Source of the DNA: a virus
Strand: one strand, 5' to 3'
IMG/VR virus record: IMGVR_UViG_3300021599_001357
Location: 1-47,370 of that record
DNA: 47,370 bases
This document shows, piece after piece, positions 1 to 47,370 of the stretch (its first letter is position 1; each line of letters opens with the position of its first letter). The notes under the pieces are model-generated. The model made no database searches. It was not told the DNA's origin and was given only the letters and a program-made list of their open reading frames with translations. The translations under genes were made by a program, and so were the position numbers.

Positions 1-725
1 TTTTCAGTAGAGGGTTGAATCTTAACATCATACTTTCCAATCAAATTAAATTGGCCGCAAATCATGCTCGCAATATCAACGACCTTTGTAGAGTGGAAAC
101 TGGTGATATGAAGATTGTCTTCAGAAGTAAAGTCATCATAGTTTTCCATGATCGTTTCAAGTGCTTCGCAGCAGTCTTCTGCATATAGAAACTCTCGTTC
201 TTCCTGACCATCAGTAAGCATGTCAATAACACCAGTCTCAAAACCTTTGCGGATGAAGTCCGTAATGACATGGGATTTTTCGTGATCTTTTTCAATTCCA
301 TAAACGTTCCAAAACTTTACAATCAAACCATTCAATGACTTGGTATAGAGTTCACCGACATTCTTAAGAACACCATAAGGTGAATAACTCATGTTACTCA
401 TCTGAGATGATGCAAAGATAAACTTTTTATTATACTTTTTCAGAAGTCCAAATGCATTGACCATAAGACGGCCATTGTTGTCAATAAACTGGAAAGTATG
501 TTGATACTTCTTTAAATAACGTGATCCACCAACATCAAATGCAAGGAAGAATACAAAATCAGTATCCTTAATTACTCTATGAAGTTCTGGATTAGGAATA
601 ACAGTCATGTCTTGATGTTCACCATTGACAACATCAAATTCATGAACAGTGTGACCTTTACTACGTAGGTATTCTGTTAAGTAGGCGCCGATCTGCCCAC
701 TGGAACCAAGTACTGTAATTTTCAT
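1..725 (-). CDS. NAD-dependent sugar-nucleotide epimerase/dehydratase, partial at the window edge
   Basis: Short-chain dehydrogenase-type sugar-nucleotide enzyme. The N-terminus starts MKITVLGSSGQIGAYL, a Rossmann GxxGxxG nucleotide-binding loop. A YxxxK catalytic motif (YGVLK) follows about 130 residues in. Later segments, with KFWNVYG and a REFLYAEDCCEAL stretch, are typical of NAD-dependent epimerases. About 241 codons are visible and the frame stays open at base 1, so the C-terminus is missing. The ATG at 725 overlaps the stop of the upstream methyltransferase (TGATG), so the two are probably co-translated. Substrate is unknown; the neighbouring GDP-mannose-type epimerase suggests a GDP- or NDP-hexose. 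Confidence 0.85.
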   Translation of the reverse strand, partial: MKITVLGSSGQIGAYLTEYLRSKGHTVHEFDVVNGEHQDMTVIPNPELHRVIKDTDFVFFLAFDVGGSRYLKKYQHTFQFIDNNGRLMVNAFGLLKKYNKKFIFASSQMSNMSYSPYGVLKNVGELYTKSLNGLIVKFWNVYGIEKDHEKSHVITDFIRKGFETGVIDMLTDGQEEREFLYAEDCCEALETIMENYDDFTSEDNLHITSFHSTKVVDIASMICGQFNLIGKYDVKIQPSTE

Positions 726-1294
726 CAGACGATACTAATTTCGTGTGCATTTCCAAAGTTGACAATACCAGTTCCACTCATGTGAGCAATCTCAGTAACA
801 TCAAACTTTTCTTCGGGAATCTCATCCCACATAAGTTGAATATCAGGCCAACCAGGACCAATATCATCATGAATTAGAATTCCTTTCCAACCCTTGTCAC
901 GAAGCCAATTCATCATGACACGTTCTTGGGATCCATCATGAGGATCAACATCAATCATGACAATAGGAATGTTGTTCCAATCAAGTTCTTCATCTTCCAT
1001 GAAGTCCATGATTTTCCATGTGATGTTATCTTTCTCGATTGAACTTGCACCTTGTTCTACCAGATCATAACTAATGACTTGGTTAGTTGGATTATAAGAA
1101 AGTGCAAGAGCGGACCCACCAGTGCGAGTACCAATGTCCAGAATAGTACTTTTATTGAAAAATGTAGAGAGGTAAGCATACAATCTATACTCACTTTGTC
1201 CTGCAGGTAGCCAGTCATTTTGATTCAGAGACATATCTCTGAGATGACTGACATCTAATGCATTTACATGTTCTTTATTAATTTCAATTTTCAT
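725..1294 (-). CDS. Class I SAM-dependent methyltransferase-like protein
   Basis: About 189 residues. The motif ILDIGTRTGGSALAL is the SAM-binding motif I of class I methyltransferases. A VMIDVDPHDGS segment and an ILIHDDIG segment further on fit the Methyltransf_24-like group found in glycan loci. I start it at 1294 (MKIEINKEHVN); a longer frame upstream would run over 80 bases into the epimerase. With this start the overlap is 11 bases. It sits between two sugar-nucleotide epimerases, so it probably acts on a sugar or glycan. The acceptor is not deducible. Confidence 0.75.
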   Translation of the reverse strand: MKIEINKEHVNALDVSHLRDMSLNQNDWLPAGQSEYRLYAYLSTFFNKSTILDIGTRTGGSALALSYNPTNQVISYDLVEQGASSIEKDNITWKIMDFMEDEELDWNNIPIVMIDVDPHDGSQERVMMNWLRDKGWKGILIHDDIGPGWPDIQLMWDEIPEEKFDVTEIAHMSGTGIVNFGNAHEISIV

Positions 1295-2342
1295 TGTTCT
1301 TTTTAGCAATTTGTTCAGAAATCCAATTATATGTCTTACGAATACCTTCTTCAAGAGTTTGTTGATAATCCCAACCAAGTTCTTTGCGGATTACATCGTT
1401 GTTAGAATTACGTCCACGAACACCCAGAGGACCATCAATGTGAATTTTCTGGACATCCTTACCCGAAACCCTAGCAGCAGTATCTACAAGTTGATTAATG
1501 GTAACCATTTCTTCTGAACCAATATTCACAGGTCCAATAAAATCGGAATCCATCAATCTCCTGGATGCTTCGATGCATTCATCAATGTACAAGAAGGAAC
1601 GAGTTTGTAGGCCATCTCCCCACACCTCGATGGCTCCACCTTTCTCTGGAAGGTAGGCAACTTTACGGCAGATTGCTGCAGGTGCTTTTTCTCTTCCACC
1701 TTCCCAGGTTCCTTCTGGTCCGAAAATATTGTGGTAACGAGTAACGCGAACTGGAATACCATAATTGCGATGATAGGCAAAGTAGAGACGTTCCGAGAAT
1801 AGTTTTTCCCAACCATACTCGGAGTCTGGATTAGCTGGGTATGCGGACTCTTCACGGCAATCTGGATTATCTGGATCTAGTTGATTGTGTTCTGGATACA
1901 TACACGCAGATCCAGAATAGAAAATCTTAGTAGTATTTTTTCCAACCTTCTCATTCATCTGACGTTGCATCTCAAGAACGTTCAGATTGATAGTAACTGA
2001 GTTGTGCATGATGTCTGCATCATTTTCACCAGTGAAAACAAATCCAGCACCACCCATATCAGCAGCAAACTGATAAATCTCATCAAAAGGTTGGATGTAA
2101 CGATGAGGAACAGAGTTATAAAAGTTACCTCTATCTCCTTTATATTCTAGGACACGACGAACAAATTCCACATCACGAAGATCTCCACGAATAAATTCGT
2201 TAGCTTCATGTGCAGAAAACTCTGGATACTTTAGGTCTACGCCACGAACCCAGTATCCTTCGGAACGCAATCTGCGAACCATATGACTTCCGATAAAGCC
2301 ACCAGCACCAAGAACAAGTGCCTTCTTGATATATTGACTCAT
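1284..2342 (-). CDS. GDP-mannose 3,5-epimerase-like NAD-dependent epimerase
   Basis: A 352-residue extended short-chain dehydrogenase. Residues 8-20 hold the GAGGFIGS Rossmann loop. The order AADMGGAGFV, NLNVLEMQRQM, GSACMYPEH, SEYGWEKL (catalytic YxxxK), RYHNIFGPEGTWEGGREKAPAA and GDGLQTRSFLYIDEC closely follows the plant and bacterial GDP-mannose 3,5-epimerase family, which makes GDP-L-galactose or GDP-L-gulose. It is first in a three-gene minus-strand operon. Upstream lies a sigma70-like promoter (2376-2404). Family assignment is strong; the exact product would need testing. Confidence 0.85.
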   Translation of the reverse strand: MSQYIKKALVLGAGGFIGSHMVRRLRSEGYWVRGVDLKYPEFSAHEANEFIRGDLRDVEFVRRVLEYKGDRGNFYNSVPHRYIQPFDEIYQFAADMGGAGFVFTGENDADIMHNSVTINLNVLEMQRQMNEKVGKNTTKIFYSGSACMYPEHNQLDPDNPDCREESAYPANPDSEYGWEKLFSERLYFAYHRNYGIPVRVTRYHNIFGPEGTWEGGREKAPAAICRKVAYLPEKGGAIEVWGDGLQTRSFLYIDECIEASRRLMDSDFIGPVNIGSEEMVTINQLVDTAARVSGKDVQKIHIDGPLGVRGRNSNNDVIRKELGWDYQQTLEEGIRKTYNWISEQIAKKNNEN

Positions 2343-2375
2343 ATTTTGATCAAAAATAATAATCTCATACTATAT

Positions 2376-2404
2376 ATTATACCAATTATGATGCGAAATT
2401 GCAA
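2376..2404 (-). promoter_or_regulatory. Sigma70-like promoter for the epimerase operon
   Basis: On the minus strand: TTGCAA, then 17 bases, then TATAAT, ending about 34 bases before the epimerase start at 2342. The -10 is perfect and the -35 matches 4 of 6. The -35 overlaps the proposed TTG start of the divergent plus-strand gene. Confidence 0.6.
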
Positions 2405-3016
2405 GATACCTTGAACAAAGTATTTCATTTTGATGAAAAGTATTTCTACAAATCCTATGAGACTATTTCAGAGATAGATCGATTAACTCTCATACAAGAA
2501 GCAGAATTATATTTAAAAACTCATAGAAAAATAGAGGAACTACATCCTCCAATAATGGCAGAAAATTTCTTTAGTGAAAAGATTTTAGAAAAAGAATGCT
2601 GGAAAAATTTATTCAACAAAATAGCTAACGAAGTCAATCATTACAGTAAAAATTATTTAAATATTACTGCAGAATTTGAGTCTTGTTGGATAAACAAAGT
2701 AGGTCATTACACCGATGTAGATATAAAAAATACATTATATTTCGATGAAGATGCACAATCATATACAGACAACCACTATCACTCTCATCATGAGAAACAA
2801 ATAATTAGTTGTGTATTTTATTTGCAAAATCCAAATAAAAAATATGGAACCTTAGTAAGAACTAAAAAAGGGTCTTTAATTTTAGATGGAACAGAAAATT
2901 CTTTAACTATTTTTGATCCCAGATTATATCACACTGCATTAATACCAACTGCAGAAGAAAGTCTAGTGTATTCCAGGTATGTAATTATAATGGCATTTAC
3001 AAAAAAAGAGGGGTAA
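2399..3016 (+). CDS. 2OG-Fe(II) oxygenase-like protein
   Basis: About 205 residues. The C-terminal half carries NHYHSHHEKQIISCVFYLQN, then GSLILDG, then IFDPRLYHTALIP, then YSRYVII. This resembles the double-stranded beta-helix of phage 2-oxoglutarate/Fe(II) oxygenases: an early His-rich metal site, a second His in LYH, and a late Arg. The start is unclear. No in-frame ATG lies upstream of residue 52, an in-frame TAA lies at 2360, and TTG at 2399 is the best start. An ATG-ATG pair at 2388 is out of frame and opens a peptide of only a few codons. A frameshift near the start is possible. Confidence 0.55.
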   Translation: MQDTLNKVFHFDEKYFYKSYETISEIDRLTLIQEAELYLKTHRKIEELHPPIMAENFFSEKILEKECWKNLFNKIANEVNHYSKNYLNITAEFESCWINKVGHYTDVDIKNTLYFDEDAQSYTDNHYHSHHEKQIISCVFYLQNPNKKYGTLVRTKKGSLILDGTENSLTIFDPRLYHTALIPTAEESLVYSRYVIIMAFTKKEG

Positions 3017-3026
3017 TATACCCCTC
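3001..3026 (-). terminator. Rho-independent terminator (minus strand)
   Basis: Minus-strand reading gives GAGGGG, a 7-base loop, CCCCTC, then seven T. It follows the small minus-strand genes at 3058-3395. The stop codon of the plus-strand oxygenase gene lies in the loop, so the hairpin may also end that transcript, though without a U-tract. Confidence 0.75.
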
Positions 3027-3057
3027 CCGTGTAACTCAGGCTCGCCACTTGTTTTGA

Positions 3058-3147
3058 TTACGAGAAAACAAGAAACTCGGCGGGGTTTCCCCATCCACAC
3101 CAGTCGGCATATTTAATGTCCAATCCGACGAGGACATAGGAGGTCAT
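3058..3147 (-). CDS. Very small hypothetical protein (29 aa)
   Basis: Starts MTSYVLVGLDIKYADWC and ends NPAEFLVFS. A good ribosome site (GGTGGAGTCAAA before the ATG) supports this start over a longer frame that runs back into the membrane-protein gene. It is followed directly by the terminator at 3001-3026. No family recognised. It is coupled to the 75-aa membrane protein upstream. Confidence 0.5.
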   Translation of the reverse strand: MTSYVLVGLDIKYADWCGWGNPAEFLVFS

Positions 3148-3167
3148 TTTGACTCCACCACTTAGTT

Positions 3168-3395
3168 TTATGAAACTAAGAAAAGTTGGGTTAACTTTGA
3201 TATCTCGGAAATACCAAAGAATGTGATTAAAAATAACACATCCCAAAGTTTAAGTTTGATAGCAAAAGGAATACCGAGTAAACCCCCGATAAATTTTATA
3301 ATCAAACCGTTTTTAAAATCTCCCCATAACATGATTTGATAACCAAGTAAGAGGAGAAAGTTGCCAATGTATCTCAGGATACTTGTTTTAGACAT
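3168..3395 (-). CDS. Small membrane protein (75 aa)
   Basis: Two to three hydrophobic segments: roughly residues 10-24 (IGNFLLLLGYQIMLW), 31-46 (LIIKFIGGLLGIPFAI) and 50-63 (LWDVLFLITFFGIS). No catalytic motif. It reads like the short uncharacterised membrane proteins common in cyanophages, and would sit in the host inner membrane. It heads the transcript ended by the terminator at 3001-3026. Confidence 0.6.
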   Translation of the reverse strand: MSKTSILRYIGNFLLLLGYQIMLWGDFKNGLIIKFIGGLLGIPFAIKLKLWDVLFLITFFGISEISKLTQLFLVS

Positions 3396-3423
3396 AAGGG
3401 GAATTCATCACCGACCAGTGCTG

Positions 3424-3687
3424 TTATAGACCATCCGTGTCTTCATCATTGTCTCTCACATAACATGGAACACGATCTGGATCTAACCATTTCGCATACT
3501 CAATATCCTCCATTGCAGTAGAACATTGTAGGCCATTATCAAAAAGATAAATGTCATTCCAACGTTTGGTGTAGAAGTCTTTCTTTTGCATACGATAATC
3601 GGGCATACCATTAAGTTCGATAATACCCTTTTGAACAAACCTATATCCCTCTCTTTCAAGAAGAATTTTAGGAAGTACGTCAATCAT
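3424..3687 (-). CDS. Hypothetical protein (87 aa)
   Basis: Starts MIDVLPKILLEREGYRFVQK. I use the ATG at 3687, which overlaps the upstream stop by 8 bases, rather than the longer frame from 3711. The middle contains a WNDIYLFDNG segment and the tail is acidic (DNDEDTDG). Soluble, with no recognised motif. It is coupled to the upstream small gene. Confidence 0.55.
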   Translation of the reverse strand: MIDVLPKILLEREGYRFVQKGIIELNGMPDYRMQKKDFYTKRWNDIYLFDNGLQCSTAMEDIEYAKWLDPDRVPCYVRDNDEDTDGL

Positions 3688-3904
3688 TATGCATTGCACC
3701 ATTAGATTCATAGAACTTACGGACTTTCTTGAAAAGTTTCGGATTCTTTACATCAAGATAGGATTCTCCGTTAGCAGCAGACTTCAAAGTTTGAAGATCT
3801 TTTTTGAATTTAGCAGTGAGTGACATTTGTTTGAATTTGTTTACCTTGTTATTATAAGGGTTAGACTTGGAGAAGTCAAGAGTGACACTTGCGAAAGTGT
3901 CCAT
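3680..3904 (-). CDS. Small basic hypothetical protein starting inside a tRNA end
   Basis: About 74 residues, starting MDTFASVTLDFSKSNPYNN, with a Lys-rich centre (KFKKDLQTLK, PKLFKKVRKFYE). The ATG at 3904 uses the discriminator base of the adjacent tRNA as its A. A later ATG at 3826 would give 48 residues, but neither has a clear ribosome site. Function unknown. Confidence 0.5.
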   Translation of the reverse strand: MDTFASVTLDFSKSNPYNNKVNKFKQMSLTAKFKKDLQTLKSAANGESYLDVKNPKLFKKVRKFYESNGAMHND

Positions 3905-3976
3905 GCTCGATGAGGGGATCGAACCCACCTATATCCGATTATGAGTCGGGCGCTTTCACCAGATAGCTAATCGAGC
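3904..3976 (-). tRNA. tRNA with CAT anticodon (Met or Ile2)
   Basis: Acceptor GCTCGAT pairs with ATCGAGC, with discriminator A. The anticodon loop is CTCATAA. The stem CCGA/TCGG resembles tRNA-Ile2, whose CAU is modified to lysidine, as much as elongator Met, so isotype is unsettled. No encoded CCA. Good T-arm (GTGGG, TTCGATC, CCCTC). Confidence 0.88.
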
Positions 3977-3984
3977 AAATAATT

Positions 3985-4152
3985 TTACGAGGCTTCGTTA
4001 TGCTCGGTGTAAATGCGTATGAGTTCATCATCCGCAGGAATCATTACACAAGTATTTCTACCATTAGTTATCCCTATATTTTCTCCGCCTTCCACTCTTG
4101 CAATCATTTCTTCCCAACGTTCTTGAAATTCTTCCACAGTGTAAACTTGCAT
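3985..4152 (-). CDS. Orphan Phd/YefM-like antitoxin (55 aa)
   Basis: Starts MQVYTVEEFQERWEEMIARV and continues with GENIGITNGRNTCVMIP. This matches the N-terminal DNA-binding half of Phd/YefM antitoxins: a first strand, a helix, the RVExGE turn, then ITxxGxxxxVxxP. The start is at 4152; a longer frame would run into tRNA-Pro. No toxin-like gene sits on either side, so it may neutralise a host toxin or act as a repressor. A weak late-promoter-like AATAAATA lies at 4163-4170. Confidence 0.6.
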   Translation of the reverse strand: MQVYTVEEFQERWEEMIARVEGGENIGITNGRNTCVMIPADDELIRIYTEHNEAS

Positions 4153-4173
4153 TTTTTGTGTATTTATTAAGTC

Positions 4174-4245
4174 GGGCATGAGGGATTTGAACCCCCGACA
4201 TCCTGCTCCCAAAGCAGGCGCGCTACCAAACTGCGCTAATGCCCG
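4174..4245 (-). tRNA. tRNA-Pro (TGG)
   Basis: Acceptor CGGGCAT pairs with ATGCCCG, with discriminator A. C1-G72 is the usual bacterial tRNA-Pro pair. Anticodon stem CCTGC/GCAGG closes loop TTTGGGA, giving TGG. No encoded CCA. The 3' end of the small membrane gene upstream runs into its 5' part. Confidence 0.92.
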
Positions 4246-4391
4246 TTACTCTTATCATCCTTTGGTGAATGTACATACATTATACCCAGTGCAGGAACGA
4301 TTGTCAAGCCCACACCAATGATAAAAAGTGTTATGGTATTATTTAGTACAAACTCTACGAATCTAAAAATCAAATTGGTGTGGGATTCCAT
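4236..4391 (-). CDS. Small membrane protein (51 aa) overlapping tRNA-Pro
   Basis: Starts MESHTNLIFRFVEFVLNNTI and then has a hydrophobic helix (TLFIIGVGLTIVPALGIMYV) followed by a polar tail. The stop codon lies about 10 bases inside tRNA-Pro. No strong ribosome site. Its 3' half contains the perfect promoter at 4279-4307. Function unknown. Confidence 0.45.
   Translation of the reverse strand: MESHTNLIFRFVEFVLNNTITLFIIGVGLTIVPALGIMYVHSPKDDKSNGH
4279..4307 (-). promoter_or_regulatory. Perfect consensus sigma70 promoter
   Basis: Minus strand: TTGACA, 17 bases, TATAAT, with no mismatch. It fires toward tRNA-Pro, about 34 bases downstream, and then the Phd-like gene and tRNA(CAT). A host RNA polymerase holoenzyme should use it without phage factors. 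Confidence 0.85.
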
Positions 4392-4409
4392 TTCTATTAT
4401 AGTTTAATT

Positions 4410-4577
4410 TTATGCAAATATTCCTGGTACATAATCTATTCGTTTACCAATCTCATCCAAGATAACTCCATACTCTCTGAACCTCCTATCTCCTGCAATA
4501 AATCGTCTCTGTCTCATCCAAATAGCATCCGCTAAAAGTTGTAATTCATAATCACTAAACTCTTTAAATCGTTCCAT
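4410..4577 (-). CDS. Small hypothetical protein (55 aa)
   Basis: Starts MERFKEFSDYELQLLADAIW and continues with RRFREYGVILDEIGKRIDYV. The ribosome site TAGGAG lies 7 bases before the ATG, and the gene directly follows gnd. Helical, charged and soluble. No recognised family. Probably translated from the talC-zwf-gnd transcript. Confidence 0.6.
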   Translation of the reverse strand: MERFKEFSDYELQLLADAIWMRQRRFIAGDRRFREYGVILDEIGKRIDYVPGIFA

Positions 4578-4587
4578 TGGATAACTC

Positions 4588-5631
4588 CTATCTTACGTGA
4601 TGACCACCAAACATAAAACGCATACCATTCAGAATTTTGGCTGCGAAAGTACCCAGATTGCGTGAATTAAATCTTTCATAAAGCGCAGTGGTGATAACAG
4701 GAGCGGGAACCCCCAAGTCCACAGCGGCAGAAACAGTCCAACGACCCTCACCACTGTCGGATACCCCTCCAGAGAACTGTTTAAGCTCACTATTGCCGCG
4801 TAACACATCAGCAGTAAGATCGAGTAACCAAGACCCAACCACGCTACCACGGCGCCATAACTCAGCAACCTCAGCAACATCAATATCATAGCAATAGGAT
4901 TCTGGGTCTGACATCGGGGCAACCTCTGCGTCTCCTTCTCTAACATACTGAGCACCTGCATTAGCGTTCTTGATGATGTTAAATCCTTCTGCATATGCCT
5001 GCATTATACCATATTCAATACCATTGTGAACCATCTTTACAAAGTGTCCCGCACCTGGACCGCCACAATGCAACCATCCATGTTCTGCGGAAGTTATGTC
5101 TGAGTCAAATTGAGTCCTTGGGGCAGCATTGATTCCTGGGGCAAGGGCATCAAAAATACGCGAACAAGTGGAGACCGCAGTATTTCCGCCACCAACCATA
5201 AGACAGTATCCACGATCCAGACCATAAACACCACCGCTAGTGCCACAATCAATATATTGGACACCAAGTTTTGCCAGGCGTTCTGCTCTCTTCCGACTGT
5301 CCTTAAAATTGCTATTGCCATGATCAATAATAATATCTCCTTCGTCACAATATCGTAGTAACTCATTGATTGTTTCCTCTACGTTTTCTGCTGGTACAAC
5401 CATCATAAAAATACCTGTACCGTATACATCAGATACACCACTATGTTTACACTTAACTACTTGAGCAAGGCTTTGTATAGAAGTTGTAATACCATTAACA
5501 TATCCGTTTTCGTAGGCTTCGTTTGCTTTTTCATAATTCCTCCGATAACCCCAAACTTCTATACCTGCTTTCATCATGCGGCGAGACATACCTTCGCCCA
5601 TTCTTCCTAGTCCGATTAATCCTACTCTCAT
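4588..5631 (-). CDS. gnd: 6-phosphogluconate dehydrogenase (short, YqeC/GndA-like form)
   Basis: Oxidative decarboxylation of 6-phosphogluconate to ribulose-5-phosphate, producing NADPH. The 347-residue protein begins MRVGLIGLGRMGEGMSRRMM, an NAD(P)-binding Rossmann loop. GGPGAGHFVKMVHNGIEYG carries the expected catalytic Lys and the HN pair. It is much shorter than the roughly 470-residue classical enzyme and belongs to the short class. The start at 5631 has a strong GGAGGAG site and overlaps none of the upstream frame beyond its ribosome site; the zwf stop is 9 bases upstream. Last gene of the talC-zwf-gnd cassette; with Zwf it makes two NADPH per glucose-6-phosphate and feeds ribose to nucleotide synthesis. 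Confidence 0.95.
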   Translation of the reverse strand: MRVGLIGLGRMGEGMSRRMMKAGIEVWGYRRNYEKANEAYENGYVNGITTSIQSLAQVVKCKHSGVSDVYGTGIFMMVVPAENVEETINELLRYCDEGDIIIDHGNSNFKDSRKRAERLAKLGVQYIDCGTSGGVYGLDRGYCLMVGGGNTAVSTCSRIFDALAPGINAAPRTQFDSDITSAEHGWLHCGGPGAGHFVKMVHNGIEYGIMQAYAEGFNIIKNANAGAQYVREGDAEVAPMSDPESYCYDIDVAEVAELWRRGSVVGSWLLDLTADVLRGNSELKQFSGGVSDSGEGRWTVSAAVDLGVPAPVITTALYERFNSRNLGTFAAKILNGMRFMFGGHHVR

Positions 5632-5639
5632 AACTCCTC

Positions 5640-6968
5640 CTAAACCAGTTTGAGTGGATAGTCCCACTTAGTAATGTGTTCTATTTGTTGTTGTGGACCC
5701 CAAGTTCCTGAATGATATGTATGGGGTTTTGTGTTGACTGGACATTGATCCCCAACACAAAGAAGATCATCAACAATTCTCCATGATTCAATAACTTCTT
5801 CAGAATGAACAAAGTGTGATTGATCTTTATTGATTGCATCATAAAAAAGTTTCACATAACCATCAATCGCACCTTCTGGATAATTATGTTTCAAAATTGC
5901 CTTCTCAACCTTATCCTGAAGACCTGGGGATTTAATATCAATTTGAATATCAAAGTGAGGATCTGGTTGAAACCTCATCACAATGCGATCATTACCTTCA
6001 TGACCCTCAAATAAATTCACTGCAGGTGCTCTCAGTTTGATTACAACCTCAACACAACCCACAGGAAGTTTTTTCCCAGTCATAAAATAGAAAGGAACTC
6101 CTTTCCATCTCCAATTATCTATGTAAATATCACCGGCAACAAAAGTGGGAGTTTGTGAATCAAAATCAACTCCCTGTTCATTCTTATATCCAGCATACTG
6201 ACCACAGACTAGTTTTGTTCCCAATCGTGCAGCAGAAAGAACTTTGACTTTCTCTCTACGAATCTCTTTAGCATCATTCTTGCATGGTGCCTCCATTGCA
6301 ATCAGAGCAAGCAGTTGCAACATATGATTCTGCAACATATCTCTGACTGCACCAGCAGTCTCATAGTATTGGGCACGACCCTCACAACCAATGGTCTCAG
6401 TTGCAAAAATCTGGACCTCTTCCACATAATCACGATTCCACAGAGGTTCCAGAAGAACGTTACTGAATCTTGTTGCAAGGATATTATTGACCGTATCCTT
6501 ACCAAGATAGTGGTCAATACGATAGACTTGTTTTTCTCTCAAGTTGGAAGAAACAATCTCTTGCAGTTCCTCTGCGGACTGAAGATTGTATCCAAAAGGT
6601 TTCTCAATGATGACTCTACTGGTCTCAACATCTTCCACATATCCTGTAGATTTCAAACTGAGAACCGCATCGCCATATCTTTCTGGTGGAACTGAGAGGA
6701 AGAATGTTACATCTTCTCCTGGTTCCAATTGTTTCAGACTGTCGGAATCAGACAAGTCACAGACAACATAGTTCAGACGATTTACAAAATCTTCTGGGTA
6801 AGATCCAAGAGTGTGTAACCAACTTTGTTTAGTGTGTTGCGTTCTTGACGCACCAGTAATGATAAACTCAGGTGGTAATAGATTCTTCTTATGAAGTTCA
6901 TATAGAGCTGGAATAAGTTTTCTGCGGCACAAGTCCCCCGTTGCACCAAAAATAACAATATTTTTCAC
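5640..6968 (-). CDS. zwf: Glucose-6-phosphate 1-dehydrogenase
   Basis: Oxidises glucose-6-phosphate to 6-phosphogluconolactone with NADP. Residues 5-14 (VIFGATGDLC) are the nucleotide-binding loop, EKPFGYNL is at about 122-129, and the active-site signature RIDHYLGK is at 150-157. It is followed by Asp158 where the family usually has Glu, Gln or Lys. At 442 residues it is shorter than typical bacterial enzymes of about 490-510. Start is GTG at 6968, overlapping the talC stop (GTGA). The host regulator OpcA and the inhibitor CP12 are not seen in this window. Confidence 0.96.
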   Translation of the reverse strand: MKNIVIFGATGDLCRRKLIPALYELHKKNLLPPEFIITGASRTQHTKQSWLHTLGSYPEDFVNRLNYVVCDLSDSDSLKQLEPGEDVTFFLSVPPERYGDAVLSLKSTGYVEDVETSRVIIEKPFGYNLQSAEELQEIVSSNLREKQVYRIDHYLGKDTVNNILATRFSNVLLEPLWNRDYVEEVQIFATETIGCEGRAQYYETAGAVRDMLQNHMLQLLALIAMEAPCKNDAKEIRREKVKVLSAARLGTKLVCGQYAGYKNEQGVDFDSQTPTFVAGDIYIDNWRWKGVPFYFMTGKKLPVGCVEVVIKLRAPAVNLFEGHEGNDRIVMRFQPDPHFDIQIDIKSPGLQDKVEKAILKHNYPEGAIDGYVKLFYDAINKDQSHFVHSEEVIESWRIVDDLLCVGDQCPVNTKPHTYHSGTWGPQQQIEHITKWDYPLKLV

Positions 6969-7630
6969 TTCTTATTAACAGAACTCAATACCTCTTCCCA
7001 GTCCTTCTGGAAGAGTTCTAGACCCTTATCAGTCATAATGTTCTTATACATTGCCCAGAAGACCACTGGCGGGATTGTAACAACGTCTGCACCGAAGAGT
7101 GCAGATTGTTCCACCTGTCTCACATCACGGAGAGATGCACCGAGAATCTTTGTTGATGTTCCAGAGTAGTCAAAAGCCTTGCGGATATTTCTAATCAACT
7201 CAATACCATCAATAGAGTTATCCATCCAACGACCAACAAAAGGTGAGATGAATGTTGCACCTGCTTTAGATGCAAGGATTGCCTGAGCAACTGAGAATAC
7301 CAAAGTTACGTTAGTTTGAATTCCTTTATCAGAAAGAAACTTACATGTTTTAAGTCCCTCTACTGTACAAGGAACTTTAATTGTAACTGCAGGTGCAATT
7401 GAGTAATATTGTTGTGCTTGTGAAAGCATCTCTTCTGATGTTTCTGCAACAACCTCTGCAGAAATACTTTGCAAGTTTGGAAACTCGGTTGAAATCTCTT
7501 GAATAACTTCCGAAAGTTGTCTTCCGCTCTTAAGAATTAATGATGGATTTGTAGTGACCCCATCCAATAATCCTGTGTCATACGCTGACTTAATAAATGA
7601 AACGTCAGCCGTATCTAAAAAAATCTTCAT
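6965..7630 (-). CDS. talC: Transaldolase-like protein (TalC/MipB family)
   Basis: Interconverts pentose-phosphate sugars through a Schiff base. It begins MKIFLDTADVSFIKSAYDTG and has the TTNPS motif at about 26-30. IKVPCT places the catalytic Lys at residue 85, as in the fructose-6-phosphate aldolase/TalC family. SPFVGRWMD follows near 165. The 221-residue length is normal for the family. Ribosome site GGGAGAGGAC precedes the ATG at 7630. First of the cassette and translationally coupled to zwf. Cyanophage TalC is known to be carried for the pentose phosphate pathway during infection. Confidence 0.96.
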   Translation of the reverse strand: MKIFLDTADVSFIKSAYDTGLLDGVTTNPSLILKSGRQLSEVIQEISTEFPNLQSISAEVVAETSEEMLSQAQQYYSIAPAVTIKVPCTVEGLKTCKFLSDKGIQTNVTLVFSVAQAILASKAGATFISPFVGRWMDNSIDGIELIRNIRKAFDYSGTSTKILGASLRDVRQVEQSALFGADVVTIPPVVFWAMYKNIMTDKGLELFQKDWEEVLSSVNKK

Positions 7631-7645
7631 TTGTCCTCTCCCAAT

Positions 7646-7732
7646 TTATGGATAAGCGTGTCCCAGTCCCCAAAAAATAAATAATCCAATTGCTCCAAAT
7701 ACACAAATACTAGACAAAGTTAAACTATTCAT
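7646..7732 (-). CDS. Tiny membrane peptide (28 aa) just upstream of talC
   Basis: Starts MNSLTLSSICVFGAIGLFIF and ends WGLGHAYP, so it is essentially one transmembrane helix. A strong ribosome site (GGGAGG, 6 bases before the ATG) makes it credible despite its size. No family recognised. The size resembles small photosystem or cytochrome subunits, but no specific match can be claimed. Confidence 0.5.
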   Translation of the reverse strand: MNSLTLSSICVFGAIGLFIFWGLGHAYP

Positions 7733-7734
7733 AT

Positions 7735-7848
7735 TTAACCTCCCACATCTCTTTGTCCGTACATATATCCCACAGTGAGACCACACACAAATACGATAAA
7801 AATTAAAATTTGTTTGCCTAAAAAGTCGATGAATTCATTCCATTCCAT
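7735..7848 (-). CDS. Tiny membrane protein (37 aa)
   Basis: Starts MEWNEFIDFLGKQILIFIVF and has one transmembrane helix through VCGLTVGYMYG. Three ATGs occur in a row; the last, at 7848, has the best spacing from the CGAGG ribosome site. It overlaps the upstream acidic gene by 14 bases. Function unknown. Confidence 0.5.
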   Translation of the reverse strand: MEWNEFIDFLGKQILIFIVFVCGLTVGYMYGQRDVGG

Positions 7849-7951
7849 CATCATCCTCGTATGTAGATGGTTCTTCAAATAGTTCATCCATCTTTTGATG
7901 TAGAACTCTTTCTTGTAGTTCTTTTAAATCCTCTTCGGTTAACACTATCAT
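7835..7951 (-). CDS. Small acidic protein (38 aa)
   Basis: Starts MIVLTEEDLKELQERVLHQK and ends with a very acidic tail (EEPSTYEDDDG). It is coupled to the upstream gene by an ATGA overlap. Helical and soluble. Function unknown. Confidence 0.45.
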   Translation of the reverse strand: MIVLTEEDLKELQERVLHQKMDELFEEPSTYEDDDGME

Positions 7952-8127
7952 TTGTCTTTGAGTAGTTCTTCTATTCTTTGACGCATGTTTACACTTTCCT
8001 GTTTCATATAGTCTCTGAGGGAATATCCTCTTTGACCTCTAATAATACAGGTGCCTTGATAGAACATCGTGGCGGCAAATACTAACAGGAAAACGATACC
8101 AATTATTTCAGGGTAATGTTGAGCCAT
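7948..8127 (-). CDS. Small membrane protein (59 aa)
   Basis: Starts MAQHYPEIIGIVFLLVFAAT, one N-terminal transmembrane helix, then a basic cytoplasmic part (RGQRGYSLRDYMKQES) and a helical tail. It overlaps the gene upstream by 25 bases and the gene downstream by an ATGA. Function unknown. Confidence 0.5.
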   Translation of the reverse strand: MAQHYPEIIGIVFLLVFAATMFYQGTCIIRGQRGYSLRDYMKQESVNMRQRIEELLKDK

Positions 8128-8303
8128 GGTAGTACTGGTGGAATAACTCCAATAAGTCTTAGAAGTCCCTCAGCAAATAAAGCAAGAACCACCCAACCGA
8201 CGCACATACTAATAATTGAAGCATTACGGTTGTGTCTACGGATTGCATCATCAATCATCTCCTGAACTTCTCTACGACTGATTAATTCGTCTTGAGGTTC
8301 CAT
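8103..8303 (-). CDS. Small membrane protein (66 aa)
   Basis: Starts MEPQDELISRREVQEMIDDA, a charged helix, then a transmembrane segment (IISMCVGWVVLALFAEGLL) and a second hydrophobic stretch (LIGVIPPVLPWL). The ATG at 8303 forms TGATG with the upstream stop. A GTG one codon earlier is possible. Function unknown. Confidence 0.5.
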   Translation of the reverse strand: MEPQDELISRREVQEMIDDAIRRHNRNASIISMCVGWVVLALFAEGLLRLIGVIPPVLPWLNITLK

Positions 8304-8452
8304 CACTTCTCATCTCCAAGAAACTTAGCTAAAGGATCTCTTTTTGTTTTTACAATTTCACATGCTCTTTTGTAGAACATATTATTCATGTTACCTGAGG
8401 CCTCGAAGGTCTCTTTGATCTTCACCCAATTTTCGTAGGTATGTTGATCCAT
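8303..8452 (-). CDS. Small hypothetical protein (49 aa)
   Basis: Starts MDQHTYENWVKIKETFEASG and ends DPLAKFLGDEK. Soluble, charged and helical. The sequence looks like a small protein I have seen repeatedly in T4-like cyanophages, though no function is known. First gene of the run of six tiny overlapping genes that leads into talC. Confidence 0.55.
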   Translation of the reverse strand: MDQHTYENWVKIKETFEASGNMNNMFYKRACEIVKTKRDPLAKFLGDEK

Positions 8453-8472
8453 AAGGTACTAACTTGTACATA

Positions 8473-8512
8473 AGTATATAATAATCACGGAAGCCCAAAA
8501 GGCATCCTTTTG
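8473..8512 (-). promoter_or_regulatory. Hairpin and -10-like box before the small-gene/talC operon
   Basis: A perfect 7-bp hairpin (CAAAAGG, ATG, CCTTTTG; 8496-8512) lies on the minus strand. A TATACT -10-like box follows at 8473-8478, without a convincing -35. This is the likely start region for the operon ending in gnd. The rest of 8453-8565 holds nothing I recognise. Confidence 0.3.
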
Positions 8513-8565
8513 TGTTCATTACGACACACTTATTAAGAAATACTTAAATTTTTAATAATTTTAAA

Positions 8566-8650
8566 CGGAAAGGAGAGGATTCGAACCTCCGGATGCTTTC
8601 ACATCGACTGTTTTCAAGACAGTTGCCTTAAACCACTCGGCCACCTTTCC
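8566..8650 (-). tRNA. tRNA-Ser (TGA)
   Basis: Acceptor GGAAAGG pairs with CCTTTCC, with discriminator G as in tRNA-Ser. Anticodon stem ACTGT/ACAGT closes loop CTTGAAA. A long class II variable arm is present. No encoded CCA. Confidence 0.93.
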
Positions 8651-8653
8651 AAA

Positions 8654-8742
8654 CGGAGGATATTGGATTTGAACCAATGGATGCCCCTAAAGACATCGAC
8701 GGATTAGCAATCCGCTGCTTTAAACCACTCAGCCAATCCTCC
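8654..8742 (-). tRNA. tRNA-Ser (GCT)
   Basis: Acceptor GGAGGAT region, discriminator G, long variable arm. Anticodon stem GCGGA/TCCGT closes loop TTGCTAA. It is three bases upstream of tRNA-Ser(TGA). The third Ser tRNA lies at 11818. Confidence 0.92.
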
Positions 8743-8744
8743 AA

Positions 8745-9452
8745 TTATTTTGTGAAAAGAATTCGTACATTACCAGTTAAAGGAGAATCAAGTTCTTTAT
8801 TTATAGTACACTCAAAAACTTCTAATTTAAATGGCAAATCGTACAATTCTTTTCTCACAAATTTTTCAAGTTTCTCAACTTCTTCCTCAGGTATATTTTT
8901 AGAATTTAATCTAATTTTTGATTTAACTTGACGTTCTAACATTATTGCTGCATTAAAAGTAATCCAACCTCTACCACCTTTAGAAATTAAAGAAGAAAAC
9001 TGAATCACTCTTTCTCTAATTTTTTTAAGAGGAAAAAAATGAAATGAATTTATTGCAAAAGCTGCTTCCATTGTTTCAAAATTTTCTTCATAAAAACGAT
9101 TATTTATTTTTAGATATTCATCAGCATTTGCATCTCGATCTTTTTTTGCAGCTAAAACATCAATTCCAATTAGATTTGGAACATACTTTTTAAATAAATT
9201 TGCTCTACATCCAATATCATATATTTTTGATGGATTTAAGTCAGTCAAATATTGCAAATAATAAAATGGTGCTGCATCGAGAATAGATAAAGATAAAACT
9301 GTTCTTGTAGTGAGTCCATTAATAATTTGCATTAAATCATTATCAAAAGAAACTAGATCATAATTTTTACTGATTTTTTTGTATAATAAAGTAGTTTTAA
9401 AAAATTTTTCATATTCAGAAGAATTATAAGGATTCAAATCTTCTTGGTACAT
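8745..9452 (-). CDS. Methyltransferase-like protein with a degenerate SAM motif
   Basis: 235 residues. IYDIGCRANLFKKYVPNLIG resembles SAM-binding motif I, but the usual GxGxG is replaced by GCRANLF. GIDV follows as motif II. A later GGRGWITFNAA segment fits strand 4-5 of the Rossmann-like fold. The plus-strand methyltransferase at 30615 has a similar region (DVGCGPNPF, LIGID). The ATG overlaps the upstream stop (TAATG). Substrate unknown, and it could be catalytically inactive. Confidence 0.55.
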   Translation of the reverse strand: MYQEDLNPYNSSEYEKFFKTTLLYKKISKNYDLVSFDNDLMQIINGLTTRTVLSLSILDAAPFYYLQYLTDLNPSKIYDIGCRANLFKKYVPNLIGIDVLAAKKDRDANADEYLKINNRFYEENFETMEAAFAINSFHFFPLKKIRERVIQFSSLISKGGRGWITFNAAIMLERQVKSKIRLNSKNIPEEEVEKLEKFVRKELYDLPFKLEVFECTINKELDSPLTGNVRILFTK

Positions 9453-9703
9453 TACTTTACCTCAAAATCCAGTTTACGAACTTTACGAGCTCTTCTGGAC
9501 TCTTGATATGCAAGATCCGATGCACTGAGTACACCAGAATTCTTGTTTTCTTTTATGGAGTTTAACATGACAACCTGGTTTAGGTCAACAGCAGTAATAG
9601 TGTCTCCCTTCACAAGTGTCATATTATCACATCCACAACATACTGATTTAGTTGGATGCGACTCCAACTCGGTGTTACACACCTTACATCTTACTCTTAA
9701 CAT
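9452..9703 (-). CDS. Zinc-ribbon protein (83 aa)
   Basis: Two CxxC pairs (C6/C9 and C22/C25) form a likely zinc ribbon at the N-terminus (VRCKVCNTELE, then SVCCGCDNM). The C-terminus is basic (YQESRRARKVRKLDFEVK), so it may bind nucleic acid. The gene is coupled to the methyltransferase-like gene downstream. Conserved in T4-like cyanophages as far as I recall; function unknown. Confidence 0.65.
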   Translation of the reverse strand: MLRVRCKVCNTELESHPTKSVCCGCDNMTLVKGDTITAVDLNQVVMLNSIKENKNSGVLSASDLAYQESRRARKVRKLDFEVK

Positions 9704-9719
9704 TGTACTGTACCTTTAA

Positions 9720-10244
9720 TCAATCTTCAATAGTTTCTTCTACAATTTCTTCGGTGATTTGTTCCTCAGTTTCTTCAATCTCAACTACCTCTTCTTTCAA
9801 TCCAGGTGAAGATTCTAAATAAGACCTTAACATCCAAACAAATTTACCATGAGTTTCGTTTAGATCGTCTGCAAGATTTGAAGTTGCTCTTGACTTTTGT
9901 TCATCAGCTTCTTCAGCAACCTCAGTAAGAAGTTCACAAAGATCTTGATTTGACTTCAACAGATCCTTAACCATCTTATGGCAATCTGTTGTACTTTGAC
10001 CTGTTTTAATTTTTGAAACTTCTAGAATTCTTTCTAAACTATTAAGTGGTTTTACATTTAAAAATCTCATGTGTTCAGAGATACGATCAATCTCTTCAAA
10101 CATAGTCTCATACTGACCACCAAAAAGAGTATGAAGTTGAGGAAAATCTTCTCCAACTACATTCCAATGATAAGCCCAAGTCTTATGAAATAAGACAAAA
10201 AGACTCGATTGAGTATCAGAAAGTAGTTTATAAAGTGTTTCCAT
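9720..10244 (-). CDS. Dps/ferritin-like DNA-protection protein
   Basis: Members of this family oxidise and store iron and shield DNA from peroxide. The ferroxidase motifs are in place: AYHWNVVGEDFPQLHTLFG with H26 and H38, then YETMFEEIDRISEH with the E/D ligands near 51-57. The 174-residue length suits Dps. Residues beyond 145 form a very acidic Glu-rich tail (EEVVEIEETEEQITEEI), unlike the Lys-rich DNA-binding tails of some Dps proteins. A TATAAATA late promoter sits 17 bases upstream. Confidence 0.85.
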   Translation of the reverse strand: METLYKLLSDTQSSLFVLFHKTWAYHWNVVGEDFPQLHTLFGGQYETMFEEIDRISEHMRFLNVKPLNSLERILEVSKIKTGQSTTDCHKMVKDLLKSNQDLCELLTEVAEEADEQKSRATSNLADDLNETHGKFVWMLRSYLESSPGLKEEVVEIEETEEQITEEIVEETIED

Positions 10245-10260
10245 TATACTCTTTTTGAGA

Positions 10261-10268
10261 TATTTATA
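10261..10268 (-). promoter_or_regulatory. T4-type late promoter (TATAAATA) before the Dps-like gene
   Basis: Exact TATAAATA on the minus strand, 17 bases upstream of the ATG at 10244. It overlaps the last codons of the next gene upstream. Confidence 0.6.
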
Positions 10269-11217
10269 AGTTCAATTGAACTTTAGCCATTTTAATATAT
10301 TCGTTTCGAATTTCCTCCCCATAAGATTCATTAGAATCCTTTCTTCCTTTACAACTACCAACTCCACAGAAACCACAATTTTTTCCAGTAATCAAGTAAT
10401 TATAAATTATATTTCTATAAGTTTCAACCGGAGTTGTTGAATATAAATGACCAACATCTACATTATTATATTGAAGAATAGAAAGAGTATTAAGAATAAA
10501 ACTCATTCTATTATAGTGCATTAAAGAATTTGATTCACAAAATTCAAAGTATGCATTTTGATCATTTTGATAAAGACTATGCAACAAAGCATAAACTGTT
10601 CCAATCTTATGAGAAATATCTGAGGACTTAAAGATATCAGCTACGTCAGTTATTTTAGATTCTGAGTTAATATCTGTAAGACAATTTTTATCCCAAGGAA
10701 AGTTCCAATCATTTTGAATCATATAGTCCAAAAGAAGCCTAAGTTTTTTTGGATCAGGACTCGTTAAGTAATTATTTCTACCTTCTGGATAATCAACCTT
10801 CAAATAATATTGTTGATTTTGTTCATCAATAATTTGATATTCAAAAACTTCAATTGCACTGAATTCAAATCCACTCTCATCATATAAATTTTCAAATATG
10901 TTGAGTTCCTTTACACCACAAGCACCTATCCAATCAGTAAAATGAGTTTGATATTTTTCTTGGAATATTCCAGTCTTTCCTGCGAAGACTTTTTTCGAAA
11001 CTAAATTACCAATATAAAAAACATCGCATACGTCAATAAAATCATACTCATCAGTCATGTCGTCTGGATGAATATGATGAAATTGATATGGAACTCCTAT
11101 ACCTTTGTAGTAAAATTTATCTCCTTTATAAACTCTACCATCAATGTATTCAATAGAGTCTTTAAGATCAATTGATTTAACTACATCACCGAATTTATTA
11201 TATACATTTATTTCCAT
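10264..11217 (-). CDS. Hypothetical protein with a C-terminal Cys cluster (317 aa)
   Basis: No family recognised. Starts MEINVYNKFGDVVKSIDLKD. The middle contains a FAGKTGIFQEKYQTHFTDWI segment and HHIHPDD. Near residue 283, NCGFCGVGSCKGRKDSNES holds three closely spaced Cys that could bind a metal or iron-sulfur cluster. No signal peptide or membrane helix. It lies between tRNA-Val and the Dps-like gene, with no long gap on either side. Confidence 0.6.
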   Translation of the reverse strand: MEINVYNKFGDVVKSIDLKDSIEYIDGRVYKGDKFYYKGIGVPYQFHHIHPDDMTDEYDFIDVCDVFYIGNLVSKKVFAGKTGIFQEKYQTHFTDWIGACGVKELNIFENLYDESGFEFSAIEVFEYQIIDEQNQQYYLKVDYPEGRNNYLTSPDPKKLRLLLDYMIQNDWNFPWDKNCLTDINSESKITDVADIFKSSDISHKIGTVYALLHSLYQNDQNAYFEFCESNSLMHYNRMSFILNTLSILQYNNVDVGHLYSTTPVETYRNIIYNYLITGKNCGFCGVGSCKGRKDSNESYGEEIRNEYIKMAKVQLNL

Positions 11218-11234
11218 TCTTTTCGTCCTATCAA

Positions 11235-11306
11235 TGGGCGATACTGGAATCGAACCAGTGACTTACCACTTGTAAGGAGGCCACTCTACCGCTGAGTTAA
11301 TCGCCC
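11235..11306 (-). tRNA. tRNA-Val (TAC)
   Basis: Acceptor GGGCGAT pairs with ATCGCCC, with discriminator A. D-arm ACTC/GAGT. Anticodon loop CTTACAA. One T-T mismatch in the anticodon stem (GCCTC/GTGGT). Confidence 0.88.
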
Positions 11307-11309
11307 AAG

Positions 11310-11381
11310 AGCGGAATACCGGATTCGAACCGGTGACATCCAACTTGGAAGGATGGCGTTCTACCACTGAACTAATTCCGC
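11310..11381 (-). tRNA. tRNA-Gly (TCC)
   Basis: Acceptor GCGGAAT pairs with ATTCCGC, with discriminator T. Anticodon loop CTTCCAA, with a T-T mismatch in the stem like that of its neighbour tRNA-Val. A TATAAT box at 11390-11395 lies just upstream without a good -35. Confidence 0.88.
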
Positions 11382-11405
11382 ATGTACCAATTATAACGAC
11401 TTGTT

Positions 11406-11477
11406 ACCTCTGTCTAGGAATCGAACCTAGTTTCCAAGTGCATTGTCTGCCTGTCCTTACCAATAGACTACCAGAGG
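11406..11477 (-). tRNA. tRNA-like gene with no readable anticodon arm
   Basis: A 72-base segment with a good T-arm (CTAGG, TTCGATT, CCTAG), acceptor CCTCTG/CAGAGG and D-arm GTCT/GGAC. The D-arm spacing is like tRNA-Glu or tRNA-Gln. Where the anticodon arm should be (GGCAG, ACAATGC, ACTTG) no five-base stem forms, and position 33 is C rather than T. It is either a decayed tRNA or an unusual one. I cannot assign an amino acid. Confidence 0.5.
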
Positions 11478-11481
11478 ATGT

Positions 11482-11601
11482 GGTAGGTGTGGATAACTTT
11501 ACCTATGTTATCCCTCTTTACATTCACTCACCCACAGAATACTAGGGATGAGGAGCGGTTTTGGCACCTACGAACAGGGGTGATCAATCCCCTGACCTAG
11601 A
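11482..11601 (-). ncRNA. Structured spacer RNA between the tRNA-like gene and tRNA-Asn
   Basis: A 175-base gap holds several perfect stems on the minus strand. One is CCTAGAAA/TTTCTAGG. The next is CAGGGG/CCCCTG around an 8-base loop. A third is GGATAAC/GTTATCC. A CACCTAC segment near 11482-11490 can pair either with GTAGGTG upstream or, through one wobble, with GTGGGTG. No coding frame of note. It may be an RNA processing signal or a small RNA. Confidence 0.35.
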
Positions 11602-11652
11602 AAAAATTTCTAGGATTTAGTAGGAAGACCCGAACATTTCCAGACCTTCCAA

Positions 11653-11724
11653 CTCCCCCGGCAAGATTCGAACTTGCGACAAATCGGTTAACAGCCGACG
11701 ACTCTACCGCTGAGCTACAGGGGA
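11653..11724 (-). tRNA. tRNA-Asn (GTT)
   Basis: Acceptor TCCCCTG pairs with CGGGGGA, with discriminator G. Anticodon stem GTCGG/CCGAT closes loop CTGTTAA. No encoded CCA. Confidence 0.92.
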
Positions 11725-11788
11725 ATGATGGATTAAGTGTGATATACCTCATAAGGATATAACAGAGACTTAACCTCTATCCTTTTAT

Positions 11789-11817
11789 ATAGTAACAAAC
11801 TTTTGCAAGTTTGTCAA
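11789..11817 (-). promoter_or_regulatory. Sigma70-like promoter before tRNA-Asn
   Basis: Perfect TTGACA, 17 bases, then TACTAT (4 of 6). It starts one base after the 3' end of tRNA-Ser(GGA), and lies about 65 bases ahead of tRNA-Asn. Confidence 0.55.
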
Positions 11818-11904
11818 CGGAGAGAGTGGGATTTGAACCCACGGTGAAGTTGCCCCCACACAGACTTTCCAGGTCTGCTCCTTAAACCACTCGGACACCT
11901 CTCC
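11818..11904 (-). tRNA. tRNA-Ser (GGA)
   Basis: Acceptor GGAGAGG pairs with TCTCTCC, with discriminator G. Anticodon stem CAGAC/GTCTG closes loop CTGGAAA. Class II long variable arm. Confidence 0.93.
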
Positions 11905-11913
11905 AATAAAGAC

Positions 11914-11941
11914 ATCATACCACACTGAGAATGAATGTCAA
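11914..11941 (-). promoter_or_regulatory. Sigma70-like promoter before tRNA-Ser(GGA)
   Basis: Perfect TTGACA, 16 bases, then TATGAT (5 of 6). It fills the short spacer between tRNA-Arg(ACG) and tRNA-Ser(GGA). Confidence 0.6.
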
Positions 11942-12016
11942 CACTCTCTGTAGGATTCGAACCTACGACACCTTGATCCGTAGTCAAGTGCTCTGAGTCC
12001 ACTGAGCTAAGAGAGT
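11942..12016 (-). tRNA. tRNA-Arg (ACG)
   Basis: Acceptor ACTCTCT pairs with AGAGAGT, with discriminator G. Anticodon stem CTTGA/TCAAG closes loop CTACGGA. The A34 would need deamination to inosine by TadA to read CGC and CGA. Confidence 0.92.
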
Positions 12017-12020
12017 ATAG

Positions 12021-12092
12021 TTCTGAGAGTAGGATTCGAACCCACGAATGGCGGGACCAAAACCCGCTGCCTTACCACTTGGCGACCTCAGA
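12021..12092 (-). tRNA. tRNA-Gln (TTG)
   Basis: Acceptor TCTGAGG pairs with TCTCAGA, with discriminator A. Anticodon stem GCGGG/CCCGC closes loop TTTTGGT. No encoded CCA. Confidence 0.9.
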
Positions 12093-12096
12093 GTGG

Positions 12097-12167
12097 GGTG
12101 CCGTATGGGAATTGAACCCATCTAGGTGGTTCCACAAACCACTGCCTTACCACTAGGCTAACGACAC
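12097..12167 (-). tRNA. tRNA-His (GTG)
   Basis: Acceptor GTGTCGT pairs with ACGGCAC, with discriminator C73 as in tRNA-His. Anticodon stem GTGGT/ACCAC closes loop TTGTGGA. The base at -1 is T, not the usual encoded G. CCA follows C73 directly, the only readable tRNA here where I see this. Confidence 0.9.
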
Positions 12168-12169
12168 AG

Positions 12170-12242
12170 TGGAAACAACTGGACTTGAACCAGTGGTCTT
12201 TCGATTATCAGTCGAATGCTTTACCAACTAAGCTATGTTTCC
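12170..12242 (-). tRNA. tRNA-Ile (GAT)
   Basis: Acceptor GGAAACA pairs with TGTTTCC, with discriminator A. Anticodon stem TTCGA/TCGAA closes loop CTGATAA. Separated from tRNA-His by two bases. Confidence 0.93.
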
Positions 12243-12263
12243 TTGGTATTCCTAACGGCCCAA

Positions 12264-12337
12264 CGACCCATACGGGATTCGAACCCGTGATCTCCACCGT
12301 GACAGGGTGGCGTGATAGACCGCTACACTAATGGGTC
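12264..12337 (-). tRNA. tRNA-Asp (GTC)
   Basis: Acceptor GACCCAT pairs with ATGGGTC, with discriminator G. Anticodon stem CCACC/GGTGG closes loop CTGTCAC. Confidence 0.93.
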
Positions 12338-12341
12338 AAGG

Positions 12342-12423
12342 TGGGAGGAACAGGATTTGAACCTGTGAAGGCAGAGCCGTCTGATTTACAGTCAGATTCC
12401 TTTAACCACTCGGAAATCCTCCC
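12342..12423 (-). tRNA. tRNA-Tyr (GTA)
   Basis: Acceptor GGGAGGA pairs with TTCCTCCC, with discriminator A. Anticodon stem TCTGA/TCAGA closes loop CTGTAAA. Class II variable arm; 82 bases. Confidence 0.93.
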
Positions 12424-12461
12424 GAACAGTTTATGTTTAGAGACCGAACTGCGGCGGTCTA

Positions 12462-12533
12462 TGGGACATCTCGGATTCGAACCGAGGACTAACCGGTTAA
12501 AAGCCGGATACTCTACCGCTGAGTTAATGTCCC
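12462..12533 (-). tRNA. tRNA-Lys (TTT)
   Basis: Acceptor GGGACAT pairs with ATGTCCC, with discriminator A. Anticodon stem CCGG/CCGG closes loop CTTTTAA. No encoded CCA. Confidence 0.92.
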
Positions 12534-12551
12534 AAAGAGTTAAATTTTCAA

Positions 12552-12597
12552 GGTTCGAATCGTGGTCTCTCTCGACCACTTAGCTAGAATACCACCG
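12552..12597 (-). pseudogene. tRNA-like relic
   Basis: Reads GGTGGTA, then TAGCTAAGTGGT (a typical D-arm string), then a perfect GTGGTC/GACCAC hairpin, then ATTCGAACC. The T-loop is in inverted orientation and no 3' acceptor complements GGTGGTA. It looks like a rearranged tRNA fragment. Confidence 0.3.
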
Positions 12598-12649
12598 TTC
12601 GGTCTCTTAGGATGGACTGGTGGACACTTAAGAAACTGTCACAGACAAC

Positions 12650-12683
12650 AAAAAAGGGGAGGAAACTTTTGGTTTCTCTCCCC
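12650..12683 (-). terminator. Rho-independent terminator (minus strand)
   Basis: Eleven-bp stem (GGGGAG plus GAAAC against GTTTC and CTCCCC, one bulged base) with a 5-base loop, followed on the minus strand by six T. It ends the transcript carrying tRNA-Arg(TCT) and the 33-aa gene, and separates them from the rest of the tRNA array. Confidence 0.8.
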
Positions 12684-12709
12684 TGTCTTTTGCTTTTATG
12701 GATTACATC

Positions 12710-12811
12710 TTACATATGTCTTTCCATGTCAGCAAACAGGGGAGTACCCTCGATATGCCAATAGCGGCAATCAAGAATGTTAATCTGTTTGTTGTTCATT
12801 TGAAAAGACAT
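12710..12811 (-). CDS. Very small protein (33 aa) inside the tRNA array
   Basis: Starts MSFQMNNKQINILDCRYWHI and ends ADMERHM. It lies between a TATAAATA late promoter (12832-12839) and the terminator at 12650-12683, so it forms its own small transcription unit. No family recognised. Confidence 0.45.
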   Translation of the reverse strand: MSFQMNNKQINILDCRYWHIEGTPLFADMERHM

Positions 12812-12831
12812 TGTTTTCGACCTAAGTGATT

Positions 12832-12839
12832 TATTTATA
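12832..12839 (-). promoter_or_regulatory. T4-type late promoter (TATAAATA)
   Basis: Exact TATAAATA on the minus strand, 20 bases upstream of the 33-aa gene. Confidence 0.6.
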
Positions 12840-12840
12840 A

Positions 12841-12860
12841 GACTTTTTTGTTAAAAAGTC
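12841..12860 (-). other. Hairpin just downstream of tRNA-Arg(TCT)
   Basis: GACTTTTT and AAAAAGTC around a 4-base loop. It may act as a processing or stability signal for the tRNA transcript. Not a convincing terminator. Confidence 0.4.
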
Positions 12861-12863
12861 AAA

Positions 12864-12937
12864 CGCCTCAGGTTGGATTCGAACCAACGACTAACCGCTT
12901 AGAAGGCGGATACTCTAGTCCACTGAGTTACTGAGGC
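12864..12937 (-). tRNA. tRNA-Arg (TCT)
   Basis: Acceptor GCCTCAG pairs with CTGAGGC, with discriminator G. Anticodon stem TCCGC/GCGGT region closes loop CTTCTAA. Transcribed from the perfect promoter at 12955-12983. Confidence 0.92.
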
Positions 12938-12954
12938 ATGTTTAGTATGTAGTT

Positions 12955-12983
12955 ATTATAGTGGGGGAGAAGTTTTTTGTCAA
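12955..12983 (-). promoter_or_regulatory. Perfect consensus sigma70 promoter before tRNA-Arg(TCT)
   Basis: Minus strand: TTGACA, 17 bases, TATAAT, no mismatch. It is the first promoter of the main tRNA array. Confidence 0.85.
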
Positions 12984-13007
12984 CCCCTCCCAACCTATTC
13001 TATTGTA

Positions 13008-13589
13008 TCAAACTTCTACCGTGATCAGTCGGTTGGCATAATCATGTGCATATGATGTACGAGCACCATGATGCCCCCAACCATCAGTCGTTAGATAACG
13101 AAGTTGCGTATGAAGTTCTGATGGCGAACCACCATACTTCTTAGCAAAATCACCCAATCCATAATAACGATTGGCAGATGTCCATTGAATCAGTCCGTAA
13201 CCGCGACCGCAGTTACTCCAACTGGTTCTGCTACCACCTTCGCAAATGTTAGGCACGAATGTTGATTCCTGTCTAATATTGCCCATGATAGTAGCAAGGG
13301 CGTTTCTGTCTTTAATACCACGATCTTGGAAATAATCCAAGGCGACATTCTCTTGTTCATTACACCCTTTACAAATTAGCCTTTTCTCTTTTAGTTTTGG
13401 TAATGCAACCTCGCGGATTGCTGTCTTCTGACCATTAACAAGATCAAATTCCTTTATAATAGAAAAGGGCACTTGTTCCTCAACTGGAGGTGGCGGCCCT
13501 TGCATCTTGTAATTCTGGAATGGCAGTGTTGCCGTGTTGGTTGTAACCATTGCCACGAGAGGAACGGCTACAGTAAAGAAGTTAAGCAT
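13008..13589 (-). CDS. Phage tail lysozyme-like protein with signal/anchor segment
   Basis: 193 residues from MLNFFTVAVPLVAMVTTNTA, an N-terminal hydrophobic segment like a signal or anchor. A linker with GPPPPVEEQ follows. The C-terminal domain (GIKDRNALATIMGNIRQES, then GRGYGLIQWTSANRY) matches the phage tail lysozyme family (Phage_lysozyme2): the Glu of RQES is the likely catalytic residue, and GLIQWT is the substrate-binding strand. It probably cuts peptidoglycan at entry or lysis. A longer frame begins with TTG at 13643; I prefer the ATG at 13589. Confidence 0.7.
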   Translation of the reverse strand: MLNFFTVAVPLVAMVTTNTATLPFQNYKMQGPPPPVEEQVPFSIIKEFDLVNGQKTAIREVALPKLKEKRLICKGCNEQENVALDYFQDRGIKDRNALATIMGNIRQESTFVPNICEGGSRTSWSNCGRGYGLIQWTSANRYYGLGDFAKKYGGSPSELHTQLRYLTTDGWGHHGARTSYAHDYANRLITVEV

Positions 13590-13698
13590 TAAAATTAATT
13601 GAACTCTACATCCGTATAGAAAGGGGGTACACCCAATTTTCAAAGGGCACTTTCCACGGCTCTAATTGTCACTTCAAAGTCTCATGACGAAGATCATT

Positions 13699-13737
13699 AT
13701 AAGTGATTATTTAGTTTTGTTACTAAAGATCACTTAT
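13699..13737 (-). terminator. Long hairpin at the 3' end of the 48-aa gene
   Basis: ATAAGTGAT/ATCACTTAT (9 bp) encloses a second stem TTTAGT/ACTAAA. It overlaps the stop codon of the gene at 13730. The T-tract is weak, so termination or RNA stability are both possible. Confidence 0.45.
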
Positions 13738-13876
13738 TTGTTTCTTGAATCGTTTCTCTGAACTCCTCATAAACTGCACAAGCATTCAAATAGTCACCAA
13801 TGTCAGCTAGATAATGAATTCGGTCAATAATACTATCTTTTAGATCTTCAACATTTTCAATCAGTTGGTTTTCCAT
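13730..13876 (-). CDS. Small hypothetical protein (48 aa)
   Basis: Starts MENQLIENVEDLKDSIIDRI and continues with LADIGDYLNACAVYEEFR. The ribosome site (GGAAGGA) supports the ATG at 13876 over a longer frame. It overlaps the upstream gene by 20 bases. Helical and acidic; function unknown. Confidence 0.55.
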   Translation of the reverse strand: MENQLIENVEDLKDSIIDRIHYLADIGDYLNACAVYEEFRETIQETNK

Positions 13877-14294
13877 GAAAGTAATCCTTCCTGTAGTAAC
13901 GACCAAGAACATTACTATTGTAGTATCTCGGTTCCCCTGTGTCAAGGGCCTCCGTCAGGACATTGTTTAAAAATAATTGACGAGTCTCTTCGTAATTCGT
14001 TTTACCTACAGTATCATGTAGAGATATAATTGTTCTTTTAAACTTATCCTTTCCAAACTTCTTTACATCTTCTTTGAGTTCTGGACAGGATCCGTAATAT
14101 TTTTTCCAATCAGACTCTGATTTACTTCTTCTAGTAGCACCTTTTTTCTTTCTGAAGCTCCAGAAATATTTCCTACCAAAGTAACTCCGATTATTTTCAA
14201 GGCAGTCAATACGATAAACAAAACCAAAATGATCTTGAATATAATCAGACTCAAAAACCTCTCCATTGTAGAGCCAAGGATTTTCATAACTCAT
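13857..14294 (-). CDS. GIY-YIG-like nuclease-fold protein
   Basis: 145 residues. FGFVYRIDC at about 23-31 followed by SYFGRKYF at about 37-44 looks like a worn GIY-YIG core: the first strand has VYR in place of GIY and the second has YFG in place of YIG. The Arg after it (GRK) could be the catalytic Arg. A DWKKYYGSCPELKEDVKKFG stretch resembles phage homing-type endonuclease relatives. Not close to an intron. A GATAAATA late promoter (14329-14336) precedes it. Could be a nuclease or a nucleic-acid binder. Confidence 0.55.
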   Translation of the reverse strand: MSYENPWLYNGEVFESDYIQDHFGFVYRIDCLENNRSYFGRKYFWSFRKKKGATRRSKSESDWKKYYGSCPELKEDVKKFGKDKFKRTIISLHDTVGKTNYEETRQLFLNNVLTEALDTGEPRYYNSNVLGRYYRKDYFHGKPTD

Positions 14295-14328
14295 AAAGCT
14301 CTAAAATTATATGAGCCTTATTTATCCT

Positions 14329-14336
14329 TTGAACCC
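14329..14336 (-). promoter_or_regulatory. Late promoter (GATAAATA)
   Basis: One mismatch to TATAAATA, 35 bases upstream of the gene at 13857-14294. Confidence 0.5.
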
Positions 14337-14357
14337 CGACAGAGTTATTTTACCCAT

Positions 14358-14385
14358 AAAAAAAGAGTCCGTCAAGCGGACTCTT
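14358..14385 (-). terminator. Rho-independent terminator (minus strand)
   Basis: Perfect 9-bp stem (AAGAGTCCG/CGGACTCTT), 5-base loop and a T-run. It ends the 306-aa gene's transcript. Confidence 0.85.
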
Positions 14386-14403
14386 GAATTATTTTAAATT
14401 GTA

Positions 14404-15324
14404 TCAGCGAACATTCTTAGCATACCACTTTTCAAAATCTTCTCTACGCTTATCACCTCTTGGTGGCATAGGAGTTTTTTCACCGCGAACATGACCATAC
14501 TTTTTCTCATGTTCTTTCTTTTCACCCTCTTCATGTTTTTCTGGGTTTTCACGAGATTCTTGAGCTTCATCCAATTCGACGCCATAAGACTCTAGAATGG
14601 ACGTTCTCCACTCTTCACTCATGTTGATCATGATGACCATTGCACCCTCTTCTGAGTCCGCATAACCTTCGTCTAGAAGATGTCCTTTGACTAGATCGAA
14701 GATATCTACATCAGCAGCAAGATTGACTCCCTTTTTAGCAAGGTCAAAACCTGTCTTTGCAGTTGTAGGTGATGGAGACTTAGGAGCAGGAAGTCTATCC
14801 TTCATATCTTTCATGAGAGGATTGGTAGTTGCACTTGTTCCTCTTGTACGATCTCTTTCCGCTTTTGCAGCAGCTAGTTTTGGATTTGCTTTTGCCCACT
14901 GATCCATTGGAGATCCTGCAGGTTTTGCTGGTGCAGTTGGTTTTGCCGCTGCGGTTGGTTTTGCAGCCGCTGTTGCAGGCGCTGGTCTTGAAGCAGCAGG
15001 TGTCGAAGTTGGTCTTGCTGGCGCAGGCTTTGTTGGAGTTGGTTTTGTTGCAACGGGTTTTGATGGTGCAGCAGGTTTTGGTTTATTACCACCCGATAAT
15101 CCTCTGGAAAATCCTTCTCCTGCTTTGGATCCAAGATAACCCCCAGCAAGGGCTCCAAGAGGTCCACCAACAGCACCTAGAGCTCCACCAAGAACTCCAC
15201 CCGCTACTTTACCTACATTCAGTTCATCAAGTTGTTCGGAACTCTCATTGAGTTCTTCTAAATCCGAATCAATTTGATAAATTGAAGCATATGATTCATA
15301 CAAACCTTTAATTTGTTCTGACAT
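14404..15324 (-). CDS. Gly/Ala/Pro-rich virion or internal head protein (paralogue A)
   Basis: 306 residues. The N-terminus (KGLYESYASIYQIDSDLEEL) and a later GYADSEEGAMVIMINMSEEW segment match the same two regions of the protein at 15606. Between them lies a Gly-rich stretch (GGVLGGALGAVGGPLGALAGG) and a long Pro/Ala/Lys/Thr linker. The C-terminus is Glu/Lys-rich. Such low-complexity, basic proteins under late promoters are often packaged or structural in T4-like phages. No enzyme motif. Ends at the terminator 14358-14385. Confidence 0.6.
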   Translation of the reverse strand: MSEQIKGLYESYASIYQIDSDLEELNESSEQLDELNVGKVAGGVLGGALGAVGGPLGALAGGYLGSKAGEGFSRGLSGGNKPKPAAPSKPVATKPTPTKPAPARPTSTPAASRPAPATAAAKPTAAAKPTAPAKPAGSPMDQWAKANPKLAAAKAERDRTRGTSATTNPLMKDMKDRLPAPKSPSPTTAKTGFDLAKKGVNLAADVDIFDLVKGHLLDEGYADSEEGAMVIMINMSEEWRTSILESYGVELDEAQESRENPEKHEEGEKKEHEKKYGHVRGEKTPMPPRGDKRREDFEKWYAKNVR

Positions 15325-15354
15325 TTTATTAAATAGAAAACGTTTCCTATTTTC

Positions 15355-15362
15355 TATTTATA
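15355..15362 (-). promoter_or_regulatory. T4-type late promoter (TATAAATA) fused to a terminator T-tract
   Basis: Exact TATAAATA, 31 bases upstream of the 306-aa gene. It starts directly in the T-run of the terminator at 15362-15386. Confidence 0.65.
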
Positions 15363-15386
15363 AAAAAAGGGGGTCCTAAGACCCCC
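15362..15386 (-). terminator. Rho-independent terminator (minus strand)
   Basis: Perfect 7-bp stem (GGGGGTC/GACCCCC) with a 4-base loop and seven T on the minus strand. It ends the transcript of the small membrane gene at 15395. Confidence 0.85.
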
Positions 15387-15394
15387 CTACTTGA

Positions 15395-15541
15395 TTATTT
15401 TGCGACGTTAGTTGATTGAACTTGTTGAACAGTTGGTTCATTAAGTGTAATGACTGTTCCGCAAATAGCAAGAGAAATAACAGTAACAAAAGAACCGATA
15501 AGAGCAATTTTAAATGTATCTGTGGAGAGAAGGTTAGTCAT
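15395..15541 (-). CDS. Small membrane protein (48 aa)
   Basis: Starts MTNLLSTDTFKIALIGSFVT, with one transmembrane helix through VISLAICGTVITL, and a short polar tail. It forms a complete small unit: sigma70-like promoter at 15566-15594, gene, then a strong terminator. No family recognised. Probably expressed early and inserted in the host membrane. Confidence 0.55.
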   Translation of the reverse strand: MTNLLSTDTFKIALIGSFVTVISLAICGTVITLNEPTVQQVQSTNVAK

Positions 15542-15565
15542 AATAAAGTTGGTGAAACAACTCGT

Positions 15566-15594
15566 ATACTAACCAATTCCCATTTTTTTGTCAA
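15566..15594 (-). promoter_or_regulatory. Sigma70-like promoter for the small membrane gene
   Basis: Perfect TTGACA, 17 bases, then TAGTAT (4 of 6), about 25 bases before the ATG at 15541. Confidence 0.55.
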
Positions 15595-15605
15595 GGGCTA
15601 ATCCC

Positions 15606-16397
15606 TTATCTGACGACTTGCGCTCCAACTTTTCTACTGACAGCAAGTTCATTTCCTACTGCTCTACCAACTTTTTGTGCAGCTTTACCTGCACTCTTAA
15701 CTGCACCACCAACTGCTTTTGCTCCTGCTCTTGCAGCACCACCAGCTGCTCGTCCTACTGCACCAGCAGTTCTACCTGCGGCTTGAGCTGCTCTTACTCC
15801 AGTTCCTACTGCTGTTTGTGCAGCAGTCTTAACTGCTTTCGCAACAGGTGTTGCAACTCTTCTTGCTGTAGATCCAGCAGCTTGTCCCGCTTTTTGTGCT
15901 ACATTACCCGCTGCACGTCCTGCGCGAACTGCGGTTCCAACAGCAGTTTGTCCTACTGCTTTTGCTGCACCACCGACTGCTTTTGCTGCTTTACCTGCTG
16001 CAGAGACACCCTTATCTAAAGCTCCTGCACCAGATCTTACTGCTCCTGCACCAGCACTAGCAACTTTTTTTGCACCACCGATTGCTTTACTTGCAAGATC
16101 TCCAAAAAATCCTTCTTGTAGAATAGAAGAATCTAATAGTTCTTCAGCAACAAGGATCTCATCAATCCAATTTTCATTCATAGCCGACATGATGATCTGA
16201 GCATCATCAGTGTTTTCCGCCATTCCTACGTTGACTAGATGTTCGGCAACAACGAAATATGCATTTGTAATAAACTCTTCAGTAAGAACTTCTTCCCAAA
16301 GATAATCTTCCCAAATTAAATCTTCTTCAATTAATTCTGGGGTTTCATAAACTTTAGAATAAGCTTCGACTAGGGCCTTGACTTGATGTGATTCCAT
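15606..16397 (-). CDS. Ala/Lys/Arg-rich histone-like virion or internal protein (paralogue B)
   Basis: 263 residues. The N-terminal half (VKALVEAYSKVYETPELIEE, then AENTDDAQIIMSAMNENW) matches the protein at 14404. The C-terminal half is an Ala/Gly/Lys/Arg repeat region (for example AGKAAKAVGGAAKAVGQ and RAGRAAGNVAQKAGQAAG) reminiscent of histone H1-like bacterial proteins. It is strongly basic and likely binds DNA. A GATAAATA late promoter sits at 16430-16437. Possible roles: internal head protein, DNA compaction, or ejected protein. Confidence 0.6.
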   Translation of the reverse strand: MESHQVKALVEAYSKVYETPELIEEDLIWEDYLWEEVLTEEFITNAYFVVAEHLVNVGMAENTDDAQIIMSAMNENWIDEILVAEELLDSSILQEGFFGDLASKAIGGAKKVASAGAGAVRSGAGALDKGVSAAGKAAKAVGGAAKAVGQTAVGTAVRAGRAAGNVAQKAGQAAGSTARRVATPVAKAVKTAAQTAVGTGVRAAQAAGRTAGAVGRAAGGAARAGAKAVGGAVKSAGKAAQKVGRAVGNELAVSRKVGAQVVR

Positions 16398-16429
16398 GTT
16401 AGATACAATATATCGGTTTTGTATGATAT

Positions 16430-16437
16430 TATTTATC
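16430..16437 (-). promoter_or_regulatory. Late promoter (GATAAATA)
   Basis: One mismatch to TATAAATA, 33 bases upstream of the start at 16397. Confidence 0.5.
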
Positions 16438-16449
16438 GCTTACGTGACT

Positions 16450-16866
16450 TTAATGACAATCAATACCTTCAAACACTGGAGAACATATTCTCATGGGAGG
16501 TGAAAGTTTCTTGCAGTCTTCGGTATAACATAAAGTCTCATCATTTTTTTCATCCATATATTTTGGTTTATATTTTTTATTCGTCTCTTCAATGATATGA
16601 TCATACTCTTTCGTGACATTACTTATAGCCTTATCCACATCTCTTTCGATTCTTCTACCAAGTTTTTCTGGATCATTGACAATAAAATCATTTAAGATAT
16701 CAATTTTCAAAGTCCTTTGAATCTCGTCTAACAAATCCCAAAGTTTTGATTCTGAAATCTTGGTACATGAAGAAAAAGATGTTATAATGGCTGATAAAAC
16801 CACTCCAATTACTGCGTATTGAACTATAGTTGGTTTCTTTTTACCAAAATTAAAATTAAACTGCAT
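16450..16866 (-). CDS. Membrane-anchored hypothetical protein (138 aa)
   Basis: Starts MQFNFNFGKKKPTIVQYAVI, with a hydrophobic helix to about residue 32 ending in SFSSC, which could be a lipobox-like or exported segment. The remainder is charged and helical (DEIQRTLKIDILNDFIVNDP) with several Cys near the C-terminus. No family recognised. Divergent from the structural gene at 16939. Confidence 0.55.
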   Translation of the reverse strand: MQFNFNFGKKKPTIVQYAVIGVVLSAIITSFSSCTKISESKLWDLLDEIQRTLKIDILNDFIVNDPEKLGRRIERDVDKAISNVTKEYDHIIEETNKKYKPKYMDEKNDETLCYTEDCKKLSPPMRICSPVFEGIDCH

Positions 16867-16870
16867 GGTA

Positions 16871-16894
16871 ATAAGTAGTTCTATTACTACTTAT
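16871..16894. promoter_or_regulatory. Nine-bp palindrome in a divergent intergenic region
   Basis: ATAAGTAGT and ACTACTTAT around a 6-base centre, between the divergent genes at 16866 and 16939. It could be an operator or an RNA hairpin. Confidence 0.4.
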
Positions 16895-16901
16895 AAGAAC
16901 C

Positions 16902-16909
16902 AATAAATA
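16902..16909 (+). promoter_or_regulatory. Late-promoter-like AATAAATA (plus strand)
   Basis: One mismatch to TATAAATA, 30 bases upstream of the ATG at 16939, next to a GAGG ribosome site. It is the only good plus-strand late promoter I see here. Confidence 0.4.
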
Positions 16910-16938
16910 TAAAAATAGGGAAAGACTGAGGAAAATTA

Positions 16939-18597
16939 ATGTCTAGACTCGGGATCAGCACTGGTAATAACCCAAATGATGGTCAGGGGGATCCATTAAG
17001 AGTTGCAATGGGTAAAATCAATAGCAACTTTTTAGAAATATATAATACAATTGGAAACGGATTTGATCTTGTAAGTTATGCAAGTACCGCAGGAATATCA
17101 ACACTTGCACAAAATTTAACAGGTTCTCCAAGAATTAATGTCAGTGGTATCTTAAACACTGGTATTACCACAACAGAACATATTGAAGTAAGAAATATTA
17201 AATCTACGGGAGTAGTTACTGCAACTCAATTTGTTGGGGATGGTTCACAACTTACTAACGTAACTGCACTTGTTGGTGGTCTTGAAGTTTTAGATGATAG
17301 TGTAAGAAAGGGAGTCGCAAGAGAACTAAACTTTGGTGAAAATATTATATCTACAGGCCCAGATGGAGTTGGAAGAGTAACAATCTCAGTTCCCTCCATT
17401 GTTGCATCAGCTACATATGCAGATAGTGCTGGTATTTCTAGTTATGCAGATGTTGCTGGTATTGCAACTATTTCCATAAATGCTGGATTTGCAGAGACAA
17501 CAAATACAAGTAATTACTCATTTGTTTCAGGAATTTCTAGTTACTCAGATTTTTCTGGTATTGCAACTCAATCTTCAATTTCTGGATATGCAGATGTATC
17601 AGGTATATCTACAATAGCTTTTGGAATCACTGGAACACCTAACATTGTAGTTGGAGTTGTAACCGCAGATTCCTACAACGGATCTGGATCCAGATTAACT
17701 GGAGTTATTACCTCACTAGTTGCAGGAGTAAATATAAGTATTTTGCAGTCCGCTGGTATTGCTACAATAAATGCTATTGGAGGAGGAGGAGGCGTTGGAG
17801 AAAGTTATTGGTCATCTGACGTATTAGGTATCCATACAACAAAAAAAGTCGGTATTAATACAACATCATCAGATAATTACTTTGGGTTATATGTACGTGA
17901 AGGAATTGATGTTGAAGGATTCAGTATAATCAATAATGTGGGATTTAGGACCACTAATAACGGATTATTTAACAAATTCTTGATGCCAAATTTCCAAAAC
18001 ACAGTAGGTGGTGCTGGCAATGGATATTTCAGCGCAATACAAGATAACCAATTAAATGACGAACCATTTGAAATTCGTTATTCTGGTAAGTTTACGAGAA
18101 CCTTACAAATTGGTACATCTTTTTATTCTAGGGATGGTAATCCAGTTCTTTATCCCAATGTTTTCATAGATGGCGGAAAAGCCACAATTTCAGTGGGCGC
18201 TGCTATTACAATAAATGGCCAAAGTGGAATAATTACAGCACCAACTTTTAGTGGCAACCTAGAGGGAAATGTTACTGGCAATGTTACAGGAAATGCTACA
18301 GGCCTTGCGGGCACTCCAGACATAACACTCGGAATTGTTACCGCAACAAGATTTGAAAGCCTACCTGCAGGAACTCCTACTATCGGTGCAGCAACTTCTA
18401 TTAAACTAGATACAATAACGGTTGGGGTGAGTACCGATTTAACTGTGGGGAGAAACGCAAATGTTTCTGGTGTTGTAACTTCAACTGGAGGTTTTATTAG
18501 CGTTGGAAATACAACCCCGATACAAATCTCACTCGTAGGTAATCAACTAACCTTCACGGCAGTAGGAATAGGATCAACTACTTTAACTTTATTCTAA
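16939..18597 (+). CDS. Fibre-like virion structural protein
   Basis: 552 residues. Starts MSRLGISTGNNPNDGQGDPL, a module shared with the 1059-residue protein at 36168: GI(S/N)TG, NDGxGD, and KINSNF(L/S)EIYNT. It then has many Gly/Ser/Thr-rich beta segments such as SATYADSAGISSYADVAGIA. No enzyme motif. This organisation is typical of cyanophage tail-fibre or baseplate-associated proteins. It heads a plus-strand operon of five genes; the next gene starts 8 bases after its stop. Confidence 0.75.
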   Translation: MSRLGISTGNNPNDGQGDPLRVAMGKINSNFLEIYNTIGNGFDLVSYASTAGISTLAQNLTGSPRINVSGILNTGITTTEHIEVRNIKSTGVVTATQFVGDGSQLTNVTALVGGLEVLDDSVRKGVARELNFGENIISTGPDGVGRVTISVPSIVASATYADSAGISSYADVAGIATISINAGFAETTNTSNYSFVSGISSYSDFSGIATQSSISGYADVSGISTIAFGITGTPNIVVGVVTADSYNGSGSRLTGVITSLVAGVNISILQSAGIATINAIGGGGGVGESYWSSDVLGIHTTKKVGINTTSSDNYFGLYVREGIDVEGFSIINNVGFRTTNNGLFNKFLMPNFQNTVGGAGNGYFSAIQDNQLNDEPFEIRYSGKFTRTLQIGTSFYSRDGNPVLYPNVFIDGGKATISVGAAITINGQSGIITAPTFSGNLEGNVTGNVTGNATGLAGTPDITLGIVTATRFESLPAGTPTIGAATSIKLDTITVGVSTDLTVGRNANVSGVVTSTGGFISVGNTTPIQISLVGNQLTFTAVGIGSTTLTLF

Positions 18598-18604
18598 GAA
18601 GATC

Positions 18605-21292
18605 ATGGAATCTGAAAACAAAAAACAATACGATTATTCATTTCATAATGATCAAATTGGATTGGGGATAGAGTATCCTACAGAACTAAATGCAAAAAAA
18701 CTATATGCGGTTGGATGTTATTCTGCAGAAGACTGGGAATATATTCATGAAGTTTTAATTCGAGATGGAACTCTCGAAGATAATATACCGTGTGAATGTG
18801 TGGAGTGTATAGATTACAAAGAACACAGTCCCACAAGGGCAGTTTACTTATTGAATGATGAAGAAGCTAAGGAACTCCGTAATCATCCGAGAGTGCAATA
18901 TGTACATGAAAACTTTGAAAGTTATCCTCAAAAATATAAAGCACCACCAGAAGAACTGAAGTTTAGTGCTCTCAGAAACTATAGATATGAGACCCCGACA
19001 AAGCAATATAGAAACTGGTTTGATAATAATCAACTTCCAACTTCACCAAACAGTTCGGATTTGAATCGAAGTGGTTATCAACTTTTTAGATGTGTGAACA
19101 AAGAGAATCCTTGGCACACTGGACTAAGTACAGGTTCAAATCAAATTCTTTCAGATAAAATTCAATATTATGGTGATGGATCAGATGTTGACGTAATTGT
19201 TGGAGATGAAGGATTTTGGATAGGTCACGTAGAATTTCAAAGTAACGCAACAGGAGGGGGTCCAACAAAGTATATTGGTGGAAATGTATTGAAAAGTGGA
19301 TTTTCAAATTCTTCAACTACAGGGACTTGTGATATTCTGGATCTAGTTTTAGATGCACCATATTACATAGACCCAGAATGGTTTGAGTCTTCACCTAGTA
19401 CAAGATTAATAACTCGTTGGGATGGAACAAAAGTTCCTGTCGAAAATGTTGCAAGATCTTGGTGGGGAGATTCTTCTCAAAGATCTGTTGGATTTTCTAC
19501 GATAGGAATCGTAGGAGTCACTACAAATTATACTAGAGTTTCTTGTTTGGGAAGTAACACAGCTAGACCAACTAATGGCACCGACCATGGAACAGATTGT
19601 GCTGCAAATACTTTTGGAAGAACTCAAGGATGGGCATTTAATTGTAACAAATGGGTCATAAACGCTTATGGAAATAGTGGGTCTGACATAGAACAGTATT
19701 TTAATATAATGAAATTGTTTCATTTATATAAACCTATAAATCCAAAATATGGAACAAAAGATCCCACAATTAGTAGTAACAGTTGGGGATATCGTTCAAC
19801 ATCTCATAGAACTAATGGATCTTATTTCCATAGAGTAGGTCTTAATACTTTAGGTCTTGGGATAGGAACAAGTTATACATCATCATCACTCCCAAACTTT
19901 ATGAGGTACGTGGGAGTATATGGGGATGGAAATAGAATGAAAGGTGAACACCTGCCTAATTCATATCTATCTGCCGGAGAAGAGTTAATAGATGCAGGAG
20001 TTATTTTTGTTGCAGCTGCGGGCAACAGTAACCAAAAACAAGTAAGTTCTGATCATCCGGATTATAACAATTTCTGGAGTATTGTTGGTGGAGATTTGGG
20101 GATTACTGGACTAGCATTACCCAATGCAGAACTTCCAGGAACTACAAATTTTTCTGCACAGAGCAATACTTCTAAAAGAATTATTACCAATGGAAGCAGT
20201 GGTATTGTAACAAGTATAACGAATAGTTTATTGGGAGCTGGATCTCTTACATCATCAACAACTCCATCAGTTGGAAATAATGACGATGGATATTGGATTT
20301 TAACTTTACCCTTTAGTATTCAGTTTGGGGGTCTTACTACAAACGTAATTTATCCAGGAACTAATACATACATTACTTTTGGTGGAGGATCGCAGGTTTA
20401 TAGTGGATTGAGTTTTAGTAATCCACCTTTCCACAAAATTATGATGTCCTGTGCAGATAATTCTTGTCAAAGATTATACTATGGTGTAGAAGGATCTACT
20501 CCCAATAGAACTTATAGAATAAGATATGAAGGAAATGCTTCTACAGGTGGAGTTTTAGGATCACCTGGGATGGTTTATGAAGCTGTTTTTTATGAAAATT
20601 TACCTACAAAAATTGACATCCACATGGGTGTCAACAATAGATACTCTTCTGGTTTAGGTTCCGCATCTAGTTTTTATGCCTCAACTCACGATGAATTTGG
20701 AGTCACTGCATATAATTCAACAAATAGAAGAGGATTTCCACAACAACTCGGTAAATTTATTGGAACAGATGGAAATGTTGTTTATCCTGTAATTAATATT
20801 GGAGCTCTTGATGATTCCTTTGATCCAGGAGGTAAAGAGAGGAAAGTTACTTATAGTGATATGGGTAATGAAATAGACTGTTATGCCCCCGCAGATGGCA
20901 CATTAACAGCACAAGCTCCTGTTGGGACCTACCTCAGAGCAGATATCTATCCGGGACTTACATTAACGCCATATGATGGCAAATTTAGTGGAACTAGTTC
21001 GGCATGTCCCGTTGCTTGTGGGTTAATTGCAACTAAATTGCAATTTAATAGAGATTGGACTTGGTTAGATATACGAAACTGGTTGAAGACAGTTGTTGAT
21101 GATGCTAATACTGATCAATTTTATACTGGAACTGAATCCACGACTGCAACTGATGAGAATTGGATTGATGTGAATAGTTTAGAAGGTGGGAGACCCATAG
21201 TAATATGGGATGCTTTAACTGGAAATGAACCAGAAGGATATAGTCTTAGAATTTCTGGTGCATTTACTTTAAGTGGGATAACCATACAATAA
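18605..21292 (+). CDS. Subtilisin-like serine protease on a probable virion protein
   Basis: 895 residues with a complete subtilase triad in order: Asp201 in VDVIVGDEG, His328 in NGTDHGTDCAAN, and Ser798 in GKFSGTSSACPVA. The oxyanion Asn is in the SSNSWGYRS segment, and an AAAGNSN motif lies near 475. His to Ser is about 470 residues, far more than usual, because a beta-rich domain is inserted after AAAGN. A roughly 110-residue N-terminal part may be a propeptide or attachment domain. No signal peptide. It lies within a structural operon, so it may be a virion-associated protease. Active residues look intact. Confidence 0.75.
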   Translation: MESENKKQYDYSFHNDQIGLGIEYPTELNAKKLYAVGCYSAEDWEYIHEVLIRDGTLEDNIPCECVECIDYKEHSPTRAVYLLNDEEAKELRNHPRVQYVHENFESYPQKYKAPPEELKFSALRNYRYETPTKQYRNWFDNNQLPTSPNSSDLNRSGYQLFRCVNKENPWHTGLSTGSNQILSDKIQYYGDGSDVDVIVGDEGFWIGHVEFQSNATGGGPTKYIGGNVLKSGFSNSSTTGTCDILDLVLDAPYYIDPEWFESSPSTRLITRWDGTKVPVENVARSWWGDSSQRSVGFSTIGIVGVTTNYTRVSCLGSNTARPTNGTDHGTDCAANTFGRTQGWAFNCNKWVINAYGNSGSDIEQYFNIMKLFHLYKPINPKYGTKDPTISSNSWGYRSTSHRTNGSYFHRVGLNTLGLGIGTSYTSSSLPNFMRYVGVYGDGNRMKGEHLPNSYLSAGEELIDAGVIFVAAAGNSNQKQVSSDHPDYNNFWSIVGGDLGITGLALPNAELPGTTNFSAQSNTSKRIITNGSSGIVTSITNSLLGAGSLTSSTTPSVGNNDDGYWILTLPFSIQFGGLTTNVIYPGTNTYITFGGGSQVYSGLSFSNPPFHKIMMSCADNSCQRLYYGVEGSTPNRTYRIRYEGNASTGGVLGSPGMVYEAVFYENLPTKIDIHMGVNNRYSSGLGSASSFYASTHDEFGVTAYNSTNRRGFPQQLGKFIGTDGNVVYPVINIGALDDSFDPGGKERKVTYSDMGNEIDCYAPADGTLTAQAPVGTYLRADIYPGLTLTPYDGKFSGTSSACPVACGLIATKLQFNRDWTWLDIRNWLKTVVDDANTDQFYTGTESTTATDENWIDVNSLEGGRPIVIWDALTGNEPEGYSLRISGAFTLSGITIQ

Positions 21293-21340
21293 AATATTTT
21301 GTAAATTCCTAAATAAGCTGCCCAAAAAATCATAAGAACA

Positions 21341-22075
21341 ATGAAAAGATTATTTCTTGTCTTTTCGTTATTCTTCGCTATCCCAGTTAATGCTGCTGAA
21401 ATTACATCAAAAATTACTGATTCCGTTCAATTGAAAGTTGATGGTGCTGCAGTTCAATCAACCCGAATCGGTGCTTCCTATTCCGCATCAGGAACCAATA
21501 TCCAATCTACATCCTTTGGTGGTGTTGGTGGTGCTGGAACCTATGATATCAATACTCCAGGTCAAGCATTTAGTTTCTCAGAAACTATCAATGCTGCTGA
21601 TACTCCTGTTACTACTCAAACAGTTACTAATGGTGTTATTGGAACACCAAATCTCTATGGAGATAGTGTAACTCAAGTTGGTGGTGAGAAAGGAACTCTT
21701 GCAGGTACTCTTTCCCCAACTGGTGTTCTTTTGCTTTTAGCATCGGGAGTCATTTGTACTCCCGTTTATGCTGAGAGTGTTGTGCCTAATTTTACTCGTG
21801 GCACAATTACAGCAACCACAGAATCTACTACAAAGATTATAGAAGCAATTCGCCAAGTTGAATACACAACTGGCACATCATACACTGTGACTGGAACTAA
21901 TATTAACATTCCTGGAAAACCAAACCAGGATTCAAATTATAGTATCATGACTCAGGGTGCTCCATTCCAGTTCAGTGAAACCTATCTCGGTCCTGGAGTG
22001 GCTAAAGAAACATGGATAGATCGCACCACAGAAACACAGTCTACTACAAACTCTGTGTCTGTCTTTACGCAATAG
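21341..22075 (+). CDS. Fusion of two secreted cyanophage proteins
   Basis: 244 residues. It begins with a signal peptide (MKRLFLVFSLFFAIPVNAA). The first part (DSVQLKVDGAAVQSTRIGAS and on to GEKGTLAGTLSPTG) resembles one small cyanophage structural protein. At about residue 130 it passes into a second hydrophobic signal-like segment (LLLLASGVICTPVYAES), then a part (VVPNFTRGTITATTEST, SYTVTGTNINIPGKP) that I recall as the next, separate gene in related phages. The first gene's tail and the second gene's start appear lost, fusing the frames. A CTAAATA late-like element lies at 21309-21316. Confidence 0.65.
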   Translation: MKRLFLVFSLFFAIPVNAAEITSKITDSVQLKVDGAAVQSTRIGASYSASGTNIQSTSFGGVGGAGTYDINTPGQAFSFSETINAADTPVTTQTVTNGVIGTPNLYGDSVTQVGGEKGTLAGTLSPTGVLLLLASGVICTPVYAESVVPNFTRGTITATTESTTKIIEAIRQVEYTTGTSYTVTGTNINIPGKPNQDSNYSIMTQGAPFQFSETYLGPGVAKETWIDRTTETQSTTNSVSVFTQ

Positions 22076-22581
22076 GAGTACTTTGTCATGGCAAAGTTTA
22101 CGCTCAATCTGCTCCTTCTAATACTAATATCGCTGGTCCTAGTGCTTCCGCTACAGGTAATGTTACTAACCAAGCTGTCCAAGTCTTACAAGGACCGTTT
22201 GCTCTCAACACCTATGGCGGAGGGGTTAGTTGTCAAGGACCAACGATGAGTTTGTCTCCCTTTGCTTTAGGGAGTTTCAATGGAAGTAAAGATCCAACGT
22301 CTTATCAATCTCATAATGGCAACTTTGGTATGAGTCTTGGATTTAACTTTCCTCTTGATGGATCACTTCAGGAGATCTGCAAAACAAGAGCAAAGGTTGA
22401 AATTGCAAGACAACAAGCAGAAGCAGACAAAGCAAGACTTGATTTCGAATTAGTTCGACTTCTTAAGTGTGGTGAAGCTATTAAAAGTGGAATTAGTTTT
22501 CATCCAGATAGTCCATACCATAAAGTCTGTGCTGATGTTGTCGTGAAATATCCCTCTGTAAAACAAGCAGCGGCACAATGA
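22012..22581 (+). CDS. Secreted or virion protein with uncertain start
   Basis: 189 residues from the ATG at 22012, overlapping the previous gene by 64 bases. The hydrophobic stretch (LCVCLYAIGVLCHG) ending VYA before QSAPSNTNIAG looks like a signal peptide. The mature part (SASATGNVTNQAVQVLQGPF, then YGGGVSCQGPTMSLSPFA) and a helical ALF tail (KVEIARQQAEADKARLDFEL) match a conserved cyanophage structural protein as I recall it. A good ribosome site (GGAG before an ATG at about 22088) points to an out-of-frame ATG, so a frameshift near the start is possible. Confidence 0.6.
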   Translation: MDRSHHRNTVYYKLCVCLYAIGVLCHGKVYAQSAPSNTNIAGPSASATGNVTNQAVQVLQGPFALNTYGGGVSCQGPTMSLSPFALGSFNGSKDPTSYQSHNGNFGMSLGFNFPLDGSLQEICKTRAKVEIARQQAEADKARLDFELVRLLKCGEAIKSGISFHPDSPYHKVCADVVVKYPSVKQAAAQ

Positions 22582-23435
22582 ATGAGATACCGACGATTAA
22601 TGCCAAAGGAATTAACAACGTACAAATACCTACTGGTGGAATCCCTAAAATTGGAATTCAAGGTCCTAGTATAATTCCAACTATAGATCCACCAGTAACA
22701 AGATCAACTGAAATTCCTGTAATTAAAGGTCTGGCTCTTCCTATTTTCCAGTCACCAGACCCCTCTATTAATTATCCCGTAATTAATGTCCCAACACAAG
22801 AAGAGTTTGATGCTGCAGTTAAGGCAGAAAGAGAAAAACAAGCGCAAGAACAACTAGATAAATCAAGAGGACTTCCAGATACTACCCTCCCTCCTCAATT
22901 GCCTGCTGCGGTTCAAACCCCCCCTACTCAAGCGCCCACTCCAGTAATAGAAGTTCCAGAGAAACCTAGATTACAAGTTGCTGGATTGAATATCGATCTA
23001 CCGGATCCTTCTTTAGTTGCTACTGCAGGAGCTGTTGCTGTGGTAACTACAGCAGCTACAATTGCTAGTACAACGGTGTTGAACGCTCTTAAAAATGCTG
23101 CTGAACCTTTTATTAAAGAAGCAACCAAAAACAAATTCAAAATTAAAATCAAACAAGTTAAACCCGTATTACATTATGTACTAGCCGAATCGGGTCATAT
23201 AGATGTCTTTGAATACTCCTCTGAAGGAACTCGTCTAGTAGAACAAGTGGATAACATAGAACAATATATCCGTGATCAAGTAGATATCAATGCTCTCTAC
23301 GAAATAGACAACAAAATTATTATCGATGATGTCATCGCAGACAAGTTTACAAAAGAAGGTCAGAAAAGATTTAAACCTCTGTTTGCTCCTGCAAAGAAAG
23401 TGGCAAAGAAATTGTCGGCTAGGCTTTCTTTTTAA
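22578..23435 (+). CDS. Pro-rich conserved virion-type protein (285 aa)
   Basis: Starts MNEIPTINAKGINNVQIPTG, overlapping the previous gene by 4 bases. The first 140 residues are rich in Pro, Ile and Thr (TLPPQLPAAVQTPPTQAPTP). A small hydrophobic stretch (LVATAGAVAVVTTAATIAST) may be a membrane helix. The last 90 residues form a globular domain (KIKIKQVKPVLHYVLAESG, VDINALYEIDN). Conserved in cyanophages as I recall. Function unknown. Its 3' end overlaps the convergent radical-SAM gene by 17 bases. Confidence 0.6.
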   Translation: MNEIPTINAKGINNVQIPTGGIPKIGIQGPSIIPTIDPPVTRSTEIPVIKGLALPIFQSPDPSINYPVINVPTQEEFDAAVKAEREKQAQEQLDKSRGLPDTTLPPQLPAAVQTPPTQAPTPVIEVPEKPRLQVAGLNIDLPDPSLVATAGAVAVVTTAATIASTTVLNALKNAAEPFIKEATKNKFKIKIKQVKPVLHYVLAESGHIDVFEYSSEGTRLVEQVDNIEQYIRDQVDINALYEIDNKIIIDDVIADKFTKEGQKRFKPLFAPAKKVAKKLSARLSF

Positions 23436-24654
23436 TTACGTTCCATATTCTTTGAAGTTCTGGGAAAGTTTCCACTACATTTTCATTCCTCAATTTGTCA
23501 AATTTTCTCATTGACTTCAAGAATTCTGGAATTAAAAGTTGTTCCTGATATAAATCAATATACTTTATCAGACTTTCATAGAATATTACAGACCTTTTTG
23601 AACCATTAGGAATTAAGAAATTGTCAATATGATTTCTTATATTTTCTTTTGCTGTTTCCTTTGTTTTTTTATCTAAAATCCAAACGGACATTTCTCTTGG
23701 ATATTGCATAAAGTTTAAGAAGAAAAAATCTATATCCTTCATCAGTCCACTATTATACAAATATTGATGCAACTTAACTACTTCAAAAATGTTTAACGCT
23801 TGGACTGTACAATCAAAATGCAATTCATGTGTAATTGGTTTATTTTTGAATCTTTCTCTGAACTGCTCCGCATGAGATACAAATCTATCCCAATTGAATC
23901 CTTTTCGGATTAACTCACCTCTTGATCCAATACCGTCAACGCTAATGTGTACTTCTACACTCTTGTTGAACTTATCCCACATATCAAAAATGTGTCTACC
24001 TTTATAAACAAGATTACTAAAGTTACTATTGTAAGCTAAAGTAACTTTATCATTTCTACCTAACTCAATTAGTTTATCAAGTATTTTCCAATGTTCATCT
24101 ATAATTAAAGATTCACCTCCAGAAAAATATAGGTGTTTTACCATATTAAGGTAGGGTTCAGTCTCTTCATAAGTTTTTTCAGATGCGTTCCATCTACCAG
24201 AGATTACACCATTTTGTTCTAATTCAAAAGTAGAGCTTGAGGTCCAACTACACATTCTACATTTGAAATTGCATTTGTTGCTGAGTTTTAAGTCCCACCA
24301 AACAAATCCAGGTTCATTAACAGTGTAATCATCATTTGTACCATATACTAACTTTCTATTTTCATAGAACAAATTATTAATGAGATCTTGTCTTAAGGAA
24401 CTTTTTCCTGCAGCTTGATTATTATAACATACCTGACAACTTTCGCTAGGTATTTCATTAATCATATTCTCGCGGAGTTTTCTTATTGGCTCATCATTCC
24501 AGATTTCCCATAAAGGCTTTTCTTTAATATCCCCATAAGTATACTCAGAAACACAACATGGTTTAACTTCACCATCTTGTCGAATGTCTAGAGCTAACCA
24601 AGGGGCTATACAAAAAACTTCACCCTTTGTTTTAATTTTTTTCTTATCAATCAT
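23419..24654 (-). CDS. Radical SAM protein (SPASM/twitch-like), copy 2
   Basis: 411 residues. The radical SAM cluster motif CNFKCRMC places C128, C132 and C135. It is followed by GGESLI, the SAM-binding motif. The N-terminal part has extra cysteines (C15, CC33-34, CQVC at 73-76) that resemble an auxiliary twitch/SPASM cluster domain, here before the core rather than after it. It starts 8 bases before the end of a homologous gene upstream. Such proteins modify peptides, proteins or nucleotides. No peptide substrate gene was found. Confidence 0.8.
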   Translation of the reverse strand: MIDKKKIKTKGEVFCIAPWLALDIRQDGEVKPCCVSEYTYGDIKEKPLWEIWNDEPIRKLRENMINEIPSESCQVCYNNQAAGKSSLRQDLINNLFYENRKLVYGTNDDYTVNEPGFVWWDLKLSNKCNFKCRMCSWTSSSTFELEQNGVISGRWNASEKTYEETEPYLNMVKHLYFSGGESLIIDEHWKILDKLIELGRNDKVTLAYNSNFSNLVYKGRHIFDMWDKFNKSVEVHISVDGIGSRGELIRKGFNWDRFVSHAEQFRERFKNKPITHELHFDCTVQALNIFEVVKLHQYLYNSGLMKDIDFFFLNFMQYPREMSVWILDKKTKETAKENIRNHIDNFLIPNGSKRSVIFYESLIKYIDLYQEQLLIPEFLKSMRKFDKLRNENVVETFPELQRIWNVIKKKA

Positions 24655-26035
24655 CGCTCAAAATCCTTTCTAGTTCAGGAAAAATTTCTAGAGAATTTTC
24701 GTTTCTTATGGAATCTAGTGCAGACATATAAGATTTGAAGTATGGAACTAGATGATCTCTCTTCTCTTCAGACAAAAGTTTGAGAACAGAAATGTATTGT
24801 TTAATGGACTCATGAGCTTTTGCTGGAGCAAGATAATTTTCAATATGATATTTAATCTTTTGGCCCAACAATCTCCTTGATTCGGAATCAAGAATTAGAA
24901 CCGACATATAATCCGGATTATGTAAGATGCACAAAGAGAAGTCATTCCAGTCAGTAATAATTCCTCTTAAATAAAGTTCTCTATGAGCATCCATGGCATG
25001 AAAACAATTCAAAGCCTGGAAAACGTAGTTGATCTTTACGCTTGTATGGGGAAACTTACTTCTAAACAATCTAAAATTATCCAGAAACTTTTGCCAATCG
25101 AATCCTTTTCGAATTAGTTCTCCTCTTTTTTCTGTACCATCAAAGCTTACAGATAAAGAAAGATTCGGAAATTTTTTCCATAGGTCTAGAACATTATTGT
25201 TCTTATATTTTAGTGTACTGAAGTTGGTATTGTATGACAATCTAACGACAGTGTTTCTCTTTTTCTGAATTAATTTGCGTAGAATCTTGTAATGGTGATC
25301 TGAAATTAGAGGTTCACCTCCAGCAAAATAAACTTCTTCTACAATATCGTAGAGAGGTTCGATATCTTGATGCACCATATCTACATCAATTTTGGGATAC
25401 TCACCTTCAATATTGAATTCTTTTCTCATCTCTTGTTCCCAAGCACTACTGTACCCAGGACTACACATTCTACATTTAAAGTTGCAGATATTATTTAATC
25501 TGAAATCCCAGTAGACCAGATTGAATCTATCAAAGGTTCCGTCTTCTTTAGTTTCTTTAACGTAGTCATAATGTTTTGCATACGTCTTATTCATGTGAAG
25601 TCTTAGAGATCCATGACCGATTTCTTCCTCTTTATAACATGATGTACAATAACTGCACTTTTCACCTGCTATCATGTTTCTACGAAGTTCTCTCATCTTC
25701 TCACCGTTCCAGATGTCTTTTAGTGATTCATCTAGGAGAGAACCCATTTTAAAATCTCTTGGAGTCCCTTCACATTCAGTAGCAACAATTTCCAAAGGAT
25801 TTATTGGCTCAGCAATTTCTTGCATACTGCCAATAAGTTCTTTCAAACCATCCAGATCATACTCATCATCTAGATTATCTGTATCAACAATTATAGGAGG
25901 TTCTTTTTTCTTTTCATCAGGAATTCCTTCTGTGCCAGTTATAGGCATCATACAACATGGATAAACATCTCCGTTAGGACCAATGTTCATGTGAGTCCAT
26001 GGAGCCATGCAAAAAGTCTTGTTCATATCAATCAT
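24647..26035 (-). CDS. Radical SAM protein (SPASM/twitch-like), copy 1
   Basis: 462 residues. Radical SAM motif CNFKCRMC at C184, C188 and C191, then AGGEPLI. The N-terminus has the same cysteine-rich region as its neighbour (FCMAPWTHMNIGPNGDVYPCC, then CSYCTSC near 127-133). It is longer by an acidic insertion (DTDNLDDEYDLDGL). The two proteins are clear paralogues, and overlapping start and stop codons suggest they are made together, perhaps as a complex. Substrate unknown. Confidence 0.8.
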   Translation of the reverse strand: MIDMNKTFCMAPWTHMNIGPNGDVYPCCMMPITGTEGIPDEKKKEPPIIVDTDNLDDEYDLDGLKELIGSMQEIAEPINPLEIVATECEGTPRDFKMGSLLDESLKDIWNGEKMRELRRNMIAGEKCSYCTSCYKEEEIGHGSLRLHMNKTYAKHYDYVKETKEDGTFDRFNLVYWDFRLNNICNFKCRMCSPGYSSAWEQEMRKEFNIEGEYPKIDVDMVHQDIEPLYDIVEEVYFAGGEPLISDHHYKILRKLIQKKRNTVVRLSYNTNFSTLKYKNNNVLDLWKKFPNLSLSVSFDGTEKRGELIRKGFDWQKFLDNFRLFRSKFPHTSVKINYVFQALNCFHAMDAHRELYLRGIITDWNDFSLCILHNPDYMSVLILDSESRRLLGQKIKYHIENYLAPAKAHESIKQYISVLKLLSEEKRDHLVPYFKSYMSALDSIRNENSLEIFPELERILSDD

Positions 26036-26688
26036 ACCATTTTGATGTTTCTATCTGTTTTTGGCTTAATGCCATCCCATACTGATTTATCTAACCAATG
26101 TTCACTAACATATTTAATATATTTTTTATTGGGATCTTCAGTAATGAATTTGAAAATATCGGGATTATTATAGTCAATGGGAAAATCTAGTAGTTCACTT
26201 ATCCACTTTAAATAATATTGTTTGTGAAGGAAAAATGCTTCATTATCTAAAAAATGAACTTTAAAATTTTTTCCAATTATGTTATTTTGATAGTAATGCA
26301 TTGCGATTGGCAAAGTTACCTCACCACGTACTCTTTTTTGTTGTTCTGAATTGATGTTTTGGTCTCGTACAATTATACAAATTTGAACATCAATTCCTAA
26401 AGACTGGGCTTTTTCTGCAAATTCTCGAACCTTTGGAATATATCTTACTCCATCATAATAAAATGGGCAACTTACATTTGCCAACCAATAGTCATATCCC
26501 CTAAAATCATTCTCCGATAGTTCCTCCGGATTTACCCAATACTTAGCAAAATATTCTTCATCACTTGGAACCCAATACTTATCTAAAAGAGATTTCCATC
26601 CACCCACTTTGGGGTGAGTACTAAAAACTCTACTAAAAAAATGATTACCAGATCCTTGTGGACCTGTAATAATTACTAGTTTCTTCAT
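26032..26688 (-). CDS. P-loop protein, sulfotransferase- or kinase-like, copy 2
   Basis: 218 residues. MKKLVIITGPQGSGNHFFSR has a phosphate loop at residues 9-16. IIVRDQNINSEQQKRVRGEV lies where sulfotransferases have the 3'-phosphate binding RDxxxxxxS; here it reads RDQN. Paralogue of the gene just upstream. Coupled to radical SAM copy 1 by an overlap. Could use PAPS or a nucleotide. Confidence 0.6.
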   Translation of the reverse strand: MKKLVIITGPQGSGNHFFSRVFSTHPKVGGWKSLLDKYWVPSDEEYFAKYWVNPEELSENDFRGYDYWLANVSCPFYYDGVRYIPKVREFAEKAQSLGIDVQICIIVRDQNINSEQQKRVRGEVTLPIAMHYYQNNIIGKNFKVHFLDNEAFFLHKQYYLKWISELLDFPIDYNNPDIFKFITEDPNKKYIKYVSEHWLDKSVWDGIKPKTDRNIKMV

Positions 26689-27305
26689 AATGACTTAAGA
26701 GGTATGCCAGTTTTGTTGCAATTATCTAAGAAATATTCTTCCACATGATGGACGTATTTATCATTAGGGTCATTGGACAAAATTTTATCTACCCTAGAAT
26801 CATCCCAAGCAATTGGAATGTTGAGATCTAAACTTTTTAAATACTCTTGTTTATAAAGATATAACAATTCATAACTTAAGAAGATTGGATTAGTAAATGT
26901 AGGCAGTTGATTCATGAACAGAGTCAAGGTATTTTCTTTTCTAAGACGATTTTGCTGATGTCTAAGAATGTTTTGATCTCTACCAATTACCAATATTTGA
27001 GCTTCGATGCCAAGTTTTTTGACTTCATTGGCAAATAACATAATATTTGGTTCCCACTTTTTCTCTTGGATACCGAGAGGAACACTAATACTTGTAAAAA
27101 AATAGTCGTGAGTAGACCAATCAAAATCTTTGAGTCTTGAAGGATCTTTCCAATACTCACAAAATGGTTCAGCAAATCTATGTGCTTCCCAATAGTTTTC
27201 AAGTAAAGTCTTCCACCCGAATACTTCAGGATGAAGTGAAAATATTTTAGACCAAAGATGATTACCAGACCCTTGTGGTCCAGTAAGAATTACCATTTTT
27301 TTCAT
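26685..27305 (-). CDS. P-loop protein, sulfotransferase- or kinase-like, copy 1
   Basis: 206 residues from the ATG at 27305 (MKKMVILTGPQGSGNHLWSK). The phosphate loop and an RDQNILRHQQNRLRKE segment match copy 2, about 40 percent alike by eye. The ATGA overlap with the upstream gene fixes the start; the frame continues upstream but lacks support. Function unknown, with the same caveats as copy 2. Confidence 0.6.
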   Translation of the reverse strand: MKKMVILTGPQGSGNHLWSKIFSLHPEVFGWKTLLENYWEAHRFAEPFCEYWKDPSRLKDFDWSTHDYFFTSISVPLGIQEKKWEPNIMLFANEVKKLGIEAQILVIGRDQNILRHQQNRLRKENTLTLFMNQLPTFTNPIFLSYELLYLYKQEYLKSLDLNIPIAWDDSRVDKILSNDPNDKYVHHVEEYFLDNCNKTGIPLKSL

Positions 27306-27556
27306 TTTAGAAATAACAAATAAATTAATCCTGGTATGATAATAAAAAATTGTGGAAGGAAGTTCATTATAATTGAACGTTCTTTCCACTTAAATCCCAC
27401 ATAAGTCCAACCAGATGCTCCGATTAGTTGTAGGATGCTATTCCAAGGGGTTAGTCCCAGTACATGAAACACCATTGCGATGAGTATTGTACAAGCACTA
27501 ACCCATTTGATTACACGAGTTTTATCTTTGCGGCGCCTTGTTTCAAGAGTACTCAT
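27302..27556 (-). CDS. Small membrane protein (84 aa)
   Basis: Starts MSTLETRRRKDKTRVIKWVS, a basic cytoplasmic N-terminus, then three hydrophobic segments (CTILIAMVFHVLGL; ILQLIGASGWTYVG; LPQFFIIIPGLIYLLFL). It is translationally coupled to the P-loop protein. No family with known function recognised. Confidence 0.6.
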   Translation of the reverse strand: MSTLETRRRKDKTRVIKWVSACTILIAMVFHVLGLTPWNSILQLIGASGWTYVGFKWKERSIIMNFLPQFFIIIPGLIYLLFLK

Positions 27557-27572
27557 AATATATTATTAATTA

Positions 27573-28247
27573 TCAGACAGCAATGGCAGTATTTTTATTG
27601 CTAATTTCAAGAAGATCAACACGCATTTGATCTACCATTTCTAAAATACGTTCTTGAACTTCTGCAGCACCTTCTACAAGTTTTTCAAGTTTCCAACCAC
27701 CAATGTTGGCATGGAAACCTTCGTCTTTAGCAATAGCAGCGTAACGAGAAGAAATAAACTCATCTTCTACACACTCAGCCATTTCGTTCCATACTGCCTC
27801 TGCACGACCCTCAGCGACGAGTTGGTATGCAGCAAGAGCAGCGGGGTCAGATGATGCTTCATACTTATCTAGGAGAGTGGCACCCTTAGCCTGGGGCGAT
27901 GCAGCTTCTGCAGCGAAAGCAGCATCAACATCTACCTTCTCACCAGAGATATGTTCAATTACTTCCTTAACCATACGGAAGTGTTTTGCTTCATCTTGTG
28001 CTTGTTTTGTTAATAATTCAAGTTCGGTAACATCCATAGATGCAGGAGCAGAAGCAACCTCAGCAGCGATTGCCTTCATGTTCATTGCTTCGTTTACCAT
28101 ACGACCACGGAAATGATTGACCATATGTTCTTTACTTGGATTTGAATCAAAGAAACGACGAACATTCAAACGAGATTGTTCAAAAAGTTCAGCGTTATCT
28201 TTTTTAATTTTATTTACGAATTCTTTTCCTGTTAACATTTTATTCAT
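27573..28247 (-). CDS. Ferritin-like di-iron protein
   Basis: About 224 residues. Two ExxH motifs (DEAKHFRMVKE in the middle, then KDEGFHANIGG near the end) and a Glu in an early helix (NEAMNMKAIAAEV) fit a four-helix di-iron fold. No close family recognised, so it could be an oxygenase, an aldehyde-deformylating-type enzyme or an iron scavenger. A TATAAATA late promoter (28264-28271) is 17 bases upstream of the ATG at 28247. A second ATG nine bases later is possible. Confidence 0.65.
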   Translation of the reverse strand: MNKMLTGKEFVNKIKKDNAELFEQSRLNVRRFFDSNPSKEHMVNHFRGRMVNEAMNMKAIAAEVASAPASMDVTELELLTKQAQDEAKHFRMVKEVIEHISGEKVDVDAAFAAEAASPQAKGATLLDKYEASSDPAALAAYQLVAEGRAEAVWNEMAECVEDEFISSRYAAIAKDEGFHANIGGWKLEKLVEGAAEVQERILEMVDQMRVDLLEISNKNTAIAV

Positions 28248-28263
28248 GTTATATACTTGCAAT

Positions 28264-28271
28264 TATTTATA
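28264..28271 (-). promoter_or_regulatory. T4-type late promoter (TATAAATA)
   Basis: Exact TATAAATA on the minus strand, upstream of the di-iron protein gene. It may drive the whole island down to 23419. Confidence 0.65.
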
Positions 28272-28320
28272 TTTGGTATTTACAAAGACTTAAACTCTTT
28301 TTGTAAAAACTATAATATTT

Positions 28321-29283
28321 TTATTTCATAAACATTTCCTGGTTTATTGGAGTCATATCTGTAGATTTAACTTTTACTACTTCCACATCATCATTAGAAA
28401 ATCCATTCAATACATACCAATTTTTAATGAAATCTATTTTGTTAATCCAAATTCTATACATTTTACGTATTAAATTTTCATTTAATTTGCCTAATTTCAT
28501 CTCAGAATATAAAACTTTAAGACCGTTAATAGTTTCATCTTCATTTAAGAACCAATTACAATCCCACTGATGTGTAATCATTGTCTTTAATAAATCATTA
28601 TCCGATTTGTTTAATTTAGTTAGATTAAACAAATGATCTAAGTTTTTATTGTGATGATCTTTAATTCTTTTTTGTGATTCTTCTGATAATTTTTGAAATC
28701 CACTAACAGTTAACGAATTTGTTAACTTATCTATTTCTGTTAATGGCCCAGAAAACCATTTCATATCTGGAATTGGAGCATGTCCATTATCCCAACTAAC
28801 ACCAACGTTATCATCATGTTCAACTTTTATAGATCTTAGTGTACAAAAAAGACTTGTATTCATTAAACAAATAAAATATTTGCACTTAAACATGTCCATC
28901 ATTGGATGTGAAATATTTTTTTCCAACATTTCTTTTAATGGATAATATACGGGTACGTGTAATCTAGATATTCTAATTTTTTGTTTTAATCCATAATCCG
29001 ATGAAAACTGTTCAGGGTGATGATTGGGATCATTACACCATGCATGTCGATAATGAATATGTCCATCTGTCTCATAGGAAGTACCATAAAACATAAAAAC
29101 ATCTGACCAGATGGGTTCACCGTTTACCCAACTAATGTCAGACATATTTTTATGATAATACTCCACTTTGCCGCGAAGAGTACAATTATTAAAATACACT
29201 TTGTCACTCATAGTGAGACAAGCTCCCAAAAAATGACATCCATCCCAACCCAAATGTCCAATTAAAATATTGTTATTAGTCAT
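28321..29283 (-). CDS. Hypothetical protein of the sulfotransferase island (320 aa)
   Basis: Starts MTNNNILIGHLGWDGCHFLG. It is rich in His and Trp (HAWCNDPNHHPEQF, MITHQWDCNWFLNE). A GLGW-type N-terminus could hold a nucleotide, but no clear motif is visible. No signal peptide. It overlaps the sulfotransferase-like gene by 4 bases, so the two may work together. I do not recognise its family. Confidence 0.5.
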   Translation of the reverse strand: MTNNNILIGHLGWDGCHFLGACLTMSDKVYFNNCTLRGKVEYYHKNMSDISWVNGEPIWSDVFMFYGTSYETDGHIHYRHAWCNDPNHHPEQFSSDYGLKQKIRISRLHVPVYYPLKEMLEKNISHPMMDMFKCKYFICLMNTSLFCTLRSIKVEHDDNVGVSWDNGHAPIPDMKWFSGPLTEIDKLTNSLTVSGFQKLSEESQKRIKDHHNKNLDHLFNLTKLNKSDNDLLKTMITHQWDCNWFLNEDETINGLKVLYSEMKLGKLNENLIRKMYRIWINKIDFIKNWYVLNGFSNDDVEVVKVKSTDMTPINQEMFMK

Positions 29284-29855
29284 ATCAATGTAACCAAGAT
29301 GTCCGAAAATGTTTTATTAACTACAATACTTTGTCCAAAATTATTGTATATCCATTCAGATGTAAAGTATTCCCACTTACATTTATTTAACATCCCAAAT
29401 TCTAACATACAAGAATTTTGTTTCATGATCTCACTTAACATTGTGCCACTGTTTTTATATGCACTATAATTTGGATATTGAATTTGAAATCCTCCAGCTT
29501 CATGCCACCAAGCATAACTAACCATATCTGGACGATATACCATTAATATCCGATCATTAGGAAACTTCTTTTGTATTTGATCTAGATAATAAGACCATTC
29601 ATGACTTTTAATAAGTTTGCATCCCTGAGGTTCAATCCATGCCTGATCAATATAATCTGGATCAAGAATTGGTTCAAACTCCATACCAGGTCCAAAATAC
29701 GCTCCTCTGTGTCCAGTATAACTATGATGAACGTATTCACGCTCAGGTGTGCGGTCAGAGGTATTCATACCAGACATCGTTTCTAACGTCTGTGCGATAC
29801 CACTCCAACGGGATCCAGGAACTCCAGTAAAAAATATTCTATTAGGTAAATACAC
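29280..29855 (-). CDS. Sulfotransferase-like P-loop protein
   Basis: 191 residues. RIFFTGVPGSRWSGIAQTLE near the N-terminus is a 5'-phosphosulfate-binding loop. KLIKSHEWSYYLDQIQKKF and then DRILMVYRPDMVSYAWWHEA resemble the central strand and the 3'-phosphate loop. Likely transfers sulfate from PAPS to a glycan or other acceptor, but the catalytic base is not certain. Confidence 0.6.
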   Translation of the reverse strand: MYLPNRIFFTGVPGSRWSGIAQTLETMSGMNTSDRTPEREYVHHSYTGHRGAYFGPGMEFEPILDPDYIDQAWIEPQGCKLIKSHEWSYYLDQIQKKFPNDRILMVYRPDMVSYAWWHEAGGFQIQYPNYSAYKNSGTMLSEIMKQNSCMLEFGMLNKCKWEYFTSEWIYNNFGQSIVVNKTFSDILVTLI

Positions 29856-29860
29856 AATTA

Positions 29861-30583
29861 TTAAAGAGAATTATTATAGAGATAAAAATCCATCTCATGT
29901 AAATTTAAAAAATTTTTATTTTTCATACAATACTTAGTTAAAATATCATAACAAAATTTATAATTTTTTATTTTTGATTCATACTTTTGAATAGGATTAT
30001 AGTGATTTATTGTGACTTGTCTTCCCAATATGTTTGATATTTTTTCATTCAAATTTTCATCAAGTTTTAAAAAAGTTATATCAAGATCATATCTAAAACA
30101 AAAATCTATCCATGAAAATTGCGGTCTAGTATGGCAGTCAAATATAAATTTATTATTTTTTAGTTCTATGATAAATTTATCATAGGATTTTATATCATCC
30201 TCATCAAAATCTGGCCTTTCATTCAAAAATTCATTTATTCCAGAAATCCACCTTTTTTGCGGATCTCTAGTAATGACTAAAAACTTATAACCACTTCTAT
30301 ACTTTTCGGGGATATCTATATAATCTAGATAAAATTTAGAATTTGGGGGCACAAAAGTAGTTACTGGTCTAAAGTTTAAAGAATTTGTAATTGATGTAGA
30401 AGCATTTTTTGAAATTGGTATATAAATTATTTTTTCTTCTTCCAATTCATAAAGAATATCTACAGGTGTTATAGTCTCAATTTCAAATTCTTCTTTTGGA
30501 AAATATTTAAAAGATATTGAGTTATAAACAAGATCGTTATATTTTTTCCAATCCAAATTATATACTTTATCTAGATAATTCAT
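29861..30583 (-). CDS. Sulfotransferase (Sulfotransfer_2-like)
   Basis: 240 residues. IIYIPISKNASTSITNSLNF matches the PAPS-binding loop of carbohydrate sulfotransferases, where K, AST and S bind sulfate and phosphate. VITRDPQKRWISGINEFL supplies the classic RDPxxRxxS segment. WIDFCF and HYNP follow. AT-rich with a strong codon bias towards AT, suggesting recent acquisition. It probably acts on a surface glycan. Divergent from the methyltransferase at 30615. Confidence 0.75.
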   Translation of the reverse strand: MNYLDKVYNLDWKKYNDLVYNSISFKYFPKEEFEIETITPVDILYELEEEKIIYIPISKNASTSITNSLNFRPVTTFVPPNSKFYLDYIDIPEKYRSGYKFLVITRDPQKRWISGINEFLNERPDFDEDDIKSYDKFIIELKNNKFIFDCHTRPQFSWIDFCFRYDLDITFLKLDENLNEKISNILGRQVTINHYNPIQKYESKIKNYKFCYDILTKYCMKNKNFLNLHEMDFYLYNNSL

Positions 30584-30614
30584 AACATATAAAATAGTAT
30601 TTTGGACAATCTAA

Positions 30615-31130
30615 ATGAATCAAGAACAATTGAATGAATACTTTGCAACCAAATGGACTAGCAATTTAGATCAGTATCTATATTCTGGTTGGAATTTAGT
30701 GAATAATGTTTTTGATAATGAATGGGTATTGGATGTTGGTTGTGGTCCAAATCCATTTAAAGGTAAAATTAAAAATTTAATTGGAATAGATCCAGCATTT
30801 AATGAGGCTGATTTTAAAGTGTCCCTAGAAAAATTTGAAACCAATCAAAAATTTGATGTTGCCTTTTGTCTTGGGAGTATTAATTTTGGCGATAAGACTA
30901 AAATTATAACTCAAATTCAACTTATTGTAAACCTATTAAATTCAAGTTCAAGGATTTATTGGAGATGTAATCCAGGATTATTTGATCACCAAAACGAAGA
31001 TTGTAGAAAAATAACTTTTTATCCTTGGAATGTTGAAGATCATTATGAACTATCTAAACATTTTGGATTTGAGTGTATAGAAACAAAGATTGATACAAAT
31101 AACAGAATTTATGCAGAATGGAAAAGGTAA
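30615..31130 (+). CDS. Class I SAM-dependent methyltransferase
   Basis: 171 residues. VLDVGCGPNPFKGKIKNLIG is SAM motif I, then GIDPAFNEADF is motif II. DVAFCLGSINFGDKTK supplies motif IV. Likely modifies a small molecule or a glycan. It lies alone on the plus strand inside a mainly minus-strand island, and its stop directly abuts the stop of the convergent metalloprotease gene. Confidence 0.75.
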   Translation: MNQEQLNEYFATKWTSNLDQYLYSGWNLVNNVFDNEWVLDVGCGPNPFKGKIKNLIGIDPAFNEADFKVSLEKFETNQKFDVAFCLGSINFGDKTKIITQIQLIVNLLNSSSRIYWRCNPGLFDHQNEDCRKITFYPWNVEDHYELSKHFGFECIETKIDTNNRIYAEWKR

Positions 31131-31877
31131 TCAATACTTACCCTCTGTACAATACTCTGATTTCTTGTTTGGATAGTATGGATACAGACCTTCCTGTGGT
31201 TTCATCCATCCACAACCAATCAACCATTCCATCGTCATAGGTGTAGGTCTCACCTGTTCCCATAGAGGACCATTAGCACACATCTCTAGGTGCTTGACTG
31301 TAGTGTTTGATTGTTCTTCTGCCCAGTTAGCATCTGCTTCCCAGGGCACAGCACGGGACATTCCCATGCTCTCATATGAAGCTCTTGTCATCTTCATCAA
31401 CCAAGCAGGGATCTCACTATCCTGATGAACCTGTGCCATGAAAGATGTTTTGATCCCACCGCCCATACAATCTTGAACGACATGCCATCCTTCATGTCTC
31501 ATCGTTCCAAGAAACTCTCTAGGATCTTTAGCAAGATCTTCATTCACAAAGAACCTATTATATTCTGGTTTGTATAGTCCTACAGTTCTTGGAGTGAAGT
31601 AACGTGATGGTCCAACATACACAGGGACATTCACTTTATCTAGCGCAGTCAGAATTGCTTTGATCTCTTCTCTGAATGGGTCAAAGTCTTTATTTTCTAG
31701 GATTTTTGATTGTGGAGTGAGTTGTTCTACACCTTCAGTACATTCCAAAAGGATCATACATCCCATCGCCGCAAGACTATTCGCCTTTACGGTTGGTTGT
31801 TTCTTGACTAATGTATTCGCACTTACTGGAAGTACTAAAGACATTGATAAACTAATTGACATTAGGAGTTTTTTCAT
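31131..31877 (-). CDS. Secreted HExxH zinc metalloprotease-like protein
   Basis: 248 residues. A signal peptide (MKKLLMSISLSMSLVLPVSA) is followed by a domain with HEGWH at residues 128-132 (TMRHEGWHVVQDCMGGG), a zinc-binding HExxH site. A likely third ligand is Glu180 in VPWEADANW. Several cysteines may form disulfides in the periplasm. Substrate unknown. It could trim the cell envelope or be carried in the virion. Coupled to the upstream gene by a 4-base overlap. Confidence 0.7.
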   Translation of the reverse strand: MKKLLMSISLSMSLVLPVSANTLVKKQPTVKANSLAAMGCMILLECTEGVEQLTPQSKILENKDFDPFREEIKAILTALDKVNVPVYVGPSRYFTPRTVGLYKPEYNRFFVNEDLAKDPREFLGTMRHEGWHVVQDCMGGGIKTSFMAQVHQDSEIPAWLMKMTRASYESMGMSRAVPWEADANWAEEQSNTTVKHLEMCANGPLWEQVRPTPMTMEWLIGCGWMKPQEGLYPYYPNKKSEYCTEGKY

Positions 31878-32074
31878 TCATCCCACCATCCTTCTTCTTT
31901 ATGTATCCAGACTTTCAAATTTTTGACATAATTTCGTAATATTTGAGCTTGCTCCTCATGCCAAAAATCACCCGTCTCCATCCAGAGTCGGGTGTGATTA
32001 TCTATGGCTTTGAGTATTTGATGGATTGGAGCATTCCAACACTCCCTTTTAGGGGTGTTCCATTCTCTTGGCAC
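31874..32074 (-). CDS. Small hypothetical protein (66 aa)
   Basis: Starts MPREWNTPKRECWNAPIHQI and ends with a Trp-rich segment (LKVWIHKEEGWWDE). Soluble and helical. Overlaps the metalloprotease start by 4 bases and the gene at 32002 in another frame by 73 bases. Conserved in cyanophages as I recall. Function unknown. Confidence 0.5.
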   Translation of the reverse strand: MPREWNTPKRECWNAPIHQILKAIDNHTRLWMETGDFWHEEQAQILRNYVKNLKVWIHKEEGWWDE

Positions 32075-32181
32075 GGTATTATAAGTGAGTGTATATCATC
32101 ATAACGAAAATATTCCAATTGGCATTGACCGGGACTGATCTCGATATAACCAACAATCATAAAAGCAATAAATTCAATCAT
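32002..32181 (-). CDS. Small protein (59 aa)
   Basis: Starts MIEFIAFMIVGYIEISPGQC, a short hydrophobic stretch, then QLEYFRYDDIHSLIIP. It is coupled to the Lys-rich gene upstream by an ATGA overlap. Its 3' third overlaps another gene in a different frame, so the C-terminus is less certain. Confidence 0.45.
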   Translation of the reverse strand: MIEFIAFMIVGYIEISPGQCQLEYFRYDDIHSLIIPCQENGTPLKGSVGMLQSIKYSKP

Positions 32182-32294
32182 TTCTTTTTGCCACCATTCT
32201 TCGCTTTTTTAGCGGTGGCGTTGCCCTGATTCTGTTTAGAATTTTTTTGACTTCCAGAGGAACCTTTCTTACCCTTGTTTGCAGACTTGGACAT
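32178..32294 (-). CDS. Lys-rich small protein (38 aa)
   Basis: Starts MSKSANKGKKGSSGSQKNSK and ends AKKAKNGGKKK; disordered and very basic. It forms TGATG with the upstream stop. It may bind nucleic acid or membranes, but nothing more can be said. Confidence 0.45.
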   Translation of the reverse strand: MSKSANKGKKGSSGSQKNSKQNQGNATAKKAKNGGKKK

Positions 32295-32638
32295 CATGCT
32301 CCTGTGCGAGGTGTGACTTGACCCTCTTCAAGTGCCTCAACTCTTTCTTCAAGAGTTGGTTCTGCAACAGAAAGTTCTGTTGCAGGTGGTTCAGGAGGAG
32401 TTTCTACAAACTCTTCTCTTTTTGGTTCTTCCTTCTTTTCATCTTCCTCATCACCACCTTTTTTCATTGTATTGATGCCAAAAGTGGCAGCAGATGCAGT
32501 GAAGACTGTTGCAATAAATGTGGGGTCCATCTTAGACAGAGTACCCGCATAACTTGCAGTAAGGAGAGCAGCAGACCAACCCAAAATACATATACGAATT
32601 AGTTGTCCCATAGCATTTTCGTTTTTCTTGTTAGTCAT
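32294..32638 (-). CDS. Membrane protein with acidic tail (114 aa)
   Basis: Two N-terminal membrane segments (LIRICILGWSAALLTASYAG and PTFIATVFTASAATFGI) followed by an acidic, Pro-rich tail (KKGGDEEDEKKEEPKREEF). The size and layout fit a holin-like or other inner-membrane protein, but no definite family is seen. A TATAAATA promoter precedes it. It lies in a region of envelope-acting genes. Confidence 0.5.
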   Translation of the reverse strand: MTNKKNENAMGQLIRICILGWSAALLTASYAGTLSKMDPTFIATVFTASAATFGINTMKKGGDEEDEKKEEPKREEFVETPPEPPATELSVAEPTLEERVEALEEGQVTPRTGA

Positions 32639-32662
32639 CAGTCCGTGTGATGATGTCCTTTT

Positions 32663-32670
32663 TATTTATA
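32663..32670 (-). promoter_or_regulatory. T4-type late promoter (TATAAATA)
   Basis: Exact TATAAATA, 25 bases upstream of the ATG at 32638, just downstream of the beta-barrel gene's stop. Confidence 0.6.
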
Positions 32671-32672
32671 AA

Positions 32673-34742
32673 TTAGAACCTAAATTTGAACTTTGCAGCA
32701 ACGGATGTATTGGAAGCACCATTGGCAATCTGATGAACTCCTTCGATGAATACCATTTCCTTATAGTCAACAGAAGCAGCAACCTCAACAGAGTTATCAG
32801 TCGCATAAGAACCTTCTACACTGACTCCAAAAAGATCCTGTTTCTTACCACCGAAACGATGAGAAAGAACAAGTCCAATTTCACCAGTATGATAAGTTTC
32901 ATTTATCGCATCAACACTTCTTGTAGACTGAATAGATCCACTCTCAATGAAAGCGTCTCTACCATAGTTTCTAGTAGTGTGACCTACAAATGGAGTGATA
33001 TTCTTATGTGCGTGCCAGAAGAGTCTGTTATTCACCCACCACTCTTGTCCTGTTGTGGAACTTTCGTTATTAAAGACACCCTGAACAGTTCTGGAAACAT
33101 TATATTTATTCCGAACAATCGCAGCATTAGTTAAGAGTGAAAATGTATTTCCACGAAGCATATTAAAAACTCCAATATGACTTTTATTCAGTTTAGAAGT
33201 ACTATCGACACCATCCAAGTTTACATTTACATTATTATATTGAGCACCAATCGTCCAGGTTGGTTTAATATCAATCTCAATACCACCACCATAGATGAAT
33301 GACTTAGCAGAGTATCCGTTATCCGCAGAAGACCACGCATAATAGTTCTTACTGAATACTCGGACTCTATCAGTGGTTGGTTCGGATGGTTCGTGATTCA
33401 GAAGACCTTGCAATCCTTCACCCATCGCATCCATAACTTCGTGTTGATCTACACGACCAGAAAGGACATCGTTAGTATTTTCAGTATCAACGGAAAGAAG
33501 TAATGATGTTACAACTGTTCCATCACTATAAGTATCTTGTTTCAATAATGGAGTTTGAGTCGTAGTTGCAAAGTCTCTTCTAATCTTTTGAGATCCATCC
33601 TCTTCAGATACATTATGAGTTACCTCAGTAGTAACAACAACTGGAAGTCCTGGTGCGGGAACAGTCACAGAGTTTAATAGTGTTGGTGGTTGTGGTTGCG
33701 GTTCAGGAGTTGGCTCTGGTGTAGGTTCAGGAGTTGGCTCTGGTGTAGGTTCTGGTTCTGGAGTAGGTTCAGGAGTTGGCTCTGGTGTAGGTTCTGGTTC
33801 TGGAGTAGGTTCCGGTTCAGGTGTTGGAGTTGGAGTTGGTGCTACCTCATCAACAGAGGGAGCATCTGGATTGTTTGGTGCAACAGGAGTAAATGATTGA
33901 CCATTTGCTGTTGCAGTTCCAGGTTGACTATCAACTAAAAGAACTGGTGATAGTGCAGTATCTCCAAGGTTAAACACTGCAAATCCTAAGAGATAGTCAC
34001 CATCAGCACCTACTTGATAAGTTGAATACTGCCATCCAGTAGAACCAAAAGAACCTGTTGAATAATCACCTGTTCCCGGATTAGTAAATCCAAGCAATGC
34101 ATAGTTTTGAAGTTGGTTATTAACTGTTACTGACGGGGATGAACCTGCACCTTGATAAACAAGTGAAGTAATAGAACCATCATTGAAAGGAACATAGTCA
34201 GTTCCAATATAATTCCAAGACATCGTATAAACTTTTCCAGTTTCCAAAGTGACTGATTTTGTAATCCAAGAAGCATCAGTGGGGTTTGGATTTCCAAGAC
34301 CTGATGCTTGTTGTTGTTGAGTAAGAAGGTCTCTTATTGCTTGATTTTGTTCTGGTGTTAAACCAAGTGATTCTGTTGCTTGGTTAAATGTTTGTTGACC
34401 GTTCGGTTGTAGTGCAGCACCAGCAGTTCCATAAGGAGCAAACTCCCAAGTGGTTGGGGTTACTGCAGGTGCATGGTATGGGTTAGGAGAACCGTCTTGT
34501 AACGTTGGACTCCCTACTGCAGGAAAAGAACCAGCATTGAAGATAACTGGATTATCAACAACACTAACACCAGTTCCTCCTCCAGTGATAGTACTATCTA
34601 AGGTTCCCGTTTGAGTTCCAGTATTCCATCCTGAAGTATTTCCAGTCTCAAAATCTGTACCAGAAATTGTATCTGCGAATGCTGTTGGTGCTCCCATCAA
34701 AAGAGCAGACGCTACAGCAAGCGCCCTTGTAGCGTAAGACAT
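32673..34742 (-). CDS. Outer-membrane beta-barrel / autotransporter-like protein
   Basis: 689 residues. Signal peptide MSYATRALAVASALLMGAPT with a cleavage after AFA. An extracellular-type N-terminal domain rich in Gly, Thr and Ser follows. Next is a Pro/Thr/Glu linker of PTPEPEP repeats (about residues 303-350). The C-terminal 270 residues alternate hydrophobic and polar residues like a beta-barrel, and the protein ends in FKFRF, a terminal Phe of the kind read by the BAM machinery. This would place a phage protein in the host outer membrane. The leader carries a possible translational switch (34746-34832). Confidence 0.65.
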   Translation of the reverse strand: MSYATRALAVASALLMGAPTAFADTISGTDFETGNTSGWNTGTQTGTLDSTITGGGTGVSVVDNPVIFNAGSFPAVGSPTLQDGSPNPYHAPAVTPTTWEFAPYGTAGAALQPNGQQTFNQATESLGLTPEQNQAIRDLLTQQQQASGLGNPNPTDASWITKSVTLETGKVYTMSWNYIGTDYVPFNDGSITSLVYQGAGSSPSVTVNNQLQNYALLGFTNPGTGDYSTGSFGSTGWQYSTYQVGADGDYLLGFAVFNLGDTALSPVLLVDSQPGTATANGQSFTPVAPNNPDAPSVDEVAPTPTPTPEPEPTPEPEPTPEPTPEPTPEPEPTPEPTPEPTPEPTPEPQPQPPTLLNSVTVPAPGLPVVVTTEVTHNVSEEDGSQKIRRDFATTTQTPLLKQDTYSDGTVVTSLLLSVDTENTNDVLSGRVDQHEVMDAMGEGLQGLLNHEPSEPTTDRVRVFSKNYYAWSSADNGYSAKSFIYGGGIEIDIKPTWTIGAQYNNVNVNLDGVDSTSKLNKSHIGVFNMLRGNTFSLLTNAAIVRNKYNVSRTVQGVFNNESSTTGQEWWVNNRLFWHAHKNITPFVGHTTRNYGRDAFIESGSIQSTRSVDAINETYHTGEIGLVLSHRFGGKKQDLFGVSVEGSYATDNSVEVAASVDYKEMVFIEGVHQIANGASNTSVAAKFKFRF

Positions 34743-34745
34743 AGA

Positions 34746-34832
34746 AAGTCCTCTATTACTTAGTGTGTACTAAACAAAAACAAACCGAAGTTGTTTAAAA
34801 GTAAAGTATTCACCAAGTCACAGAGGACTTGG
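34746..34832 (-). promoter_or_regulatory. Candidate translational switch in the beta-barrel leader
   Basis: The ribosome site AGAGGACTT (34746-34754) is perfectly complementary to AAGTCCTCT (34822-34830) in the same leader. The latter is also part of a 7-bp hairpin (CCAAGTC/GACTTGG, 34813-34832). The two pairings share bases, so the hairpin and the blocked ribosome site exclude each other. Confidence 0.45.
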
Positions 34833-34882
34833 GTTATGTAGATTCAGACCAGTTAAGATCAAGAATCAGTTATGATTGTAAC

Positions 34883-34890
34883 TATTTATC
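34883..34890 (-). promoter_or_regulatory. Late promoter (GATAAATA) for the beta-barrel gene
   Basis: One mismatch to TATAAATA. It overlaps the lysozyme stop codon and lies about 140 bases ahead of the beta-barrel start, leaving a long leader. Confidence 0.45.
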
Positions 34891-35443
34891 CCTTTTTCCA
34901 GGCTTCACCTTCTGATTTTCTTCTACGTGCAAGACCTGCTTCAACATTAGAACCAGGATTGCGGTAGAGATAAAGAGCATCTGGAACTAAGTCCCACTCC
35001 TTATTTTTCAGGCGTTTAGTAATAGTATTAAAGTTATCGCCACCGTAAAAACCGGCACCAAGATTATAAGCAAAGCTGAGCAGAGCGCCTCTTTTTCTAA
35101 ATGGCGACCCATCTTTCTTACGGGTGGATCCCCAACCAATTGTGATTGGAAGTCCACCAGTCAGAGGATCTGGATATGCTTTTAAATGACATCCTTCAAA
35201 CTCTTTAATGAGTTTGATGCCCATCATAGGCATATCATCGCCACCAGTTACGGGAGCTGCAACAGCGGGAACAGATGCTGGTGCAGCACTAGTCTTTTTT
35301 CCGCGATAAATGTCAGCCCACTCTACGTTATCACCAAGATATTCAACTGGAAGGTTGTCCTCTAACCACTGTACTGCTTTAACATGATTAGGATTTCTTT
35401 CATCATAGAATTGAAAGAAGTTGTGTAAATCTACTCTTGCCAT
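34886..35443 (-). CDS. GH24 lysozyme with an extra N-terminal domain
   Basis: 185 residues. The first 45 (MARVDLHNFFQFYDERNPNH) match the N-terminus of the C39-like protein upstream. After an Ala/Pro linker comes a GH24 domain: Glu83 in FEG, Asp92 in YPDP and Thr101 in ITIGWG match the T4 lysozyme triad E/D/T spacing of 9 then 9. ALLSFAYNLGAGF and GLARRRKSEGEAW follow. The stretch between the active strand and ALLSF is about 60 residues shorter than usual, so part of the helical lobe is missing. Strong ribosome site AAAGGAG. Confidence 0.8.
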   Translation of the reverse strand: MARVDLHNFFQFYDERNPNHVKAVQWLEDNLPVEYLGDNVEWADIYRGKKTSAAPASVPAVAAPVTGGDDMPMMGIKLIKEFEGCHLKAYPDPLTGGLPITIGWGSTRKKDGSPFRKRGALLSFAYNLGAGFYGGDNFNTITKRLKNKEWDLVPDALYLYRNPGSNVEAGLARRRKSEGEAWKKG

Positions 35444-35461
35444 GATTGTTCTCCTTTAGTA

Positions 35462-36133
35462 TCAGTCAAAAATACGACCCCAACCATCGTTGCCACCTGG
35501 GCACCAGCGATGCTTAAGAACTGCTTTGGTGTAAATGGTCTTCTTACCATTTGTAACTGGACCAGTATAGTTATCGTTCAACGAACCATATGGATCATTT
35601 ACATAGTATCCTTTACCGTCTGGTGTCTTACCGATTACAACACACATGTGCCCACCAGTAGGTGCAGAAAGAGAACCGCGATGCAGGATACCAATAACAA
35701 CAGGTTTGCCAGCATCGAGACTTTTATCAACGTCAACAAAAGAAAGATTGTAACTAAAGTGTGACTTAACTCCATAACCTGCAAGTACCTTCGTTTGTAC
35801 CGCATGGTCTGTAGTATCGCCAATCGCAAATACTTTCTTAACGTATTCGTCATCGCCTTTGATGCTACCTGGCTTGAGGAAAGCGAGGCACATAGCACAC
35901 GATGAACTGTTGCAAGTTCTATGTGCATCTCTGTAGTTGTCTACTTGGTTAAAGTATGGAACTGCAAGAACTTCTGGAGTTGGTGGCTTAGTTCTAAAAA
36001 TACCAATCCAATCAGTTTCTGCATCGTCTAGGAATTTTTCTGGAAGTTTATCTTCCAACCACTGAACGGCTGCAACATGGTTGGCGTTCTTCTCATCATA
36101 AAACTTAAAAAAGTTATGAAGATCTAGGGTCAT
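35462..36133 (-). CDS. C39-like cysteine peptidase with the shared N-terminal domain
   Basis: 223 residues. Starts MTLDLHNFFKFYDEKNANHV, the same 45-residue domain as the lysozyme downstream. The C39-like fold follows: VPYFNQVDN with Gln63, then the nucleophile Cys74 in RTCNSSSCAM, His162 in GGHMCVVIG, and Asp180 in VNDPYG. C39-type papain-like enzymes cut peptide bonds in exported proteins or peptidoglycan. The shared domain may bind cell-wall or virion. Lies one gene ahead of the lysozyme, 19 bases apart. Confidence 0.75.
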   Translation of the reverse strand: MTLDLHNFFKFYDEKNANHVAAVQWLEDKLPEKFLDDAETDWIGIFRTKPPTPEVLAVPYFNQVDNYRDAHRTCNSSSCAMCLAFLKPGSIKGDDEYVKKVFAIGDTTDHAVQTKVLAGYGVKSHFSYNLSFVDVDKSLDAGKPVVIGILHRGSLSAPTGGHMCVVIGKTPDGKGYYVNDPYGSLNDNYTGPVTNGKKTIYTKAVLKHRWCPGGNDGWGRIFD

Positions 36134-36167
36134 AGTACTATTTTTTGCGACACCTTGCTATTTAGGA

Positions 36168-39100
36168 TTATGCAAGTGTAATGTTTGCAGATCTCAACAC
36201 ACCATCTGTACCACGAACTTTGATTCTTAAGTTTGTGTTACTTGTTAGTTCAAAACTCATTTGAGAATTACTTGGTGGAGTCGATGTATTTGCAAGTCCT
36301 ACTGTAGTAATTCCTGTAATAATCACATCACCACCTATAGTAAGTTTTGATGTTGCATTTGTGGTTCCTATACCGATATTACCAGTGGGTCCAGAATGTA
36401 CATAAGTATTTCTGGTTTCATCAAAGACATAAACAACACCAGTTCCAGTAGTAGCACCTATTTCATCAGAACTAGCACCAACAATAATCGTCTTACCATC
36501 GGCACTTATTGCTACTGATCTTCCAAAGTTATCAGAAGCATCAACCGCAAGAGAACCAGTAAGAATTCCTACTTGATTAAATGAGTTTCCTTGTCTTTTA
36601 AAAATATAAACAACACCAGAACTAGCACCAGAACCTGTTTGTTCATCTTGATAAGCATTAACAACAATCGTTTTACCATCGGCACTTGTTGCTACTGAAT
36701 ATCCAAACCAATCATCAGAATCAACAGCAAGAGAACCAGTAAGAATTCCTACCTGATTGAATGAGTTTCCTACACGGTCATAGACATAAACAACACCAGT
36801 TCCAGTAGTAGCACCTATTTCATCAGATCTAGCACCAACAACAATCGTCTTACCATCGGCACTTGTTGCTACTGAATATCCAAAGAAATCACCAGAATTA
36901 ACAGCAAGAGAACCAGTAAGAATTCCTACCTGATTGAATGAGTTTCCTACACGGTCATAGACATAAACAACACCAGAACTAGCACCAGAACCTGCTTGTT
37001 CATCAAACAAAACACCAACAACAATCGTCTTACCATCGGCACTTGTTGCTACTGACCATCCAAAGTTATCAGAAGCATCAACCGCAAGAGAACCAGTAAG
37101 AATTCCTACTTGATTGAATGAGTTTCCTATACGGTCAAAGACATAAACAACACCAGCTGCAGAACCAGAACCTGTTTGTTCATCCCGACTAGCACCAACA
37201 ACAATCGTCTTACCATCGGCACTTGTTGTTACTGAATATCCAAATCTATCATCATCATCACTCGCAAGAGAACCAGTTAAAATTCCTACCTGATTAAATG
37301 AGTTTCCTACACGGTCAAAGACATAAACAACACCAGAAGCATCACCAGAACCTGTTTGCTCATCACCATAAGCACCAACAATAATCGTCTTACCATCGGC
37401 ACTTGTTGCTACTGACCATCCAAAGTAATCAAAAGAATTAACCGCAAGAGAACCAGTAAGAATTCCTACCTGATTAAATGAACTACCTATACGGTCATAG
37501 ACATAAACAACACCAGAACTATCACCAGAACCTGTTTGCTCATCATTATAAGCACCAACAATAATCGTCTTACCATCGGCACTTGTTGCTACTGAATATC
37601 CAAAGTTATCACCAGAAGCACTCGCAAGAGAACCAGTAAGAATTCCTACCTGATTAAATGAACTACCAGCAATACTTAAAGCAGAATTAGAAGTTTCACT
37701 ATGAGAAGCATAGGATACTAAATGAGTTCCTGGTAGGTTTCTTAAATCACTTCCACCACCTATGAATTCTGTAGCAGTCACTACACCAACACTCATTCCA
37801 AGTGAAGAAGTATTTCCAAGACCTAATGTAGTATCAAGAACTGAAGACCCATCATCCCTAATATTAACACCAGTACTACTCGCAACAATACCAGTAAGAG
37901 CACTACCATCAATCGCAGGAAGTGCTCCTGTTAATTGACCTGATGGAATATTGGTTAATCCAGAACCAGAACCAGAGAATGATGTTGCGGTGACGACACC
38001 AGTAATATTAACATCACCAGTAACTGTTAATTTACTAGTTGGATTTGTGGTGCCTATACCAACACCTGTAGAAGTTACTCTTACTTGTTCATTTGCGGCT
38101 AAAGTTCCACCAGCAAATAAAGAAAGATATTTACTTGCAGACGCTGCACCTATTGATAGGTTCCCATCAGAGGTATATAAGTATCCATCTAATGCACCAT
38201 TAATTGTCCAACTAGTTGTGGTAAATCCTGCGTTATTAATACCAAGATCAATAAAATTAGATGTGTCTGTGCCACTATTTGCAGTTACAACAATATCACC
38301 AGAAGCATTTGCACCAGATAATGAGTTTCTTACATTTACCTGACCATACCCATTAACACTAGAAGTAAAATCAGCAATTGCATTCGCAAGACCTTGAGTA
38401 ATAGTTGCACCCACACCACTCACTGTAAGTCTGTATGGTGGGTTACCTGCAGTGCTTCCAATACCTACAGATTCATTAATTGCGACTCCGTTCTGGAAAG
38501 TTTGGAATTTTAATACTCCGTTATAATATAACTCAACTCCAGCATCATTATTGAAGACTCCCATCAAAGCACCAGAAGTCTTCTTTAATTGGATTCCAGT
38601 ACCACTATCTCGGATTATTAAGTTACCTACACTTGAATTATCGATATAACTATTATTTCCGTCATGAAAAATCTGCAATTCATCAGTATCTCCGATCAAT
38701 AGAGTACTTTCGAAATGAACAGATTTTTGGAATGTTGAGGCTGCACCAACATTAATCGCAGAAGCAACTCCCACATTGTACACATTAATACTTGGAGTTC
38801 CGGTAAGTCCTTGTGCGACGGTAGAAATTCCAGAAGATGTTGAATATCCAGCAATTATAGAATAATCTCCAGATCCACCTCCACCACTTCCAGAAGCACT
38901 TATTGTTGCAATTCCAGATGACTGAGTAATTGTAACGTTGGATCCTGCAACTAATGATGTTATGACTCCTGTTAGATTTGATCCTGATCCGATATAGGAA
39001 GTTGCAGTTACAACACCAACATTGAGATTAGGTGTTCCTGTAAGTCCTTGTGAAACTGTAGATATTCCGGAAGATGTAGAATATCCTGCAATAGATGCAT

Positions 39101-39347
39101 AAGTACTTACTCCAGAAGTTGGGGAGTAAGTTGCAATACCTGAAGTAATTGAATATGTGGATACGCCAGAAATGTTTGAATACGTTGATATACCCGAAGA
39201 GTTTGAGTAACTCACTAGGTTATTCCCATCTCCAAAAGTATTATAAATCTCAGAAAAATTTGAGTTTATTTTAATAGCACCAGTTAACAGGGAATCACCC
39301 AATCCATCATTAGGACTTGTTCCCGTATTAATACCCTGTCTGGCCAT
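36168..39347 (-). CDS. Long tail-fibre-like protein with seven beta-propeller repeats
   Basis: 1059 residues. The N-terminus (MARQGINTGTSPNDGLGDSL, KINSNFSEIYNTFG) matches the protein at 16939, probably a virion attachment module. A Gly/Ser/Thr-rich stalk follows, then seven tandem repeats of 59-60 residues (36408-37661) of the form SFNQVGILTGSLA, FGxSVATSADGKT, VVYV. Seven such repeats would close one propeller. The C-terminus (VHSGPTGNIGIGTTNATSKL and on) is a short beta module. Likely receptor-recognition or distal fibre. A CATAAATA late promoter is at 39374-39381. Confidence 0.7.
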   Translation of the reverse strand: MARQGINTGTSPNDGLGDSLLTGAIKINSNFSEIYNTFGDGNNLVSYSNSSGISTYSNISGVSTYSITSGIATYSPTSGVSTYASIAGYSTSSGISTVSQGLTGTPNLNVGVVTATSYIGSGSNLTGVITSLVAGSNVTITQSSGIATISASGSGGGGSGDYSIIAGYSTSSGISTVAQGLTGTPSINVYNVGVASAINVGAASTFQKSVHFESTLLIGDTDELQIFHDGNNSYIDNSSVGNLIIRDSGTGIQLKKTSGALMGVFNNDAGVELYYNGVLKFQTFQNGVAINESVGIGSTAGNPPYRLTVSGVGATITQGLANAIADFTSSVNGYGQVNVRNSLSGANASGDIVVTANSGTDTSNFIDLGINNAGFTTTSWTINGALDGYLYTSDGNLSIGAASASKYLSLFAGGTLAANEQVRVTSTGVGIGTTNPTSKLTVTGDVNITGVVTATSFSGSGSGLTNIPSGQLTGALPAIDGSALTGIVASSTGVNIRDDGSSVLDTTLGLGNTSSLGMSVGVVTATEFIGGGSDLRNLPGTHLVSYASHSETSNSALSIAGSSFNQVGILTGSLASASGDNFGYSVATSADGKTIIVGAYNDEQTGSGDSSGVVYVYDRIGSSFNQVGILTGSLAVNSFDYFGWSVATSADGKTIIVGAYGDEQTGSGDASGVVYVFDRVGNSFNQVGILTGSLASDDDDRFGYSVTTSADGKTIVVGASRDEQTGSGSAAGVVYVFDRIGNSFNQVGILTGSLAVDASDNFGWSVATSADGKTIVVGVLFDEQAGSGASSGVVYVYDRVGNSFNQVGILTGSLAVNSGDFFGYSVATSADGKTIVVGARSDEIGATTGTGVVYVYDRVGNSFNQVGILTGSLAVDSDDWFGYSVATSADGKTIVVNAYQDEQTGSGASSGVVYIFKRQGNSFNQVGILTGSLAVDASDNFGRSVAISADGKTIIVGASSDEIGATTGTGVVYVFDETRNTYVHSGPTGNIGIGTTNATSKLTIGGDVIITGITTVGLANTSTPPSNSQMSFELTSNTNLRIKVRGTDGVLRSANITLA
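36408..37661 (-). repeat. Seven tandem 177-180-bp coding repeats
   Basis: The string GAGAACCAGT recurs at 36551, 36731, 36908, 37088, 37268, 37448 and 37628, giving steps of 180, 177, 180, 180, 180 and 180. In protein, the conserved core (SADGKT, VVYV) alternates with short variable loops after SLA and before DE. Each unit is about 60 residues, a blade-sized unit. Confidence 0.85.
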
Positions 39348-39373
39348 ATTCTTTCAGATACTGTTTCTAAAGA

Positions 39374-39381
39374 TATTTATG
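39374..39381 (-). promoter_or_regulatory. Late promoter (CATAAATA) for the fibre gene
   Basis: One mismatch to TATAAATA, 27 bases upstream of the ATG at 39347. Confidence 0.5.
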
Positions 39382-39943
39382 ATCTCCCACCCCATTGGAT
39401 ATCCGAATAGGCAGCCGAGACATTTTCTTTAGAAATATTATACTTAGTTTGAAGTTTCTTATCCTTAACAAGCATAAGAATTTCAGCCTCAAGAGGATGA
39501 AGACCTTCAAGAATACTAATAAACATAGTCTCTCTCTTCATACTTGAAAGACGATCATTTCCACCTTTTACAAAATTATAAAAGTAAGTATATTCTTTTC
39601 TGATAGAAGTCCTACCCTGATCCTGAGATCCAATAGAATTAGAACCTAAGTCACTCATCATTTCAACAGATCTCTGGATGTTATCACTTAAATTTCCAGA
39701 ACTCACATTTTGTTGACCTACACTTGAATAAGGAACTAATCCTTCTGGAAGAAGAGAAACAATCGTTTCATCAAAGTTCCAAATTAAAATTGTTTTGAGT
39801 GATGGATCAGAATATTTTTGGAGAATTTCTGACTTTTTTGTATTTGATTTCTGTTTTGCTGCAAGAGCAAGAACTTCAAATGTAAAAGGATTTGAGGGTA
39901 GTTCTTCTGAAACTACCCTCGGAATTTTGGTTTGAGTAGACAT
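39377..39943 (-). CDS. Conserved cyanophage protein (DUF6433-like from memory)
   Basis: 188 residues. Starts MSTQTKIPRVVSEELPSNPF and continues with FEVLALAAKQKSNTKKSEIL and DPSLKTILIWNFDETIVSLL. FYNFVKGGNDRLSSMKRETM and SILEGLHPLEAEILMLVKDK follow. I recall this protein from T4-like cyanophages but not its role. No signal peptide. It sits between the fibre gene and nrdB. Confidence 0.6.
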   Translation of the reverse strand: MSTQTKIPRVVSEELPSNPFTFEVLALAAKQKSNTKKSEILQKYSDPSLKTILIWNFDETIVSLLPEGLVPYSSVGQQNVSSGNLSDNIQRSVEMMSDLGSNSIGSQDQGRTSIRKEYTYFYNFVKGGNDRLSSMKRETMFISILEGLHPLEAEILMLVKDKKLQTKYNISKENVSAAYSDIQWGGRS

Positions 39944-39980
39944 AAAACTTATTTCAATTCAGTTGTTACTAATATTTAGA

Positions 39981-41126
39981 TCAGAGTTTGAATCCTGCAA
40001 AAGTATCTTTTTTTACATCCTGTTTGATGCCACCGACAACATAAGACTCAACTTCTGTTTCTTGTGGGGCTACCTGAAGACCCTTAGAAGAAATCCAGTG
40101 TTCAGTCCAAGGAAGTGGATTGTTCTTTGCAGGAATATCGTAAAGTGGTTTCAATCCAATCGACTTCATACGACGATTTGCAATCCACTCAACATAATTA
40201 TTGAGAAGTTTATCATTCAAACCAATCATAGAACCATCTTTGAACAAATACTTGGCCCAAGACTTTTCCTCATTAACGCAATTTTCAAACGCAGTATTTA
40301 CCCACGCCTCCTCTTCTCTAGCAATTTGTTGCATTTCTGGATCATCGCCTTCGCGCCACTTATTGAGGATGTTCTGAGTAATGACAAGGTGCTGATTTTC
40401 GTCTCTTGCGATGAGAGAGATAATTTTAGCGGATCCTTCCATAAGCTTGAGTTCACCAAACGCAAAGCTGCAAGCGAACGAGACGTAAAACCTGATACCT
40501 TCGAGAATATTGACATTTGCGATAGCACGATAAAGTTTTCTTTTTAATTCCATACGTTCATCTCTAGAATATCCTGCACCCTCTTGTGCAAACTTCCATG
40601 CATTAGAAGTTCCATATTCTTGTGCGGAATTAATGAAATCATCATAAGCACCGGTGACATTAGTTGCACGGCTCATAATTTTTTCATCATCTAGAATTGT
40701 ATCAAACACTTCACTGGGGTCAGAATAAATGTTTTTGATGATGTAAGTATATGAACGGCTATGAATCATCTCCATAAACCCCCACACTTCCATACATGCC
40801 TCTAGTTCAGGAAGAGAACAATAAGGAATGAATGCCATACCAGGACCACGACCCTGAACAGAATCGAGCATGATCTGATACTTCAAGTTAGAAGTGAAGA
40901 TGTGTTTCTGTTCAGGACGAAGAGATTGATAATCACCACGATCCTTTTGGAGGGAGACCTCTTCAGGCCTCCAGAAATATCCAAGTTGTTGTTGGGTCAA
41001 CTTGTCGAATACTGGATATTTGTAGTGATCATAACGTTGCAAACCTAGTGGTTGTCCAAAAAACATTGGTTGTTTGCGGGTATCAACATCGGTGCTGGTG
41101 TTGAATACGGTCATTCCTTGTACCAT
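39981..41126 (-). CDS. nrdB: Ribonucleotide reductase class Ia, beta subunit
   Basis: Di-iron tyrosyl-radical subunit of ribonucleotide reductase. 381 residues from MVQGMTVFNT; the start at 41126 has a strong GGAGTTACAA site. ELEACMEVWGFMEMIHSRSY holds Glu and ExxH iron ligands and the radical Tyr in HSRSYTYI. A second site, LIARDENQHLVIT, gives another ExxH. It works with NrdA to make dNTPs for phage DNA. A longer frame extends to 41177 but lacks a site. Confidence 0.95.
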   Translation of the reverse strand: MVQGMTVFNTSTDVDTRKQPMFFGQPLGLQRYDHYKYPVFDKLTQQQLGYFWRPEEVSLQKDRGDYQSLRPEQKHIFTSNLKYQIMLDSVQGRGPGMAFIPYCSLPELEACMEVWGFMEMIHSRSYTYIIKNIYSDPSEVFDTILDDEKIMSRATNVTGAYDDFINSAQEYGTSNAWKFAQEGAGYSRDERMELKRKLYRAIANVNILEGIRFYVSFACSFAFGELKLMEGSAKIISLIARDENQHLVITQNILNKWREGDDPEMQQIAREEEAWVNTAFENCVNEEKSWAKYLFKDGSMIGLNDKLLNNYVEWIANRRMKSIGLKPLYDIPAKNNPLPWTEHWISSKGLQVAPQETEVESYVVGGIKQDVKKDTFAGFKL

Positions 41127-41145
41127 TTGTAACTCCTGTTCTTTA

Positions 41146-43455
41146 CTAGATTTTGCAACTTTCACAATCTTCCTCACTAGAATTCATAATTTCCTCAACT
41201 AATTTATCCAACTGTTGTTTAGTGGTATCTTCTTTTACCTCATCAGTCTTATGATCATAAGTGTTCTGATAATAACTCGTCTTCCATCCAAACTTGTAAG
41301 TTCTGAGAAGATCTTGAGCCATTACTGAGACTGGAACTTCATTGTCTGCGTAGTTTTCTGGATTGTAGGACCAGTTTCCACTGATGGCTTGGTCAAAAAA
41401 CTTTTGCATGACGGCAACGACGTTAATATAACCAGTGTTGTCAGGCATGTCCCATAGAAGAGTATAATTATTTTTGAGTGATCCATACTGAGGTACGATT
41501 TGTTTGAGTGGACCTTTCTTAGACTTCTTAACGGACAAGTATCCGCGAGGTGGTTCGATACCGTTGGTTGCATTTGACACAACGGAACTGCTCTCCGATG
41601 GCATCTGTGCGGACAATGTTGAGTGCCTGAGACCGTGTTCCAGGATGGATGTTCTAAGACTTTCCCAATCATGATTGTAATCGACGGATGAAATTTCGTC
41701 TACGTCCTTCTTGTATGTATCAATAGGAAGATGTCCCTCAAAATATTTTGTACGATTGAAGTCAGTACAAGCACCCTTTTCTTTGGCCAACTGATTAGAA
41801 GATTTGAGTAGATAGTACTGGAATGATTCAGTCAACTCATGAGTCATGTCCCAAGCTTGTTGAGAATCATACTTGACTCCATGTTTTGCAAAGTAGTGTG
41901 CAAGTCCAATGTATCCAACTCCAAGAGACCTGCGAGCTTTGGTAGCAAGTTCTGCAGCATTAACTGGGTACTCCTGATAATCAATCAACTCTTCAAGACT
42001 ACGAACTGCAAGATCACAAAGTTCTTCAAGATCATCAAGTTCACGAATCTTACCAACGTTAACTGCAGAAAGAATACAAAGCGCAATCTCACCCGCAGCA
42101 TCATCAATATGTTGAATGGGATCTGTAGGAAGAGTGATTTCCTGACAGAGATTACTCATCCACACCTTATCAATGAACGATGAGTGAGAGTTACAATGGT
42201 CAATATTCATAATGTAAATACGACCCGTTTCCGCACGTTCTTTTAGAATACTCAGAATAAGTTCTTGAGCGCGGACAGTTTTTCTTGGAATAGACTCATC
42301 TCGTTCTGCAGCCAAATAGAGATCATCAAACTCAGGAAGCCCGAAAGCATCAGAAACTGACTGTACATCATGAGGTGAGAAGAGGGACATTTCCTCATCA
42401 TTAATGAATCTTTCATAAAAAAGTCTGGAGAATTGAATTGAATAATCTAGTTTACGAACACGATTATCTTCGGTTCCTTTATTATTCTTAAGAACAATAA
42501 TATCTTCTATTTCTTTGTGCCAGATTGGGAAGTGGACAGTTGCTGATCCACCTCGGATGCCATTTTGAGTGCAGCATCGGACAGTTGCTTCAAACTTTTT
42601 GAGAAATGGAACAACGCCTGTATGCTGTACTTCTCCACCTCTGATTTTAGCGTTGATGCCCCTGATGCGACCTGCGTTGATACCGATACCCGCCCTTTGT
42701 GCGACATACCTACCAATAGCCATATCAGAGCTAAAGATAGAATCGAGGGTGTCATCAACATCAACAAGAACACAACTAGCAAATTGTCGAAGTGGTGTTC
42801 TAACTCCTGCCATGATGGGAGTGGGGATGTTGATTCGGTGTTTGGAGATTGCATTGTAGTACCTACGAACGTAGTCCAGTCTATTCTCTTTGGGATATTC
42901 TGCAAAAATTGTTGCAGAAATCAACATGTACATATACTGGGGAGTCTCATAAAGATTCCCAGAACTTCTATCTTGCACAAGGTACTTGTCAACTACCTGA
43001 CGTAGGCCTGCATAAGTGAACAAGAAGTCACGGTCATGATCAATCCATGAATTAATCTTCTCCCACTCCTCATCAGAATACTTTGCGGGGAGAAGTTTGT
43101 CATAAATTCCACTACAAGCACCATGCATTAGGTGATTATAGATATGAGGAAAACCTTGATTCCACGAAGGGCCGAACACCTGTTTGTAAAGTCCAAACAG
43201 AAGAAGTCTAGCCGCAACAAATTGGTAATTAGGTGTCTCAAGATCAATAAGATCGGATGCAGAACGAATCAGGATTTCCTGAATCTCTGCAGTGGTAATA
43301 CCATCATAAAATTGGATACCTGACTGCATTTCCACTTGAGATGCAGAAACACCAGCGAGACCGCTGCACGCTTCTTCTACCATCTTATGAATTTTGTCTA
43401 GGTTCAGGTTCTCAGTATTTCCGTTTCTTTTTACAACTTTGGTCCCGTTACTCAT
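41146..43455 (-). CDS. nrdA: Ribonucleotide reductase class Ia, alpha subunit
   Basis: Catalytic subunit that reduces ribonucleoside diphosphates. 769 residues from MSNGTKVVKRNGNTENLNLD. The ATP-cone-like N-terminus (residues 1-90) is followed by the active-site barrel: VRCCTQNGIRGGSATVHFPI, CNSHSS and GIGINAGRIRGINAK. The C-terminus is EDCESCKI, a CxxC redox pair. The start at 43455 overlaps the primase stop. NrdB follows 20 bases after its stop. Confidence 0.96.
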   Translation of the reverse strand: MSNGTKVVKRNGNTENLNLDKIHKMVEEACSGLAGVSASQVEMQSGIQFYDGITTAEIQEILIRSASDLIDLETPNYQFVAARLLLFGLYKQVFGPSWNQGFPHIYNHLMHGACSGIYDKLLPAKYSDEEWEKINSWIDHDRDFLFTYAGLRQVVDKYLVQDRSSGNLYETPQYMYMLISATIFAEYPKENRLDYVRRYYNAISKHRINIPTPIMAGVRTPLRQFASCVLVDVDDTLDSIFSSDMAIGRYVAQRAGIGINAGRIRGINAKIRGGEVQHTGVVPFLKKFEATVRCCTQNGIRGGSATVHFPIWHKEIEDIIVLKNNKGTEDNRVRKLDYSIQFSRLFYERFINDEEMSLFSPHDVQSVSDAFGLPEFDDLYLAAERDESIPRKTVRAQELILSILKERAETGRIYIMNIDHCNSHSSFIDKVWMSNLCQEITLPTDPIQHIDDAAGEIALCILSAVNVGKIRELDDLEELCDLAVRSLEELIDYQEYPVNAAELATKARRSLGVGYIGLAHYFAKHGVKYDSQQAWDMTHELTESFQYYLLKSSNQLAKEKGACTDFNRTKYFEGHLPIDTYKKDVDEISSVDYNHDWESLRTSILEHGLRHSTLSAQMPSESSSVVSNATNGIEPPRGYLSVKKSKKGPLKQIVPQYGSLKNNYTLLWDMPDNTGYINVVAVMQKFFDQAISGNWSYNPENYADNEVPVSVMAQDLLRTYKFGWKTSYYQNTYDHKTDEVKEDTTKQQLDKLVEEIMNSSEEDCESCKI

Positions 43456-44456
43456 GTCTTCTTCCAACTAGTAAGTTTTGTTTTAGCTTGTAATCCACTA
43501 TAGACATTGGATTCTATCATAGATTGAACGTTAAGTCCAGATAAAATCATATCGTTAATGTCTTTTTGTTGTATTGTGTCAGGCCAAATGACAATTGGAA
43601 ATTTCCAATCTATCGCCTTCTCCATTCTATCAACAATTTGTTTGTTTCGTTTTTCATTATCGTAAACCATCACAAATTCTGTTTCAAAGTTTGAAACGAA
43701 AAACATCTTGTCTATATCTGCACCGACCATTGCAATAGAGTTATCAATGAACATACTATCAAAAGGGCCTTCTACAATATAAACCGTTTTATTCCAGTCA
43801 ACCTTATCCAAACCATAGATCTTGGGGTGGTGGTCATCCAAAATGATTGTGATGTACTTAAGTTTTGATTTTGGATTGAGCGATCTCCCCTGAAACCCGA
43901 ATATCTTTCCGTGATTCTTTAAGGGAATTATGATCCTTGGTTCTTCATTCTTTAGATTTTCAAAAGTATATTTTTGAGAATTAGTCCATTCCTTGAACTT
44001 TTCGGCGAAGTAAAGTTCGCCCAGATACTTAACGGGAATTCTTCGGTTGTCTAAAAATTGTCTTGCGGGGTGTGTTGTATTTAGTTCTGAAATTTTTGGC
44101 AGATCAAAATCCTTTTGAGTAAAAACTGGTTTATCAAATTTAAACACTTGGGGTTCTGGAGTGTTTGATCCTTTGCCGGTGGCACCAGCCTTATACCTCT
44201 CAAAGACGTATTGATCATGCAATGCGGGGTCAACATCCTTCAGGAAGTTTGTGAAGGTTCTGGAGACGCCACAGTTGTGACACTTGAAGTTATGATCGTT
44301 CTTCAGTTGATACAGATATCCCCTGGCTTTATTTTTATGTCTTTCAGAATCTCCGCAATATGGACAACGAAAGTTATATAAACCTGTCTTCTTTTTTGCA
44401 AATTTCTGGAGTTTGACCGAAACTAATCCAATGTATTTGGTGTCAATAAGACTCAT
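43452..44456 (-). CDS. 61: DNA primase (T4 gp61-like)
   Basis: Makes RNA primers for lagging-strand synthesis. 334 residues. The N-terminal zinc finger is C31/C34 in RCPYCGD, then C59/C62 in FKCHNCG. The TOPRIM part carries IVEGPFDSMFID and further on AMVGADID. RPRIIIPLKNH-type strands precede it. Length and layout suit the T4-type primase. It overlaps both nrdA and the coiled-coil gene upstream by ATGA-type junctions, so expression with nrd genes is coupled. Confidence 0.88.
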   Translation of the reverse strand: MSLIDTKYIGLVSVKLQKFAKKKTGLYNFRCPYCGDSERHKNKARGYLYQLKNDHNFKCHNCGVSRTFTNFLKDVDPALHDQYVFERYKAGATGKGSNTPEPQVFKFDKPVFTQKDFDLPKISELNTTHPARQFLDNRRIPVKYLGELYFAEKFKEWTNSQKYTFENLKNEEPRIIIPLKNHGKIFGFQGRSLNPKSKLKYITIILDDHHPKIYGLDKVDWNKTVYIVEGPFDSMFIDNSIAMVGADIDKMFFVSNFETEFVMVYDNEKRNKQIVDRMEKAIDWKFPIVIWPDTIQQKDINDMILSGLNVQSMIESNVYSGLQAKTKLTSWKKT

Positions 44457-44875
44457 CGTGTAGTATTTTGGATCTGTGTTGATCCATTATACTGCGGTGG
44501 AAGGATCCTGTCAATGAAATGGGGAAGAATTCCAACGACTACCACTGCGATTGCAGCAATTCCACCCATTTGCCATTTAAATTTTTTAAGTTCTTCTACT
44601 GATGTTTCTATTTTTTCAATTCTTTTAATTACCGTTACATGATCTTCTTTATTTTCTTCTTTCATATCCTCAATCATTTTAATGATTAAGGTATCTGACT
44701 TTATACTCTGTTCTATTCTTTCATCATGTTTTGCAAGAATCATTGCAATACGATTATTTCCTTCCGAAATTTTATCTACCGCTGACTCTAACTTAGATAA
44801 CATTTCGCGGGACAGGTCTTCATAAATGTTAAGTTTAGATTCAAGAACCGCTAGTTTTGATTCTTGGGAGAACAT
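44453..44875 (-). CDS. Coiled-coil protein with a C-terminal membrane helix (XhlA-like)
   Basis: 140 residues. Residues 1-95 are a coiled-coil (ESKLAVLESKLNIYEDLSRE, KIETSVEELKKFKW). A single membrane helix (MGGIAAIAVVVVGILPHFID) and a short tail follow. The layout resembles haemolysin XhlA-type proteins. A role in lysis or in anchoring replication at the membrane is possible, but neither is shown. Confidence 0.55.
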   Translation of the reverse strand: MFSQESKLAVLESKLNIYEDLSREMLSKLESAVDKISEGNNRIAMILAKHDERIEQSIKSDTLIIKMIEDMKEENKEDHVTVIKRIEKIETSVEELKKFKWQMGGIAAIAVVVVGILPHFIDRILPPQYNGSTQIQNTTR

Positions 44876-44879
44876 CGTA

Positions 44880-45095
44880 CTATACCTTCTTCTTAGATGT
44901 TAATGATTTTCTATATTGGGGAGGCAATCTTCTCATTATTTTACTTCTACCATCAGGTTTCATCATAGGATCAAATCCAGCAACTGGACCTTTTGGATCT
45001 GCAGAACCCGTAAATCCTCCAGTACCAACAACCATACCCTCTTCCATGAGGTTACGGATAATATTAATTGCATTTTGGAGAACGTGGTCTTTCAT
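44880..45095 (-). CDS. Small hypothetical protein (71 aa)
   Basis: Starts MKDHVLQNAINIIRNLMEEG, a helix, then a Gly/Pro-rich segment (GTGGFTGSADPKGPVAGFDP) and a basic C-terminus (SKIMRRLPPQYRKSLTSKKK). Likely a nucleic-acid or protein adaptor, no family recognised. It overlaps the upstream gene by 4 bases. Confidence 0.6.
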   Translation of the reverse strand: MKDHVLQNAINIIRNLMEEGMVVGTGGFTGSADPKGPVAGFDPMMKPDGRSKIMRRLPPQYRKSLTSKKKV

Positions 45096-45463
45096 ATTCT
45101 ATTGAGATCTCTGAGACAATCTTCATCTAGTGGAATATCATGTAATGTTGATCTTGGATATTCAGGTAGTCTTCCAAGATATACTACAAAACTTTTTATA
45201 ACTGGCCACAAATCCCTATCAATTTTGTAGAATAAAAGAGGAGTTGCGGCTTCTCCAAAAACATTATAAAGAATAATAAAATGATTCATAAGGAGATGAG
45301 ACTTTAAAATACCAGTAGTTTTATACCTTTTTAAAAGTCTCTTCACCCACTTAAATCTTTTTAAATCTTCATAAAAATCCTCTTGCGTCACCGCATGAGG
45401 ATTCTCGTAATGTTTTATTGCAAACATTATATAATTATCTTCGTTCAATTCATTAAATCTCAT
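45092..45463 (-). CDS. Hypothetical conserved protein (123 aa)
   Basis: Starts MRFNELNEDNYIMFAIKHYE. KRFKWVKRLLKRYKTTGILK then SHLLMNHFIILYNVFGEAAT gives alternating helices. RDLWPVIKSFVVYLGRLPEY and a Leu/Asp-rich end follow. All-helical, soluble and conserved in cyanophages as I recall. Function unknown. Confidence 0.65.
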   Translation of the reverse strand: MRFNELNEDNYIMFAIKHYENPHAVTQEDFYEDLKRFKWVKRLLKRYKTTGILKSHLLMNHFIILYNVFGEAATPLLFYKIDRDLWPVIKSFVVYLGRLPEYPRSTLHDIPLDEDCLRDLNRI

Positions 45464-45478
45464 AATCTAATCATATTA

Positions 45479-46027
45479 TCAGGAAACTGCGGATGTTGTT
45501 ACGATTCCACTACCACCAGCACCGGTTACTTCAGTAGAGATAAAGATCTTATCAGAAGCAACTGCGGTTGAAGTATCAGTGATGATACCAGCGATTGTTT
45601 GGCCAGCGACTACAAGAGTTTGTGCAGCAGCAGGAGTTGTGAACGCAAACCCTACAGTCTTGTTTGCAGTAGTTGTGGTTGCATAAGCAACTAAAGTACC
45701 TGCAATAGACGCGGTTACATTGAGAGTAGCGGCAAGATTCTTAACGTCTACTTTCTCATTATACTGAACGTAAACTGTTCCAGTAGAAGATGTTGAATAA
45801 CCAGTTGCACCAAGGTATACACGAACGATAGTTGCGTTACCAAGACCAGCAGTTGTAGAACCTGCACCAGCTAGTCCACCGATTGCACAAAGAACCTCTT
45901 CGTTACCATCTGCATGTCTGATCACCCAACCTCTCTCATCAGCAAAACACTCATTGAGATCATTAGCTGGTTTATCGCCTGCGCGTAACCACTTAGGTCT
46001 TGATTCGTCTGAAGTAGAATTTCCCCA
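45479..46027 (-). CDS. Virion-type protein whose start appears frame-shifted
   Basis: The coherent frame reads from TGG at 46027: WGNSTSDESRPKWLRAGDKP, then DERGWVIRHADGNEEVL and a Gly/Ala/Thr-rich beta domain (GLAGAGSTTAGLGNATIVRV). A TGA stop lies directly before TGG in this frame, and there is no ATG. An ATG at 46031 is one base out of frame (ATG-A-TGG). The first usable start in frame is GTG at 45925, which would lose 34 residues. A one-base insertion or an assembly error is likely. Confidence 0.55.
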   Translation of the reverse strand, partial: WGNSTSDESRPKWLRAGDKPANDLNECFADERGWVIRHADGNEEVLCAIGGLAGAGSTTAGLGNATIVRVYLGATGYSTSSTGTVYVQYNEKVDVKNLAATLNVTASIAGTLVAYATTTTANKTVGFAFTTPAAAQTLVVAGQTIAGIITDTSTAVASDKIFISTEVTGAGGSGIVTTSAVS

Positions 46028-46201
46028 TCATGCTTGTGGTTTAAAGAGTGCTTCTTTAACTGTTGCAAAAAGTACATCATCAACACTATTATCAGTGGAC
46101 TTTACATACTTCTCAAGAAGAGAAATAACGAGATTCTTAACTGCTGGACTTGCAGCAAGTTGTAAAAGAAGTGGTTTTACTACAGCGACAACTGCTCCCA
46201 T
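46028..46201 (-). CDS. Small hypothetical protein (57 aa)
   Basis: Starts MGAVVAVVKPLLLQLAASPA and continues with VKNLVISLLEKYVKSTDNSV. Its stop overlaps the damaged start of the next gene (ATGA). Mostly helical; function unknown. Confidence 0.55.
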   Translation of the reverse strand: MGAVVAVVKPLLLQLAASPAVKNLVISLLEKYVKSTDNSVDDVLFATVKEALFKPQA

Positions 46202-46229
46202 GATGACCTCTATGTATAGGCAGCCGTAT

Positions 46230-46643
46230 TTATGGTTTCCTTCTACTTAAAAGTTCCACAAAGTCCTTTTTCTTTGTACCACCATCGTACAGCCAAGCGT
46301 ATCCTTCAGTGATCATCTGATTATTAAGAGAGGTTCCTTCTCCATTGATAAAAAGGTGACCAATAATACGACCATACTTTTCGGTAGAGTCTGGAAGTTC
46401 TGTTTTGATAATGATATCTTTTGCACCTTCAAGACGATGTTTCAACCATTCCTTTGATTCCAGTCCGAGTTTCTTTTCATTCGCATCTGTAGTACGTGAC
46501 TCAGGAGTATCAACCCCAGCAAGGCGAATTCGCTTAGTGAGAGAAATATCAAAGCCCAAATCAATGTCAGCATCTATCGTATCTCCATCGACAACTTTAT
46601 GTACCGAACGAATACGGTAAATATAAGGATCTTTATCAGACAT
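46230..46643 (-). CDS. Thermonuclease (SNase-like)
   Basis: 137 residues. The staphylococcal nuclease fold is visible: VHKVVDGDTIDADIDLGFDI, then RIRLAGVDTPESRTTDANEK (active-site Arg and Asp), and KYGRIIGHLFIN with the second Arg. EGYAWLYDG gives the last strand-helix. Residues for calcium and catalysis look intact. Likely degrades host or foreign DNA or processes ends. Overlaps the upstream gene (TAATG). Confidence 0.85.
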   Translation of the reverse strand: MSDKDPYIYRIRSVHKVVDGDTIDADIDLGFDISLTKRIRLAGVDTPESRTTDANEKKLGLESKEWLKHRLEGAKDIIIKTELPDSTEKYGRIIGHLFINGEGTSLNNQMITEGYAWLYDGGTKKKDFVELLSRRKP

Positions 46644-46855
46644 TAGAAAGGTAATTTAAACTTCTCAGTATTTAGTTTAGGAATGGGCAGTTTCTCAAAT
46701 GCCTTGGTGACTTGTTTTTCTACAACAGCTCCAACAAACTCTTCTGGGTTATCCAGAATTTTCTGTGCTTTCTGATAGGTCACATAAGCACCATAACAAA
46801 GTACTCCACTAATGACTAGACTTGTTGTTGATAGAATGAGAGCCAGGTTCTTCAT
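46643..46855 (-). CDS. Small membrane protein (70 aa)
   Basis: Starts MKNLALILSTTSLVISGVLC, one N-terminal membrane helix, then a charged tail with PEEFVGAVVEKQVTKAFEKL. Cyanophages carry similar small proteins next to the nuclease; role unknown. Confidence 0.6.
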   Translation of the reverse strand: MKNLALILSTTSLVISGVLCYGAYVTYQKAQKILDNPEEFVGAVVEKQVTKAFEKLPIPKLNTEKFKLPF

Positions 46856-46961
46856 CTTTCATTTCCTCATGAGCTAACTTTAATATGTAGTAGATACAAT
46901 AACAAGTGAATATGAGTCCAGAGCCCAGTATCACTATTACTCCCCAAGGAAACTGATTCAT
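46809..46961 (-). CDS. Small membrane protein (50 aa)
   Basis: Starts MNQFPWGVIVILGSGLIFTC, one transmembrane helix through YCIYYIL, then a polar tail. Its stop overlaps the next gene's start by 47 bases in another frame. Function unknown. Confidence 0.45.
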   Translation of the reverse strand: MNQFPWGVIVILGSGLIFTCYCIYYILKLAHEEMKDEEPGSHSINNKSSH

Positions 46962-46963
46962 TG

Positions 46964-47370
46964 TTACCTCTGTTCAATCCAGTTCAGAACTGCAAGTGCT
47001 GCTTTGTTACTATTGGGACTTGCACAAGCAAGAGTATAAGTGTCACTGATTGTTCCAATACCACTTCTACCTATCTGTAGTGCTGCTCTAACATCAAGAT
47101 CAACTAATGCCCCACCACCAGCAATCACAAAACCACTCAAAAGATCGCTTCCACCAGATACTGCTGTTTGAGTTATATTATACTGCATAAAGGAGTTTGG
47201 ATCTGGATGATCCACCCAAGTCCCTCCAGTCAGTGTTGCATTTTGTAGAAGTTTCCAATACACATTCGTATTATCATTTGTTGCTGCCTGTAATGATCTC
47301 AAAAGCATCACACCAGTTAGGTTATTAGATTTGAGACGAAGACTTATAATTGGATAAAATGTATTTGCCG
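46964..47370 (-). CDS. Virion structural protein, C-terminal part
   Basis: The open frame runs past the window edge. It reads TFYPIISLRLKSNNLTGVML, then LLQNATLTGGTWVDHPDPNS, with a final Gly/Ala-rich segment and NWIEQR. The FYPIISLRL then WKLL then TGGTW order resembles a cyanophage structural protein I recall. Only 135 codons visible. Function by family: virion, probably tail or fibre. Confidence 0.6.
   Translation of the reverse strand, partial: ANTFYPIISLRLKSNNLTGVMLLRSLQAATNDNTNVYWKLLQNATLTGGTWVDHPDPNSFMQYNITQTAVSGGSDLLSGFVIAGGGALVDLDVRAALQIGRSGIGTISDTYTLACASPNSNKAALAVLNWIEQR

Follow-up and report, generated by a model that had tools for sequence, protein, structure and literature searches.

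The window, i.e. the whole 47,370-base virus fragment analysed here, encodes transaldolase, glucose-6-phosphate dehydrogenase and 6-phosphogluconate dehydrogenase (talC, zwf, gnd) at 4.6-7.6 kb, a gene set typical of cyanomyoviruses, besides 17 tRNA genes. Its NrdB, NrdA and primase are 89%, 84% and 72% identical to their counterparts in Synechococcus phage S-SCSM2R. Because of these identities and the talC/zwf/gnd set the window is, judged by sequence, a fragment of a T4-like cyanophage. To either side of an island of ten genes, located among tail-fibre and connector genes, the backbone is for the most part collinear with S-SCSM2R, and the 40 kb of S-SCSM2R compared contain none of the cassette proteins described below.

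The first two genes of the island, both on the minus strand, are RS1 (23,419..24,654, 411 aa), a radical-SAM protein with an N-terminal SPASM/twitch domain, and its paralogue RS2 (24,647..26,035, 462 aa), with ORFs sharing 8 bp and RS1 always directly downstream of RS2. Against the NCBIfam family NF033640 ('twitch domain-containing radical SAM', curated cut-off 170 bits) they score 328.7 and 368.4 bits, far above the cut-off. They are thus members of that family, and the cysteine-rich N-terminus of the overlapping radical-SAM paralogues in a preliminary description of this DNA is the SPASM/twitch domain. The CxxxCxxC motif (C128/C132/C135 in RS1, C184/C188/C191 in RS2) is invariant in the respective alignments. 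Whereas NF033640 is a family of twitch radical-SAM proteins in general, its two members here form an obligate tandem pair bordering an exchangeable slot, side by side at all 38 close loci. The FE and PL genes (see below) are absent at most of these loci, and RS2-RS1 is missing from 101 of the 121 dereplicated FE cassettes. RS2-RS1 is a separate module, an inseparable pair mostly found without FE/PL genes. No small gene recurs specifically with the pair among the ORF sizes listed, a 66-73 aa gene downstream of it also follows cassettes devoid of RS genes, and the small substrate peptide sought nearby was not seen. A role in anti-phage defence was rejected, as the only matches are generic ones to viperin (41 bits for pVip, whereas NF033640 reaches 368).

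Next on the minus strand are PL1 (26,032..26,688, 218 aa), a sulfotransferase-like P-loop protein in the form common to both cassette types and to Massilia and Janthinobacterium, and its paralogue PL2 (26,685..27,305, 206 aa), which occurs only where a cupin gene is absent. Their ORFs share 4 bp, and PL2 most likely starts with the ATG at 27,305 rather than with the listed GTG at 27,389. The motifs GPQGSGNH and RDQN, by which the overlapping P-loop paralogues had been recognised, are present and conserved. In a tree of 105 PL proteins (one long-branched and two outlying rows left unclassified) a single branch with support of 100/99 parts PL1 from PL2; with RS2 and RS1 always together, both tandem pairs of the island are confirmed as ancient, conserved paralogues. 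PL1 need not pair with PL2, since all cupin-type cassettes possess PL1 without PL2.

The AlphaFold2 model of PL2 (pLDDT 90) finds tyrosylprotein sulfotransferase-1 (TPST1) as top Foldseek match in the PDB (E 5.6e-4, TM 0.44), with adenylate kinases scoring almost as well, and sulfotransferases lead in the BFVD viral library. Profile comparison by hhalign matches PL to Sulfotransfer_3 with E 8e-4 (the controls FE, MT and cupin give 0.2-0.7), and TGPQGSGNHL...HPEV falls in register with the stretch VGLPRSGSTL...HSLV from a Sulfotransfer_3 protein. PL shares with tyrosylprotein/Sulfotransfer_3-type sulfotransferases the RSGTTL...HPDV-type register and an Arg after the second core strand, and probably the P-loop fold. 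However, it stays below all Pfam thresholds and its phosphate loop, invariant as GPQG[SA]GNH, replaces the basic Thr-Thr loop, without the basic residue of the 5'-phosphosulfate (PAPS-binding) loop; at the 3'-phosphate site the Arg is invariant, but the usual Ser eight residues on is Gln. The modelled fold, with its TM of 0.44 and adenylate kinases near, suggests for PL1 and PL2 a P-loop fold of the sulfotransferase kind in which the phosphate loop is altered. The separation of 'P-loop' from sulfotransferase genes in the preliminary description is therefore blurred: the P-loop assignment stands, and the same proteins themselves seem sulfotransferase-like by fold and profile comparison. Because GPQGxGNH, the Arg and QQ are essentially invariant, PL would be catalytically active, its donor site being altered.

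The cassette is anchored by FE (27,573..28,247, minus strand, 224 aa), a diiron-oxygenase-like protein modelled by AlphaFold2 as an all-helical bundle (pLDDT 92). The ligands E53, E86xxH89, E146, E150 and E176xxH179 are conserved in 99-100% of 122 sequences, a full set that bears out the earlier naming of a di-iron protein; only two histidines lie in ExxH motifs, and H45 and H99 are invariant as well. This complete carboxylate/His set, with its two ExxH motifs and helical bundle, resembles that of ferritin-like diiron oxygenases (R2lox, AurF, PaaA/PaaC), and weak profile matches are to R2lox, RNR-R2, AurF and PaaA_PaaC. The best fold matches, though, are TenA and the heme-oxygenase-like dimetal oxidases UndA, CADD and AetD (Foldseek E 0.01 or weaker). 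Heme-oxygenase-like enzymes are natural-product oxygenases with 3H/3C ligands, ferritin-like ones four-helix proteins with variable ligands (PMC13108848). Unlike both groups, FE falls into no significant sequence family, and we regard it as a putative diiron oxygenase.

Between PL2 and FE lies TM84 (27,302..27,556, minus strand, 84 aa), a small hydrophobic, presumed membrane protein of DUF6552 (Pfam PF20189, E 1.1e-13) present in 30 of the 121 dereplicated cassettes. The preliminary description had missed this gene. U320 (28,321..29,283, minus strand, 320 aa) belongs to a fast-evolving family with an N-terminal P-loop-like stretch, of which a PL2-type cassette can hold as many as five members. 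Of the two proteins previously called sulfotransferase-like, ST1 (29,280..29,855, minus strand, 191 aa) retains that name weakly, as a distant relative: its homologues match Sulfotransfer_3 with E 0.0015 and 0.036 (best 19.3 bits, below the gathering cut-off of 27), and its KSH and Arg motifs are nearly invariant. ST2 (29,861..30,583, minus strand, 240 aa) retains it by motif only and has no Pfam match; its DNA is 71-73% identical to the relatives L211 and L213, and the gene is common to the slot's alternative allele. MT (30,615..31,130, 171 aa), on the divergent plus strand, is class I SAM-methyltransferase-like, with invariant DVGCG and IGIDP motifs, and occurs in 105 of the 121 cassettes.

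ORF analysis confirms all ten island genes as real at these coordinates. Overlaps of 4-8 bp at RS2/RS1, PL1/RS2, PL2/PL1, TM84/PL2 and ST1/U320 are typical of translationally coupled operons. Every island gene is under purifying selection when compared with relatives (dN/dS 0.03-0.27), with FE and PL the most and MT and U320 the least constrained. As the gene order also recurs in many viral contigs, the island genes are not chance ORFs. Domain-family searches at normal thresholds assign PL1, PL2, U320, ST1, ST2 and MT to no family, and PDB sequence searches with PL, FE, ST1 and MT profiles yield no significant relative. PL, ST1 and U320 were considered as direct homologues of each other, a relationship rejected as profile comparison is not significant beyond the P-loop.

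In close relatives the central part of the island is replaced. DNA homology to the window ends at the start of RS2 (~26,021) and restarts, for L211 and L213 alone, at ST2 (29,860) and then at 31,133 for the relatives in general. The swapped segment (26,021..29,860), without DNA homology to L211, L209 and L213, and a second non-homologous piece containing MT (about 30,595-31,132) are delimited by blastn breakpoints and gene content. Upstream of RS2, the relatives L211, L209, L213, L291 and others have in this slot a ligase of the AMP-binding family (PF00501) and a DUF6356 protein, joined in some of them by an ST2-family gene, and the flanking proteins of L211 are 93% and 88% identical to those of the window. 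Both alleles carry a presumed small membrane protein, DUF6552 in one and DUF6356 in the other. Because of these breakpoints and the gene content of the relatives, the FE/PL and AMP-ligase/DUF6356 modules are alternative alleles occupying a single slot, of which RS2-RS1 forms the fixed border. The island is thus not the single pathway first thought possible: RS2-RS1 is a module apart, and the FE/PL cassette, a co-transferred set, gives way as a block to the AMP-ligase module at the same site in close relatives.

In the passages of PMC7029224 that describe it, the host recognition cluster (HRC) of pelagi- and cyanomyophages is hypervariable, with varying glycosyltransferases and radical-SAM cassettes, and surface alteration against co-infection is proposed. 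The present island is likewise a variable block among tail-fibre and neck genes of a T4-like phage, includes radical-SAM genes and is replaced between close relatives. Enzyme cassettes in hypervariable regions of cyanophages are an already known kind, whereas neither the FE/PL/cupin cassette nor the two-allele slot with the AMP-ligase figures in those passages (PMC7029224). No published description of the FE/PL/cupin gene set was found in the openly searchable literature, in agreement with the earlier remark that no described phage system is known to have this set; there, the cassette, the PL2/cupin rule (see below) and the two-allele slot appear undescribed.

The cassette, i.e. FE and PL1, usually with MT and ST1, is present at 177 viral loci with 121 distinct FE sequences, so that the neighbourhood search proposed in the preliminary description does recover a conserved gene set in other phages. 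Loci derive from a PL2 search (40), an FE profile (290 candidate stretches, 80 kept) and a cupin profile (71). FE co-occurs with PL at 173 of 176 loci, with MT at 150 and with ST1 at 112. Three arrangements prevail: FE-GAT-CUP-PL-ST1-MT; MT-FE accompanied by a divergent PL-PL; and the type of the window, MT-ST1-(U320)-FE-TM84-PL2-PL1, sometimes followed by RS2-RS1. The second type is surrounded by genes for T4-like head-tail connector, tail-sheath-stabiliser and structural proteins. Neighbouring genes vary from one phage backbone to another, some cassettes lie on contigs of 88-249 kb, and no glycosyltransferase is found within the cassette. A tblastn search of 50,697 phage records, with queries from distant cassettes included, gives no match for PL, FE or U320; the cassette is in no searched cultured phage.

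PL2 and the cupin, whose H139, H141 and H180 are invariant in all 53 sequences, exclude each other. The 121 dereplicated cassettes comprise 75 with PL2, 43 with the cupin, none with both and three truncated contigs with neither. Among 21 whole records (88-249 kb), ten possess two or three PL genes and no cupin, and eleven one PL and one cupin. Fisher's p for this exclusivity is 1e-29, a value overstated by the shared ancestry of the loci and by their retrieval with these same queries. On the FE and PL1 trees the state switches between PL2 and cupin at least 4-5 times. Owing to this mutual exclusion with repeated switches, it seems that a single role can be filled by either PL2 or the three-histidine cupin.

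Scanned genome-wide with PL, cellular genomes yield five contigs, three of which look wholly or partly viral and two chromosomal, the latter from Massilia atriviolacea and Janthinobacterium. Both chromosomal clusters share FE, cupin, PL1, ST1, an AMP-forming ligase, a substrate-binding protein and a sulfatase, and furthermore contain a 2H phosphoesterase, a nucleotidyltransferase-like gene and a DUF455 protein; MT is detected at gene level in Massilia and by tblastn in Janthinobacterium. Beyond Massilia itself, FE is found in none of 295 family and 399 phylum genomes, and plasmids yield no match.

We tentatively favour the reading that the genes at 26.0-31.1 kb form one version of a tailoring cassette, exchangeable within a hypervariable host-recognition region, which would make a small charged group and place it onto a surface target; the target and the product are ones that we infer. 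The recurrence and order of the cassette, the PL2/cupin exclusivity, the PL fold, the FE ligands, the three invariant cupin histidines, the swapping of the slot, the small membrane proteins of both alleles and the HRC-like location suggest such tailoring. Against it speak the lack of a glycosyltransferase inside the cassette, the differing neighbours from backbone to backbone, the altered PAPS loop and 3'-phosphate site of PL, the near-equal adenylate kinase scores and the insignificant profile match of PL, ST1 and U320 outside the P-loop. FE, as a diiron oxygenase, would oxidise a small precursor. PL and ST1, as sulfotransferase-type P-loop group transferases probably binding a PAPS-like nucleotide, would form or move the small charged group, with PL2 or the three-histidine cupin as alternative partners for the same step, and MT may cap it. 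The product would most likely decorate a surface glycan or lipid, i.e. the host envelope with a block to superinfection, or a tail protein. RS2-RS1, a separate enzyme pair, would perhaps share this target.

As the Massilia and Janthinobacterium clusters look biosynthetic, the strongest competing reading is that infection yields a diffusible small molecule, either a natural product or a host-signalling metabolite. Those clusters, with ligase, substrate-binding protein and sulfatase, fit it equally well, and the heme-oxygenase-like dimetal oxidases, fold neighbours of FE, serve natural-product biosynthesis (PMC13108848). Yet the phage cassettes lack ligase, sulfatase and transporter, adjoin tail-fibre and connector genes and swap as an allele of a hypervariable slot, which leaves this explanation possible but rather doubtful.

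A route like that to the Campylobacter O-methyl phosphoramidate is unlikely. In such a route GAT would release a nucleoside diphosphoramidate, an APS-kinase-like enzyme would convert it to the 3'-phospho form, PL/ST1 would transfer the group and MT would methylate it. The best named family of GAT is indeed gamma-glutamyl-CDP-amidate hydrolase (E 2.9e-18), and an APS-kinase-like gene is added at nine loci. GAT, however, is missing from the window and from most PL2-type cassettes, and nowhere exceeds the cut-off of 250 (best about 103 bits), and the hydrolase profile matches in all 14 control genomes too. The glutamine kinase of the pathway, which we take to be of PPDK_N/PEP-synthase type, has no such domain in any of the 21 phage records, which may be incomplete, and the roles of FE and the cupin, extra to the pathway, are left without explanation. 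The resemblance of 3'-phospho-CDP-amidate to PAPS, of which it is an analogue (PMC6429109), fits the PL/ST1 step; the Campylobacter pathway as a whole is rejected for want of the glutamine-kinase-type domain and of a GAT above cut-off.

Modification of a peptide or virion protein in the manner of RiPPs, led by the radical-SAM pair with the other genes tailoring, is still harder to credit. SPASM/twitch radical-SAM proteins often mature peptides, the pair has weak cross-hits to peptide maturases and its two genes are inseparable, but most RS loci and most FE cassettes (see above) lack each other's genes and the ORFs listed include no recurrent RS-specific small gene as precursor. RiPP biosynthesis proper was rejected, since within the ORF sizes listed no RS-specific candidate for a precursor peptide lies beside the maturase. 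Hypermodification of DNA or tRNA would suit the tRNA genes of the window, and P-loop kinases, radical-SAM enzymes and amidotransferases do serve phages in base hypermodification. This reading is nonetheless very improbable, as the cassette contains no DNA- or tRNA-modification domain, is located with tail genes and has a PL fold that points to sulfotransferases.

Beyond the surface-tailoring reading, the cassette may represent a widespread viral pathway of as yet undescribed chemistry, in which a diiron oxygenase and sulfotransferase-fold enzymes with a rebuilt phosphate loop (GPQGSGNH) make and transfer a group other than sulfate, with cupin and P-loop protein interchangeable for one step, a possibility of rather low probability. 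Occurring at no fewer than 121 distinct loci of uncultured phages and in none of the phage records searched, it has been missed by culture-based phage biology. Since PL2 and the cupin alternate so strictly and the AMP-ligase module replaces the cassette so cleanly, its chemistry and role are directly testable with few recombinant proteins, candidate roles being surface change, superinfection exclusion and host range. Many wild phages thus probably carry an unfamiliar chemistry, most likely one that alters a surface molecule.

The slot, at which the cassette and an AMP-ligase module interchange, carries an alternative allele in the close cyanophage relative L211 (1261-4782), positioned upstream of the twitch-domain radical-SAM pair RS2-RS1 and comprising a gene of the ST2 family (sulfotransferase-like in its motifs only) and genes for a 286-aa protein, an AMP-binding ligase and a DUF6356 protein. 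In Massilia and Janthinobacterium (L050-L053), a conserved chromosomal cluster of sulfatase, 2H phosphoesterase, AMP-ligase and DUF455 protein genes surrounds FE-cupin-PL1 (diiron-oxygenase-like, three-histidine and sulfotransferase-like P-loop proteins, respectively), flanked on one side by a transposase-like gene. L134 (6225-7001) and its relatives possess a single fused gene, APS-kinase-like plus HIGH-type nucleotidyltransferase, between cupin and the amidate hydrolase-like GAT.

The window encodes a large homologue (18605-21292) of a Synechococcus phage S-SCSM2R protein annotated as an S8-family peptidase, placed between tail-fibre-like genes and structural-type genes. A repeat protein rich in proline and glutamate is located at 32673-34742; by eye, its C-terminal region resembles an autotransporter barrel. 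At 4591-7630 lie gnd, zwf and talC, cyanophage genes of the pentose-phosphate pathway, whose order matches that in S-SCSM2R. Seventeen tRNA genes, most of them clustered, are found at 3903-12938, two of them for His (anticodons ATG and GTG).

A further gene grouping with the class I SAM-methyltransferase-like MT family is located away from the cassette (8748-9452). The fast-evolving family U320 (320 aa in the window, at 28321-29283; also loci L020 and L021) can number as many as five diverged copies in one cassette, whereas the adjoining genes are 80-95% identical. This multicopy divergence possibly represents diversification.
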